DNA from: a bacterium
GTDB taxonomy: Bacteria; UBP14; UBA6098; JAFGQG01
Reading direction: 5' to 3'
DNA length: 46,243 bases
Assembly (NCBI GenBank): GCA_016935765.1
Contig: JAFGQG010000185.1
Span: 1-46,243 of the forward strand
Part shown: positions 1 to 46,243 of the stretch, one piece after another
Layout: each line of letters opens with the position of its first letter
Numbering within the stretch: the first letter of the stretch is position 1
The notes under the pieces: generated by a model
The model's database searches: none
Told to the model about the DNA's origin: nothing
What the model saw: the letters and a program-made list of their open reading frames with translations, nothing else
Translations under genes and position numbers: made by a program

Positions 1-1227
1 ATATCCGTAGCAGGTGAGTATAGGTAAACAACATCAGGTGGTGTACCGATGGAAGATAATGGGCAAGCTTCTTCATAATCATCGCCATAACAGCATGTAT
101 TTCCGGAATCGTTTAGAGGAATGCTAGGAACATAAATAGGATATTCACAGTTCTCACCGGTCATGGAAACGCTGAGAAGGTAATCCCCGCAATCGGCTGG
201 ACCAAATCCCTCGATAATAACCCAGTAAGTATCAGCAGTAAGATATTCAATAATAAGAGATGGACCGAATAATAATCCGCAGCCGTCGTCATTAGTAGCG
301 ATGTCATCTCCGCAGCAGTATGTGCCGAGAGCCATCCAGGAATCATAATTGGTTAAGGAATCACCTATGGTATCGCATAGTGAGAAATACCATTCGCCAT
401 CGCAGGGGATGTACATTTTCCATATATGGTCTTCGGAACTCCTGAGATCGCAGTCATTGAGAGCACTGCATGTAGAATAGAACCATACACCGGGTGCGTC
501 CTCAATGAAGTCAGGAGTACAAGATGTAATGCACTCAGTGATCTGTATGTTGTAATCTCCACAGGTACTATAACCATCTATTACGATATAGTAATCATGC
601 CCGGCAGTGAAATTTAAACCGTAAAGGGCAGATTGTAAACCACAATCATCGTCGTTACAGGCGAATAGGTTGTTGCAGGAATCCTCATAAACATAGAGTT
701 TTGTATCGAAATCGGTATAATCATCGCAGAGTGAGATATCCACGCAGATATCCGTAGCAGGTGAGTATAGGTAAACAACATCAGGTGGGGTACCGTAAGA
801 AGCTAAGGGACAAGCTTCTTCATAATCATCGCTATAACAGCATGTGCTCCCGGAATCATTTAAAGGTATGCCGGGAACATAAATAGGATATTCACAGTTC
901 TCACCGGTCATGAAAACGTTGAGAAGGTAGTCCCCGCAATCGATTGCGCTATATCCCTCTATAGTAACCCAGTAAGTATCAGCAGTAAGTGTTGCAGTAA
1001 TCAGGGATGGACCGCTAAGAACTCCACAGCCATCGTCATCAGTATCGATGTCATCTCCGCAGCAATAGGTACCGAGAGCCATCCAGGAATCATAATCGGT
1101 TAAAGAATCACCAATGGTATCGCAGAGAGAGAAATGCCATTCGCCATCGCAGGGTATATAGATCTTCCATATATGGTCTTCGGAGCTTCTAAGATTGCAG
1201 TCATTGAGGTCTCCACACGTGGTATCA
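1..1227 (-). repeat. In-frame tandem duplication inside the giant gene, 747-bp period
   Basis: Bases 1-480 align without gaps to bases 748-1227, starting with the shared ATATCCGTAGCAGGTGAGTA. Most positions are identical; I estimate well above 80% by eye. The 747-bp offset is exactly 249 codons, so one A-D module pair was duplicated in frame. The other modules are much more diverged at DNA level, so this is the youngest duplication visible. The unit may continue beyond the left edge. Confidence 0.85.
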
Positions 1228-4200
1228 AACCAGATCCCGGGGGCATCAACGATGAAATCAGGTACGCAATCAGGTGCTATATACAGGTCTATCGAGAGGT
1301 CGAAATCGGGAATGCAATCGGGGGAAGGCCATGTGTCTATCATTATGTAATAAGTTCCTGCTGCCAAATGGAGCGCGCTGAACCCATGTGGCGAAGCAAT
1401 AACACTCGTACTGGTCTCGATGCAGTCCGTTCCAGGAGGACATTCGTCGTCAATTAATATGCCGGTATAAGTTGTTGTATTTGGATCTAATGTTATATCA
1501 ACATCAACGTCGGAAGCAACAACGAGTTCGTATATAATATCTTCGCCGCCGTCGTAGTATTCAAGGCAGGTTGCGTCATAATCGTCCGTTCGGCAGCAAG
1601 TGGTCTGTGCAGCGTCCAGGTATGGCAGATCAGCAGGTATGGATATACTTATGGGTGTTGTGCAATCATCTCCAGTATTAGGCAGTTTATATATATCAAG
1701 CTCATAGTCGCCGCAAGCACCACTATATCCGTCAACAGTGACATAGTAAGTTCCAGCAGTTATACCGACGGATAGTTCAGATTGGAAATCACAATAATCG
1801 TCGTTGAATCCCACGTCTGTTAAACAGCAATCTGTACCCACTCCAAGTTTGGTATCATAAGAAGAACCACAGAGGGAGAAAACCCATTCTCCATCACATG
1901 GAATGCTCACTTCATATATGAAATCTTCAGAATCATCGGCATCGATATCACAGTCGTCCACTTCACCACAGGTGTTGCCAGTCCATGTCCCTGGCGCGTC
2001 TATAACTGAATCAGGTATGCAATCAGGTGGAAAATCAATAGTGAGATCAAATGATGGGATGCAATTTGGTGAAGGCCAGGTATCGATCATGATGTAGTAT
2101 GTGCCTGCAGTGAGAGATAAACCACTTATTTGACGAGGCGCAGTAGTCGAGTTCTTTACAGAGGCGATGCAGATGTCGTCGGGTGGGCAGACATCATCCA
2201 CACAAATTCCGCTCCAGGTTGTACCAAGAGGATCGAATTCAATATCAATAACAATGTCTGATGTGACATTCAGCTGGTATATAATATCTTCCCCGCCATC
2301 ATAACCATCAAGGCAGGTGGCGTCATAATCGTTGATCTTGCCGCATGTCGTTTGACTTAAATCGTTGTAAGGGAGATCACCGGGGATTTCTACCACGATA
2401 GGATCGGAGCAATCGTTTCCTCCAGGGTTTGAACAACTTAGAGTTGCTACATAATTACTCGAGCAGGATAATCCCGCAAATAAGGCTGGGCCTACCCAGT
2501 ACCAGTATACCCCTGAATCCAGTTCCATTTCGATGATAGCAGTGTCACATGGAAAAGCAGTATCTGATTCTAGAATAAATGGACTAACACAACCTGAATC
2601 ACCATGAATAATGAAGGCAATTACTTCAAAATCAGCTACGACTTCCCATTTTACGTTAGTTGGTTCGTGTAATGTGTCAACGAACCAGTCGGTATCTCTG
2701 TAGCTTGACCCGCCAGACAGATAGTTACCTGATTTTCCACAGATTATGTCTCCGCAATCGACACTCTGAAAGACTGGAGGAGTTGAATTGCAACCGCCAT
2801 TATAGTCATCGACATAGTCTGGCCCGCACATTGGTTCAGCCTCATCAATTCCGGATACGGGGCAAAATACAGAGCAAGGGATTTCTGTGACTTCAAGCAC
2901 GTAATCTCCACAACTGGAGTAACCTTCAATTGTAACGAAGTAATCTCCCGCGTAAACGTATTCGATCAATTCTGACTGCAATCCCGTACAGCCATCGTCA
3001 TCGATCCCGATCTCTGTGCCGCAGCAGGAGGTGCCCACAGCCATCCAGGTATCGTATGAGGAGGCGCAAAGTGAAAAATCCCATGTTCCTGCGTAAGGTA
3101 TAGTAACTTTGTAGATGATGTCTTCAGTCGTTTTGAGGCTGCAGTCATCGAAAGCGCCACATGTAGTCCCGGTCCATAAGCCGGGCGCTGTCACTACAAA
3201 GTCCGGCATACAAACGGCTTCGCAGTTTAGAGTAGCAACGTAATGACTCGAGCAGGGAATATTCAGGAAGCCGTTTACACCAACCCAGAACCAGTACGTG
3301 CCGGCAGGAATATCTCCTTCAATTATAGCAGTATCACATGGAGATGCAAATGCCGAATTAAATATTTCAAAAGAATCACAACCATCATGTACAATAATGA
3401 GATAAGTTGCGAGAGGGAATTCAGTAGCGACTTTCCAGATAATGTGTATGGAGTCTATTGTTGTGAATTCGTACCAATCAGTATCCTTGGTAGAGTCGGT
3501 GGACCAAGATGTGCCGCAAATAGTATCATCGCAGTTTATTGGTGTGAAGGCAGGGACTAGTAAATTACAGCCGTCATTTGTTGAATCGCCGCATACTTCC
3601 GGTTCGAGAAGGGCTCCCGGTGGGCATTCTACAGTACATGGAGGCATAGGGTAAACTGCAAGAGCATAGTCTCCACATTCATCAGTATCATATCCCTCAA
3701 CATCAACATAATAAGTGCCAGGGTCTAAACCATAGACTAAGAGTTGGGAATTGAGACCGCAAAAATCATCGTTTTCACCTAATTCCGAACCGCAGCATGT
3801 AGATCCCACATGTAGGTATGTATCGAATGAAGGATCGGATTCACAAAGGGAGAAATACCAATGCCCGTAATATGGAATTTCCACGGCGTAAATGTGGTCT
3901 TCGGCTACTCTCAGGCTGCAGTCATCTTCCTCACCACATGTATTGTCATAAAGGGTATCAGGCGCATAGAGGATAAAGTCAGCCCGGCATGGTTCCTCGC
4001 AATTAAGAATAGCAACGTAGTGGGATGTACATGGAACTCCGTAGAAAACTGAAGGACCTACCCAGAACCAGTAAATCCCCGAATCGAGTGTAGCATGAAG
4101 AAAGAGATTCTCACACGGATCAGCTACCGCGAAGTCGATTGTAATCGTGGATTCACAACTATCGATACTCTGTAATATATATGATGCCAGGGGGAATTCA

Positions 4201-6464
4201 GCCATAACCTGCCAGTGTACGAGTGTGGATTCAGTGAGTGCAAGCTGGTACCAGTCTGTATCTCTTCTTCCGGATAAAGCCCAGGCAGTTCCACATATAG
4301 TATCCTCACAATTGATCGTAGTGTAGACCGGCGGTGTGGAATTACAACCTTCGTTGGATGCATCACCGCACGGTTCCGGTTCGAGTATCGCGCCGACAGG
4401 ACATGATACTGTGCAGGCGGGTAGTTCGATTATAACGAGTTCATAATCGCCACAATCGATTATGCCTACACCCTCAACAGTTGCATAGTAAGTCCCTGCT
4501 TCAAGGTCGAAAAAGTCAAGCTGCGATTGCAGACCGCAATAATCGTCATCCCTGCCTAAATCATTACTGCAGCATCTTGTCCCAACTGCAAGCCAGGTGT
4601 CGAAGGACGAACCGCAAAGAGAAAATCGCCAGTTTCCTGTTGTTGGAATGTCCACTTCGAATGTCACATCACTACCAGGTTGAAGGTAGCAGTCATCACT
4701 CTCGGTGCAGGTGTTGCCGTATAAAGTACATGGGGCAGCTACTGATGAATCCGGAACGCAATCTACTACACACTCGAGTGAAGCAACGTAATAACTGGTG
4801 CAAGGTAAAAATGCAGTGTTAGCAGGCGCTACAAAAAACCAATAAATACCCGGTGGTAATAAACCGGTATTAACCCTGGCAGTATCGCAGGGAGTTCTAA
4901 CATCATAAGGATTTACAAAACCTGAGATGGAGTCACAACTTCCAAAACCCGGAGGTGTCGATTCTATTAAACCGCAGAGAACATCAAATTCAGCTATAAC
5001 GGTCCATATAAAAGCTGTAGTATCGGTTGTAGTGACCTGGTACCAGTCAGTATCCCTGATGCTTCCGTCAGCCCAGGCTGTACCACATATAACATTTCCG
5101 CAATTTATTATTTGAAAAGCTGGCGGAGTGGAGTTGCATCCACCGTTTACATCGTCACCACAAGGTTCATTTTCGGGAAAAGCCCATACTGGGCAGTCCA
5201 CTTCACAAGAGTAAATATCTAATAATATATCACCACATGAGGCAGCGCCATTTCCTTCAATCGTAACATAATATGTTCCAGCAGTCAGGTAATGTCCCAG
5301 TTGTGATTGAAGACCGCAGTAATCATCATTGGATTCGAGTTCATTTCCACAGCAAGTCGTTCCCAAGAATAAATAGGTGTCAAAATTTGAACCACATAGC
5401 GAAAAGACCCACATGGCTGCATAAGGTATCGTTACTTCATATACTAAATCCTCAGAATCAGATAAAATACACATATTTCCCGCGCCACAAGTGCTATTCG
5501 ACCAGGATCCCGGAGCGATAACGGAAGCGTCAGGAGTACAAACCAAAGCTTCTTGAATGTCTATAGTGTAGTCACCGCAGGAAGTACTGTAACCGTCAAC
5601 TACAATATAGTAATCACTACCTGCGTAAATGTTTAAACCAAGGATTCTTGAAACGTAATCAGCGTATGACGGAGATGAACATGCATCCTCATTACAAGCA
5701 ATCGCTGGCAAACCGCAGTCGTTCTCGTAAACGAATAATTTTGTATCATAATTCGTGGTTCCGACACAGAGGGTAATATCTATGATCATATCCGTTGCAG
5801 GTGAATACACATATACGACGTCGGGAGCAGTAGCGCTATAGGGACATACTTCATCATAGTCATCAATATATCCACAGGTGTTTCCATCATCGACGTATGG
5901 GATCCCGGGAATAGCAGTTGCGGTTGCGCAATCTTCGCCCCCTACTTTGCTAGAACTTCCGGGTCTCCTGACGCGGGTTTCCCTATCAACTGAGATACCA
6001 GAATTCCAATGGTTTTCCGCTTTTCTTCGCAGAGCCTCAGGATCTGATGTACATTGATTCGGTCGGTAACTTCCGATTGTTGAATTGAATCCAGATGGCT
6101 GGTTAGCGGAGACCGTGAGAAGAGCAGGATTGTTGCAAACTGGTTTTGCTTTGGAAGACGCCTTTTTATCAAAAGCCCTGGTATCTTCAATATCACTGGA
6201 TATCTCACCCATTTTCAGGGTGGTAGTTCTTTGTTCAATTTCGTCAGGCTTGTTTCTCTTTGAGGATAATAAACCGCTACCTTTCTCCAGGGACTCTGTT
6301 TCGTGAGTATCCTTACCGGACATCTTTGATGAAAGGAGAAAAGCGCTTAGCTTAGGGTTACCTTCTCCCCAAATTTTCGTAACATTAAATTGAGGGATTG
6401 TAAAGAATAATAGCGCGATAGCTATTATACTACAACCAACAAAAACCTTGAAATAATTGGACAT
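1..6464 (-). CDS. Giant exported Cys-rich multi-domain protein (PPC-like modules), 3' end outside window
   Basis: Reading the minus strand from the ATG at 6464 gives an open frame to base 1, at least 2154 residues, with no stop and no C-terminus in the window. A strong ribosome site (AAGGAGGG, 6475-6468) precedes the ATG. Residues about 5-24 form a hydrophobic export or anchor segment, followed by about 150 residues of charged linker. The rest is a mosaic of four Cys-rich modules in the order D-A-B-A-B-A-B-A-B-C-A-C-A-D-A-D. Module A (about 110-120 residues) contains FSLC, VGTxCCG, NDDxCGLQS and AGTYYVTVEGY..CGDY. B contains GCNSTPP, ICGTAW, RDTDWY and YWFWVG. C contains YDGGEDIIY and AGTYYIMIDTWPSP. 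D contains YSPATD and YYIVVDGYS. The TYYVTVdGY..GDY pattern resembles bacterial pre-peptidase C-terminal (PPC) domains. The abundant paired cysteines suggest disulfides outside the cytoplasm. Adhesion or surface-layer function is inference only. Confidence 0.85.
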   Translation of the reverse strand, partial: MSNYFKVFVGCSIIAIALLFFTIPQFNVTKIWGEGNPKLSAFLLSSKMSGKDTHETESLEKGSGLLSSKRNKPDEIEQRTTTLKMGEISSDIEDTRAFDKKASSKAKPVCNNPALLTVSANQPSGFNSTIGSYRPNQCTSDPEALRRKAENHWNSGISVDRETRVRRPGSSSKVGGEDCATATAIPGIPYVDDGNTCGYIDDYDEVCPYSATAPDVVYVYSPATDMIIDITLCVGTTNYDTKLFVYENDCGLPAIACNEDACSSPSYADYVSRILGLNIYAGSDYYIVVDGYSTSCGDYTIDIQEALVCTPDASVIAPGSWSNSTCGAGNMCILSDSEDLVYEVTIPYAAMWVFSLCGSNFDTYLFLGTTCCGNELESNDDYCGLQSQLGHYLTAGTYYVTIEGNGAASCGDILLDIYSCEVDCPVWAFPENEPCGDDVNGGCNSTPPAFQIINCGNVICGTAWADGSIRDTDWYQVTTTDTTAFIWTVIAEFDVLCGLIESTPPGFGSCDSISGFVNPYDVRTPCDTARVNTGLLPPGIYWFFVAPANTAFLPCTSYYVASLECVVDCVPDSSVAAPCTLYGNTCTESDDCYLQPGSDVTFEVDIPTTGNWRFSLCGSSFDTWLAVGTRCCSNDLGRDDDYCGLQSQLDFFDLEAGTYYATVEGVGIIDCGDYELVIIELPACTVSCPVGAILEPEPCGDASNEGCNSTPPVYTTINCEDTICGTAWALSGRRDTDWYQLALTESTLVHWQVMAEFPLASYILQSIDSCESTITIDFAVADPCENLFLHATLDSGIYWFWVGPSVFYGVPCTSHYVAILNCEEPCRADFILYAPDTLYDNTCGEEDDCSLRVAEDHIYAVEIPYYGHWYFSLCESDPSFDTYLHVGSTCCGSELGENDDFCGLNSQLLVYGLDPGTYYVDVEGYDTDECGDYALAVYPMPPCTVECPPGALLEPEVCGDSTNDGCNLLVPAFTPINCDDTICGTSWSTDSTKDTDWYEFTTIDSIHIIWKVATEFPLATYLIIVHDGCDSFEIFNSAFASPCDTAIIEGDIPAGTYWFWVGVNGFLNIPCSSHYVATLNCEAVCMPDFVVTAPGLWTGTTCGAFDDCSLKTTEDIIYKVTIPYAGTWDFSLCASSYDTWMAVGTSCCGTEIGIDDDGCTGLQSELIEYVYAGDYFVTIEGYSSCGDYVLEVTEIPCSVFCPVSGIDEAEPMCGPDYVDDYNGGCNSTPPVFQSVDCGDIICGKSGNYLSGGSSYRDTDWFVDTLHEPTNVKWEVVADFEVIAFIIHGDSGCVSPFILESDTAFPCDTAIIEMELDSGVYWYWVGPALFAGLSCSSNYVATLSCSNPGGNDCSDPIVVEIPGDLPYNDLSQTTCGKINDYDATCLDGYDGGEDIIYQLNVTSDIVIDIEFDPLGTTWSGICVDDVCPPDDICIASVKNSTTAPRQISGLSLTAGTYYIMIDTWPSPNCIPSFDLTIDFPPDCIPDSVIDAPGTWTGNTCGEVDDCDIDADDSEDFIYEVSIPCDGEWVFSLCGSSYDTKLGVGTDCCLTDVGFNDDYCDFQSELSVGITAGTYYVTVDGYSGACGDYELDIYKLPNTGDDCTTPISISIPADLPYLDAAQTTCCRTDDYDATCLEYYDGGEDIIYELVVASDVDVDITLDPNTTTYTGILIDDECPPGTDCIETSTSVIASPHGFSALHLAAGTYYIMIDTWPSPDCIPDFDLSIDLYIAPDCVPDFIVDAPGIWFDTTCGDLNDCNLRSSEDHIWKIYIPCDGEWHFSLCDTIGDSLTDYDSWMALGTYCCGDDIDTDDDGCGVLSGPSLITATLTADTYWVTIEGYSAIDCGDYLLNVFMTGENCEYPIYVPGIPLNDSGSTCCYSDDYEEACPLASYGTPPDVVYLYSPATDICVDISLCDDYTDFDTKLYVYEDSCNNLFACNDDDCGLQSALYGLNFTAGHDYYIVIDGYSTCGDYNIQITECITSCTPDFIEDAPGVWFYSTCSALNDCDLRSSEDHIWKMYIPCDGEWYFSLCDTIGDSLTNYDSWMALGTYCCGDDIATNDDGCGLLFGPSLIIEYLTADTYWVIIEGFGPADCGDYLLSVSMTGENCEYPIYVPSIPLNDSGNTCCYGDDYEEACPLSSIGTPPDVVYLYSPATD

Positions 6465-6530
6465 TGTCCCTCCTTGGATTTTGAAAATTAATATTTATTG
6501 ATTTTTTTCTCTCTCTTAACAAACAACATT

Positions 6531-6559
6531 AATTTAAACTTAATATAAAAATATGGCAA
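6531..6559 (-). promoter_or_regulatory. Candidate sigma-70 promoter of the giant gene
   Basis: On the minus strand TTGCCA (6559-6554) is followed after 17 bases by TAAATT (6536-6531), placed about 70 bases before the ATG at 6464. The surrounding intergenic stretch (6465-6686) is very AT-rich, so a chance match is possible. Confidence 0.45.
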
Positions 6560-6686
6560 GGTTTTTTTGTGTGTTTTTAATAAATAGATTTATTTAATTG
6601 TTATAAAAACAAACGTATCGTAAAAAATCTTAAAAAACCTTCATGTGAAAGTGATATTAAGTAAAGACAATTTAGAAAAATCAGAA

Positions 6687-7628
6687 TTACTTCATTTGGG
6701 GCAGACAAATTACTTTAACCCTTATAGTATGTAAATCCAGGGCATGTTCTCCTATGGTCGAAGTGGGCATTACCAGCTTGAACCAAAGGGCTATTTCTTG
6801 TTCAGGCGCAACATTTTGCCCTTTTGAATCGAGTCCCAGTGAGAAAACCGGTCCCTCGGCAATCTTTGGAGCTAAAGTCAACACATCCTCATCATAGAAT
6901 TCATTAAAATCCCTCTCTTCAAGCTCATTATGATATTTATCAGTGAAGACAGCTGAAAGGAGATATTTGTTCTCATCTATACTATCAATGTTCGAAGCTG
7001 CAACCCAACCATCCACTACCCATTTATCCTCGCTTGAGATGGATAAGGCGTATTTCTGGAAACCATTGCCGGTATTTGTAATAATAATCCTTTGGTCAAA
7101 ATCCGTAATATTGATAGAAGCGGGTTTAAGGTCCTTTCCGGCAAACCAGGAGTTAGGTTGGATTTTCATGGATAGATCCTGTTTCAGTACAGGTCCATAC
7201 CCAAGGGGTGTCGAGTATTGATTTTTACCATCGCTTGCGGTAAAATAATACGATAGATACGACAATTTAGAAGGGTGATAACTTAGCGTAATTGCGAATG
7301 AATAGATTACACCTTTCCTATTGTTTCTACCTTTTGCTCGCTTCATGGAAAACTGCTCATTCTCGCTGAAGAAACCGTCACGACTAGTGTCTAAATTGAC
7401 TATTACCCAGGCAGGCGCGGTGTTGTTTGAACTCTTATATTTTACCTTAAAAATGAATTCGGTAGGCTGCGAACCGGTTTCAGGTTCAAGACCATCATTT
7501 TCATAACCGGTACTTCCAACCCATTCCAGTAATACAACATCATCCGGATATGAAATACCGTATGACGCTGTTATTAGAGAAAAGGCAGTTATAAATAATA
7601 GAAGGGATTTGTAAATTACCGAATTCAT
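6687..7628 (-). CDS. Secreted protein of unknown function, third gene of a two-component operon
   Basis: This 313-residue protein starts with a signal peptide (about residues 1-25, KSLLLFITAFSLITASYG) and has no other membrane segment. I do not recognise a family. The mature part looks like extracellular beta-sandwich material, with aromatic and polar alternation, and contains WVNP-free stretches such as YHPSKLSYLSYYFTASDGK. The ATG is preceded by AGAGG and lies one base after the stop of the NtrC-type regulator, so it is translated as part of the same operon. That position suggests an exported partner or output of the kinase/regulator pair, which is inference. Confidence 0.75.
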   Translation of the reverse strand: MNSVIYKSLLLFITAFSLITASYGISYPDDVVLLEWVGSTGYENDGLEPETGSQPTEFIFKVKYKSSNNTAPAWVIVNLDTSRDGFFSENEQFSMKRAKGRNNRKGVIYSFAITLSYHPSKLSYLSYYFTASDGKNQYSTPLGYGPVLKQDLSMKIQPNSWFAGKDLKPASINITDFDQRIIITNTGNGFQKYALSISSEDKWVVDGWVAASNIDSIDENKYLLSAVFTDKYHNELEERDFNEFYDEDVLTLAPKIAEGPVFSLGLDSKGQNVAPEQEIALWFKLVMPTSTIGEHALDLHTIRVKVICLPQMK

Positions 7629-7629
7629 G

Positions 7630-8943
7630 TCAAACCTCTAAACCGTATTTTTGTATCTTCGAATATATCATTCTCCTTGTGATCCCCAGGATTTTAGCAG
7701 CTTTGGTTTTATTCCCATTACTTTCTTCAAGAGCTTTTATTAAAAGCTCTTTTTCAACCTGGTCAATATTTAATGAAGCGGGTTCAAAAGATGTTTTTTC
7801 ATTTATTTTGGGCAATAGAATATACTCAGGAGTTATCTGCTCATCTCCACTCAGGATTTTTGCTCTTTCAATGATATTTTCCAACTCCCTGACATTTCCC
7901 GGCCAGTTATAATCCTGAAGCATAATAAATACATCCTTCCCGATCTTATTTTTAATATTGTGCTTCCTGCAGTAGTTGTCAACCAAGACCGGAATGTCTT
8001 GTTTATGGTCCCGAAGAGGTGGCGTTTCTATTGGGAAAACAGCAAAACGGTAGTATAAATCTTCCCTGAATGAACCTTCATTTACCATTTTTTCCAGATT
8101 TCTGTTAGTTGCCGCGACTATTCTTACATCCGTTTCAATAGGGGAGATGCCCCCCACTCTCACGATTGTCTTCTCCTGTACTGCCCTCAGCAATTTCACT
8201 TGTATGGATAATGGAATGTCGCCTATTTCATCAAGGAACAGTGTTCCCTTATCCGCTATCTCGAACCTTCCCTTCTTACTTCTGTCTGCGCCCGTAAAAG
8301 CCCCCTTTTCATAGCCAAATAATTCAGCTTCGAACAGCGTTTCAGTTATCGCAGCGCAATGCACCGGAACAAACATGTTATCCTTCCGGGGACTCTTTTG
8401 GTGAACAGCGCGCGCAACAAGCTCTTTGCCAGTGCCACTCTCCCCAAGGATCAATACTGTCGCTTCAGTTGGGGCAACCTTGTCTATCAATTCCCTGGTT
8501 TTCCTTATCGTAGGTGAATCACCTACTAAATGTCCCTGTCTCTCGTTCTCTGCTTCCTTGTGAAATCGAATATCCGTTTTTAAGTTTAATTTCTCGTTTA
8601 TTTTTGCTATCAGTAGTTTTATTTCATCCACGGAAAAGGGTTTGACAACATACTCGAAAGCCCCATATTTCATGGCTTCAACCGCATTTTCTATAGTACC
8701 GAAAGCGGTCATTATAATGAATTCAGTTTCCGGCTGCTGTTCCTTGACCCTTTTTAAAAGATTTAAACCATCTATACCTGGCATCTTAAGGTCAGATATA
8801 ATGAGGTCGAAATCCTCCTTATCAAGCAACCCAAGCGCTTGTTCACCAGATGATGCGGTTTTTACCTGGTGATTGTTCCTTGTCAATGCCACACTTAGAA
8901 GCCGTGTAATTTTATTTTCGTCATCTACAACTAAAATTTTCAT
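7630..8943 (-). CDS. NtrC-family sigma-54-dependent response regulator
   Basis: This 437-residue transcription activator has the three NtrC domains in order. The receiver domain (1-120) has phospho-acceptor Asp51 in IISDLKMPGIDG. The AAA+ domain (about 140-370) has Walker A GESGTGK (167-173), the sigma-54 contact loop GAFTGA (214-219) and Walker B LFLDEIGD. The C-terminal Fis-type helix-turn-helix (about 395-437) contains NKTKAAKILGITRRMIY. Length and layout are normal for the family. The start ATG overlaps the stop of the upstream kinase gene as ATGA, a translational-coupling arrangement, so that kinase is almost certainly its partner. It would activate sigma-54 promoters when phosphorylated. 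I found no clear -24/-12 site in this window, so the targets are unknown. Confidence 0.95.
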   Translation of the reverse strand: MKILVVDDENKITRLLSVALTRNNHQVKTASSGEQALGLLDKEDFDLIISDLKMPGIDGLNLLKRVKEQQPETEFIIMTAFGTIENAVEAMKYGAFEYVVKPFSVDEIKLLIAKINEKLNLKTDIRFHKEAENERQGHLVGDSPTIRKTRELIDKVAPTEATVLILGESGTGKELVARAVHQKSPRKDNMFVPVHCAAITETLFEAELFGYEKGAFTGADRSKKGRFEIADKGTLFLDEIGDIPLSIQVKLLRAVQEKTIVRVGGISPIETDVRIVAATNRNLEKMVNEGSFREDLYYRFAVFPIETPPLRDHKQDIPVLVDNYCRKHNIKNKIGKDVFIMLQDYNWPGNVRELENIIERAKILSGDEQITPEYILLPKINEKTSFEPASLNIDQVEKELLIKALEESNGNKTKAAKILGITRRMIYSKIQKYGLEV

Positions 8944-10283
8944 CCTACATCACCTTCAGGGAATCCAAGTATTACATCCGTTCCCTTACCTTTTCTACTT
9001 TCAATTTTAATAAATCCTGAGTGATTGTCCACAATTTTTTTTGTAATGTATAAACCCAGACCAGAACCCCCCGGTTTGCTGGTGTAGGATATCTCGAATA
9101 TTCTCTTAACATCCTTTTTAGAAATGCCTGTTCCGTTATCCGAAATCCTTAATACTGCATATTGGACTGAATTATGTTTTTCTCTCGATGTATTAATATT
9201 AATAATCCCGCCTCCACTTATAGCATCTCTTGCATTAAGCAATATGTTTAAGATAGCTTGTTTGAATGAATTTGTATCAACATGAACCGGCTGCAATTCT
9301 CCCAGCTCCAAGTTTATTGCTATGTTCTGGTTTTTGAATTCAGGCTCAATTCTGCTTACTGCATCCTCAAGGATTTTGTTGAGATTCATAAGTTCGCGCG
9401 GCTCACTTTGAGGGCTGGAAAAGGACATGTAACCTTTGATTATGCCATCAAGCCTTTGGATTTCCTCAAGAATGAAACCCGTTAATTCCCTTCCTCCGCT
9501 GTCAAGATTTTCCTCTAATTCCTCTGCGGAAAGTTTCATGATAGCCAGGGGGTTCCTTATCTCATGAGCCATCATAGAAGCCATTTCACCCATTGTGGAT
9601 AATGTGGCAGTTTGCAAAAGCGCTCTTTCGGTTCTTCTCAGAACAGCAAAAGTAATGATCATTAGGATGAGAAGCAATACGACCGAGGCTAAACTTACGA
9701 CCAAAAACGCTACCATTCCTTTCCTTGCAGCCCTTAAAATATTGAAGTATTCGTCACCAGCTTCTATCCCCAGTATTCCATTAACGTTTTGCCATTCGTC
9801 GAGTATGGGCGCGTATGCAGTTTTCGTGAACCTGTTTTTGAATTCATAAATTTTCGTCGTGGTTGAAATTCCACTCAGAGCGATCGCAAAAGCTGAATAA
9901 TCTAAAGCTAGATACGGATTTGGTTCCCCTGGAGTAAGAGACCAATCGTTGGAATATAAGGTTGCTCCCGTGGTGTCCAATATGAATATATTGCCAAGTT
10001 CCTGCTGTTCGGATATCCTAACAAGAAATCGTTCTGACGAAGTCCTTGTATAGAATTCTGGTTCGATCCTTAACTCGTTAATCCACTCCGGATCGATATT
10101 TTCAGCAATTAAAGCGGAAATGAGATTAAGGTTCTCCCCAAGCTCGTTATCAAGGAATATTTTAAGTTGTCTATATCCCCAAAATAATGAAAAATTAAAT
10201 AATACCAGCAGAATAATTAACTGTATGGAAGCCCAAATCAGAAAAGGTTTTAAGTAAGATTTCTTAAGAGGCTTCCTGCTCAT
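8940..10283 (-). CDS. Membrane sensor histidine kinase paired with the NtrC-type regulator
   Basis: This is a 447-residue inner-membrane kinase. Two transmembrane helices (about 13-36 and 189-214) flank an extracytoplasmic sensor of about 150 residues that contains a PAS/Cache-like stretch (NIFILDTTGATLYSND). The phospho-acceptor is His240 in the H-box MMAHEIRNP. The ATPase domain has an N-box (NILLNARDAIS), G1 (DNGTG) and G2 (GGSGLGLYITKK). The layout resembles AtoS/ZraS kinases that drive NtrC-type regulators. It shares a 4-base stop/start overlap with the regulator. No strong ribosome site precedes the ATG at 10283, and the signal it senses cannot be read from the sequence. Confidence 0.93.
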   Translation of the reverse strand: MSRKPLKKSYLKPFLIWASIQLIILLVLFNFSLFWGYRQLKIFLDNELGENLNLISALIAENIDPEWINELRIEPEFYTRTSSERFLVRISEQQELGNIFILDTTGATLYSNDWSLTPGEPNPYLALDYSAFAIALSGISTTTKIYEFKNRFTKTAYAPILDEWQNVNGILGIEAGDEYFNILRAARKGMVAFLVVSLASVVLLLILMIITFAVLRRTERALLQTATLSTMGEMASMMAHEIRNPLAIMKLSAEELEENLDSGGRELTGFILEEIQRLDGIIKGYMSFSSPQSEPRELMNLNKILEDAVSRIEPEFKNQNIAINLELGELQPVHVDTNSFKQAILNILLNARDAISGGGIININTSREKHNSVQYAVLRISDNGTGISKKDVKRIFEISYTSKPGGSGLGLYITKKIVDNHSGFIKIESRKGKGTDVILGFPEGDVG

Positions 10284-10412
10284 TACAGATATTGACAGTC
10301 ATGCGTTTTTTGTTTCACGTTTTTTATTATTCTTTAATTCAATATTTTTTCTTGGCTGAGAAATATTCGCAAATTATTAATTACAGATGGCGTTCTTTTC
10401 TAATGCAAGGTA

Positions 10413-11147
10413 TTAAAAACCTCTCAACTGTTTTAATTCTGTTTTAGCGGTTTCAATATCTTCAGCATAAGGGGCAAGCTGGATATATTTTTCAAGCATT
10501 TTAATGGCGGAATCGAAATCGCCTCTCTGGTAGTAAGCTGCCTCGAGGTTTCTATAAGGTGCGGGATAAGTAGGTTCTATTTCTTTGGATCTCAGGAATT
10601 CCTCTATCGCCTTTTCATAAACTCCCTTTTTGAAATAAGCGCCGCCAAGATTATTGTGGAAGATGTAATTATCCGGATCGATGGAAACCGCTTTCTGGTA
10701 TTGATCGATGGCATCGTCATATCTTCCTCTCTTGTAATATATCCAGCCAAGACCATAGTAACCCCACGGGCAGTTAGGATCGATCTCCAAAGCTCTTTCA
10801 TAATATTCCTGTTGCTTTCGGAAGCTTTCCAACAACCTGCCGTAAAGAAAGTATGCAACGGCTTCGTTTTTATTCTCATCGATCAGTTTTTTGTACTTTT
10901 CAAGAAGCATATCATTAGAGAGCTCCTTGCCCAATATACCCTGGAGTTTAATGTGCGCTTGTGGGTATGTAGGATATATTTCAATTGCTTTCTCAAGGTA
11001 CAATTTCATCTGTTCAAAATTGCCCAGTCTCTCCTGCGCTAAAGCTTCCTCGTAATGCGGTTTTGCCTGGTGTTCCAGTTTCTCCTTTTTCGATCCCCAA
11101 CAACTTATTAGTAAAATTGGTATTAGCAACAACAGTATTTTCCTCAT
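10413..11147 (-). CDS. TPR-repeat lipoprotein
   Basis: This 244-residue protein has a lipoprotein signal peptide (MRKILLLLIPILLISC, Cys16 being the lipidated residue) followed by tandem tetratricopeptide repeats nearly to the end. Typical A-helix cores such as GYYGLGWIYYKRGRYDDAI and NNLGGAYFKKGVYEKAI are visible. TPR lipoproteins usually act as protein-interaction scaffolds in the periplasm or at the outer membrane; the partner is unknown. The ATG overlaps the stop of the upstream TPR gene by four bases (ATGA), so the two are co-translated and probably work together. Confidence 0.88.
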   Translation of the reverse strand: MRKILLLLIPILLISCWGSKKEKLEHQAKPHYEEALAQERLGNFEQMKLYLEKAIEIYPTYPQAHIKLQGILGKELSNDMLLEKYKKLIDENKNEAVAYFLYGRLLESFRKQQEYYERALEIDPNCPWGYYGLGWIYYKRGRYDDAIDQYQKAVSIDPDNYIFHNNLGGAYFKKGVYEKAIEEFLRSKEIEPTYPAPYRNLEAAYYQRGDFDSAIKMLEKYIQLAPYAEDIETAKTELKQLRGF

Positions 11148-12487
11148 AAATCCTCCAGATATACTTTTGGAAGTTCTTTATAGATGAATTTATATTGTGT
11201 TTTTTCCTCGCCCGTAGCTAAATATTGTTTGAGAAAATCAATCTTGTTCCTTGCAGCAGTATTCCATTTTGCGTCCTTTAACGCTTTCCTGTACTGAGCG
11301 GTAGCTTCTTCGAATACTAGTTTAGCTCTCATGTCCAGAGTTGCGTCTGCGGGAAGTTTCGCCATCCCATACTGCTCGTATATCTCTCCCAGGACAAAAT
11401 AAGCATAGTAATAACTCCTGTCAATTCCAAGCGCTTTGTCTATATAATTGGAGGCTGTCTTATACTTTTTTAAATCCCTGTAAACTTCAGCAATATCGAC
11501 CTGTATCCTTGGGTTTTCAGGATTCAACTTAGCCGCTTCCTTAAGCTTGTCCAGACTTTCACTGTACCTTTTCTGACGGAAATAAACCAATCCCAGGTAG
11601 TGATAGCCCTTTGCGTCCTGTGGATTAGTGTTGTTGTATTCTTCCAATACACTTAAAGCCTCTTCGAAATTTCCTAATACACCATGAATCCTGCCTAATT
11701 CGAGTTTGATATCCTGATCCTCAGATAGCAGCCTGTTTAAGTTTTGATAAGCAAGCATCAATCCCTCATTATTTCTCCGCGTTTCGTAAAGCTTTACCAA
11801 AATGTTCCAGATGTCCACATTGTTTGAATCTACCGATCCGGATTTTTCGTACCACTCAACGGCATCATCCAATTTGCCTTCCTCAAGGTATATTCTTCCA
11901 AGCTGATTCATGCTTTCATTATCGTTTGGATCCAGTTCTACACTCTTCTTATATTCCTCGATTGCTTTTGTTGTAACCATATCGGTAGAATCCTGGATAA
12001 TATCGTACTCGATCATTTCTTCTGCGCTCAAAGTGCTTATGGAATCTCCAGGAGTGAGTATTGAATTACGCTGGTTAACTAACCTCTGCTTGTCCTTTAA
12101 GTAAATGAAGGCTAAGCCACTGTGTAAACTGCTTATTGAGGGAAATTTTGAGATCGCTTCCTTGTATATGTTCTCAGCAGTATCGGGCATTTCAAGTCGA
12201 ATATAAGTGTCTGCAAGATAACGATATGCTTTCTCACAGAACTCGGTCTCACAGTTCTTATCCAGCTCAAGTATCTTCTTAAATGGTTGGATAGCATCGG
12301 AGTACTGCTTGTTTTTGTAGTATTCATAACCGTTACTGAAAGCGACTTTTATCTCGTATTCCAAAGCTTTAATGTTGCTTTGTTCCTGAGGTACCGGTTC
12401 TGTCTGAACTTCAGGTTGCGGTTTGCATCCCCATATTAATGCTAGAGCTATGAAGGCAAGAAGAAAAAGTAAAATTCTGGTACGCAT
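11144..12487 (-). CDS. Large TPR-repeat lipoprotein
   Basis: I place the start at the ATG at 12487 (447 residues) because it is preceded by AAGGGGAAGAG and is directly followed by a signal sequence (MRTRILLFLLAFIALALIWGC). The frame is open upstream for a further 46 codons, but that part reads like noncoding AT-rich DNA. Trp at the -2 position of the lipobox is unusual but tolerable. The body consists of TPR units spread over almost the whole length, including NQLGRIYLEEGKLDDAVEWY and YHYLGLVYFRQKRYSESLDKL. It forms an operon with the shorter TPR lipoprotein. The function is probably scaffolding at the envelope; no enzymatic motif is visible. Confidence 0.88.
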   Translation of the reverse strand: MRTRILLFLLAFIALALIWGCKPQPEVQTEPVPQEQSNIKALEYEIKVAFSNGYEYYKNKQYSDAIQPFKKILELDKNCETEFCEKAYRYLADTYIRLEMPDTAENIYKEAISKFPSISSLHSGLAFIYLKDKQRLVNQRNSILTPGDSISTLSAEEMIEYDIIQDSTDMVTTKAIEEYKKSVELDPNDNESMNQLGRIYLEEGKLDDAVEWYEKSGSVDSNNVDIWNILVKLYETRRNNEGLMLAYQNLNRLLSEDQDIKLELGRIHGVLGNFEEALSVLEEYNNTNPQDAKGYHYLGLVYFRQKRYSESLDKLKEAAKLNPENPRIQVDIAEVYRDLKKYKTASNYIDKALGIDRSYYYAYFVLGEIYEQYGMAKLPADATLDMRAKLVFEEATAQYRKALKDAKWNTAARNKIDFLKQYLATGEEKTQYKFIYKELPKVYLEDL

Positions 12488-12568
12488 CTCTTCCCCTTGT
12501 TTATAGTTTAAGTTTGTGGTCTTAACACTTATCTTCCTGATGTGAATGTATATCATATATTCTCTTTT

Positions 12569-12597
12569 AATAAAAGAATATATGGTATAAATGTCAA
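12569..12597 (-). promoter_or_regulatory. Candidate promoter of the TPR lipoprotein operon
   Basis: A perfect TTGACA (12597-12592, minus strand) lies about 105 bases before the chosen ATG at 12487. The best -10 at 17-base spacing is TTTATT (12574-12569), which is weak. The stretch also contains an imperfect palindrome (TATTC, TTTTA, TAAAA, GAATA arms around 12550-12585). Confidence 0.4.
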
Positions 12598-12763
12598 GTT
12601 TTTTATGGATAAACCTTAACAGCATCCTGGTTTAAATCTATATATAATAAATCAGCCTGATCTTCTGTTTTTGAATCAAATAATAAACGACAAAAAACAG
12701 CTTCTAGACCTGGTAATACTTACAGCATTAATGCTATAAAACGATTTTTGTAATTCGCCTGTT

Positions 12764-13903
12764 CTATTCAAGCACGTGTATATTTCGCGGCTCGCAGATA
12801 GCCTTGAGTTCTTCAGGCCATACGGTGACACTGACTTCTCCAAGGTGCGCTTTCTTGAGTATTATCATGTATGTTCTTGACTGACCGATACCGCCGCCAA
12901 TAGTCAGCGGGAGATCGCCATTTATGATGCCCTGATGGTACTTGAATTTCAGGAAATCCGTCTGTCCGGTGATCTCGAGTTGTCTCTTCAACGTGTCGCC
13001 ATTTACGCGAACACCCATTGAAGTAAGTTCGTGCCTGCGCTTGGTAACAGGATTCCATACCAGGATGTCACCATTAAGACCATGCATTGGTCTTCCATCC
13101 TTAGATACCACTTCTGTTGACCAATCATCATAATCAGGGGCTCTCATCTCATGGGGGTAGCCATCTTTCAAGACCCAGCCAACTCCATATATGAAAACAG
13201 CCGGATATTTTTTCAGAACCTCGGTCTCTCTCTGTTTGCGGGGGAGATCCGGAAACATTTCCAGTATTTCCTCCGCATGAAGAAAAGTTAATTCGTCGGC
13301 AAGATCAGGGTATTTACCGGTTTTCAACTGTGGGAACATCTCCTGAACATGTCTCTCAGCGCCTTTAATAACCTTCCAGATCTTTTTTACAATATCGGTA
13401 AGGAACTGCAGATTGCGCTGGTCATCACTTATTATCCTTTCCCAATCCCACTGATCGACGTATGAGCTGTGGTCGTGGTCAAGAAAATAATCCTTGCGGA
13501 CAGCTCGCATGTCAGTGTTAATACCTTCCCCTACTTCGCATCCATACTGGACAAGCGCGGGTCTTTTCCATTTCGTAGCTGCCTGTACAACCTGAACAGT
13601 CATACGTGGATCAATACCCAAACCGCAGGGGAATTCAACCGGTGTTCGAGAACCATCACGGTCCAGCATATCATTTATACCGCTATCAGCCGTAACGATC
13701 AGTGGCACCGTAACCATCATCAAATTCAACTCTTTGCAGAGATTTTCTTCAATATAATTTTTGACTGCAAAAATAGCCTTCTGAGTTTCTTTTCGATTTA
13801 ATAACGGTTCATAATCGTTGGGCAGCACTGTTTCCAATTTCTCATAAGTGCTTATACCCGGTCCTGCGAGATCAGCTTCTTTGGCTTTTGAGACGTTTGC
13901 CAT
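12764..13903 (-). CDS. asnA: Aspartate--ammonia ligase (asparagine synthetase A)
   Basis: AsnA makes asparagine from aspartate, ammonia and ATP via aspartyl-AMP in the cytoplasm; it is a class II aminoacyl-tRNA-synthetase-like enzyme. Diagnostic family segments are present in order: AATKWKRPALVQYG, GEGINTDMRAVRKD, YVDQWDWERI, RAPDYDDWSTE, GLNGDILVWNPV, SSMG-type TSMGVRV and the C-terminal GGGIGQSR. The 379 residues exceed the about 330 of the E. coli enzyme. The extra part is mainly an N-terminal extension and short loops, including DPRMTVQ, that differ from proteobacterial sequences. A ribosome site (AAGGGAGG) precedes the ATG at 13903. The gene stands alone behind a long leader. Confidence 0.95.
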   Translation of the reverse strand: MANVSKAKEADLAGPGISTYEKLETVLPNDYEPLLNRKETQKAIFAVKNYIEENLCKELNLMMVTVPLIVTADSGINDMLDRDGSRTPVEFPCGLGIDPRMTVQVVQAATKWKRPALVQYGCEVGEGINTDMRAVRKDYFLDHDHSSYVDQWDWERIISDDQRNLQFLTDIVKKIWKVIKGAERHVQEMFPQLKTGKYPDLADELTFLHAEEILEMFPDLPRKQRETEVLKKYPAVFIYGVGWVLKDGYPHEMRAPDYDDWSTEVVSKDGRPMHGLNGDILVWNPVTKRRHELTSMGVRVNGDTLKRQLEITGQTDFLKFKYHQGIINGDLPLTIGGGIGQSRTYMIILKKAHLGEVSVTVWPEELKAICEPRNIHVLE

Positions 13904-14080
13904 TTTTTTCCTCCCTTAAAGTTTCATGTTTTTAACAGATGAAATATCAAAAAACATTAATAAAACAGCAAAAAAAAAACGGTCTAAACAAACTATAATT
14001 AAATGGGATTTTGGCAAGAAAATTCTTTGATATTTTTGAGAGAAGTCGGAAACAGATTTTTATAGTCTTAAAGGCAGGAA

Positions 14081-14131
14081 CAGTAAGGGTGGTCAAGCCC
14101 TATAAACAACAAGATTCAACCACCCTTACTG
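14081..14131 (-). promoter_or_regulatory. Perfect 13-bp hairpin in the asnA leader
   Basis: CAGTAAGGGTGGT (14081-14093) and its exact reverse complement ACCACCCTTACTG (14119-14131) are separated by a 25-base loop. No U-tract follows on either strand, so this is not a classical terminator. It lies between the putative asnA promoter and the asnA start, 178 bases before the ATG. It may be a cis-acting leader structure or the processed end of the mgtE transcript. Confidence 0.55.
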
Positions 14132-14269
14132 CATGATTGGAAATGGGGGTTAGCTACCCAAAGAAAGTAAGGGTTAAGGATGTGTTTGTCTTCTTTATTA
14201 ATCATATATTTTATTTGCTTTGTTCTCATTTTTTTTCTTTTAACTTGCTTTCTTTCAAATTCCAACCCA

Positions 14270-14298
14270 ATAATATATAATAAACAACCAGTTGTCAA
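14270..14298 (-). promoter_or_regulatory. Strong sigma-70-like promoter, probably for asnA
   Basis: On the minus strand TTGACA (14298-14293) is followed after exactly 17 bases by TATTAT (14275-14270). It would start a leader of roughly 360 bases before asnA. The rest of the 554-base gap 13904-14457 is AT-rich, with a T10 run on the minus strand near 13970-13980 and no credible gene. Confidence 0.65.
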
Positions 14299-14457
14299 GA
14301 AAAAAATAAAAAATATTCATAAAGCTATATATTTTTTATGTATTTCAATATGAATAATTAATAGATAATAGTTCTAAAACTCAGTATTATTAAGTGTTTG
14401 ACAAAAACGGTGAAAAGGTTTTTACTCTAAAATAAATTTTTACTTTTTTAAAAAAAC

Positions 14458-15804
14458 CTAACCTAATTGAAGCAATAATACCCCACAAAGCAAATAGATC
14501 AATATTCCGAATATGTCGTTTAAAGTGGTTACAAACGGTCCGGATACTATTGCAGGATCAATGCCCAATTTATCGCATATTAAGGGGATCAGAAACCCGT
14601 TGATAGAAGCGAATGTCATGGTCAGAAGCATTGAAGTCATCACCACGATCCCAAGACGGTAAGAACCCGAGATCAGGCTGACCCCGAATCCCGCAAGAAG
14701 CCCAAGTAGAGCTCCCAGTATCATTCCTACCCCTAATTCTCTGAATAAATTTTTTAAAGCGTTTTTAAACTGAAGCTCGCCGGTAGCAATACCCCGAACG
14801 ATGATAGTGGAGGATTGAATACCTACGTTTCCCGCCAGTGCATTAACCATTGGTATAAAGAATGAAAGTGCTACCATCTTACTCAAGGTGGACTGGAAAC
14901 CTTTCAATATGCTGCCGCCGGTCAAGCCGCCAAATAAAGTTATAATCAGCCAGGGCAATCTCTGCAATGCTTTTTTGTAAATAGGCTCAGTAAAAGGTTC
15001 TTTCTCCGAAGAACCAGCCATTAATAACATATCCTCGGTATGCTCATCTCTGATTACATCAAAAATATCGTCACTGGTTATAATCCCCTTTAATACGCTA
15101 TCATCATCAACTACCGGTATAGCTAATAAATCATATTTGCGCACTATATTGGCAGCTTCTTCCTGGTCAGCATTTATATTCACAGAATACACTTCTTCGT
15201 CTTTAATATCCGATACCCTGTCATTGTCGTCTGCGAAAAGCAGGGATCTTGACCGCACTATGCCGGTCAGTTTTCCATCATCATCTATTGAGTAAATGAA
15301 TAGTGGAATATCAGGTGGATAACCCCTTTTACATTTTCTGATAGCCTGTTCTACAGTGTCGGTCTCCTTTATCCTGATCACGTCTGTGGTCATGATACCG
15401 CCAGCGGAATCTATAGGATATTCAAGGATTTCTTTTAGTATGTTCCGATGTTTCTGGGAGACTTTATTGAGAACCTTGACCATTCTTTTTGGCCGCAAGT
15501 AACCTATCAGGTCCGCCGCTTCGTCAGGATGAATAGAGTCGATAATACCCGCGATCATCGTGTCATCCATACTGCTCAGAATATCCTTCGCGGTCTCCGA
15601 ATCCATCTCATATAAAACACCACCTGCTTTAGAGGTTTCAAGAAGCTTAAAGATCGCAAGGGATTCATCCGCATCCAGGCTTAAGAGAAAGTTCGTGATA
15701 TCAGCCTCATGCAGTTCCGCCAACTCCTCCCTGAGATGGACCAGGTCGCCTGTTTCAAACAGGGAATACAACCTCTCATTCTGAATTTTAATTTCATCTT
15801 CCAT
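14458..15804 (-). CDS. mgtE: MgtE-type magnesium transporter
   Basis: This 448-residue protein has the three MgtE parts. The N-terminal helical domain (about 1-130) has repeated acidic helices such as ADITNFLLSLDADESL and HPDEAADLIGYL. A pair of CBS domains (about 130-255) includes YPIDSAGGIMTTDVI and DLLAIPVVDDD. The C-terminal membrane domain has about five helices starting near residue 285 (RLPWLIITLFGG) and contains the pore-lining LSFFIPMVNALAGNVG and ATGE stretches. MgtE is a dimeric inner-membrane Mg2+ channel whose N and CBS domains sense cytoplasmic Mg2+. The length is normal. It lies 65 bases downstream of the M48 protease gene and may end that transcription unit. Confidence 0.95.
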   Translation of the reverse strand: MEDEIKIQNERLYSLFETGDLVHLREELAELHEADITNFLLSLDADESLAIFKLLETSKAGGVLYEMDSETAKDILSSMDDTMIAGIIDSIHPDEAADLIGYLRPKRMVKVLNKVSQKHRNILKEILEYPIDSAGGIMTTDVIRIKETDTVEQAIRKCKRGYPPDIPLFIYSIDDDGKLTGIVRSRSLLFADDNDRVSDIKDEEVYSVNINADQEEAANIVRKYDLLAIPVVDDDSVLKGIITSDDIFDVIRDEHTEDMLLMAGSSEKEPFTEPIYKKALQRLPWLIITLFGGLTGGSILKGFQSTLSKMVALSFFIPMVNALAGNVGIQSSTIIVRGIATGELQFKNALKNLFRELGVGMILGALLGLLAGFGVSLISGSYRLGIVVMTSMLLTMTFASINGFLIPLICDKLGIDPAIVSGPFVTTLNDIFGILIYLLCGVLLLQLG

Positions 15805-15869
15805 AGTTTACCATATACTGTAATTATAAAGGTTACATCTCAACTTATATGATCGTGTAAGTTGCGCAA

Positions 15870-16694
15870 TTATTTGAATATATGACCTCCAATAAGACCC
15901 AGAATCTCGTTATACCTGTCATGGTTAACGTAATGGAAACCTTCGGGATTAAAGGTCTCGATTTGACCTTCGACTCTTTCTATTCTATCTGAAGCGGGAG
16001 GATGCGTTGAAAACAACTCACCAAGAAGAGAAGGCTCTTCGCTCAGATCCCCAAGAAGGTTCAGAACATCCAGCATTCCTTCCTCCGGGTCGTACCCATA
16101 AATGTAGTGATAATAATTTCCCAGTGAATCCGCCTCGAATTCATACTCTCTCGAAAAATGCAGTATCCCCGCTGTGCCGAGTATGTTCACAAAAAGCTCC
16201 TCCCATAATTCAGGATTCTCTCCCAACAACAATGAAACTATTGTGTAATAAGTGTAGTTCATTGACAACTGTCTAGCTGAATGCCTGCACACAACATGTG
16301 AAACCTCGTGAGCTAAAACCCCTGCAAGCTCAGATTCGTCATCCAAGCGTCTCATTAAACCCGTATATATATAGATCCACCCTCCCGGGCAGGCGAACGC
16401 GTTCACGATAGTATCGTTATCAACAACTTTGAAGTAATATGTGATATCCTGCCTGCCACATACACTGACGATGTTCTGACCAACGCTATCTACATAATTC
16501 ACTACGGTCGGGTTGTGTAGCAAGTCCAACTCATTATCCAAATCTTTTGAAAGGGAATCCCCGATCGCTATTTCCTGTTCAGTACTGATGAGATTGAAAT
16601 CGCCTTCTGATGTACAACTGATCATTATCAATGTAAGTATAGATATAAACCCCCAAGTTTTTAATATTATGCTCAATTTCATCTTTTCATTCAC
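15870..16694 (-). CDS. M48-family metalloprotease lipoprotein
   Basis: This 274-residue protein begins at GTG 16694 (an ATG four codons later, 16682, is also possible). Its signal peptide ends in the lipobox IMISC. The zinc protease motif HEVSH (about residue 129) in GVLAHEVSHVVCRHS and the third ligand in EFEADSLG (about 186) define peptidase family M48. The size and lack of TPRs resemble E. coli LoiP rather than BepA. Such proteins act in periplasmic or outer-membrane protein quality control. It follows the prenyltransferase gene by 24 bases, so the two are probably co-transcribed; no direct functional link is evident. Confidence 0.92.
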   Translation of the reverse strand: MNEKMKLSIILKTWGFISILTLIMISCTSEGDFNLISTEQEIAIGDSLSKDLDNELDLLHNPTVVNYVDSVGQNIVSVCGRQDITYYFKVVDNDTIVNAFACPGGWIYIYTGLMRRLDDESELAGVLAHEVSHVVCRHSARQLSMNYTYYTIVSLLLGENPELWEELFVNILGTAGILHFSREYEFEADSLGNYYHYIYGYDPEEGMLDVLNLLGDLSEEPSLLGELFSTHPPASDRIERVEGQIETFNPEGFHYVNHDRYNEILGLIGGHIFK

Positions 16695-16718
16695 CGTAAA
16701 ACCTTGCCTTTTAAATGA

Positions 16719-17603
16719 TTATAGTAATCCTACTTTCAGCCTTAGCTTGTTATATAATAATGTAAATAAGATCATTGTGAGAGCAACAATAAAATAGGGT
16801 TTGAATAAATAAGCTGTTATCAGGGTGAAAACCAGGACGATGATTTTATTGGAGATCAAATATGCTTTCAATCCTGCAAAGATGGAGACCAGGTAAGCTA
16901 TCATCGCGATTATGCCTGTGATTATCATTTCGAATTCCCAGAATATATAGCCCAGGAGAGTTGCGACAATAACCAGTAGAATTACCAGTATCCCCGCAAA
17001 CTTTTTTCCCAGTTTAACTGCAATGGTCTTTTTACCGGCTGCATTATCTCCTTCAGTATCAGGAATAGTGGTAGCTGAATATACACCAGCGAATGCGAAG
17101 AAATAGGGAATTGACAGTATAATCGCGGTTTTAGAAAAATCGGAATTGATCAGCCAGCCTATAATGAACATTAAGGTTCCATGTCCTAATCCATTCAGGA
17201 GAAGCGCGGTAGTCGCTTTGTTTTTGAGTGAAAAGGGAGAAGCGCTGTATAGGATTCCGAAGATAACGCCGATAACGATTGCGATACCTACTTGTATTCC
17301 CAGGAAGAACCCAAGGAAGACTGCAATGATATCCAATATTATAAACTGGATCCACGCGGCTCTTAAGGTCACCAAGCCATCCGGAAGAATGAAAAGTTTA
17401 CGGTTTTCTCTATCTGATTCAATGTCAAATATCTGGTTCAGAACGAATACACCACCACCCAGAGCTGTAACCATTAATAGCGGGAGAAATAACCGGCTGT
17501 CCCAGGTCCCGCCACTTCTGTAGTAGCCTAAAAGAAATGGTGACCATACAGGGAGAAGGAGTAAAGGTCTCATTAAAAAAATATGGTCGAGTATCCGCTT
17601 CAT
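16719..17603 (-). CDS. UbiA-family prenyltransferase
   Basis: This 294-residue integral membrane enzyme is rich in hydrophobic helices (about eight or nine). It carries both Asp-rich prenyl-diphosphate/Mg2+ sites of the UbiA superfamily: NQIFDIESDRENRK near residue 58, and PDTEGDNAAGKKT near 180. Such enzymes attach isoprenoid chains to an aromatic or glycerol-phosphate acceptor. The acceptor cannot be told here: no quinone or ether-lipid genes are adjacent. The gene starts 31 bases after the stop of a LuxR-type response regulator and is followed closely by the M48 protease, so it may be part of the regulator operon. Confidence 0.9.
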   Translation of the reverse strand: MKRILDHIFLMRPLLLLPVWSPFLLGYYRSGGTWDSRLFLPLLMVTALGGGVFVLNQIFDIESDRENRKLFILPDGLVTLRAAWIQFIILDIIAVFLGFFLGIQVGIAIVIGVIFGILYSASPFSLKNKATTALLLNGLGHGTLMFIIGWLINSDFSKTAIILSIPYFFAFAGVYSATTIPDTEGDNAAGKKTIAVKLGKKFAGILVILLVIVATLLGYIFWEFEMIITGIIAMIAYLVSIFAGLKAYLISNKIIVLVFTLITAYLFKPYFIVALTMILFTLLYNKLRLKVGLL

Positions 17604-17634
17604 TACAATTAAAATAGTATTGAATTTAATTGAA

Positions 17635-18897
17635 TTACTTTTGCGATAATCCCAACAGGTACGATCGAAGATTTACTTTCTCTTTAAGAATTCCAAGTTT
17701 CTTTCTGATCTGGTGACGGTGTTTATGCACGGTTTTTACGGATATACCTAACCCATCCGCTATCTCTTCGGACCTGTAACCGTTCTTTATCAAGTCGCAT
17801 ATCTCGATCTCTCTCTGAGATAGTTTGGAGTACTCGGATAGTGTGGTTAATGGGGAGGAGGCAAGTTCCTTGATACCTTCTTCAAGCAAGCCCACCAGGT
17901 TCATCCGAGTGTCCTTATCACCGCTCTTGACCTTGGAGATGATCGGTACAAGCACCTGCTCGAAATCCTTCGCGACCTCCTGGCGGATATTTGTTTCGCT
18001 ATCCTTTAAATGCTCCAAAACCCTCTCAAGGGTAGCTTTCTCTCTCTCCAGATTTGCTACTGCGGTTTCTAATTCTTTTGTTCTTTCCTCTACCATCTGC
18101 TCCAATTGCTCATTCAAACTCTGTAAATATTCTTCAGCTTGCTTTCTTTTTGTAATATCCCTGCATATCCCCTCAACAGCTATGATGTTGTCGTCATCAT
18201 CTTTCATCCCGTAATTTGATTGAAGTATCCATCTTTCAGATCCATCAGGTCCGACGATCTTGTACTCAAAAACCGGGTCGATCTCTCCCTTTTTCATATT
18301 CGTAAAGCTCTTTTTTAGGGGCTTTTTAAACTCAGTGTGTATAATATCAAAGAAGAATTCCGGATTTTTGATGAATTCAATATTATCATAGCCAAAAACG
18401 TGTTTAGCGCCCGGGCTGAAATACTCATAATTCCCGTCCGGTAACGACAGCCTGAATACCGCCTCATCTATTCCTTCGACCAGGTTCCGGAATTTCTTTT
18501 CGTTCTCCCTGAGTTTCCTCTCCATCTTGTGCTTATATAAAGCCATCTCAATTACGCTGTGAACCTCCTTATCCTCGAATGGTTTAAGTATATAGCCAAA
18601 AGGTTCGCTCAATTTCGCTTTTTGAAGAGTCGCGTTATCGGCATAAGCAGTTAGATAGATTACCGGAATATCAAGCTCCTTCCTGATCTGTTTGGCAGCT
18701 TGTATACCGTTCATTTTCCCCTGTAATACTATATCCATGAGAACTATGTCGGGTCTATTATTCATGGCAGACTTTATACTGTCTTCTCCACTCGATACTA
18801 CATCGACAACTTTGTAATCTAAATTAAGTAAAGTGGATTCGATATCCTTTGCGATTATACCTTCATCCTCTACTATCAACACTTTCGTATCAGGCAT
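17635..18897 (-). CDS. REC-PAS-LuxR response regulator (second paralogous pair)
   Basis: I start at the ATG at 18897 (420 residues, MPDTKVLIVEDEG). The ATG five codons upstream is itself part of the ribosome site GGGAGGAAACAAA. A CheY-like receiver (about 1-120) has Asp55 in LMDIVL. A PAS domain (about 135-255) contains YFSPGAKHVFGYD and a C-terminal CRDITKRKQAEE. A coiled coil (about 255-310) and a helical linker (QEVAKDFEQVLVPII) follow. The C-terminal LuxR-type HTH contains LSQREIEICDLIKNG and SVKTVHKHRHQIRKKLGI. It thus combines phosphorylation input, a second sensory domain and DNA binding. It overlaps the 3' end of the kinase gene by 8 bases, so that kinase should be its partner. A close paralogue lies at 20718-21953. 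Confidence 0.93.
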   Translation of the reverse strand: MPDTKVLIVEDEGIIAKDIESTLLNLDYKVVDVVSSGEDSIKSAMNNRPDIVLMDIVLQGKMNGIQAAKQIRKELDIPVIYLTAYADNATLQKAKLSEPFGYILKPFEDKEVHSVIEMALYKHKMERKLRENEKKFRNLVEGIDEAVFRLSLPDGNYEYFSPGAKHVFGYDNIEFIKNPEFFFDIIHTEFKKPLKKSFTNMKKGEIDPVFEYKIVGPDGSERWILQSNYGMKDDDDNIIAVEGICRDITKRKQAEEYLQSLNEQLEQMVEERTKELETAVANLEREKATLERVLEHLKDSETNIRQEVAKDFEQVLVPIISKVKSGDKDTRMNLVGLLEEGIKELASSPLTTLSEYSKLSQREIEICDLIKNGYRSEEIADGLGISVKTVHKHRHQIRKKLGILKEKVNLRSYLLGLSQK

Positions 18898-20590
18898 TTT
18901 GTTTCCTCCCATCAGTATATTGGATTCTCTTGAATTTTATCAAAAAGGCAGTGCCCTTACACTCGTTTTTTTTATTTGTATCTTTTATAGCCGATTTAAA
19001 CCCGCCCATTTTAAATGAATTACAGGAACCGATCTCGATGCTTCCCTTGAGTTGCTTGACCAGGGTATTTACGATCTGGAGCCCTAAACTAGCAGTATTC
19101 TTAAAGTCAATATCTTTTGGGAACCCCATACCGTTGTCCTGGATCAACATCGCATAATCCTCTTTGCCTTTACTCGTGAGTTCAATTGAGATTACACCAT
19201 CCATGTTATTCGGAAAAGCATGTTTAAGAGCGTTTGATACAAGCTCATTGATGATCAGTCCGCAGGGGATAGCAGTATCGATACCCAGGAAGACATTCTT
19301 TGCTTCGACTTGAAACCTTATCTTAGATGAATTTATAACGAAGGAGGCGAATAACTGGGAAGCCAGGCTTTTTATGTAGTTCTCAAAGTCGATAACTGCC
19401 AGGTCCTCCGACCGGTATAGTTTTTCATGGACAAGCGACATACTCTTGATCCTGTTCCTGGTTTCAGTGAACACTTCCAGTACAGACTCATTCTCAATAT
19501 ATCCGGCTTGCAGTTTCAGGAGGCTTGATATAACCTGCAGATTGTTCTTTGTGCGGTGGTGTATCTCTTTTAACAAGAGCTCCTTCTCTGTCAGAGCGTT
19601 CCGAATCTGCTCTTCCGCTTTTTTCCACTCGGTAATATCCCTGCAGACCATCAGGATTTCGATAGATTTTCCTTTATTATCCTTTAGTAATGTTGTTGAT
19701 ATAAAGGTGGGAAAGGAAGTTCCATCCTTTCTGAAATTTAAAAATTCGCCCTTCCATGAACCATTTTGCCTGGTCAAGTTAAGAACCTCGTCTAATTTTT
19801 GCTCATTCTCTTTATTATACAACTTGCTTATTTTCGAGTCTAACAGCTCTTCATTTTCAAAGCTGTGCATTTTCGAGAAAGCTTCATTGGCGTAGGAGAT
19901 CACCAAATCGAATCTGAATATAGCTACCCCATCGATAGATTGGTCCATGGCTGAGCTTAAGCGCTTGATCTCTGCTTCAGCCTCCATTTTCTCAGTGAGA
20001 TCCCTTATTATGCCGACAGTTCCCAGAAACTGCTTGATATCCGAGTCAACTGGCGCATCATAATGACCGGAGGAAGTAACCTCTCCATGTAAAGTGAGTA
20101 AACCGGTTTTCTTTTCACTTTTCTCCTGATCCTTTTCCCACCCTTTGGGGATCAATCTTATCTCCAAACCCCTGGTAGATCTTCTTCCTGTTCTACGTTC
20201 GTCAAATAGTTTTGGGGCTTTCTTGTCTCCGGTGATCTTGCCTTTAAATTGAGGCAGGACAGAAGAACGACTCACAAATGCAAGGTCGTCAGGATGGATG
20301 ATAATACTAAAGTGCTTGCCAATTAAGTCCGCTGGTTTATAATCCAGCAACTCGATAGAGTTGTTGACGAATACGAAATAACCATCAGGGTCTATTTCAT
20401 ATATGATCACCGGCAGATCGTCAAGCAGATTCAAGCATCGCTTTTCGTTTATGAGTATTGCGGGTTTGAATTTTCCAGAACCGTTGGATGGCATATCCTT
20501 TGATGATTTTTTTTCACTTTTTCGTGTACGTATTTTATCTTTTGAAGCTTTAGTGGAAGATTTATCTTTATGTATATTTTTATTATCCAT
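18890..20590 (-). CDS. Soluble PAS-PAS-HisKA_2 sensor kinase
   Basis: This 566-residue protein has no signal peptide or transmembrane helix, so it is cytoplasmic. A Lys/Ser-rich N-terminus (1-45) is followed by a PAS domain (about 50-205) with a long charged insertion (APKLFDERRTG). A second PAS (about 207-330) ends in CRDITEWKKAEE. The HisKA_2 dimerisation domain has H-box KEIHHRTKNNLQVISSLLK (His near 343), and the ATPase domain has N-box IINELVSNALKHAFP and G1 QDNGMGFPKD. HisKA_2 kinases often phosphorylate stand-alone or unusual receivers. The downstream regulator gene overlaps it by 8 bases, which indicates pairing. Confidence 0.92.
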   Translation of the reverse strand: MDNKNIHKDKSSTKASKDKIRTRKSEKKSSKDMPSNGSGKFKPAILINEKRCLNLLDDLPVIIYEIDPDGYFVFVNNSIELLDYKPADLIGKHFSIIIHPDDLAFVSRSSVLPQFKGKITGDKKAPKLFDERRTGRRSTRGLEIRLIPKGWEKDQEKSEKKTGLLTLHGEVTSSGHYDAPVDSDIKQFLGTVGIIRDLTEKMEAEAEIKRLSSAMDQSIDGVAIFRFDLVISYANEAFSKMHSFENEELLDSKISKLYNKENEQKLDEVLNLTRQNGSWKGEFLNFRKDGTSFPTFISTTLLKDNKGKSIEILMVCRDITEWKKAEEQIRNALTEKELLLKEIHHRTKNNLQVISSLLKLQAGYIENESVLEVFTETRNRIKSMSLVHEKLYRSEDLAVIDFENYIKSLASQLFASFVINSSKIRFQVEAKNVFLGIDTAIPCGLIINELVSNALKHAFPNNMDGVISIELTSKGKEDYAMLIQDNGMGFPKDIDFKNTASLGLQIVNTLVKQLKGSIEIGSCNSFKMGGFKSAIKDTNKKNECKGTAFLIKFKRIQYTDGRKQNA

Positions 20591-20717
20591 TGTAATTACT
20601 CCAGTTTTAAGTAAAAAAACTTACATAATAAATAAACATACGGAGTAATATATCATTGAAAAATATATAGACAAGTTAAAAAGATGCCTGAACCCCCAAA
20701 AATTTTTTTCTTCTAAA

Positions 20718-21953
20718 CTAAGTCAGGCTTAACAGGTAAGAGCGGAGATTGATTTTATCGTTTGTGATGCCCAGTTTTTTGCGCATTTGTTGTCTGTGTT
20801 TCTGCACAGTAGTTGGGGCTATGTTCAATTCTGCGGAGATCTCTTTGGAAGTTAAGCCGTTTTTGACCATGTTGCAGATCTCAATTTCACGTGGGGATAG
20901 TTTTGAATAAACTGATAAAACATTTAAAGGTGAGGTCGCCAATTCTCTTAGCCCACTCTCTATCAATTCTACGAGTATCAGGTTATTTGGATCGACCGCT
21001 CGTTTTAACTTCGCCAGAATAGGAATTAAGACCTGGTCAATATCACTGGTGATTTCGCGCCTTATATTTAGTTTTTCCTCGCTGATGTAGGCAAGGACTT
21101 CCTTAAGGGCAGTATTCTTCTTCTCCAATTCAACAGTTCGTTCCTTCACTTTCCTTTCCAACTCATCATGGGCTTTCCTCAAGGATTCTTCAGCTTTTTT
21201 ACGCTCGGTGATTCCCCTGCAAATGCCCTCTATAGCAATCAGGTTGCCTTCATCATCGAATAAACCTTTATTGGATTGCATTATCCAACGCTCGTTGTTT
21301 TTTGAATCGAGTATCTTGTATTCATATATTGGATCGACGATACCCTTTGCTAATTCAGCCCATTTCTCTCTTATATAATCCTCGGAAGACGGGTGTATTA
21401 TCTTCTTTATGAATAGCGGGTCCTTTACGAATTTGCTCGCGTCGTAACCGAATACCAGCTTGGCAGCGGGAGAAAAATATTCATAGTCGCCCTCAGGAAG
21501 AGTCATACGGAAAATCGCTTCTCGTACTCCTTCAATCAAACTCCTGTATCTTTCCTCGTTCTCCCTTAGTTTTTTCTCCATCTGATACTTATAAAGCGCC
21601 ATCTCTATAACAGTTTCAAGTTCCCTGTCGCCGAATGGTTTAAGAATATAACCATAAGGCTCAGTTACTTTTGCTTTCTCAAGCGTTTTCTTATCAGCAT
21701 AAGCAGTCAAATAAACTACAGGTATTTTGAAATTGTTGTGTATTTCTTCAGCAGTATCGATGCCGTTCATTTTACCCGCAAGGACAATATCCATTAATAC
21801 CAGGTCAGGCATGGAATCGTTGACTTTTTCAAGCGCTTCTTCACCTGATGAGGCTGTACCAACAACATTGTAACCAATACCTTTCAAAATATTCTTGATA
21901 TCCTTTGCTACGATATTCTCATCTTCGACAATCAAAATTTTTGCTTCACCCAT
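20718..21953 (-). CDS. REC-PAS-LuxR response regulator (first paralogous pair)
   Basis: This 411-residue protein has the same layout as the regulator at 17635-18897: receiver with Asp55 (LMDIVLAG), PAS domain (YFSPAAKLVFGYD, CRGITERKKAEE), coiled coil, helical linker (REITSDIDQVLIPIL) and LuxR HTH (LSPREIEICNMVKNG, APTTVQKHRQQMRKKLGI). The two proteins are similar along their full length, so this is a duplicated pair. A clear ribosome site (GGAGG) precedes the ATG. The gene lies 42 bases downstream of the kinase at 21996-23906, its likely partner. Confidence 0.93.
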   Translation of the reverse strand: MGEAKILIVEDENIVAKDIKNILKGIGYNVVGTASSGEEALEKVNDSMPDLVLMDIVLAGKMNGIDTAEEIHNNFKIPVVYLTAYADKKTLEKAKVTEPYGYILKPFGDRELETVIEMALYKYQMEKKLRENEERYRSLIEGVREAIFRMTLPEGDYEYFSPAAKLVFGYDASKFVKDPLFIKKIIHPSSEDYIREKWAELAKGIVDPIYEYKILDSKNNERWIMQSNKGLFDDEGNLIAIEGICRGITERKKAEESLRKAHDELERKVKERTVELEKKNTALKEVLAYISEEKLNIRREITSDIDQVLIPILAKLKRAVDPNNLILVELIESGLRELATSPLNVLSVYSKLSPREIEICNMVKNGLTSKEISAELNIAPTTVQKHRQQMRKKLGITNDKINLRSYLLSLT

Positions 21954-21995
21954 TTTATATCCTCCTAATACTTTCCATTTTTATGAGAAATATTA

Positions 21996-23906
21996 TTAAA
22001 ATTCGATTTTAAAAGTTGTCCCAATAAGTCTTTTTCCTTTATGGTTTATTCTTTTCAGTTGCTTGTAATCGCGAATCATTTCTATCTTTCCGCCAAGTTG
22101 TTCCACTAAAGTGATTACGACTTGCAAACCCATGCTATCGCAATTTCTAAAATCAATGTCATCTGGAAGCCCGATCCCGTTATCGCTTACAATCAACATG
22201 AACGGCTTGTTTTGTGATAAACGATCATGTTTTTGATAAGAAACTAAATTATCACGTTTTACATGAAGCTTTACCAGTATCTGACCATTCCCGTTCATCG
22301 AGGGCGTGAGCTTCTTAGGGAAAGCGTGTTTCAATGAATTCGAAAGCAGTTCATTAATGATCAAACCAACCGGAATTGCGGTATCAAGGTTAAGAAAAAG
22401 ATTATCAACATCGATATTCATCTTGATGCTGTTGGATAGAACCCTGTATGAGTTGTATAAATTGGATGTTAGGCTAGTAATATACTCTGAGAAGTCTATG
22501 TTCGCCAGGTCTCCAGACCTATATAATTTCTCATGGATCAAAGCCATAGCCTGGATTCTATTTTGAGTTTCTTTAAAAACCTCGCTAACTGTTATGTTCT
22601 TTATCTGACCAGATTGAATCCTTAACAAACTCGATATCACCTGCAGATTGTTTTTAACCCTATGATGAATTTCTTTCAGGAGAACCTCTTTCTCTTTCAA
22701 GGAGGCTCTTATTTTTTCTTGTGTTTCTTTCTGTTCAGTGATATCCCTGAAAACCCATAAAATTCCTGCCGGATTTTGTGATTCATCCTTCAGCAGCGTT
22801 ATTGATGAATAGGTTGGGAAAAGCGAAACACCGTATTTAAAATGCCTCAGTTCGCCTTCCCAGGAACCCTCAGAGCAAATTTCCTTGAGCATCGCTTTGA
22901 AATCCTTGTGTTCAATACCTGAAAGGAATTCCTTTACACTAGTTCCAATAACCTGTTCGGTATCACAATTATGCATTATTGCAAAAGCCTCGTTTGCATA
23001 AGTAATCCCCGCGCTGAGGTCTGAGATGGCAATTCCATCTATCGACTGGGATATCGCTGATATCAAAATGGTAATCTCCTTCTCGGCAATTTTTCTCTCT
23101 GTAATATCTTTAATTATTCCGATAGTCCCCAGGAACTTCTTTTTATCATTTACGAGAGGAGCGCTGTATAAACCAGATGATGTAACCTCACCATAAAAAC
23201 TTATATTCCGGCTACTCTTTTTATTTCTATCCTTTTTATGAATAAGCTTGACCTCGAGATATTTCGTTCTCCTTTCACCCGTTCTTCTCTCGTCGAAAAG
23301 CTTTGGCGCGTTCTTTTCGCCGACGCTCTTTCCCCTGTATTTTGGTAAAACCGTTGCCCTCGTTATTTGTTTTGTGGTCGTCGCTTTGATAATAGTAGTG
23401 AAGTGTTTACCTAACAACTCCTCCGGAGTGTAACCCAGGCAGCATACATTCTGATTCAAATAGGTGAATAATCCCTTAGGATCGATTTGATATACGATTT
23501 CTGGCAGGAATTCCACCATGTTCTTGTAATGTTGTTCGCTATTTTGCAATTGATCCAGCATGGAGTTATGCCTAGTGATATTCGAAAATATTAGACCGAT
23601 ACCGTTCTTTATTGCAAATGACTTAATGAAATAAGCCTTCTCACCTCCTGACTTTGAGGGAATTTTCTCCTCACCGCAGGAACGGTTCTTTGCCGATGAA
23701 TTGTCTATATACTTGTGCAAAATTCCAGATTTTCTAAAAAGCAATGAAAGCTTGGTGATCTTCTCATCTATTAGTTTCTTCTTATTTGCGCTGAATATGT
23801 TAATTGCTGTATTGTTAATATAGCGAATCCTGTTTTGTCCATCCAGAGCGATAAAGCCATCGGAGGAAGCGTTGATAAGAGCGTCGAATATCTGATTTCT
23901 ATCCAT
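21996..23906 (-). CDS. Soluble multi-PAS HisKA_2 sensor kinase
   Basis: I use the ATG at 23906 (636 residues); a TTG at 23927 would add seven residues. There are no membrane segments. Three PAS domains are visible: residues about 4-110 (a PAS core, FIALDGQNRIRYIN), about 130-290 with the same charged insertion as the paralogue (APKLFDERRTGERRT), and about 292-400 (YANEAFAIMHN, FRDITEQKETQE). The HisKA_2 H-box KEIHHRVKNNLQVISSLLR has its His near 412. The ATPase domain carries IINELLSNSLKHAFP and SDNGIGLPDD. It precedes its presumed response regulator by 42 bases and follows the REC-PAS kinase by about 54. Confidence 0.92.
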   Translation of the reverse strand: MDRNQIFDALINASSDGFIALDGQNRIRYINNTAINIFSANKKKLIDEKITKLSLLFRKSGILHKYIDNSSAKNRSCGEEKIPSKSGGEKAYFIKSFAIKNGIGLIFSNITRHNSMLDQLQNSEQHYKNMVEFLPEIVYQIDPKGLFTYLNQNVCCLGYTPEELLGKHFTTIIKATTTKQITRATVLPKYRGKSVGEKNAPKLFDERRTGERRTKYLEVKLIHKKDRNKKSSRNISFYGEVTSSGLYSAPLVNDKKKFLGTIGIIKDITERKIAEKEITILISAISQSIDGIAISDLSAGITYANEAFAIMHNCDTEQVIGTSVKEFLSGIEHKDFKAMLKEICSEGSWEGELRHFKYGVSLFPTYSSITLLKDESQNPAGILWVFRDITEQKETQEKIRASLKEKEVLLKEIHHRVKNNLQVISSLLRIQSGQIKNITVSEVFKETQNRIQAMALIHEKLYRSGDLANIDFSEYITSLTSNLYNSYRVLSNSIKMNIDVDNLFLNLDTAIPVGLIINELLSNSLKHAFPKKLTPSMNGNGQILVKLHVKRDNLVSYQKHDRLSQNKPFMLIVSDNGIGLPDDIDFRNCDSMGLQVVITLVEQLGGKIEMIRDYKQLKRINHKGKRLIGTTFKIEF

Positions 23907-23960
23907 CAATTTCTTACTGCAATCCAATAATTAAGAGGTTAAAAACACTACCCGGCAGAA

Positions 23961-26189
23961 TCAGTACTTGCACTGTTGCTGAATAGCCTCTTTAAACCAG
24001 ATTTTAAAAGTGGTTCCGGGCTTGTTATTTTGCTTTTCACCAGAGGTTCTATAAAATGAAGGTATATATTCAATTTCCCCTTTTAACTGCTCTACCATCG
24101 ATAAAACGATTTGTATCCCAAGTGTGTCCGTATTGTCTAAATCAAAGCTGTCAGGCATCCCTATACCGTTATCACTCACTATCAAGGATAACATGGATTC
24201 ATTGTAATTTGGATCGGGGTCAGTGGTAGATTCTATCCTTTTAAACTCGATATATATTTCTCCTGTCATTTCATTTGGGAACGCATGTTTCAGAATGTTG
24301 GATAGTAATTCATTGATAATAAGTGAGCAACAGTTAGCTGCATCAACCGCCATTAAAATTTCATCGATATAAATAGATAATTTAATACGTTCACTCGAGA
24401 TCTTGTATGATGCAAATATTTGAGAAACAAGACTGCGGATATATTTAGGAAATTCTATCTTGGTCAGGTCTTCAGATTGATACAACTTTTCGTAAATCAG
24501 ACTCATTGAGTCGATTCGGTTGCGGGTTTCTCTCAGTATCTCCAAAACACAGGGGTCTAAAACCTGGGTAGATTGAAGTCTGAAGAGGCTTGAGATTACT
24601 TGTAAATTATTCTTTACCCGGTGATGGATTTCCCTGAGAAGGGCCTCTTTTTCCTTCAATGATGATAATATTTGCTTCTCGGCTTGCTTTACTTCTGTTA
24701 TATCATTTACGATGTGAGTGATACCAATAACCTCATTATCCTCAGTTATTGGTCCGATATGGGTTTTATAGTAAGATTTTGTTCCTTTGGGACCTTTACC
24801 AGTGATTTCGTAGAATTTTCCTTCTCCTGTTTTAAAGGCTTCTATAATAGTCTCTTTAACCATATCGTGAAATTGGGGATCAATGAAGTCAAAAACTGTT
24901 TTTCCTATAGTTTCTTCTTGAGTAAATCCTTCAATTGTATGGTTTATGAATTTGATCTTGCCTTTTTCATCAGTTATTAAAATGGTATTTGGCGCGTTCT
25001 TTGCAAGAGAAGACCACTTCTCCTCCGAAATTTTTAAGGCTTCCAGAGTTTTTTTATGTTCAGTTATATCTTTGATTATATTAACGAAGGTTATGGGTTC
25101 ACCTTTTGTGTCTTGTACAACGCTGGTGGAAAGTTCTACAGGAAACTCGATACCGCCTCTCTTTAGAAAACTGTATTCAATATTCCTGAGTGTTTGTTGT
25201 TTTAATACTTTTTTCATATTAATAGCCGCTCTGTGCCTATCGACAGGTGCTATCAATTCAAGTATGTTTCTGCCTATTAGTTCTTCTTTAACAGTAAAGC
25301 CATGCATTTCAACCATAGCGAGATTGCAGTCCAGCAGGTTCCCACTGCTATCGGTGACTGAAATAGAATTGGGTGATGATTCCAGGATATTTCGCAGAGT
25401 TTCCCGGCTGTCTCTTAATTCTGCTTCAATATACTTTTGTTCGGTTATATCCCTGCAGATAGCGAGCATTCCAGAAGGCTTCCCTCCCGCGTCCATAACA
25501 AGCGAAGTGGACATCTGCGTAGGAAAGGTCGTTCCGTCCTTCCTGAAATGATCAAGTTCCCCCTTCCAGGAGCCCCTCGTTTTTATTGAATCTATTATTT
25601 CAGTATAATCTTTCCGTTGTTCGGGGGAATGAAGATTAGATATTTTGAAGTACTTCATCTCTTCCTGTGTGTAACCGTGAATTTCCGCAAATGCTTTATT
25701 AATATAAACTAAACCGTTATTTATATCTGAGAGAGCGATGCCATCTATAGAATTTTCTACCATGGCTTCTAACTGAGATGCATACTGAACAAGTTTCTTC
25801 TCAGAATCTTTACGTTCTATCGCATAAAAAATTGATTTTGCAAGCAAGTCCCCATCCATTTCCCACTTAACCAGGTAATCCTGTGCTCCTTCTTTAATAA
25901 CCTTCACAGCCAGTTCTTTATCATCCACGCCGGTGATAACAATAATTGGAACTCCCGGTATCTTGTTGCGCGCTGAAGAAAATGTATTGAAACCCTTGCT
26001 ATCGGGAAGCAGCAAATCAAGTAAAAGCATATCAATATCATCACTTGAAAATTTACCTAAACCCGTAGAAAGCTGATTGCTGCATTCTATATCAAACTGC
26101 GCCAGGTCTGATCCCGCGAGCATTTTCTGTATCAAACGAATATCTCCAGGATCATCCTCAATTAACAATACTTTTATTGGTTTACTCAT
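23961..26189 (-). CDS. REC-PAS-PAS-PAS-HisKA_2 kinase
   Basis: This 742-residue cytoplasmic kinase starts with a receiver (1-125, Asp58 in LLLDLLLPDS), unlike its two neighbours. It then carries three PAS domains (about 140-260, 265-385 and 390-505), each ending in a typical (C/K)DITE(Q/H/V)K segment. The HisKA_2 H-box REIHHRVKNNLQVISSLFR has its His near 520, and the ATPase domain contains IINELLSNILKHAFP and SDNGIGMPDS. The receiver at the N-terminus lets it take a phosphoryl signal from another kinase, so it could sit above or beside the two kinase/regulator pairs downstream. That hierarchy is inference. Confidence 0.92.
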   Translation of the reverse strand: MSKPIKVLLIEDDPGDIRLIQKMLAGSDLAQFDIECSNQLSTGLGKFSSDDIDMLLLDLLLPDSKGFNTFSSARNKIPGVPIIVITGVDDKELAVKVIKEGAQDYLVKWEMDGDLLAKSIFYAIERKDSEKKLVQYASQLEAMVENSIDGIALSDINNGLVYINKAFAEIHGYTQEEMKYFKISNLHSPEQRKDYTEIIDSIKTRGSWKGELDHFRKDGTTFPTQMSTSLVMDAGGKPSGMLAICRDITEQKYIEAELRDSRETLRNILESSPNSISVTDSSGNLLDCNLAMVEMHGFTVKEELIGRNILELIAPVDRHRAAINMKKVLKQQTLRNIEYSFLKRGGIEFPVELSTSVVQDTKGEPITFVNIIKDITEHKKTLEALKISEEKWSSLAKNAPNTILITDEKGKIKFINHTIEGFTQEETIGKTVFDFIDPQFHDMVKETIIEAFKTGEGKFYEITGKGPKGTKSYYKTHIGPITEDNEVIGITHIVNDITEVKQAEKQILSSLKEKEALLREIHHRVKNNLQVISSLFRLQSTQVLDPCVLEILRETRNRIDSMSLIYEKLYQSEDLTKIEFPKYIRSLVSQIFASYKISSERIKLSIYIDEILMAVDAANCCSLIINELLSNILKHAFPNEMTGEIYIEFKRIESTTDPDPNYNESMLSLIVSDNGIGMPDSFDLDNTDTLGIQIVLSMVEQLKGEIEYIPSFYRTSGEKQNNKPGTTFKIWFKEAIQQQCKY

Positions 26190-26382
26190 TAATCCTTACT
26201 TAAACACATGCTCTAAAAAAGCAGTTCAAAACATCTAAACTAAAAATAAGTACTTTTGAGTTACTAATAAATCAATTATTAATACCTCATTTCCAAAACA
26301 AATGTAAGATATTAGAGTAAATATGTCAAGCTTTTTTCAATAGAATTTCCAATTGAAAAAGGCTTTACCGAAAAAGGTGTTT

Positions 26383-28476
26383 TTATAATTTCGACAGGAA
26401 GATCTGCTTTTCCTGCTGTGCCATTATCTTTTCGACGGTTTCCTTGTATTCAGTGTAATCACTAACAGGGATTCTCAATGTCTTGCGTCTGAATTCGTCA
26501 CTGAAAATTATTTTACCTTGTTTAGCTTCATAGCTTGCTTTATAACTCACGTACTTATTCTCTATCTCAAATGGGGGTGGAAGATACTCGATCTTATAGG
26601 AATCCGGAATCTCGATAGTAACATTGTGGGAATTCAACTCGGTGTGTTCCATTTGTATGTTGAATTTTCTCTGCTCAAGGGCTATTTCAGGGAATCGGGT
26701 TGTGATAGCTGGAACATTGAATATCATCAGGTCACCCGCGAAAACCGGAAGCTTATCAATGGTATATTCATAATTTATAAGAAATGGTACTGAAATATCG
26801 CTAAGATCATTGAATGAGAATGAATCGAGTATGGCTCCAGGGGTTTCCGAATTCAGCCAGTTTGAAAAAACCTGTTCATGTCTACCCTCAGGAGTGTATT
26901 CGAAGAAACTCCGGTATCCAGCCTCCCAGTTCCCGGTAAAACTCATGACCGCGTCCATACTGGTTTTGCCATCCTTGTCAATACTCATTACGATCTCTTT
27001 CATTATAGCGTTGTCCTCAGGAGGTATAGGAGGAATATAGCCTATTTCCCTTTTGATGTAGTTAACATACTCAAGATCGCAATCTCCCATCGAATAATAT
27101 GGGAATCTGAACTGGTTGTTCGTCGCGTCCAAAATGTATTTTTCACCTTCAATATATACCGCGTCTATTGCATGGTTACCGCCCCAGAAAGGAAAGGCTT
27201 TTCTATCCAGGTATCCCGCATCGTTCGTATAAACTATAATCGGATAACTTTCCACTCCAATGACCTTTAACATCGAAGCGAACAGGATCGCTTTGTCTAT
27301 ACAGTCGCCATATTTGTTGTTGAACGTGTATGAAGCGGGATGCCCGGCGATGCCGGAACCTAAGCTGCCCTTGACGGAGATGTACCTTACATCACGTTGA
27401 AGGTAGTGATATAAGTTCGCTACTTTTTCTTTTATACTGTTCGCGCCGCTGGTTACCTCCAATACCTTAGCTTCGATTTCCGGAGTGACTTCGATACGCT
27501 TTTTGTGGAATTCACTGAATTTATCATAGAAGTAATCCATATTCTCGTACAGGCAGGCGAACATCGCGGGTACCGAATTCCTGTAAGCCGGCATGTAAGG
27601 TTCTTCAATGAGAGGTTCAACATTTTTTAGCTCCCATTTGTAAGTTTTCATTCCGTTCGCTTTAGTGATCTCGGGTTCGGCAGCATCTTCAGGAAAATTA
27701 TAGGTAATATAATTCAGGTTCCGGTCCGCTGGTATCTCGATATCGATACTTGAAACATAAATTGGTTCATTACTCTGGAAAAAATAACGTGGGGCAAAGA
27801 GATTGGGATCCTCGGGAGCGTATTCAACCGTTTCGAAAATGTATTCGACTATCGAACCGATCTCAACATTGGGGATTACAAAACTGTATATTTTCCCTTT
27901 TCCGAAATGCACCATACCACGTGATGGCTCTGAAATCGTTACCATAGAAGTATCCAAATCGTAAACTTCGCCGGTTGGAGAAATCGATCTTCCCATGATT
28001 ACTTTGGCTCGCGATTGCCCTTCCTCAAAATACAGGGAAACATCTGACCAGTTTTTCGTGTCAGTAGATAACACCTTTCCAACAAAATGATACCAGTAAA
28101 CTGTCTGACCATCCTTGGTGAGAGTGTGTTTCCCAACATCATATACTATTAATCCACTGGCATCGGGATATTTCTCATGCATTTTTGTGGAAACCTCCTG
28201 GTAGAAACCGATATCACCTTCAGCAACCTCCTGTGTCCTTTCGCCTCCACCTTCCTGAACATCCTTTGCGCGCGAAAAATATATTGTTTTAACTTCCTCC
28301 CGGGCGATTGACTCACCCTCCTCGGTTTTAAAACTGCTGTCTTCGTACTTTATCACAGCTGAATTCTTCGAATCCTTGTTGGTAAGCTCCAGCATGTCGC
28401 CCCAAGACAGACTGAAGAAAGCCATAGTAAGACAGGAAAGAAATACTATAATAATTTTAACGTTGTGGTTTTTCAT
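26383..28476 (-). CDS. Secreted DUF3857 / transglutaminase-like protein
   Basis: This 697-residue protein has a signal peptide (about 1-26, IIIVFLSCLTMAFFSLSWG). The middle part (about 125-330) matches the DUF3857 type, a beta-rich domain usually found directly before a transglutaminase core. The core follows with the full catalytic triad: Cys near 391 in NKYGDCIDKA, His near 433 in GGNHAID and Asp near 448 in YILDAT. The C-terminal about 200 residues are again beta-rich. These proteins are exported, and some bacterial homologues are thought to be proteases or cross-linkers; the substrate is unknown. The gene is monocistronic and divergent from the LytR_C operon. Confidence 0.9.
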   Translation of the reverse strand: MKNHNVKIIIVFLSCLTMAFFSLSWGDMLELTNKDSKNSAVIKYEDSSFKTEEGESIAREEVKTIYFSRAKDVQEGGGERTQEVAEGDIGFYQEVSTKMHEKYPDASGLIVYDVGKHTLTKDGQTVYWYHFVGKVLSTDTKNWSDVSLYFEEGQSRAKVIMGRSISPTGEVYDLDTSMVTISEPSRGMVHFGKGKIYSFVIPNVEIGSIVEYIFETVEYAPEDPNLFAPRYFFQSNEPIYVSSIDIEIPADRNLNYITYNFPEDAAEPEITKANGMKTYKWELKNVEPLIEEPYMPAYRNSVPAMFACLYENMDYFYDKFSEFHKKRIEVTPEIEAKVLEVTSGANSIKEKVANLYHYLQRDVRYISVKGSLGSGIAGHPASYTFNNKYGDCIDKAILFASMLKVIGVESYPIIVYTNDAGYLDRKAFPFWGGNHAIDAVYIEGEKYILDATNNQFRFPYYSMGDCDLEYVNYIKREIGYIPPIPPEDNAIMKEIVMSIDKDGKTSMDAVMSFTGNWEAGYRSFFEYTPEGRHEQVFSNWLNSETPGAILDSFSFNDLSDISVPFLINYEYTIDKLPVFAGDLMIFNVPAITTRFPEIALEQRKFNIQMEHTELNSHNVTIEIPDSYKIEYLPPPFEIENKYVSYKASYEAKQGKIIFSDEFRRKTLRIPVSDYTEYKETVEKIMAQQEKQIFLSKL

Positions 28477-28967
28477 ATCTCTGACCTCCTGGTATCAAAA
28501 CTTTTTAATTTTTTAAAGTTCATTTGGTTTTGCTGTATAATATAATGTAAGTTTCATGATGATACAAGTAAATTCGTTATTTTAAATTTATATACTTTTT
28601 AGAATCATGCCTTTAGTAAAATGTTAGTAGTAATCAAGTAATTTTATATACTTAAAACATATAATATTTCTCTTGATAGTATTGTCAATATTAATAAGAA
28701 AACGAATTGCAGAAGGAGTTTTATCTTTGTAAGTATAATCATAATAAAGGTTTAATTTGTTCAAGTCGGATAATTCTAAATTTTCTACAGTATCCATTTT
28801 CCGTTCAGAGCGAAAGGCAGTATTTTATTTAAAAGCTTTAGCCGGTAATAAATTATCTTCTTTTTTTCTTGACAATTATTCATACTAATTTAATTTAACT
28901 GCTGAATTCATTTAAAACAAGCTTAATATCCCAGGAAATCTTCCTTATGAAAATTTGAGACTTCGAT
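28477..28967. other. Divergent intergenic region, 491 bp, AT-rich
   Basis: No open frame of note. For the minus-strand DUF3857 gene the best promoter is TTGTAT (28567-28562), 17 bases, TATATT (28544-28539). For the plus-strand operon TTGACA (28869-28874) with TAATTT (28891-28896) is possible but weak. Nothing else structured is visible. Confidence 0.5.
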
Positions 28968-29435
28968 TTGTTAATAACTAAAAAAGGTACTACTAATCCC
29001 TTGAGGAAGCAAGAAAAAAAGACAAAAGGTTCATTTTTTGACCTGGTTATCGTAGTGCTTGGTACGATATTTGTAATATCCTGGCTGATCGGTTACATAA
29101 CAATCCGAAGAGAGGACCGGAACGCGAACGTGCCAAATGCTCAGGAATCCATTAGGGTGGAAGTTCTTAATGGATGTGGTGTTGCAGGGATAGCGTCGGA
29201 TTTCGCCAATTTTTTGAGAAGCGCTGGAATTGACGTTTTAGCCCCTGAGAATGCAGCATCCTTTGGATTCCCCGAAACGATAATCCTGGATAGAACAGGA
29301 AATAGAACTGAAGCTGACTCATTGGTGAAATTGCTGGGATTACCCTCTGACAAGGTAATCCTGCAGCGTAAAGACGGTATTGTTGACGCCACTCTGATTA
29401 TCGGGAAAGACTTTGACAGGTACCGGTTAAACTGA
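28968..29435 (+). CDS. LytR C-terminal (LytR_C) domain membrane protein
   Basis: This 155-residue protein has a Lys-rich N-terminus, one transmembrane helix (about 25-45, DLVIVVLGTIFVISWLIGYI) and a LytR_C domain (about 60-152). The domain contains IRVEVLNGCGVAGIA and ends with ATLIIGKDF. The domain often occurs attached to LytR-CpsA-Psr enzymes or alone in envelope proteins; no LCP catalytic domain is present here. The start is uncertain: only TTG codons (28968 or 29001) are available after an in-frame stop at 28956, and neither has a strong ribosome site. It leads a run with rsfS, argS and rho. Confidence 0.82.
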   Translation: MLITKKGTTNPLRKQEKKTKGSFFDLVIVVLGTIFVISWLIGYITIRREDRNANVPNAQESIRVEVLNGCGVAGIASDFANFLRSAGIDVLAPENAASFGFPETIILDRTGNRTEADSLVKLLGLPSDKVILQRKDGIVDATLIIGKDFDRYRLN

Positions 29436-29470
29436 CTCACTTAGTGATGAATTCAAAAGCAGGAGAATAA

Positions 29471-29824
29471 TTGAAATCATACGATTTAGCTCATTATTGC
29501 AGCGAGATTATTTACGATAAAAAAGGCGAAGACATCATAATTCTGGATGTCAGAAAAATTACTGATATAGCTGATTATTTCATAATTTGTACTGCTTTAA
29601 CCCAGAATCATGTAAATGCTATTCTCCTTGAACTTGAAAAAAAGCTGAAGAAGACAGGATTGAAACCCTGGCATGTTGAAGGTAAAGAAAACAAAAAATG
29701 GATCTTGTTGGATTTTGTGGATGTGGTCATACACATTTTTCTTAAGGAAACACGTGAATATTACGCTTTGGAAAAATTATGGGGTGACGCTCCTGTCGAA
29801 ACCATAGGCGATGAAGATGTATAA
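29471..29824 (+). CDS. rsfS: Ribosomal silencing factor RsfS
   Basis: This 117-residue protein of the RsfS/Iojap family binds ribosomal protein L14 and blocks subunit joining under starvation. Typical features are ITDIADYFIICTA, KPWHVEGKENKKWILLDFVDVVIHIF and ETREYYALEKLWGD. It starts with TTG at 29471, supported by AGGAG ten bases before. It overlaps argS by 14 bases, so the two are coupled. Confidence 0.94.
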   Translation: MKSYDLAHYCSEIIYDKKGEDIIILDVRKITDIADYFIICTALTQNHVNAILLELEKKLKKTGLKPWHVEGKENKKWILLDFVDVVIHIFLKETREYYALEKLWGDAPVETIGDEDV

Positions 29825-31463
29825 GTATCTCAGAAATCAATTCCATGACATAATTAAATCCCTCTATACAGGTCTGACTGAATTTGAGGTTCAGTTCGAC
29901 AGAGCTCCCGGAAATTTCGAGGGGGATATTGCTACTCCGTTAGCATTTGATCTCGCGCAAAAACTGAAGAGGAATCCAAGGGAGATAGCTTTAGAAATAG
30001 TCGAAAGCCTCCAGCTTGACGACAATAAGATATCGAGAACGGAAGTTGCGGGAGGGGGGTTCATCAATTTGACAATAAATCCTGACTGGCTTAGATCGAG
30101 TCTAAAAGCAATTAATCAGGATGTAAAAGAATTTCGCCGGATAAGTATTGGGGAAAATAAAAAAATACAAGTTGAATTCGTAAGCGCTAATCCTACCGGA
30201 CCCCTTACTATTGGTCATGGCAGACAAGCTGTTATAGGTGATATCATATCCCGGCTTTATGAAGCATGCGGCTATAATGTATCAAGAGAATACTACTTCA
30301 ACAACACCGGCAGACAAATGCGGATACTCGCGGATTCAGTCAGACTTAGGTGTAAAGAGCTTCTCGGGGAAAAAACCGAGTTTCCGGATAATTACTATCA
30401 GGGCGAATACATTATTGAGCTGGCTACTGAATTTATCGAGAAATATGGCAAGGATTTGCCTGAAGATGAACCTGATACCTTCATGACTTTCGCAGCAAAT
30501 AAAATTATCGAAGGCATCAAAATAACCCTGAATACACTCGGAGTGGATTTTGATAATTTCTTCAACGAAAACAGTTTGATAGATGATGGAGAAGTCCTGG
30601 ACGTTTTGGAGCTCCTGCAAGATAATGATCTAACCTACAAAGAGGATGGAGCTCTCTGGTTGAAGACAAGTGAGTTGGGCGCTAAACAGGACAGAGTGCT
30701 AATTAAATCAACGGGCGAGATGACCTACAGGCTACTCGATATCGCGTATCACAGGAATAAACTCAACAGGGATTTTGACATGCTGATCGATATCTTCGGG
30801 GCTGATCATATTGGTACTTATAAGGATGTACTGGCTGGATTGAAAGCCCTGGGTTATGATATTGATAAGATTCAGGTTATAATCCATCAGTTCGTTACCC
30901 TTACTGAAAATGGTGAAAAGATTAAAATGTCCACTCGAAAAGCTAATTTTGTTACACTCGATGAGCTTATTGAAGAGGTGGGCGTCGATGTTACGAGGTT
31001 CTTTTTTATCATGAGAAGTGCGAACTCACATCTTAATTTCGACCTTGCGCTTGCAAAATCAGAATCTGATGAAAACCCGGTTTTCTATGTTCAATATGGA
31101 TGCGCGCGCATAAGCAGCATCCTGAGGTTCGCGAAAAACCAGGGCTTGGAATACTCTGAGGATATCGTGATGGATGAAAACCTGCTGGCAAAACTCGATT
31201 CAAATGAAGAACTGGAACTTATGAAAAAATTATTCGAATACCCTCGTATGGTCGAAAAAGCAGCAATTAATATTCAGCCGCATATCATTCCCGCCTACCT
31301 TATAGAATTGGCAAAGGTATTTCATCCTTTCTATCATGAGTACCGAGTTGTTTCAGATAACAAGGAATTAAGCTTAGCACGTATTATACTTGTCCGGGCT
31401 GTTAGAGAGGTCATCAGGGATGGGCTCGGTTTGCTGGGGATATCAGCTCCGGACCAGATGTAA
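29811..31463 (+). CDS. argS: Arginyl-tRNA synthetase
   Basis: This 550-residue class I synthetase charges tRNA-Arg. An N-terminal Arg-tRNA-synthetase domain (about 1-85) is followed by the catalytic core with NPTGPLTIGHGRQ (the HIGH-like motif) and the KMSK-equivalent KIKMSTRKA near residue 370. The C-terminal anticodon-binding DALR domain starts about residue 425. Gln replaces the more usual Gly/Asn after HGR, and the KMSK lysine is replaced (KMSTR), as is common in ArgS enzymes that keep a compensating Lys. Length is normal. It starts inside the 3' end of rsfS. Confidence 0.95.
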   Translation: MKMYKYLRNQFHDIIKSLYTGLTEFEVQFDRAPGNFEGDIATPLAFDLAQKLKRNPREIALEIVESLQLDDNKISRTEVAGGGFINLTINPDWLRSSLKAINQDVKEFRRISIGENKKIQVEFVSANPTGPLTIGHGRQAVIGDIISRLYEACGYNVSREYYFNNTGRQMRILADSVRLRCKELLGEKTEFPDNYYQGEYIIELATEFIEKYGKDLPEDEPDTFMTFAANKIIEGIKITLNTLGVDFDNFFNENSLIDDGEVLDVLELLQDNDLTYKEDGALWLKTSELGAKQDRVLIKSTGEMTYRLLDIAYHRNKLNRDFDMLIDIFGADHIGTYKDVLAGLKALGYDIDKIQVIIHQFVTLTENGEKIKMSTRKANFVTLDELIEEVGVDVTRFFFIMRSANSHLNFDLALAKSESDENPVFYVQYGCARISSILRFAKNQGLEYSEDIVMDENLLAKLDSNEELELMKKLFEYPRMVEKAAINIQPHIIPAYLIELAKVFHPFYHEYRVVSDNKELSLARIILVRAVREVIRDGLGLLGISAPDQM

Positions 31464-31523
31464 ATCAATATTTCAGCAAGAGAATAAAGAAAATTTAATC
31501 TAAATTAGAAAAGGAGAAAAAAC

Positions 31524-32774
31524 ATGATAGACCTTACTGAAATTAAAAAGAAAGGGATATCACAGCTTCTGGAGATAGGTAAAAACCTTGGTTTGGAAAA
31601 GGCTTCAAATCTCCGCAGGCAAGACCTCATTTACAAAATACTCGAGCAGGAGGTTAAGCAGAACGGATATATATACGGCGCTGGTGTGCTTGAAATCCTC
31701 AGCGACGGATATGGATTCCTGAGGTCCCCTGACTACAACTATTTACCCGGTCCAGATGATATCTACATCTCGCACTCACAGATCAAGAAGTTCGATTTGC
31801 GCACAGGTGTAACCATTTCAGGTCAGATCAGACCACCAAAGGAGAACGAAAAATACTTTGCGCTATTGAAAGTGGAGAAGATTAACGGGAACTACATCGA
31901 AGAGTACGAAGAACCGATAATCTTCGATAATCTGACCCCTTACTACCCTGAGGAGAAGATAATCCTGGAGCATGCTCCCGACGATCTGTCCACAAGGTTG
32001 ATGGATCTGCTGACGCCGATCGGAAAAGGACAAAGAGGCTTGATCGTATCCCCACCGAAAGCTGGGAAAACGATTCTTCTGCAGAAGCTTGCTAACAGCG
32101 TTCTGGCTAATCATTCGGAGGTTTACCTCATTGTTCTTCTTATAGATGAGCGTCCCGAAGAGGTTACCGATATGAAACGTATGGTGGATGCTGAAATTAT
32201 CAGTTCAACGTTCGACGAACCCGCCTCTCGTCACGTACAGGTAGCTGAAATGGTTATCGAGAAGGCAAAACGCCTCGTTGAATTCGGTCACGATGTCGTT
32301 ATACTACTCGATAGTATAACCAGGCTTGCAAGAGCTTATAACTCCATCGCTCCGCATAGCGGCAGGATCCTGACCGGTGGAGTCGATTCGAACGCCCTCC
32401 AGAGACCAAAGAGGTTCTTCGGCGCTGCGAGAAATATCGAAGAGGGAGGAAGCCTCTCGATCCTGGCAACCGCGCTTATCGAAACCGGCAGCAAGATGGA
32501 TGAAGTTATCTTTGAAGAGTTCAAGGGTACCGGTAATATGGAGATAATCCTGGATAGAAAATTGTCCGATAGAAGGATATTCCCAGCTATGGACGTGAAC
32601 CGTTCAGGTACCAGAAAAGAGGAACTCCTGCTCACCGAGGAAGAACTTTCCAAAGTATGGCTGCTGAGAAAAATACTCTCTGACATGAATCCTGTTGAAG
32701 CTATGGAATTCCTGAAGGATAAGATCCTCGCGACCAAAACCAACAAGAAATTCCTGACTTCGATGAATGAATAA
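31524..32774 (+). CDS. rho: Transcription termination factor Rho
   Basis: This 416-residue hexameric RNA-dependent ATPase releases RNA polymerase at Rho-dependent sites. The Rho N-terminal helical domain (1-45) is followed by the cold-shock-like RNA-binding domain (about 48-120; [20 protein letters not shown]). The ATPase core has Walker [12 protein letters not shown], Walker [17 protein letters not shown] and the conserved [22 protein letters not shown] good ribosome site (AAGGAGAA) precedes the ATG at 31524. The presence of Rho fits the scarcity of classical intrinsic terminators in this window. Confidence 0.97.
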
Positions 32775-32939
32775 GGGGAATGGGTGAAACGTCAAAGGGT
32801 TGTGGATAGGGGATCGTCGTAAGTATTGAATCAAGCCCGAGGAATAAGAAATAATAATTATATCATTTGGTCTATATAATTATATTCAATTAAATCCTGG
32901 TTTTTAGGATAAACACTTCAAACACGGATAAGTTATAAA

Positions 32940-34193
32940 ATGGGAAAGACTGTTATTGAGAAGATAATAACGTTCCACTGTTCGGGTGATTTTAATTGTG
33001 AGGCAACACCCGGCAGTGTGGTATGGATGGATCTGGATGTTCGGACCGCTCGTGATTTTGGCGGACCGAATGTTGTTAAGAATCTGCTTGAAAGTTATGA
33101 AAGCGACAGGGTTGCCGACCCTGGGAAGACGTTTTTCACTTTCGATACTGTTGCGCCAGCCAACAATATTCCCTACGCGCAGAACCAGCAAATATGCCGG
33201 AAATTCGCCGCTGAAAATGGCATCAGGGTCTTTGATGTGAATTCAGGGATAGGCACACATACTCTCATGGAGAAGGGGATTGTCCTTCCAGGGTACACTG
33301 CGGTCGGCACCGACAGCCATTACAACATACTCGGCGCGATAAACGCCTTCGGGCAAGGTATGGGAGATATCGATATTGCGTTCGCGTTCAAGACCGGGAA
33401 AACGTGGCTTGAAGTACCATCGACAGTTAGGGTTAACCTGATAGGAATGCCTACCGAGCTGGTCTCTCCCAAGGATGTGGTTCTTCGGCTCCTGCAGGAA
33501 TTCGGCGCGAGCAGCCTACTCGGGAAAACCGTCGAGTTATATGGTGATTATGTCACAGAACTTTCGATGGATGGCAGGATAACTATCGCCAGCATGGCTA
33601 CGGAGATGGGTTTGATAACGATATTTCCTGAAGTCAGTGATAGAATGATGGAATTCTGTAAGCAGCATATTAACGCGAATCTTGAAGCCGTACAAGCAGA
33701 TGAAGATGCGCGGTACGACAGCGAGTACAATATTGAGATCGGGAATCTCAAACCGCTATTAGCTGCGCCGTTCCATCCCCATAACGTACATGAGGTAAGC
33801 GAGTATGAAGGCGTAAAGGTGGATTCGGTTTTTCTTGGCTCTTGCACTAACGGGAGAATAGATGACCTGGAAGCTGCCATGGAGGTCCTGGATGGTAAGA
33901 GGATTAAGGATGGTGTGATGTTCAAAGTTGTTCCATCTACCAGGAAGATTTACCAGGAAGCGATGGAGCGGGGGATACTGGAGAAGCTGTTCAATGCGGG
34001 TGCGATAATTTCGCATGCTGCCTGCGCCGGCTGCGCATCCGGTCAACTCGGAATGACTGGTGAAGACGAGGTCCAGTTGAGTACAGCGAACAGGAATTTT
34101 AAAGGAAAACAGGGCAAAGGAAAAACGTTTCTCGTATCTCCAGCGACAGCAGCGATATCAGCGCTCGAAGGGAAAATCACTGTCCCAGTATAA
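32940..34193 (+). CDS. Aconitase-family hydro-lyase, large subunit (isopropylmalate/homoaconitate type)
   Basis: This 417-residue protein is the iron-sulfur subunit of a two-subunit aconitase-family dehydratase. The three cluster cysteines are in LGSCTNGR (near 301) and in AACAGCASG (near 361 and 364), and the substrate/cluster region GTDSHYN follows GYTAVG. Size and separation of large and small subunits fit 3-isopropylmalate dehydratase, homoaconitase or related enzymes. The substrate cannot be fixed because no leuA, leuB or homocitrate synthase gene is next to it. The small subunit follows after an unusually long 243-base gap. LeuC-like is the most likely reading, but I leave the symbol open. 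Confidence 0.88.
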   Translation: MGKTVIEKIITFHCSGDFNCEATPGSVVWMDLDVRTARDFGGPNVVKNLLESYESDRVADPGKTFFTFDTVAPANNIPYAQNQQICRKFAAENGIRVFDVNSGIGTHTLMEKGIVLPGYTAVGTDSHYNILGAINAFGQGMGDIDIAFAFKTGKTWLEVPSTVRVNLIGMPTELVSPKDVVLRLLQEFGASSLLGKTVELYGDYVTELSMDGRITIASMATEMGLITIFPEVSDRMMEFCKQHINANLEAVQADEDARYDSEYNIEIGNLKPLLAAPFHPHNVHEVSEYEGVKVDSVFLGSCTNGRIDDLEAAMEVLDGKRIKDGVMFKVVPSTRKIYQEAMERGILEKLFNAGAIISHAACAGCASGQLGMTGEDEVQLSTANRNFKGKQGKGKTFLVSPATAAISALEGKITVPV

Positions 34194-34331
34194 TTATTTT
34201 TTGGGAGTAGAATTAGTGGTTATAAAAACGATTAAAGAGAGATGTTTTGAATTTAAGAAGTGATATGATGGATTCAGATGGACTTTGTGGAAGTACAATT
34301 ATTGTAGAGAGATAGTAACAAGAAAAGGCAT

Positions 34332-34381
34332 GGGCTGGCGGAAATTTTGAGACCTCTGGTATTCAAAATTTGTGACAGCCC
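34332..34381. repeat. Hairpin repeat, copy 1 (between the hydro-lyase subunit genes)
   Basis: A 19-bp imperfect inverted repeat: GGGCTGGCGGAAATTTTGA (34332-34350) pairs with TCAAAATTTGTGACAGCCC (34363-34381), three mismatches and a 12-base loop. A related hairpin in opposite orientation lies at 38097-38151. No U-tract follows. It occupies the gap between two genes expected to be co-translated. Confidence 0.7.
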
Positions 34382-34436
34382 TGACAAAGTATAGCAAATT
34401 AACAAAACAGAAATTATTTAAAATTGAGAATTACAA

Positions 34437-34970
34437 ATGAACAAACAAACAAAAATCACTGGCAAAATTTGGATTATCAAAGACGAAAATGGCTGCTTCG
34501 TGGACGATATCGATACTGACCAGATATTCCATAATAAATATCTTGCGATAACTGACATTGAAAAAATGGGGGAGTACGCGTTTTCCAACCTGGATGGCTG
34601 GGAGGATTTTCCAGATAAAGTGAAAGAGGGGGACATCCTTGTGGTTGGAGCGAATTTCGGAGCAGGTTCATCTCGTCAGCAGGCGGTGGATTGCTTCACA
34701 GCCCTGGGTGTTAAGCTCATTATAGGGGAATCATTCGGCGCCATCTACTGGCGAAACGCCGTGAATTCCGGGGTGCCTATCCTGGTTTGCGAAGGGATCA
34801 AGGAAACCAGGCTAAATGACAGGGATGAAATAGAGGTTGACCTGTTATCCGGGGAAATAGTGAGGGTGTCAGGCAGCGACCCGCTCCCTTGCGCTAAACC
34901 ATTCACGAAGATCCAGAAGGATATTTACGAATCGGGTTCTCTGCTGGAGTATGGAAAGAAAGTTAGGTAA
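34437..34970 (+). CDS. Aconitase-family hydro-lyase, small subunit
   Basis: This 177-residue swivel-domain subunit contributes substrate-binding residues to the large subunit. Diagnostic segments are DIDTDQIFHNKYL, GANFGAGSSRQQA and FGAIYWRNAVNSGVPIL. Length is typical for stand-alone small subunits of LeuD, HacB or similar type. GSSRQQA replaces the common GSSREHA of bacterial LeuD, which is nearer to archaeal/thermophile-type subunits. It is the natural partner of the large subunit at 32940-34193, although the 243-base gap with a hairpin is unusual for such pairs. Confidence 0.87.
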   Translation: MNKQTKITGKIWIIKDENGCFVDDIDTDQIFHNKYLAITDIEKMGEYAFSNLDGWEDFPDKVKEGDILVVGANFGAGSSRQQAVDCFTALGVKLIIGESFGAIYWRNAVNSGVPILVCEGIKETRLNDRDEIEVDLLSGEIVRVSGSDPLPCAKPFTKIQKDIYESGSLLEYGKKVR

Positions 34971-34994
34971 CCACAGAGTCGCGGAGTCACAGGG
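34968..34994 (+). repeat. Dispersed repeat of the ACCACAGAG type
   Basis: TAACCACAGAGTCGCGGAGT, followed by CACAGGG, starts exactly at the stop codon of the small-subunit gene. A related sequence lies on the minus strand at 38326-38301. Such ACCACAGAGACACAGAG sequences are scattered in many environmental genomes; the function is unknown. Confidence 0.5.
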
Positions 34995-35038
34995 AATACC
35001 AAAGTAGAGGGATGAAAAAATTTACAATTATCAGTTAT

Positions 35039-35090
35039 CCCCGTTGGGATAGCGAACCATCCGCATTGAATGGTTAGGCATCCCACGGGG
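35039..35090. repeat. Long interrupted intergenic hairpin
   Basis: CCCCGT, GGGAT and AACCAT in 35039-35060 pair in order with ATGGTT, ATCCC and ACGGGG in 35070-35090, leaving small bulges and a loop of about nine bases. No U-tract follows, so it is a poor intrinsic terminator. It lies between convergent genes. Confidence 0.6.
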
Positions 35091-35180
35091 CAAGCAATTA
35101 GCAATGTAAAAAATAATCGTAGATTGGGGAGGTTCAGGATTACATTAACAGCTTATCCCATTTGATGCAGTAGCATTGAT

Positions 35181-35567
35181 TTAATTAGCTATTATGTACT
35201 CTGTAAATTCAAGTCTTTTCAGACCTTCGAGGTCGAGGGTTCCAGATTTAGGATCAAGTTTTATTTCCCAAGCCTCCATCGTCTCTGCTCCTATAATGGC
35301 ATCTAATTTTCCCCCGTCAACTTTTCCCAAATCATCTATAGGGGTAGCGCGGGTATCAAAACTCAAACAATCAATTTTACCCACAATTATGCAAGCTTCC
35401 TTTACTTCCACAGGTTTACCCCCCAATCCGACCTTGTAGGGTTTGGGTATCTCACGTATTTGAACTCCCTGTAAAAACTTTGCAACAACTTAGGTGTGGA
35501 AAACTCTGGTATCAAACAGAGCAATAGCTTTTTTCCCCTCGATTTCAATTTCTTTTATAATTCCCAT
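35181..35567 (-). pseudogene. Broken retropepsin-like aspartic protease gene
   Basis: Read from the ATG at 35567 in one frame, the 128-codon gene has one internal stop, TAA at 35492-35490 (codon 26). The part before the stop ends in ALFDTRVFHT, and the part after it begins VVAKFL. The later part contains DAIIGAETMEAWEIKLDP. This matches the plan of small bacterial retropepsin-like proteases, where ALFDTGA is the active-site turn and an IIG..ME segment follows. The stop replaces a codon where Tyr is common, and Gly of DTG is replaced by Arg, so the protein would be inactive even if read through. A strong promoter still precedes it. Assembly error is possible. Confidence 0.7.
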
Positions 35568-35600
35568 AATTGTGCCCTGATTTTGGCTTATTTCTATAAT

Positions 35601-35629
35601 AATATATGAAAAGTTCCTATTACAGTCAA
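35601..35629 (-). promoter_or_regulatory. Strong promoter in front of the broken protease gene
   Basis: On the minus strand TTGACT (35629-35624), a 17-base spacer and TATATT (35606-35601) place a start site about 25 bases before the ATG at 35567. Confidence 0.6.
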
Positions 35630-35642
35630 GAGAAGATGTATA

Positions 35643-38021
35643 CTAGAAATCATCTATAAGCCTTCTGGCGCCGGTATATCGAAGATTATAGAATCCGACT
35701 GAGAGAGGAGTAATTACCACCCCATGGGTTGTAGAAGCGTGCGTAAATTTTTCATTGCCAAGGTAAACTCCAACGTGGTCAACTTGCTTATCGTCGCTGG
35801 TATTAAAGAAAACAAGGTCACCGACTTCCAGGTTCTTTCGTTTAACACTCTCCCCGAGTTTATATTGGTCAGAAACTGTTCTGGGGAGGTTGATTCCAAA
35901 AGCTTTTTTATAGAGTATTTGAGTATAACCTGAACAATCGATTCCGTTCCTTGTTGTTCCTCCGTATAAATAGGGCGCTCCCAGGTATAGATTCACCTGC
36001 CCCATTAGAGCGTCGAGCCTGATGTCATCCTCGGGCATCGTTTCAGTAGTTTGGGATGGAGTTGGTTCCGGTTTTTCCGGTTTGGGCTTCTTTGTTTCCT
36101 TGACGATGTCCGGTTCAGGCAAATACCGCGGAGCAGGTGTACACCCATTGCCAACGATTAGTGCTGCAAGCAAAAGAATAGTAGCCACCACCCTGTAGGG
36201 TGAAAGGAATTCGATTATCTTTTCCGATACCGGTTTCGACACCTTGCCTAATTCCTGGATCTTTGCCGGGTCAGTATTTGCGATTTCCTCCAGTGAGCTG
36301 AATTTTTTCAGGAGTCTATCCTGTGTTTTCTTACCCACCCCCGGTATGTCCATTAATACTTTTGCTCGCATATCTTTACTCCGCCTCTTTCTATGAAAAG
36401 TAATAGCGAATCTATGAACTTCATCCCGTATTCTTTGAAGGAGCTTCAAACTGGGAGAAGTTTTTGGTAAATTCACCGCGTCCTTATTGCCTGGAATGAA
36501 AAGCTCATCGAGTCTTTTCGCGATACTTATCATCTCTACTGATTCTTCAAGTTTCAAATCCTTGAGGGCTTTCATTGCGGCGTTCAATTGCCCTTTGCCG
36601 CCATCGATTAATATTAAATCAGGCAAATTTTCACTTTCCTTGTCGATATTTTCGTATCTTCTTTTCACAACTTCATTAATCATAGCGAAATCATCCTGTT
36701 GGTCAACAGCTTTTATAATAAATCTTCGATATTCGCTCTTTTGGGGTTTAGCTTCATGAAATCTTACCGAAGCTCCGACCGCGTTAGTAGGTCCTAAATT
36801 TGATATATCAAAAGCATCGATTCTTATGGGCGGTTTTTTTAGATGCAATTCCTCCTTTAAAGTATATATTGCTTTTGGTAAATGTATTTTTTCTTTTGTT
36901 AGAGTCAACTCAAAAAGCAGCAACTCGGCATTTTTCATGACCAACTTCAACGTTTTTTGTTTTTCACCAATTTTGGGGGCATAAAGTTTCACTCTACTCT
37001 TTTCAGCTCGCAACTTAGTCAGCCAGCTTTCAAGCTCATTTACTTCATTATTCTGAAGTTCCTGTTGGATATAGATTTCCTGTGGTATGTTTGGATTTTC
37101 TGAATAATACTGCTTCAGAAAGGATGCTATTACTTCCGCCTCGGGAGTTTTTGATGTGTAAGTCAGGTGGTATTGCTGTCTTCCGATTATAACGCCTTCC
37201 CTGAACTGAAATGTAACAGCAATGGCATCCTGCTTTTCCCGGGCAATCGCGACAAAATCGCGGTCTCCAAGGTCATCCATGTCGAGTTTCTGTGGCTTCA
37301 TGACCTCCTGTATAGCGTTCACCTGGTCACGGTATTCTGCCGCTTTCTCAAACTCCCTTTGCTCTGATGCTTTATTCATTTCCTCGATAAGCTTGCTTTT
37401 GATCTCTTTACGCTTTCCCTTGAGAAAGAGAATGATGTTCTGTATCTGAAAATCGTATTCCTGCTCGGAAATATTACCAATGCAGGGAGCATAACATCGG
37501 TCTATCTCATAGTTCAAGCACGGTTTTTGTGGTTTTTTAAGGGGGAGATTCAGTTTGCAATTCCTTATCTTGAAGAGTTTCTTAACAGTTTTCAGCGTTT
37601 TTCGCATGTTCTGGGCGCTTGTGTATGGACCGAAGTAAAGAGCCCCATCCCGCATCTTACGGCGTACCACAATTACCCGGGGGTAGGGTTCATTTGTTAT
37701 TTTTATGTATGGAAAGTGTTTATCGTCCTTTAAATTTACGTTATAACGGGGATGTTCCTCCTTGACGAGGTTCGCTTCAAGGATCAACGCTTCATTCTCG
37801 TTGTCGGTGAGAATGTAGTCAAGGTTCGCGATCTTACGCTTCAGAGCTTTGGTCTTTGCGTCATAGTTACCTTTAAGGAAATATGACCTGACCCGAGCCC
37901 TCAAACTTGTAGCTTTCCCTATGTATATGATTTTACCTTTACCATCCTTGAATAGATAAACCCCCGGTTTTTGGGGAAGCTTGTTAACCTTGCGCTTGAT
38001 GTCAGTGTTCTTATTCTCCAT
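35643..38021 (-). CDS. uvrC: UvrC excinuclease subunit continuing in frame into an NlpC/P60 lipoprotein-type hydrolase
   Basis: This 792-residue frame begins with a full UvrC: GIY-YIG nuclease (about 15-95; GVYLFKDG, IIYIGKA), UVR motif (about 200-240), RNase H-like endonuclease (about 400-560; DAFDISNLG, LILIDGGKGQL) and a C-terminal helix-hairpin-helix (to about 606; DIPGVGKKTQ). UvrC normally ends here. Instead, without a stop, residues 611-627 read VVATILLLAALIVGNGC, a lipoprotein-like signal with Cys627. A Pro/Lys-rich linker and an NlpC/P60 cysteine peptidase (about 675-785; IDCSGY, DHVGVYLG, HAST) follow. Codons 611 and 612 are GTG, so a separate lipoprotein could start there, although the signal would lack a basic N-region. 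UvrC cuts damaged DNA in the cytoplasm, whereas NlpC/P60 enzymes cut peptidoglycan stems outside it, so a single working polypeptide would be very odd. Confidence 0.9.
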   Translation of the reverse strand: MENKNTDIKRKVNKLPQKPGVYLFKDGKGKIIYIGKATSLRARVRSYFLKGNYDAKTKALKRKIANLDYILTDNENEALILEANLVKEEHPRYNVNLKDDKHFPYIKITNEPYPRVIVVRRKMRDGALYFGPYTSAQNMRKTLKTVKKLFKIRNCKLNLPLKKPQKPCLNYEIDRCYAPCIGNISEQEYDFQIQNIILFLKGKRKEIKSKLIEEMNKASEQREFEKAAEYRDQVNAIQEVMKPQKLDMDDLGDRDFVAIAREKQDAIAVTFQFREGVIIGRQQYHLTYTSKTPEAEVIASFLKQYYSENPNIPQEIYIQQELQNNEVNELESWLTKLRAEKSRVKLYAPKIGEKQKTLKLVMKNAELLLFELTLTKEKIHLPKAIYTLKEELHLKKPPIRIDAFDISNLGPTNAVGASVRFHEAKPQKSEYRRFIIKAVDQQDDFAMINEVVKRRYENIDKESENLPDLILIDGGKGQLNAAMKALKDLKLEESVEMISIAKRLDELFIPGNKDAVNLPKTSPSLKLLQRIRDEVHRFAITFHRKRRSKDMRAKVLMDIPGVGKKTQDRLLKKFSSLEEIANTDPAKIQELGKVSKPVSEKIIEFLSPYRVVATILLLAALIVGNGCTPAPRYLPEPDIVKETKKPKPEKPEPTPSQTTETMPEDDIRLDALMGQVNLYLGAPYLYGGTTRNGIDCSGYTQILYKKAFGINLPRTVSDQYKLGESVKRKNLEVGDLVFFNTSDDKQVDHVGVYLGNEKFTHASTTHGVVITPLSVGFYNLRYTGARRLIDDF

Positions 38022-38096
38022 AGTGGTATATTCAGATTAGATTTATTCGACTCGGTAAATTTATTTGTCCGAAATTATTATAGATTTAGTTGGTCA

Positions 38097-38151
38097 TGGC
38101 TGGCACAGTTTTTGAAATTCCCTTCGCTCATATCAAAAACTCCGCCAGCCA
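38097..38151. repeat. Hairpin repeat, copy 2
   Basis: TGGCTGGCACAGTTTTTGA (38097-38115) pairs with TCAAAAACTCCGCCAGCCA (38133-38151) over 19 bp with two mismatches and a 17-base loop. It is the same family as 34332-34381, in opposite orientation. It is the main structured element of the 327-base gap 38022-38348 upstream of uvrC. Confidence 0.7.
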
Positions 38152-38300
38152 AAATTCTTCTTTTCCTTAAATATCTAATACTACAATTATCAAACCTCTA
38201 CAAGGTTTGCATCCTGCACCGTATTTTTTATCCCTCTTTTCATTCACAATGCTAATGGTTTACCAGAATATTTCTTTTTTCCTTTTATTTCTTTGTTGTT

Positions 38301-38326
38301 CCGTGTCTCTGTGTCTCTGTGGTTAA
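38301..38326 (-). repeat. Dispersed repeat of the ACCACAGAG type, second copy
   Basis: The minus strand reads TTAACCACAGAGACACAGAG followed by ACACGG. It is related to 34968-34994 and lies just downstream of the beta-barrel gene's stop region, on the same strand. Confidence 0.5.
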
Positions 38327-38348
38327 ATCCTTTTATTTGCATTTGCCC

Positions 38349-39986
38349 TTAAAACCTGTACTCAACTCCAGCAAATCCTCTACTCCCGGAATCGTAGTAT
38401 CCCGGATAATATTCATATTTCTGGTTCAAAATGTTATCAACAAATACTGAAAATGTCAAGTCTTTGTAAGTGTAGGAAACACCCGCCCCAATCGTCTTGT
38501 ATGACGAAAGCGGTTCCTCGCCATACAACCAGTTCGCTCTCCTATTCCCGGACCAGTGCAAATTGGCAGTCAGGATTAAATTGTCTTTTACACTGTAACT
38601 TATTGTGTCAGTAAAGGATACCTTGGGTGTAAACGGAATATAATAATCATTGACCTCGTGTAACTCGTTCTTAGTTTCGTATGGTCCAACGATATAATAA
38701 CCTTCAGGACTAATTAACCCACTCGTCTTATCTACATTGATTTTAACCAGGAACTTGTTAACAAGGTTACCGATTTGATTTACCCCGGAAATATGAAGGT
38801 CGTATCTCGTAGTATAAGGATCGTTATCGGTGGTCGAGTAACCGTTCATTTTTTTATTATAGTTGCTTAGCATTAGATAATTTTGTTCTTCATTGAATGA
38901 AGTTATAAAATCGTCTGCAGTTTTCTGCACCAGTGCTGAAAAGGTGATATTGTTATTATCGTTGAAGTAGAATTTCACACCACTATTCAGCTTTAAAATG
39001 TCTTTGGCTTCCTTCAAATTCTTAGGGAAATCCGTCAAATTCTCACTACCGGATATTGAATAATAGTTGGGTAGATATATGTCAGGATCGTATTTTATGT
39101 AAAACCTGATGGGGTATGTATTGTACCAGCTTTCGAGGTACGGCTGAATTATTGTATCGTTCTCTGAGATAACGCCTTTAGCGCCGAACCGCATCTGGAT
39201 TTTATCACTCCCAAAGTAGATGTAGGGTTTCACGGATATTCTAATGAAATCGCTGTATTCGTCGTTTCCCAGCCCATTTTCAAGCATTTCCGCGTTGAAA
39301 AGCAGGTTTACTCCAATGTTATCTGAGAATACCCATAATATCTCTGACTCACCGAACGCGCGCTGGAAGGGGAAGTATTTATCTGTTGTAAAAGCTCCTC
39401 CTTCACCCCCAACATTCCCGGTGATAAAGATATTGTCCCGCATGAAGAGAACGTTCATTCCCGCACTGAAATCCCAGCATTCCGGTTGCACCTTGCTATC
39501 CCTGAAGCTGACTGCTTTATCCAGCTTATCGAATACTCCTTTGCCATAAAAAGCAAGGGAGTAGTTGTTTTGAAAGTTGGTAAGGTAGTATCCTTCGCCC
39601 CTGGCTTTGTAGTATGGAAGAAAATCCACGTATTTAGCAAAGTTAACGTCGAGAGCTCGTTTCCTGTGCGCATGGTGGAATTTTAGACCGTATTTAAACT
39701 CGTTACCCAGTAAGAGCCCAGCTTTATATATCGTTGGTTCATAGTACCCCGCTATATATTTTTCAAATGGTTCTTCGAAGAACGGTAAGAGGTCGAGTGG
39801 AGTGGTTATCCTCGTCTCTTTGGGAACGAATTTGGGTTCCTGAAATGAGGGTTCAGGGTTGTTTCCCTCGACACCCCATAGCAAATGTGCAGTAAATAGT
39901 AATACTGAAATGCAGATTATGTTCCTGATGGATGATGCGTCGGTCTCTTCTTTAATAATTCTAATTATTGGATTTTCTTTAAACAT
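38349..39986 (-). CDS. Outer-membrane beta-barrel protein, TonB-receptor-like C-terminus without plug
   Basis: This 545-residue protein has an export signal placed about residues 22-42 (ICISVLLFTAHLLWG) after a charged start, then a Pro-rich linker and many alternating amphipathic strands. It ends in FSVFVDNILNQKYEYYPG and a terminal Phe (GVEYRF). The C-terminal pattern is that of TonB-dependent receptors and related barrels, but the N-terminal plug domain and TonB box are absent, so the ligand and transport role are unknown. The ATG overlaps the yidC stop codon by one base (TAATG), so it is probably co-translated with yidC. A later start (for example after residue 15) is possible because the signal sits far from the N-terminus. 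Confidence 0.82.
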   Translation of the reverse strand: MFKENPIIRIIKEETDASSIRNIICISVLLFTAHLLWGVEGNNPEPSFQEPKFVPKETRITTPLDLLPFFEEPFEKYIAGYYEPTIYKAGLLLGNEFKYGLKFHHAHRKRALDVNFAKYVDFLPYYKARGEGYYLTNFQNNYSLAFYGKGVFDKLDKAVSFRDSKVQPECWDFSAGMNVLFMRDNIFITGNVGGEGGAFTTDKYFPFQRAFGESEILWVFSDNIGVNLLFNAEMLENGLGNDEYSDFIRISVKPYIYFGSDKIQMRFGAKGVISENDTIIQPYLESWYNTYPIRFYIKYDPDIYLPNYYSISGSENLTDFPKNLKEAKDILKLNSGVKFYFNDNNNITFSALVQKTADDFITSFNEEQNYLMLSNYNKKMNGYSTTDNDPYTTRYDLHISGVNQIGNLVNKFLVKINVDKTSGLISPEGYYIVGPYETKNELHEVNDYYIPFTPKVSFTDTISYSVKDNLILTANLHWSGNRRANWLYGEEPLSSYKTIGAGVSYTYKDLTFSVFVDNILNQKYEYYPGYYDSGSRGFAGVEYRF

Positions 39987-41701
39987 TACTCATTCTGTTT
40001 AAGAGATAGTACTTCTTCTTTGCCTCCAAGATCCATCAGGTACTGATGAATAACGCTGAGTACGTTGAAAGTTGTCCAGTAGAGAACCAAGCCGGACGGC
40101 ATATTCCGGAAGATCAGGAAGAAGAACACGGGCATTATGTAAGCCATCATTTTCTGCTTTGGGTCTTGAACGGAGATCTTCTGCTGTATGAACATAGTAA
40201 CGCACATTATTATCGGCAGGATGTAGTAGGGGTCCTTTTGAGACAGATCGGTGATCCAGAACAAGAACGGTTGCGCGCGTAGTTCGATGGTATTATAGAA
40301 CACCCTGAAAAGCGCAAAGAATATGGGCATTTGCAGGACAAGAGGCAAGCATCCCCCCAATGGATTGACTCCGTGCTCTTTATATAACTTCATCATCTGG
40401 GCATTCAATTTCTGCGGGTCGTTCTTATATTCTTCCCTCAGCTGGTTCATTTGCGGCTGCAGCTTCTTCATGTCCGACATTGATTTCAGTTGCTTGCGTG
40501 TCAGCGGGTATAGTATCACCTTTATCAATAACGAGAAGATGATTATAACTAGTCCATAGTTGGGAATCACTTTGTGTATTTTGACAAACACCCAGAGTAA
40601 CCCGGAAGCAAGCGGAGCGAGAATCTGCCAGCCGAAATCCACAACTTTATGAAACTCGTATCCGATATCCTTCAATCTGAAGAAATCCTGAGGTCCGATG
40701 TATATGATATAATCCTGGGACACTTGAACTCCTTCGCGTTTCGATACGAGACCAACCTCTATTTCAGGGATGTCGTACTCCTTGTCGCCGATAGTTTCGG
40801 TATGCCATTCCCCTGTTGCTTTTACCCCATCGTACTTGAGTGCTCCCCCTGATAGTATAACGGAGAAATATTTGTTTGCGGTGGCTGCCCAGTCAGTTAG
40901 TCCATCCTTCTGAATGCTTATCTCTTTGCCTTTCTTGAAGCCTTCCCTGTTAAATTCACCGCCAAGATAATCGCAGAATTTAAAATAACGCAGTTCCTGG
41001 TTCACGTCCTGTTCAGTGGGATAAAGCCCACCGTTCCACCATAGTGTGCTGTTTTTGATGTAGGTGGAGTCCGTGAATGCTGCGGTGACATTATGGTCTA
41101 TTATGTAACTGTCTGCCTTGAATTGATACTTTCGCAGTACCTGTAAACCGTTTGGCATTACAGTGCTGAAAACGATCTCTCCGGCCTCGTCAGGATTTTC
41201 GAGCACTATCATAGTGTCACCTTCGTAAGTGAATGGGACGTTCTTCGTGCTGAACCTGCTAGACTCCGTCTCGAGCTGAAATTCCAGTGTGTGCTCGGCA
41301 TAAGGGGAGACTAAGTCTACTATCTCACCGTCTGCTTTCGAATACTCCAGAAGTTTGAAACTGGTGATATCGCCGCCGATGTTGGAAAATTCCGCCCGGT
41401 ATAAATTGGTTACAACTGTCACTTTAGTTTCATCGACGCTATCGACAGGGGCTAAAGAAGTGTCAAAAGCAAGCTCTGTTTTTGGAGCTGCTGCTAAGCT
41501 CTCTTCCTTTTCAGCAGGGGTTTCTTGCTGGACATCCGAACCGGGAGGAGTAACTGTCTCCTCACCTGTAACCTCTTCCTGCGAAGCTGTTTGTTCTACA
41601 GACTCGACCGGTTTGTCCTCCCTGAGAAGCTTCTGGTAATAGGGAAGAAGCAATATTAAAATACCAATGACTACAAGTCCAATGATCGTTTTTTTATCCA
41701 T
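39986..41701 (-). CDS. yidC: Membrane protein insertase YidC
   Basis: This 571-residue insertase has an N-terminal transmembrane helix (about 5-24), an acidic Pro-rich linker, the large periplasmic P1 domain (about 75-350) and the conserved YidC/Oxa1 core with five helices (about 370-560). The core includes YGLVIIIFSLLIKVILYPLT and GGCLPLVLQMPIFFALFRVF. It inserts and folds inner-membrane proteins with or without SecYEG. The P1 domain is typical of Gram-negative YidC. It follows yidD by 52 bases in the conserved rpmH-rnpA-yidD-yidC order. Confidence 0.97.
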   Translation of the reverse strand: MDKKTIIGLVVIGILILLLPYYQKLLREDKPVESVEQTASQEEVTGEETVTPPGSDVQQETPAEKEESLAAAPKTELAFDTSLAPVDSVDETKVTVVTNLYRAEFSNIGGDITSFKLLEYSKADGEIVDLVSPYAEHTLEFQLETESSRFSTKNVPFTYEGDTMIVLENPDEAGEIVFSTVMPNGLQVLRKYQFKADSYIIDHNVTAAFTDSTYIKNSTLWWNGGLYPTEQDVNQELRYFKFCDYLGGEFNREGFKKGKEISIQKDGLTDWAATANKYFSVILSGGALKYDGVKATGEWHTETIGDKEYDIPEIEVGLVSKREGVQVSQDYIIYIGPQDFFRLKDIGYEFHKVVDFGWQILAPLASGLLWVFVKIHKVIPNYGLVIIIFSLLIKVILYPLTRKQLKSMSDMKKLQPQMNQLREEYKNDPQKLNAQMMKLYKEHGVNPLGGCLPLVLQMPIFFALFRVFYNTIELRAQPFLFWITDLSQKDPYYILPIIMCVTMFIQQKISVQDPKQKMMAYIMPVFFFLIFRNMPSGLVLYWTTFNVLSVIHQYLMDLGGKEEVLSLKQNE

Positions 41702-41753
41702 AATTTCCTTTTTAACCGTTCTTTTTTTGAATAATTAAATGCATTTACCTGCT

Positions 41754-41975
41754 TCAAGGTACAGGGTCATAACCTCCGCGACAGAAGGGATTACACCTGA
41801 TAATGCGTTTGATACTTAAAAACAAGCCGTGAAAAACTCCATATTTCTGTATAGCCTGATAGGAATATACGGAGCAGGTCGGTTCAAACCGGCATACTTT
41901 GGGAAGTACCAAACCAATGGAGTTTTGGTATACCTTGATGATGCCGCATAAAAATTTTCGCGCCAAGTTACTCAT
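41754..41975 (-). CDS. yidD: Membrane protein insertion efficiency factor YidD
   Basis: This 73-residue protein carries the YidD signature CSVYSYQAIQKYG, RIIRCNP and GGYDPVP. It is a small amphipathic, membrane-associated protein that assists YidC. It overlaps the 3' end of rnpA by 8 bases. Confidence 0.95.
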   Translation of the reverse strand: MSNLARKFLCGIIKVYQNSIGLVLPKVCRFEPTCSVYSYQAIQKYGVFHGLFLSIKRIIRCNPFCRGGYDPVP

Positions 41976-42357
41976 CCTGCTCGATTTTCCTCTTAATATT
42001 CATTAGTAAATTAAGTAATTCTTCTCGTAGAAAAGAGTACAATTTAAAACTATTATCTGCTAATGTTTCTTTTACATAGATAATGTAATAATAACCTTCC
42101 ACGTATGAACCGGGATTTAATCGGACTATTTCTCTTAAAATTCTCCTGACCCTGTTTCTGAAATGGGCTTTGCCCAGTTTTTTCCTGGTAATGAAAGCAA
42201 ATTTTGCACCATCGTTACCCTTTGTGCATTTAACGGTCAGGAATTTGCCGTAACTACGGTAGTTCTTTTGGGTTGAGAATAGCAGAAAATCATTTCTTTT
42301 TCTTAAAGACCTTTTCTTTGAGAAAGGATATTCTTTATTTCCTGGATTATTTTTCAC
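41968..42357 (-). CDS. rnpA: Ribonuclease P protein component
   Basis: This 129-residue basic protein is the RNase P cofactor that helps the catalytic RNA trim tRNA 5' ends. It contains the family motif [10 protein letters not shown] and the early LRKRNDFLL segment. It starts with GTG at 42357, inside the end of rpmH (11-base overlap). The Lys/Arg-rich C-terminal tail and length are normal. Confidence 0.95.
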
Positions 42358-42505
42358 TTCCTTTTCTCGGAGTCGAAACCACCAACTTCGCCCTTCCTTT
42401 GCGCCGCCTGTTGTTCAGTATCTTCTGCCCATCCTTGGTTTTCATCCTCGAACGAAATCCATGCTTTCGCCTGCGCTTTAAGTTGCTTGGAGTCTTAGTT
42501 TTCAT
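42347..42505 (-). CDS. rpmH: Ribosomal protein L34
   Basis: The minus strand from ATG 42505 encodes 52 residues with the invariant L34 pattern [12 protein letters not shown] and [11 protein letters not shown]. The protein is part of the large ribosomal subunit. GAGGTGG lies just before the ATG. It is slightly longer than the usual 44-47 residues, with a short Ser/Lys tail, and overlaps rnpA. Confidence 0.96.
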
Positions 42506-42820
42506 TTTACCACCTCAAAATCAGTATCAAGATTGCTAATTTGCTATTTTTTTCCTAAAAATAAAATATTTTGAAATTTATGCAACAATTTATTTATAGC
42601 AAGGGAAAAAGTAATAATATGCTTAGGAATTTCAATAATTTAATTGATTTCATGTTGAACAATAATCTCTTGACTTTACGTTGTAAATAGTTAATATTGT
42701 AAATTCATATACAAATAATATTGTAAAAATATTTTCAAATAAGTAAAATTGACACTGGATGATTGGATGGATGAAAAGAGTTTACAAAACAAATCATTTA
42801 GATTTAACAAAAGGATAATA
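42506..42820. other. Divergent AT-rich region between rpmH and the FGE-domain gene
   Basis: This 315-base stretch is strongly AT-rich and has no gene. A position next to rpmH is where dnaA/oriC lies in many genomes. I see no TTATCCACA-type DnaA boxes and no dnaA. Nothing else structured was found besides the plus-strand promoter. Confidence 0.5.
42670..42697 (+). promoter_or_regulatory. Candidate promoter of the FGE-domain lipoprotein gene
   Basis: TTGACT (42670-42675), a 16-base spacer and TAATAT (42692-42697) on the plus strand lie about 120 bases before the start codon at 42821. Confidence 0.5.
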
Positions 42821-44029
42821 ATGCATTATAAAAACATTTTTATTATTATAGTACTAATAAGCTTTTCCATGTTCCTCGTGGGTAGCTGCAGTGATGATGG
42901 CAACGGAAACGGGGATGGCGATAACATTTCTCCGACAGTAGAGATAACATCACCAGGTGATGGGGCGGTAGTGTCCGGTGAAATCGCAATAAATGCCGAA
43001 GCGTATGACAGTGTTGGCGTTGTGGAGGTTAAGTTCTATATCGATGGTTCCGAGCATGCCAGCGATGTGGATTCTCCATGGACGGCAAACTGGGACGTTA
43101 CAGCCCTGGAAAACGGTAGCGAACATTCCATTTTCTGCAAAGCATACGACGCAGCTTCTAATGCTGGTTACTCGGATACGATACAGGTCACGGTTATAAC
43201 CTCGGTTATCAGCTACGATATGGTGACTATCCCGGCAGGGCAGTTTGAAAGAGGGGATTCCTGGGGTACCGGCGATTTCGATGAAACCCCAACCGCTACA
43301 CTTACCATCGACGCTTTTAAAATAAGCAAGTACGAGATAACGAACGAGCAGTTTGCCCAATTCATAGACGACAGCGGGTATTATAAGGAGGAATATTGGG
43401 ATCCAGAAGGCTGGAATTGGCGAGACCGCAACAATTATTTCGCGCCCAAATGGTGGGAAGAAGGGGATTATAATTCCGGGCTGTCGTATCCCCAGTACCC
43501 GGTGGTTGGTGTCTCATGGTACGAAGCGGAAGCCTACGCGAACTGGGCAGGCGGAAGGCTCCCCACCGAAGCTGAATGGGAGAAGGCGGCAAGAGGCACC
43601 GCGTGTGCAAATGGCTGCGAGTTCCCCTGGGGAGAAGAGTTCTATATGAGCGTCGGCGGCGACACAGTACATTGTAACTTCGGTGATGGGGAGTACCCTT
43701 ACTATGGCGACATCGATGGCTTCGAGGAAACATGCCCAGTTGGTAACTATCCCGGCGGAGTGTCACAGTACGGCGCTTACGATATGGCCGGCAACGTCTC
43801 CGAATGGTGCTCCGACTGGTATTCCCCTACCTATTACTCGCTTGCTGAATCTAATAATCCGCAGGGACCGGAAACGGGTGAAGAAAGGATATACCGCGGC
43901 GGTTCGTGGATCTCAGACCCGCACCTGCACGACGCTATAACCAACGCGCTCAGGACTTCAAAAAGGGAAAAAAGAGACCCGACTGACCGAAAAAGGTCTA
44001 TCGGTTTCAGGATAGTTAAAGACATGTAG
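42821..44029 (+). CDS. Lipoprotein with Ig-like and formylglycine-generating-enzyme-like (SUMF1) domains
   Basis: I start at ATG 42821 (402 residues), supported by AAAAGGATAATA and a signal peptide right after it (FIIIVLISFSMFLVGSC, Cys23). The frame is open upstream without a ribosome site. A Gly/Asp/Asn linker is followed by an Ig-like domain (about 36-125; PTVEITSPGDGAVVSG, VEVKFYIDG). A SUMF1/FGE-sulfatase domain (about 130-400) has VTIPAGQFERG, KYEITNEQFAQFI, GGRLPTEAEWEKAARG, YDMAGNVSEW and YRGGSW. The cysteine pair that does catalysis in true FGE, near the C-terminal GGSW segment, is missing. It is therefore more likely a ligand-binding or scaffold relative than a sulfatase activator. 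Confidence 0.9.
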   Translation: MHYKNIFIIIVLISFSMFLVGSCSDDGNGNGDGDNISPTVEITSPGDGAVVSGEIAINAEAYDSVGVVEVKFYIDGSEHASDVDSPWTANWDVTALENGSEHSIFCKAYDAASNAGYSDTIQVTVITSVISYDMVTIPAGQFERGDSWGTGDFDETPTATLTIDAFKISKYEITNEQFAQFIDDSGYYKEEYWDPEGWNWRDRNNYFAPKWWEEGDYNSGLSYPQYPVVGVSWYEAEAYANWAGGRLPTEAEWEKAARGTACANGCEFPWGEEFYMSVGGDTVHCNFGDGEYPYYGDIDGFEETCPVGNYPGGVSQYGAYDMAGNVSEWCSDWYSPTYYSLAESNNPQGPETGEERIYRGGSWISDPHLHDAITNALRTSKREKRDPTDRKRSIGFRIVKDM

Positions 44030-44073
44030 AAAAGAGAACAGATAAAAGAGAATGAAAAATGAATAACGAATAT

Positions 44074-44099
44074 CGCCTGTCCCGATTTATCGGGGATTA
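44074..44099 (+). repeat. Short palindromic repeat upstream of aspartokinase
   Basis: CGCCTGTCCCGATTTATCGG followed by GGATTA is identical to 45451-45476. It contains the palindrome CCCGAT-TT-ATCGGG. The two copies flank the aspartokinase gene in the same orientation. Confidence 0.75.
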
Positions 44100-44247
44100 A
44101 CGATTACAGATTGAAGAAGTGAAAGAGAGGACAAATAACAGAGTACAGAGGATATATGAGAGAGGAAGAATAGCAGTTTGCTTGCATATTACTGGTTAAT
44201 CGGGATGAAGTAGGGAGTTCAGATAACAGTTTAAATATTCGAAATCT

Positions 44248-45426
44248 ATGGATATTATAATTCAGAAATATGGGGGTAGCTCGGTTGCGGACACACAACG
44301 CCTGAAGACCGTGGCAAAAAGGGTTATCGATGCTTACCGCTCGGGAAAGCATGTGGTAGTGGTAGTCTCCGCGATGGCAAATACCACCGATGACCTTATC
44401 GAGCTTGCTAAACAAGTAACAAAGCGCCCGAGAGAAAGGGAGCTGGATATGCTGATGACGGCGGGGGAGAGAATATCGATGGCTCTCCTTTCGATGATTA
44501 TATGGCAGGAAGGTCTGCAGGCGATTTCGTTCACGGGCTCGCAGAGTGGGATAATCACGGATAATAACCACACGCGCGCCAAGATAATCGAGGTTAAGGC
44601 GTTCAGGATAATCGAGGAGTTGCACAGGAACAGGATAGTCATCGTTGCGGGTTTCCAGGGGGTGAGTGGGGAACGGGAAGTAACCACGCTCGGAAGAGGC
44701 GGTTCTGATACCACTGCAGTCGCGCTTGCCGCAACGCTTGGAGCGACCACGTGCGAAATATGCACCGATGTGGATGGCGTATATACTCTCGACCCAAAGA
44801 TCGAACCAAAAGCTCGAAAATTGAGAGAGATAAGCTACGAAGCCATGCTCGACCTGGCGGTGCTCGGAGCAAAAGTCATACACTCAAGAGCCGTGGAACT
44901 CGCCAGGATAAAGAATATACCCCTCGAAATCAGATCAAGCTTTGAAAATAAGGAAGGGACAATTGTTAAAGGAGAAGATGAAATTATGGAAACTCCTGAA
45001 ATAACCGCAGTTTCGTATAGAGAAAATATTGTGTTCTATAAGCTGAATTTCGAAGAGAAGCAAGATTTCAATGAGTTCCTGGAACAGGTAAACGGGAATC
45101 GAATAGTACTGGAGCAGCTCCATACTCATGAAGACAATGGAAAGCTCCTGGTATGTTTCTGGATATCTGATGATGACCAGAAGAGATTCGTCCCGATAGC
45201 TGAAAAGTATGGCGCTGATGCGGACGGGGAAGCAGGTATAGTAGGAATAGTCGGTCACGAGATAAACCAGAACACGGCATTGATCCATCGCGTTTTCGGG
45301 CTTCTTAACGACCGCAATTACGAGGTCAAGCGGTTTTATTCGACAAACACATCGATCTCGCTGATGGTGAAAAAGGGGGAGACTGAGAAGATCAGCAAGT
45401 ATCTGCACCAAGAGCTGATAGGGTGA
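44248..45426 (+). CDS. Aspartate kinase
   Basis: This 392-residue enzyme phosphorylates aspartate, the first step to Lys, Met and Thr. The kinase domain shows KYGGSSVAD at the N-terminus, [13 protein letters not shown] and [23 protein letters not shown] is the conserved nucleotide-region motif. Two C-terminal ACT domains (from about 255) are recognisable. The second, [18 protein letters not shown], fits the regulatory type, while the first ([19 protein letters not shown]) is more diverged. Length is typical of stand-alone aspartokinase. The first ACT divergence makes feedback specificity uncertain. It appears monocistronic, flanked by two identical short repeats. Confidence 0.94.
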
Positions 45427-45450
45427 GTTCACAAATCGAATGCAGAATAG

Positions 45451-45476
45451 CGCCTGTCCCGATTTATCGGGGATTA
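45451..45476 (+). repeat. Short palindromic repeat downstream of aspartokinase
   Basis: It is a 26-base exact copy of 44074-44099, starting 24 bases after the aspartokinase stop. Adjoining bases (TTAACGATT) also recur near both copies, with a small shift. Confidence 0.75.
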
Positions 45477-45691
45477 CTAGATTAACGATTTTAGAAGTAA
45501 AAAAAGAAAACATTAAGCAGTCGCAGCGCTTTAGCCTGCGATTTTATAGCAATAAAGAATAAAGACCCCGGGTAGGTTTGAGCCTCCACTCAAACCAAAT
45601 CCAAAATTCATCGTTTAACTAGGGATTAGTGAAAAAAGCACAAACCCGCAACTCTCCAACTCTCAAACTCGTATCCCTCAACACCTCCCAC

Positions 45692-45853
45692 CGTCATTAC
45701 GAGGAGGAAAAAGCTCTTATTCCTGCTTTTTGCGACGTGGTAATCTCACGCGCATTTAATCAAACAAAAACTCTCTGGAACTTCGTGTTTCATCACTTTA
45801 TTCACTTGCTGAGATCCCTCCACAGAAAATACGAGTGTCGGGATGACAGTGAT
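45692..45853. repeat. Dispersed element of the CGTCATTACGAGGAG type
   Basis: CGTCATTACGAGGAGG at the left and a distal GTCGGGATGACAGTG resemble the two ends of the widespread noncoding repeat beginning CGTCATTGCGAGGA, with the internal GCGACGTGGTAATCTC also typical. An open frame over it (45629-45934) is judged spurious. Confidence 0.5.
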
Positions 45854-46156
45854 ATTCGTGTTTTCTTATTAAATTTTGTTTCTTACCTTGCCCCCGACCT
45901 TGCGTGGGGAAGGAGGGAATGCTCACGTGGTTGAAATTGCAGATTTTAGAAGGGAAAGAAAAAAAACGTCGTAACATAAGGTAGGGTTGTCATGAATGAC
46001 AACCGGACACACCATCACCAATCAACCATAAAAAACCAAATTCCTCAATATCCTTCGTCACATACCGTAAGGATTAAAAATTTTGAACCCCTAACACAAA
46101 ATCAACATTATTATTTCCGACAAGAATTGAATAATCTACATTATTGTAGGGGCAAT

Positions 46157-46243
46157 CCCTTGCGGTTGCCCATCTGCCCAATACAACCATCAAATCAACC
46201 CTTGCGGTTGCCCATCTGCCCAATACAACCATCAAATCAACCC
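46157..46243 (+). repeat. 42-bp perfect tandem repeat running off the right edge
   Basis: The unit beginning CCCTTGCGGTTGCCCATCTG (46157-46198) is repeated exactly at 46199-46240, and a third copy may begin at 46241 (CCC). Copy number beyond the window is unknown. Confidence 0.85.

Follow-up and report, generated by a model that had tools for sequence, protein, structure and literature searches.

What kind of protein is specified by a cysteine-rich reading frame of more than two thousand codons that runs off the edge of a bacterial contig, and how might such a protein serve the cell? The frame lies in a window of 46,243 nucleotides, the whole stretch of DNA that was analyzed, which is the entire contig C64 (JAFGQG010000185.1) of a genome in 200 contigs from the GTDB lineage UBP14; UBA6098; JAFGQG01 (GCA_016935765.1).

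Module organization of the mosaic gene

The mosaic frame (3-6464, minus strand) comprises 2154 open codons and runs off the first base of the contig; no frame break was seen, which confirms the minimum length given in the first-pass annotation. Splitting of the protein revealed at least 16 modules in the order D-A-B-A-B-A-B-A-B-C-A-C-A-D-A-D, all of which were recovered by HMM searches. This order, with module A at every second place and the B4-C1 step as the single exception, is exactly the one first proposed. The protein contains 141 cysteines in 2154 residues; about nine had been counted in each B module, where nine are invariant, and about seven in each A module, where eight are invariant or nearly so. 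The features are as follows.

6468-6475, minus strand: ribosome-binding-site-like AAGGAGGG just upstream of the mosaic ATG (direct reading)
5943-6464, minus strand: N-terminus with ATG, signal-peptide-like hydrophobic stretch, then a module-free linker of ~130 residues
5544-5942, minus strand: module D1 (splitting and HMM)
5214-5543, minus strand: module A1 (passes the NCBIfam NF038127 cut-off, 36.4 vs 29 bits)
4779-5213, minus strand: module B1 (splitting and HMM)
4422-4778, minus strand: module A2 (AlphaFold model jointly with B2)
4008-4421, minus strand: module B2 (AlphaFold model jointly with A2)
3645-4007, minus strand: module A3 (splitting and HMM)
3231-3644, minus strand: module B3 (splitting and HMM)
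2883-3230, minus strand: module A4 (splitting and HMM)
2442-2882, minus strand: module B4 (splitting and HMM)
2031-2441, minus strand: module C1 (AlphaFold model jointly with A5)
1689-2030, minus strand: module A5 (AlphaFold model jointly with C1)
1278-1688, minus strand: module C2 (splitting and HMM)
912-1277, minus strand: module A6 (77% amino acid and 80% nucleotide identity to A7)
531-911, minus strand: module D2 (91% identity to the 54 residues that remain of D3)
165-530, minus strand: module A7 (identity as under A6)
3-164, minus strand: module D3 (54 residues, then the contig end, inside the D-A tandem repeat)

The contig starts within this D-A tandem repeat (747 bp spacing, 87% identity over 400 bp). 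With none of the genome's other contigs overlapping there, the available sequence stops short of the C-terminus of the mosaic protein. No catalytic domain was seen in the mosaic protein, nothing closely related to it over its full length turned up in plasmid records or in a pattern scan of genome contigs, and literature searches found no paper on such module arrays.

Modules of one predicted fold

Profile comparison indicated homology between A and D (98.8%), C and D (97.3%) and A and C (89.8%), and gave no direct link between B and these three (8% for B and A). The AlphaFold models of A2-B2 and C1-A5 reached mean pLDDT values of 92 and 90, and the top PDB match of both was the tandem collagen-binding domain of ColG, 5iku (2.1e-10 and 3.9e-12). 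The whole-model TM-scores against this top match were low (0.30-0.37), probably owing to a domain orientation unlike that of the templates; the solved PPC domain 5sv5 matched one domain of the C-A model with a TMt of 0.74. Among distant relatives, counting matches at E up to 0.1, the PPC family PF04151 was matched by 4 of 23 relatives of B (best 4.4e-4) and 3 of 17 relatives of D and C (best 6.6e-8). The mosaic protein itself matched no Pfam family at E up to 1 and is thus below the PF04151 cut-off. In PDB profile searches, a joint A-B profile found the metalloprotease chain 2luw (E 0.01), which we take to be a PPC domain, and A alone or B alone gave nothing convincing.

Based on the homology of A, C and D and on the match of both models to ColG, all four module types are most likely variants of one PPC-like beta-sandwich, with D predicted to share the fold through its homology to A and C. 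That the modules are PPC-like is almost certain, as models, fold search and profile matches bear out the first reading. In two respects this reading had to be revised: what had been taken for three different partners of A is one fold in four variants, according to profiles, Pfam matches and models, and the protein is not without a named family, given that one stretch, in A1 only, exceeds the curated cut-off of NF038127.

Module order in relatives

The mosaic gene is preceded by the following genes.

6687-7628, minus strand: 313-aa gene with a signal-peptide-like start, whose C-terminal half is a divergent copy of domain T, described below (profile search)
7630-8943, minus strand: sigma-54-type response regulator (gene order the same in a second genus)
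8940-10283, minus strand: histidine kinase, whose gene shares 4 bases with that of the regulator

The T match of the 313-aa gene has an E of 2.3e-33, to a profile that includes that gene. Sigma-54 promoter motifs were not enriched in the window (17 found vs 16 expected), and none was found just upstream of the mosaic gene. Elsewhere in the window, several PAS-domain histidine kinases and response regulators are clustered (17635-26189), a UvrC-like gene carries a C-terminal NlpC/P60 domain, an unusual fusion (35643-38021), and a bacterial Ig domain is joined to a sulfatase-modifying-factor (FGE-like) domain (42749-44029).

Within the same family, a second genus has a homologue of the 313-aa gene in the same place, and together with the response regulator gene it precedes a gene encoding D-x-C-A-B-C-A-x-D-B-A-C-B-A-A, where x denotes stretches without assigned module; because of the shared position, this gene is likely an orthologue of that in the window. 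At this locus (L052, minus frame 2-6445) a further cysteine-containing module type, matching no A-D model, was observed at residues 303-480 and 1132-1308. Relatives in the genome of the window are found on contigs C102, C90 and C82 and at the end of contig C50. C102, with the order A-B-B-B-A-A-D-B-A-D-A, is cut by the end of its contig, C90 is a complete paralogue of 918 aa with A-C-A-C-A-A followed by T, and C82 has three C modules. Divergent from the C102 gene lies an 809-aa gene (L025:5329-7758) that by appearance has von Willebrand-type and OmpA-type regions and is similar in size to PorP/SprF-family genes of the class.

The differing orders in the likely orthologue and the paralogues demonstrate that module order changes between close relatives. 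Runs of B-B-B and A-A occur among the likely orthologue and two paralogues, so the alternation first read as a design is not conserved, and in its strict form it is peculiar to the protein of the window. At 41 loci, whose sources include Zixibacteria, Eisenbacteria, Phycisphaerae, Calditrichaeota, KSB1 and Cloacimonadota, there are 73 B modules; 36 of these stand immediately behind A, C or D and nine behind another B, and the linkers inside (A/C/D)-B couplets are mostly 0-8 residues long. The widespread unit is therefore this couplet and not the alternation. The first-pass annotation had proposed a pairwise unit, and allowed that the modules might prove to be fragments of one fold with no repeating pair; a single predicted fold did emerge, which in part counts against the first reading, but the pair exists and recurs in several other phyla. 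We rejected the idea that one A-B couplet was recently copied fourfold, since A1-A4 and B1-B4 are about equally diverged. Module trees were mostly unresolved and showed no grouping by protein, except for A6/A7 and one pair in C90, which were well supported.

A C-terminal domain of secreted giants

C90 and the contig end C50 have in common a C-terminal domain of about 150-155 residues, here called T. As the C-terminus of the mosaic protein is missing from the contig, we infer from these paralogues that it probably ends in T as well. A T profile found 17 copies in the genome of the window and 14 in its nearest relative. A richer profile found T in each of the 17 class genomes and in none of 44 others, which suggested a class-specific domain until a wider search turned it up in 5 of ~181 outside genomes. 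In nearly every intact copy inspected, the domain sits at the very end of its protein. In the two nearest genomes, the clear copies inspected end at the stop codon and the divergent copies of the upstream gene at most seven residues from it; in 15 further class genomes, 39 of 40 copies end within four residues of the stop (a count that leaves out seven low-scoring stretches, all with E above 10), mostly with LP or MP as the final two residues, and ten copies outside the class end 1-6 residues before it. By a simple hydrophobicity rule, 23 of 25 T proteins have a signal-peptide-like start, the start of the other two being cut by a contig or locus end, and their N-termini are of the same kind as that of the mosaic protein. 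C90 ends in ...IEIELQARLFLP and carries no LPXTG motif, membrane span or basic tail. Searches of T against Pfam, NCBIfam and PDB gave no confident match (best in NCBIfam, choice-of-anchor T, E 0.013), the NCBIfam sorting models were not matched, and no similarity to a locally built type A profile was detected.

With regard to the export route, SprA was found in 14 of 17 class genomes, including the nearest relative, and was not found in the genome of the window (90% complete). PorP/SprF-like proteins occur in all 17, type A tail matches number from 61 to at least 150 per class genome, and the T genes of the genome studied are not on contigs with PorP/SprF-like genes. Proteins with homologous modules in other phyla finish in one of three ways, all consistent with secreted proteins: with a T9SS-type tail, with a dockerin-like end or with the tail W-x-x-I-K-x-L-Y-R. 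The tail W-G-x-I-K-x-[L/F]-Y-R-stop was observed on secreted D-B and B-B proteins (L086-L104 and their genomes; G084), and L089 and L104 each show about four or five adjacent D-B genes with a W-x-x-I-K-x-[L/F/I]-Y-R-type tail wherever the end is present. Eight genomes, Eisenbacteria among them, contain the former as a DNA pattern 5-39 times each, two contain it once and nine others never, with a reversed control at 0 in all genomes. The tail is possibly a lineage-specific sorting tail, and it was not found in NCBIfam with the two proteins tried.

We tentatively read T as a C-terminal domain not catalogued before, by which giant secreted proteins are directed to, or built into, the cell surface in this class alongside ordinary T9SS tails; on this reading the exact C-terminus, usually a hydrophobic residue and proline, may be the recognized signal. 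A doubtful alternative, which concerns the role of T and not the reading of the array, is that T is an assembly unit and no sorting domain, such that T-only secreted proteins polymerize and T-tailed giants are built in. Short T-only proteins of about 185-260 aa, with little beyond signal peptide and T, do exist inside and outside the class, which speaks for this alternative; however, T cargos are very diverse in kind and size, up to 3838 aa, and T sits on modules that elsewhere carry T9SS-type tails.

Possible function of the array

The mosaic protein is very probably secreted, in line with the surface exposure first suggested. The explanation that we favor, with some reserve, is a giant secreted multivalent surface protein, an array of PPC-like modules that a C-terminal T would deliver or help to assemble. 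First, the protein would be exported by Sec via its signal peptide. Second, it would fold in the periplasm, where disulfides may form and the cysteines would stabilize the modules. Third, it would pass the outer membrane, and a C-terminal T such as its paralogues carry would fix it to the surface or mediate its assembly there. In that position, the array of at least 16 PPC-like modules might project numerous similar binding faces outward, and might bind extracellular polymers or neighboring cells. In a Grimontia collagenase, collagen is bound by the segment that contains PPC (PMC6168687), which makes a multivalent binding array the simplest reading, and we lean slightly towards binding rather than a purely structural role.

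It is unlikely that the array is mainly structural, namely a stiff disulfide-locked stalk or sheath fiber with domain pairs as spacers and binding as a minor matter, close to the rod of the first-pass annotation. The high cysteine content, the very short linkers between modules and the lack of any detected catalytic domain would suit such a fiber, but the order and number of modules differ between likely orthologues, members range from ~350 to >2100 aa, cysteines thin out in distant members, and a PPC-containing segment of tested role, that of the collagenase, is a binder. Very improbable is an origin of the alternation in misassembled repeats, for although the contig end lies in a near-identical repeat, the modules other than A6/A7 and D2/D3 have identities of only 40-61% as protein and 50-62% as DNA, hence are too different for assembly collapse or duplication, and similar arrays occur in the complete paralogue and in other genomes.

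Comparison with known systems

Many uncultured phyla encode enormous proteins without annotation. The one studied here can be taken apart into exchangeable units of a fold already known, and its comparison with relatives brings to light a domain at the C-terminus of many giant secreted proteins in a single class. Should T prove to be a signal for sorting or assembly, sequence alone would suffice to list the surface proteins of the lineage, and the known C-terminal export domains would gain a family.

Like the ColG collagen-binding domains (5iku) and PPC (PF04151), the modules have a predicted beta-sandwich fold, stand in tandem in secreted proteins and show weak sequence matches in distant members; the mosaic array differs in its lack of an appended peptidase, its richness in cysteine, its at least 16 modules and the absence of a Pfam match of its own. 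NF038127 (DVUA0089 family) is approached by module A1, which scores above its cut-off, but that model has 150 positions and describes no multi-type array. In the T9SS, C-terminal domains of type A (~100 aa) and type B (150-235 aa) are secretion signals, and different families of such domains have been identified by sequence (PMC12618676). T proteins resemble T9SS cargo (TIGR04183, TIGR04131) in their signal peptide and in the extreme C-terminal position of their last domain. The class encodes SprA together with PorP/SprF-like proteins and is rich in type A tails, and elsewhere proteins with homologous modules finish in tails like those of type A; T has the right position and size for such a domain, but here matches neither type A nor type B.
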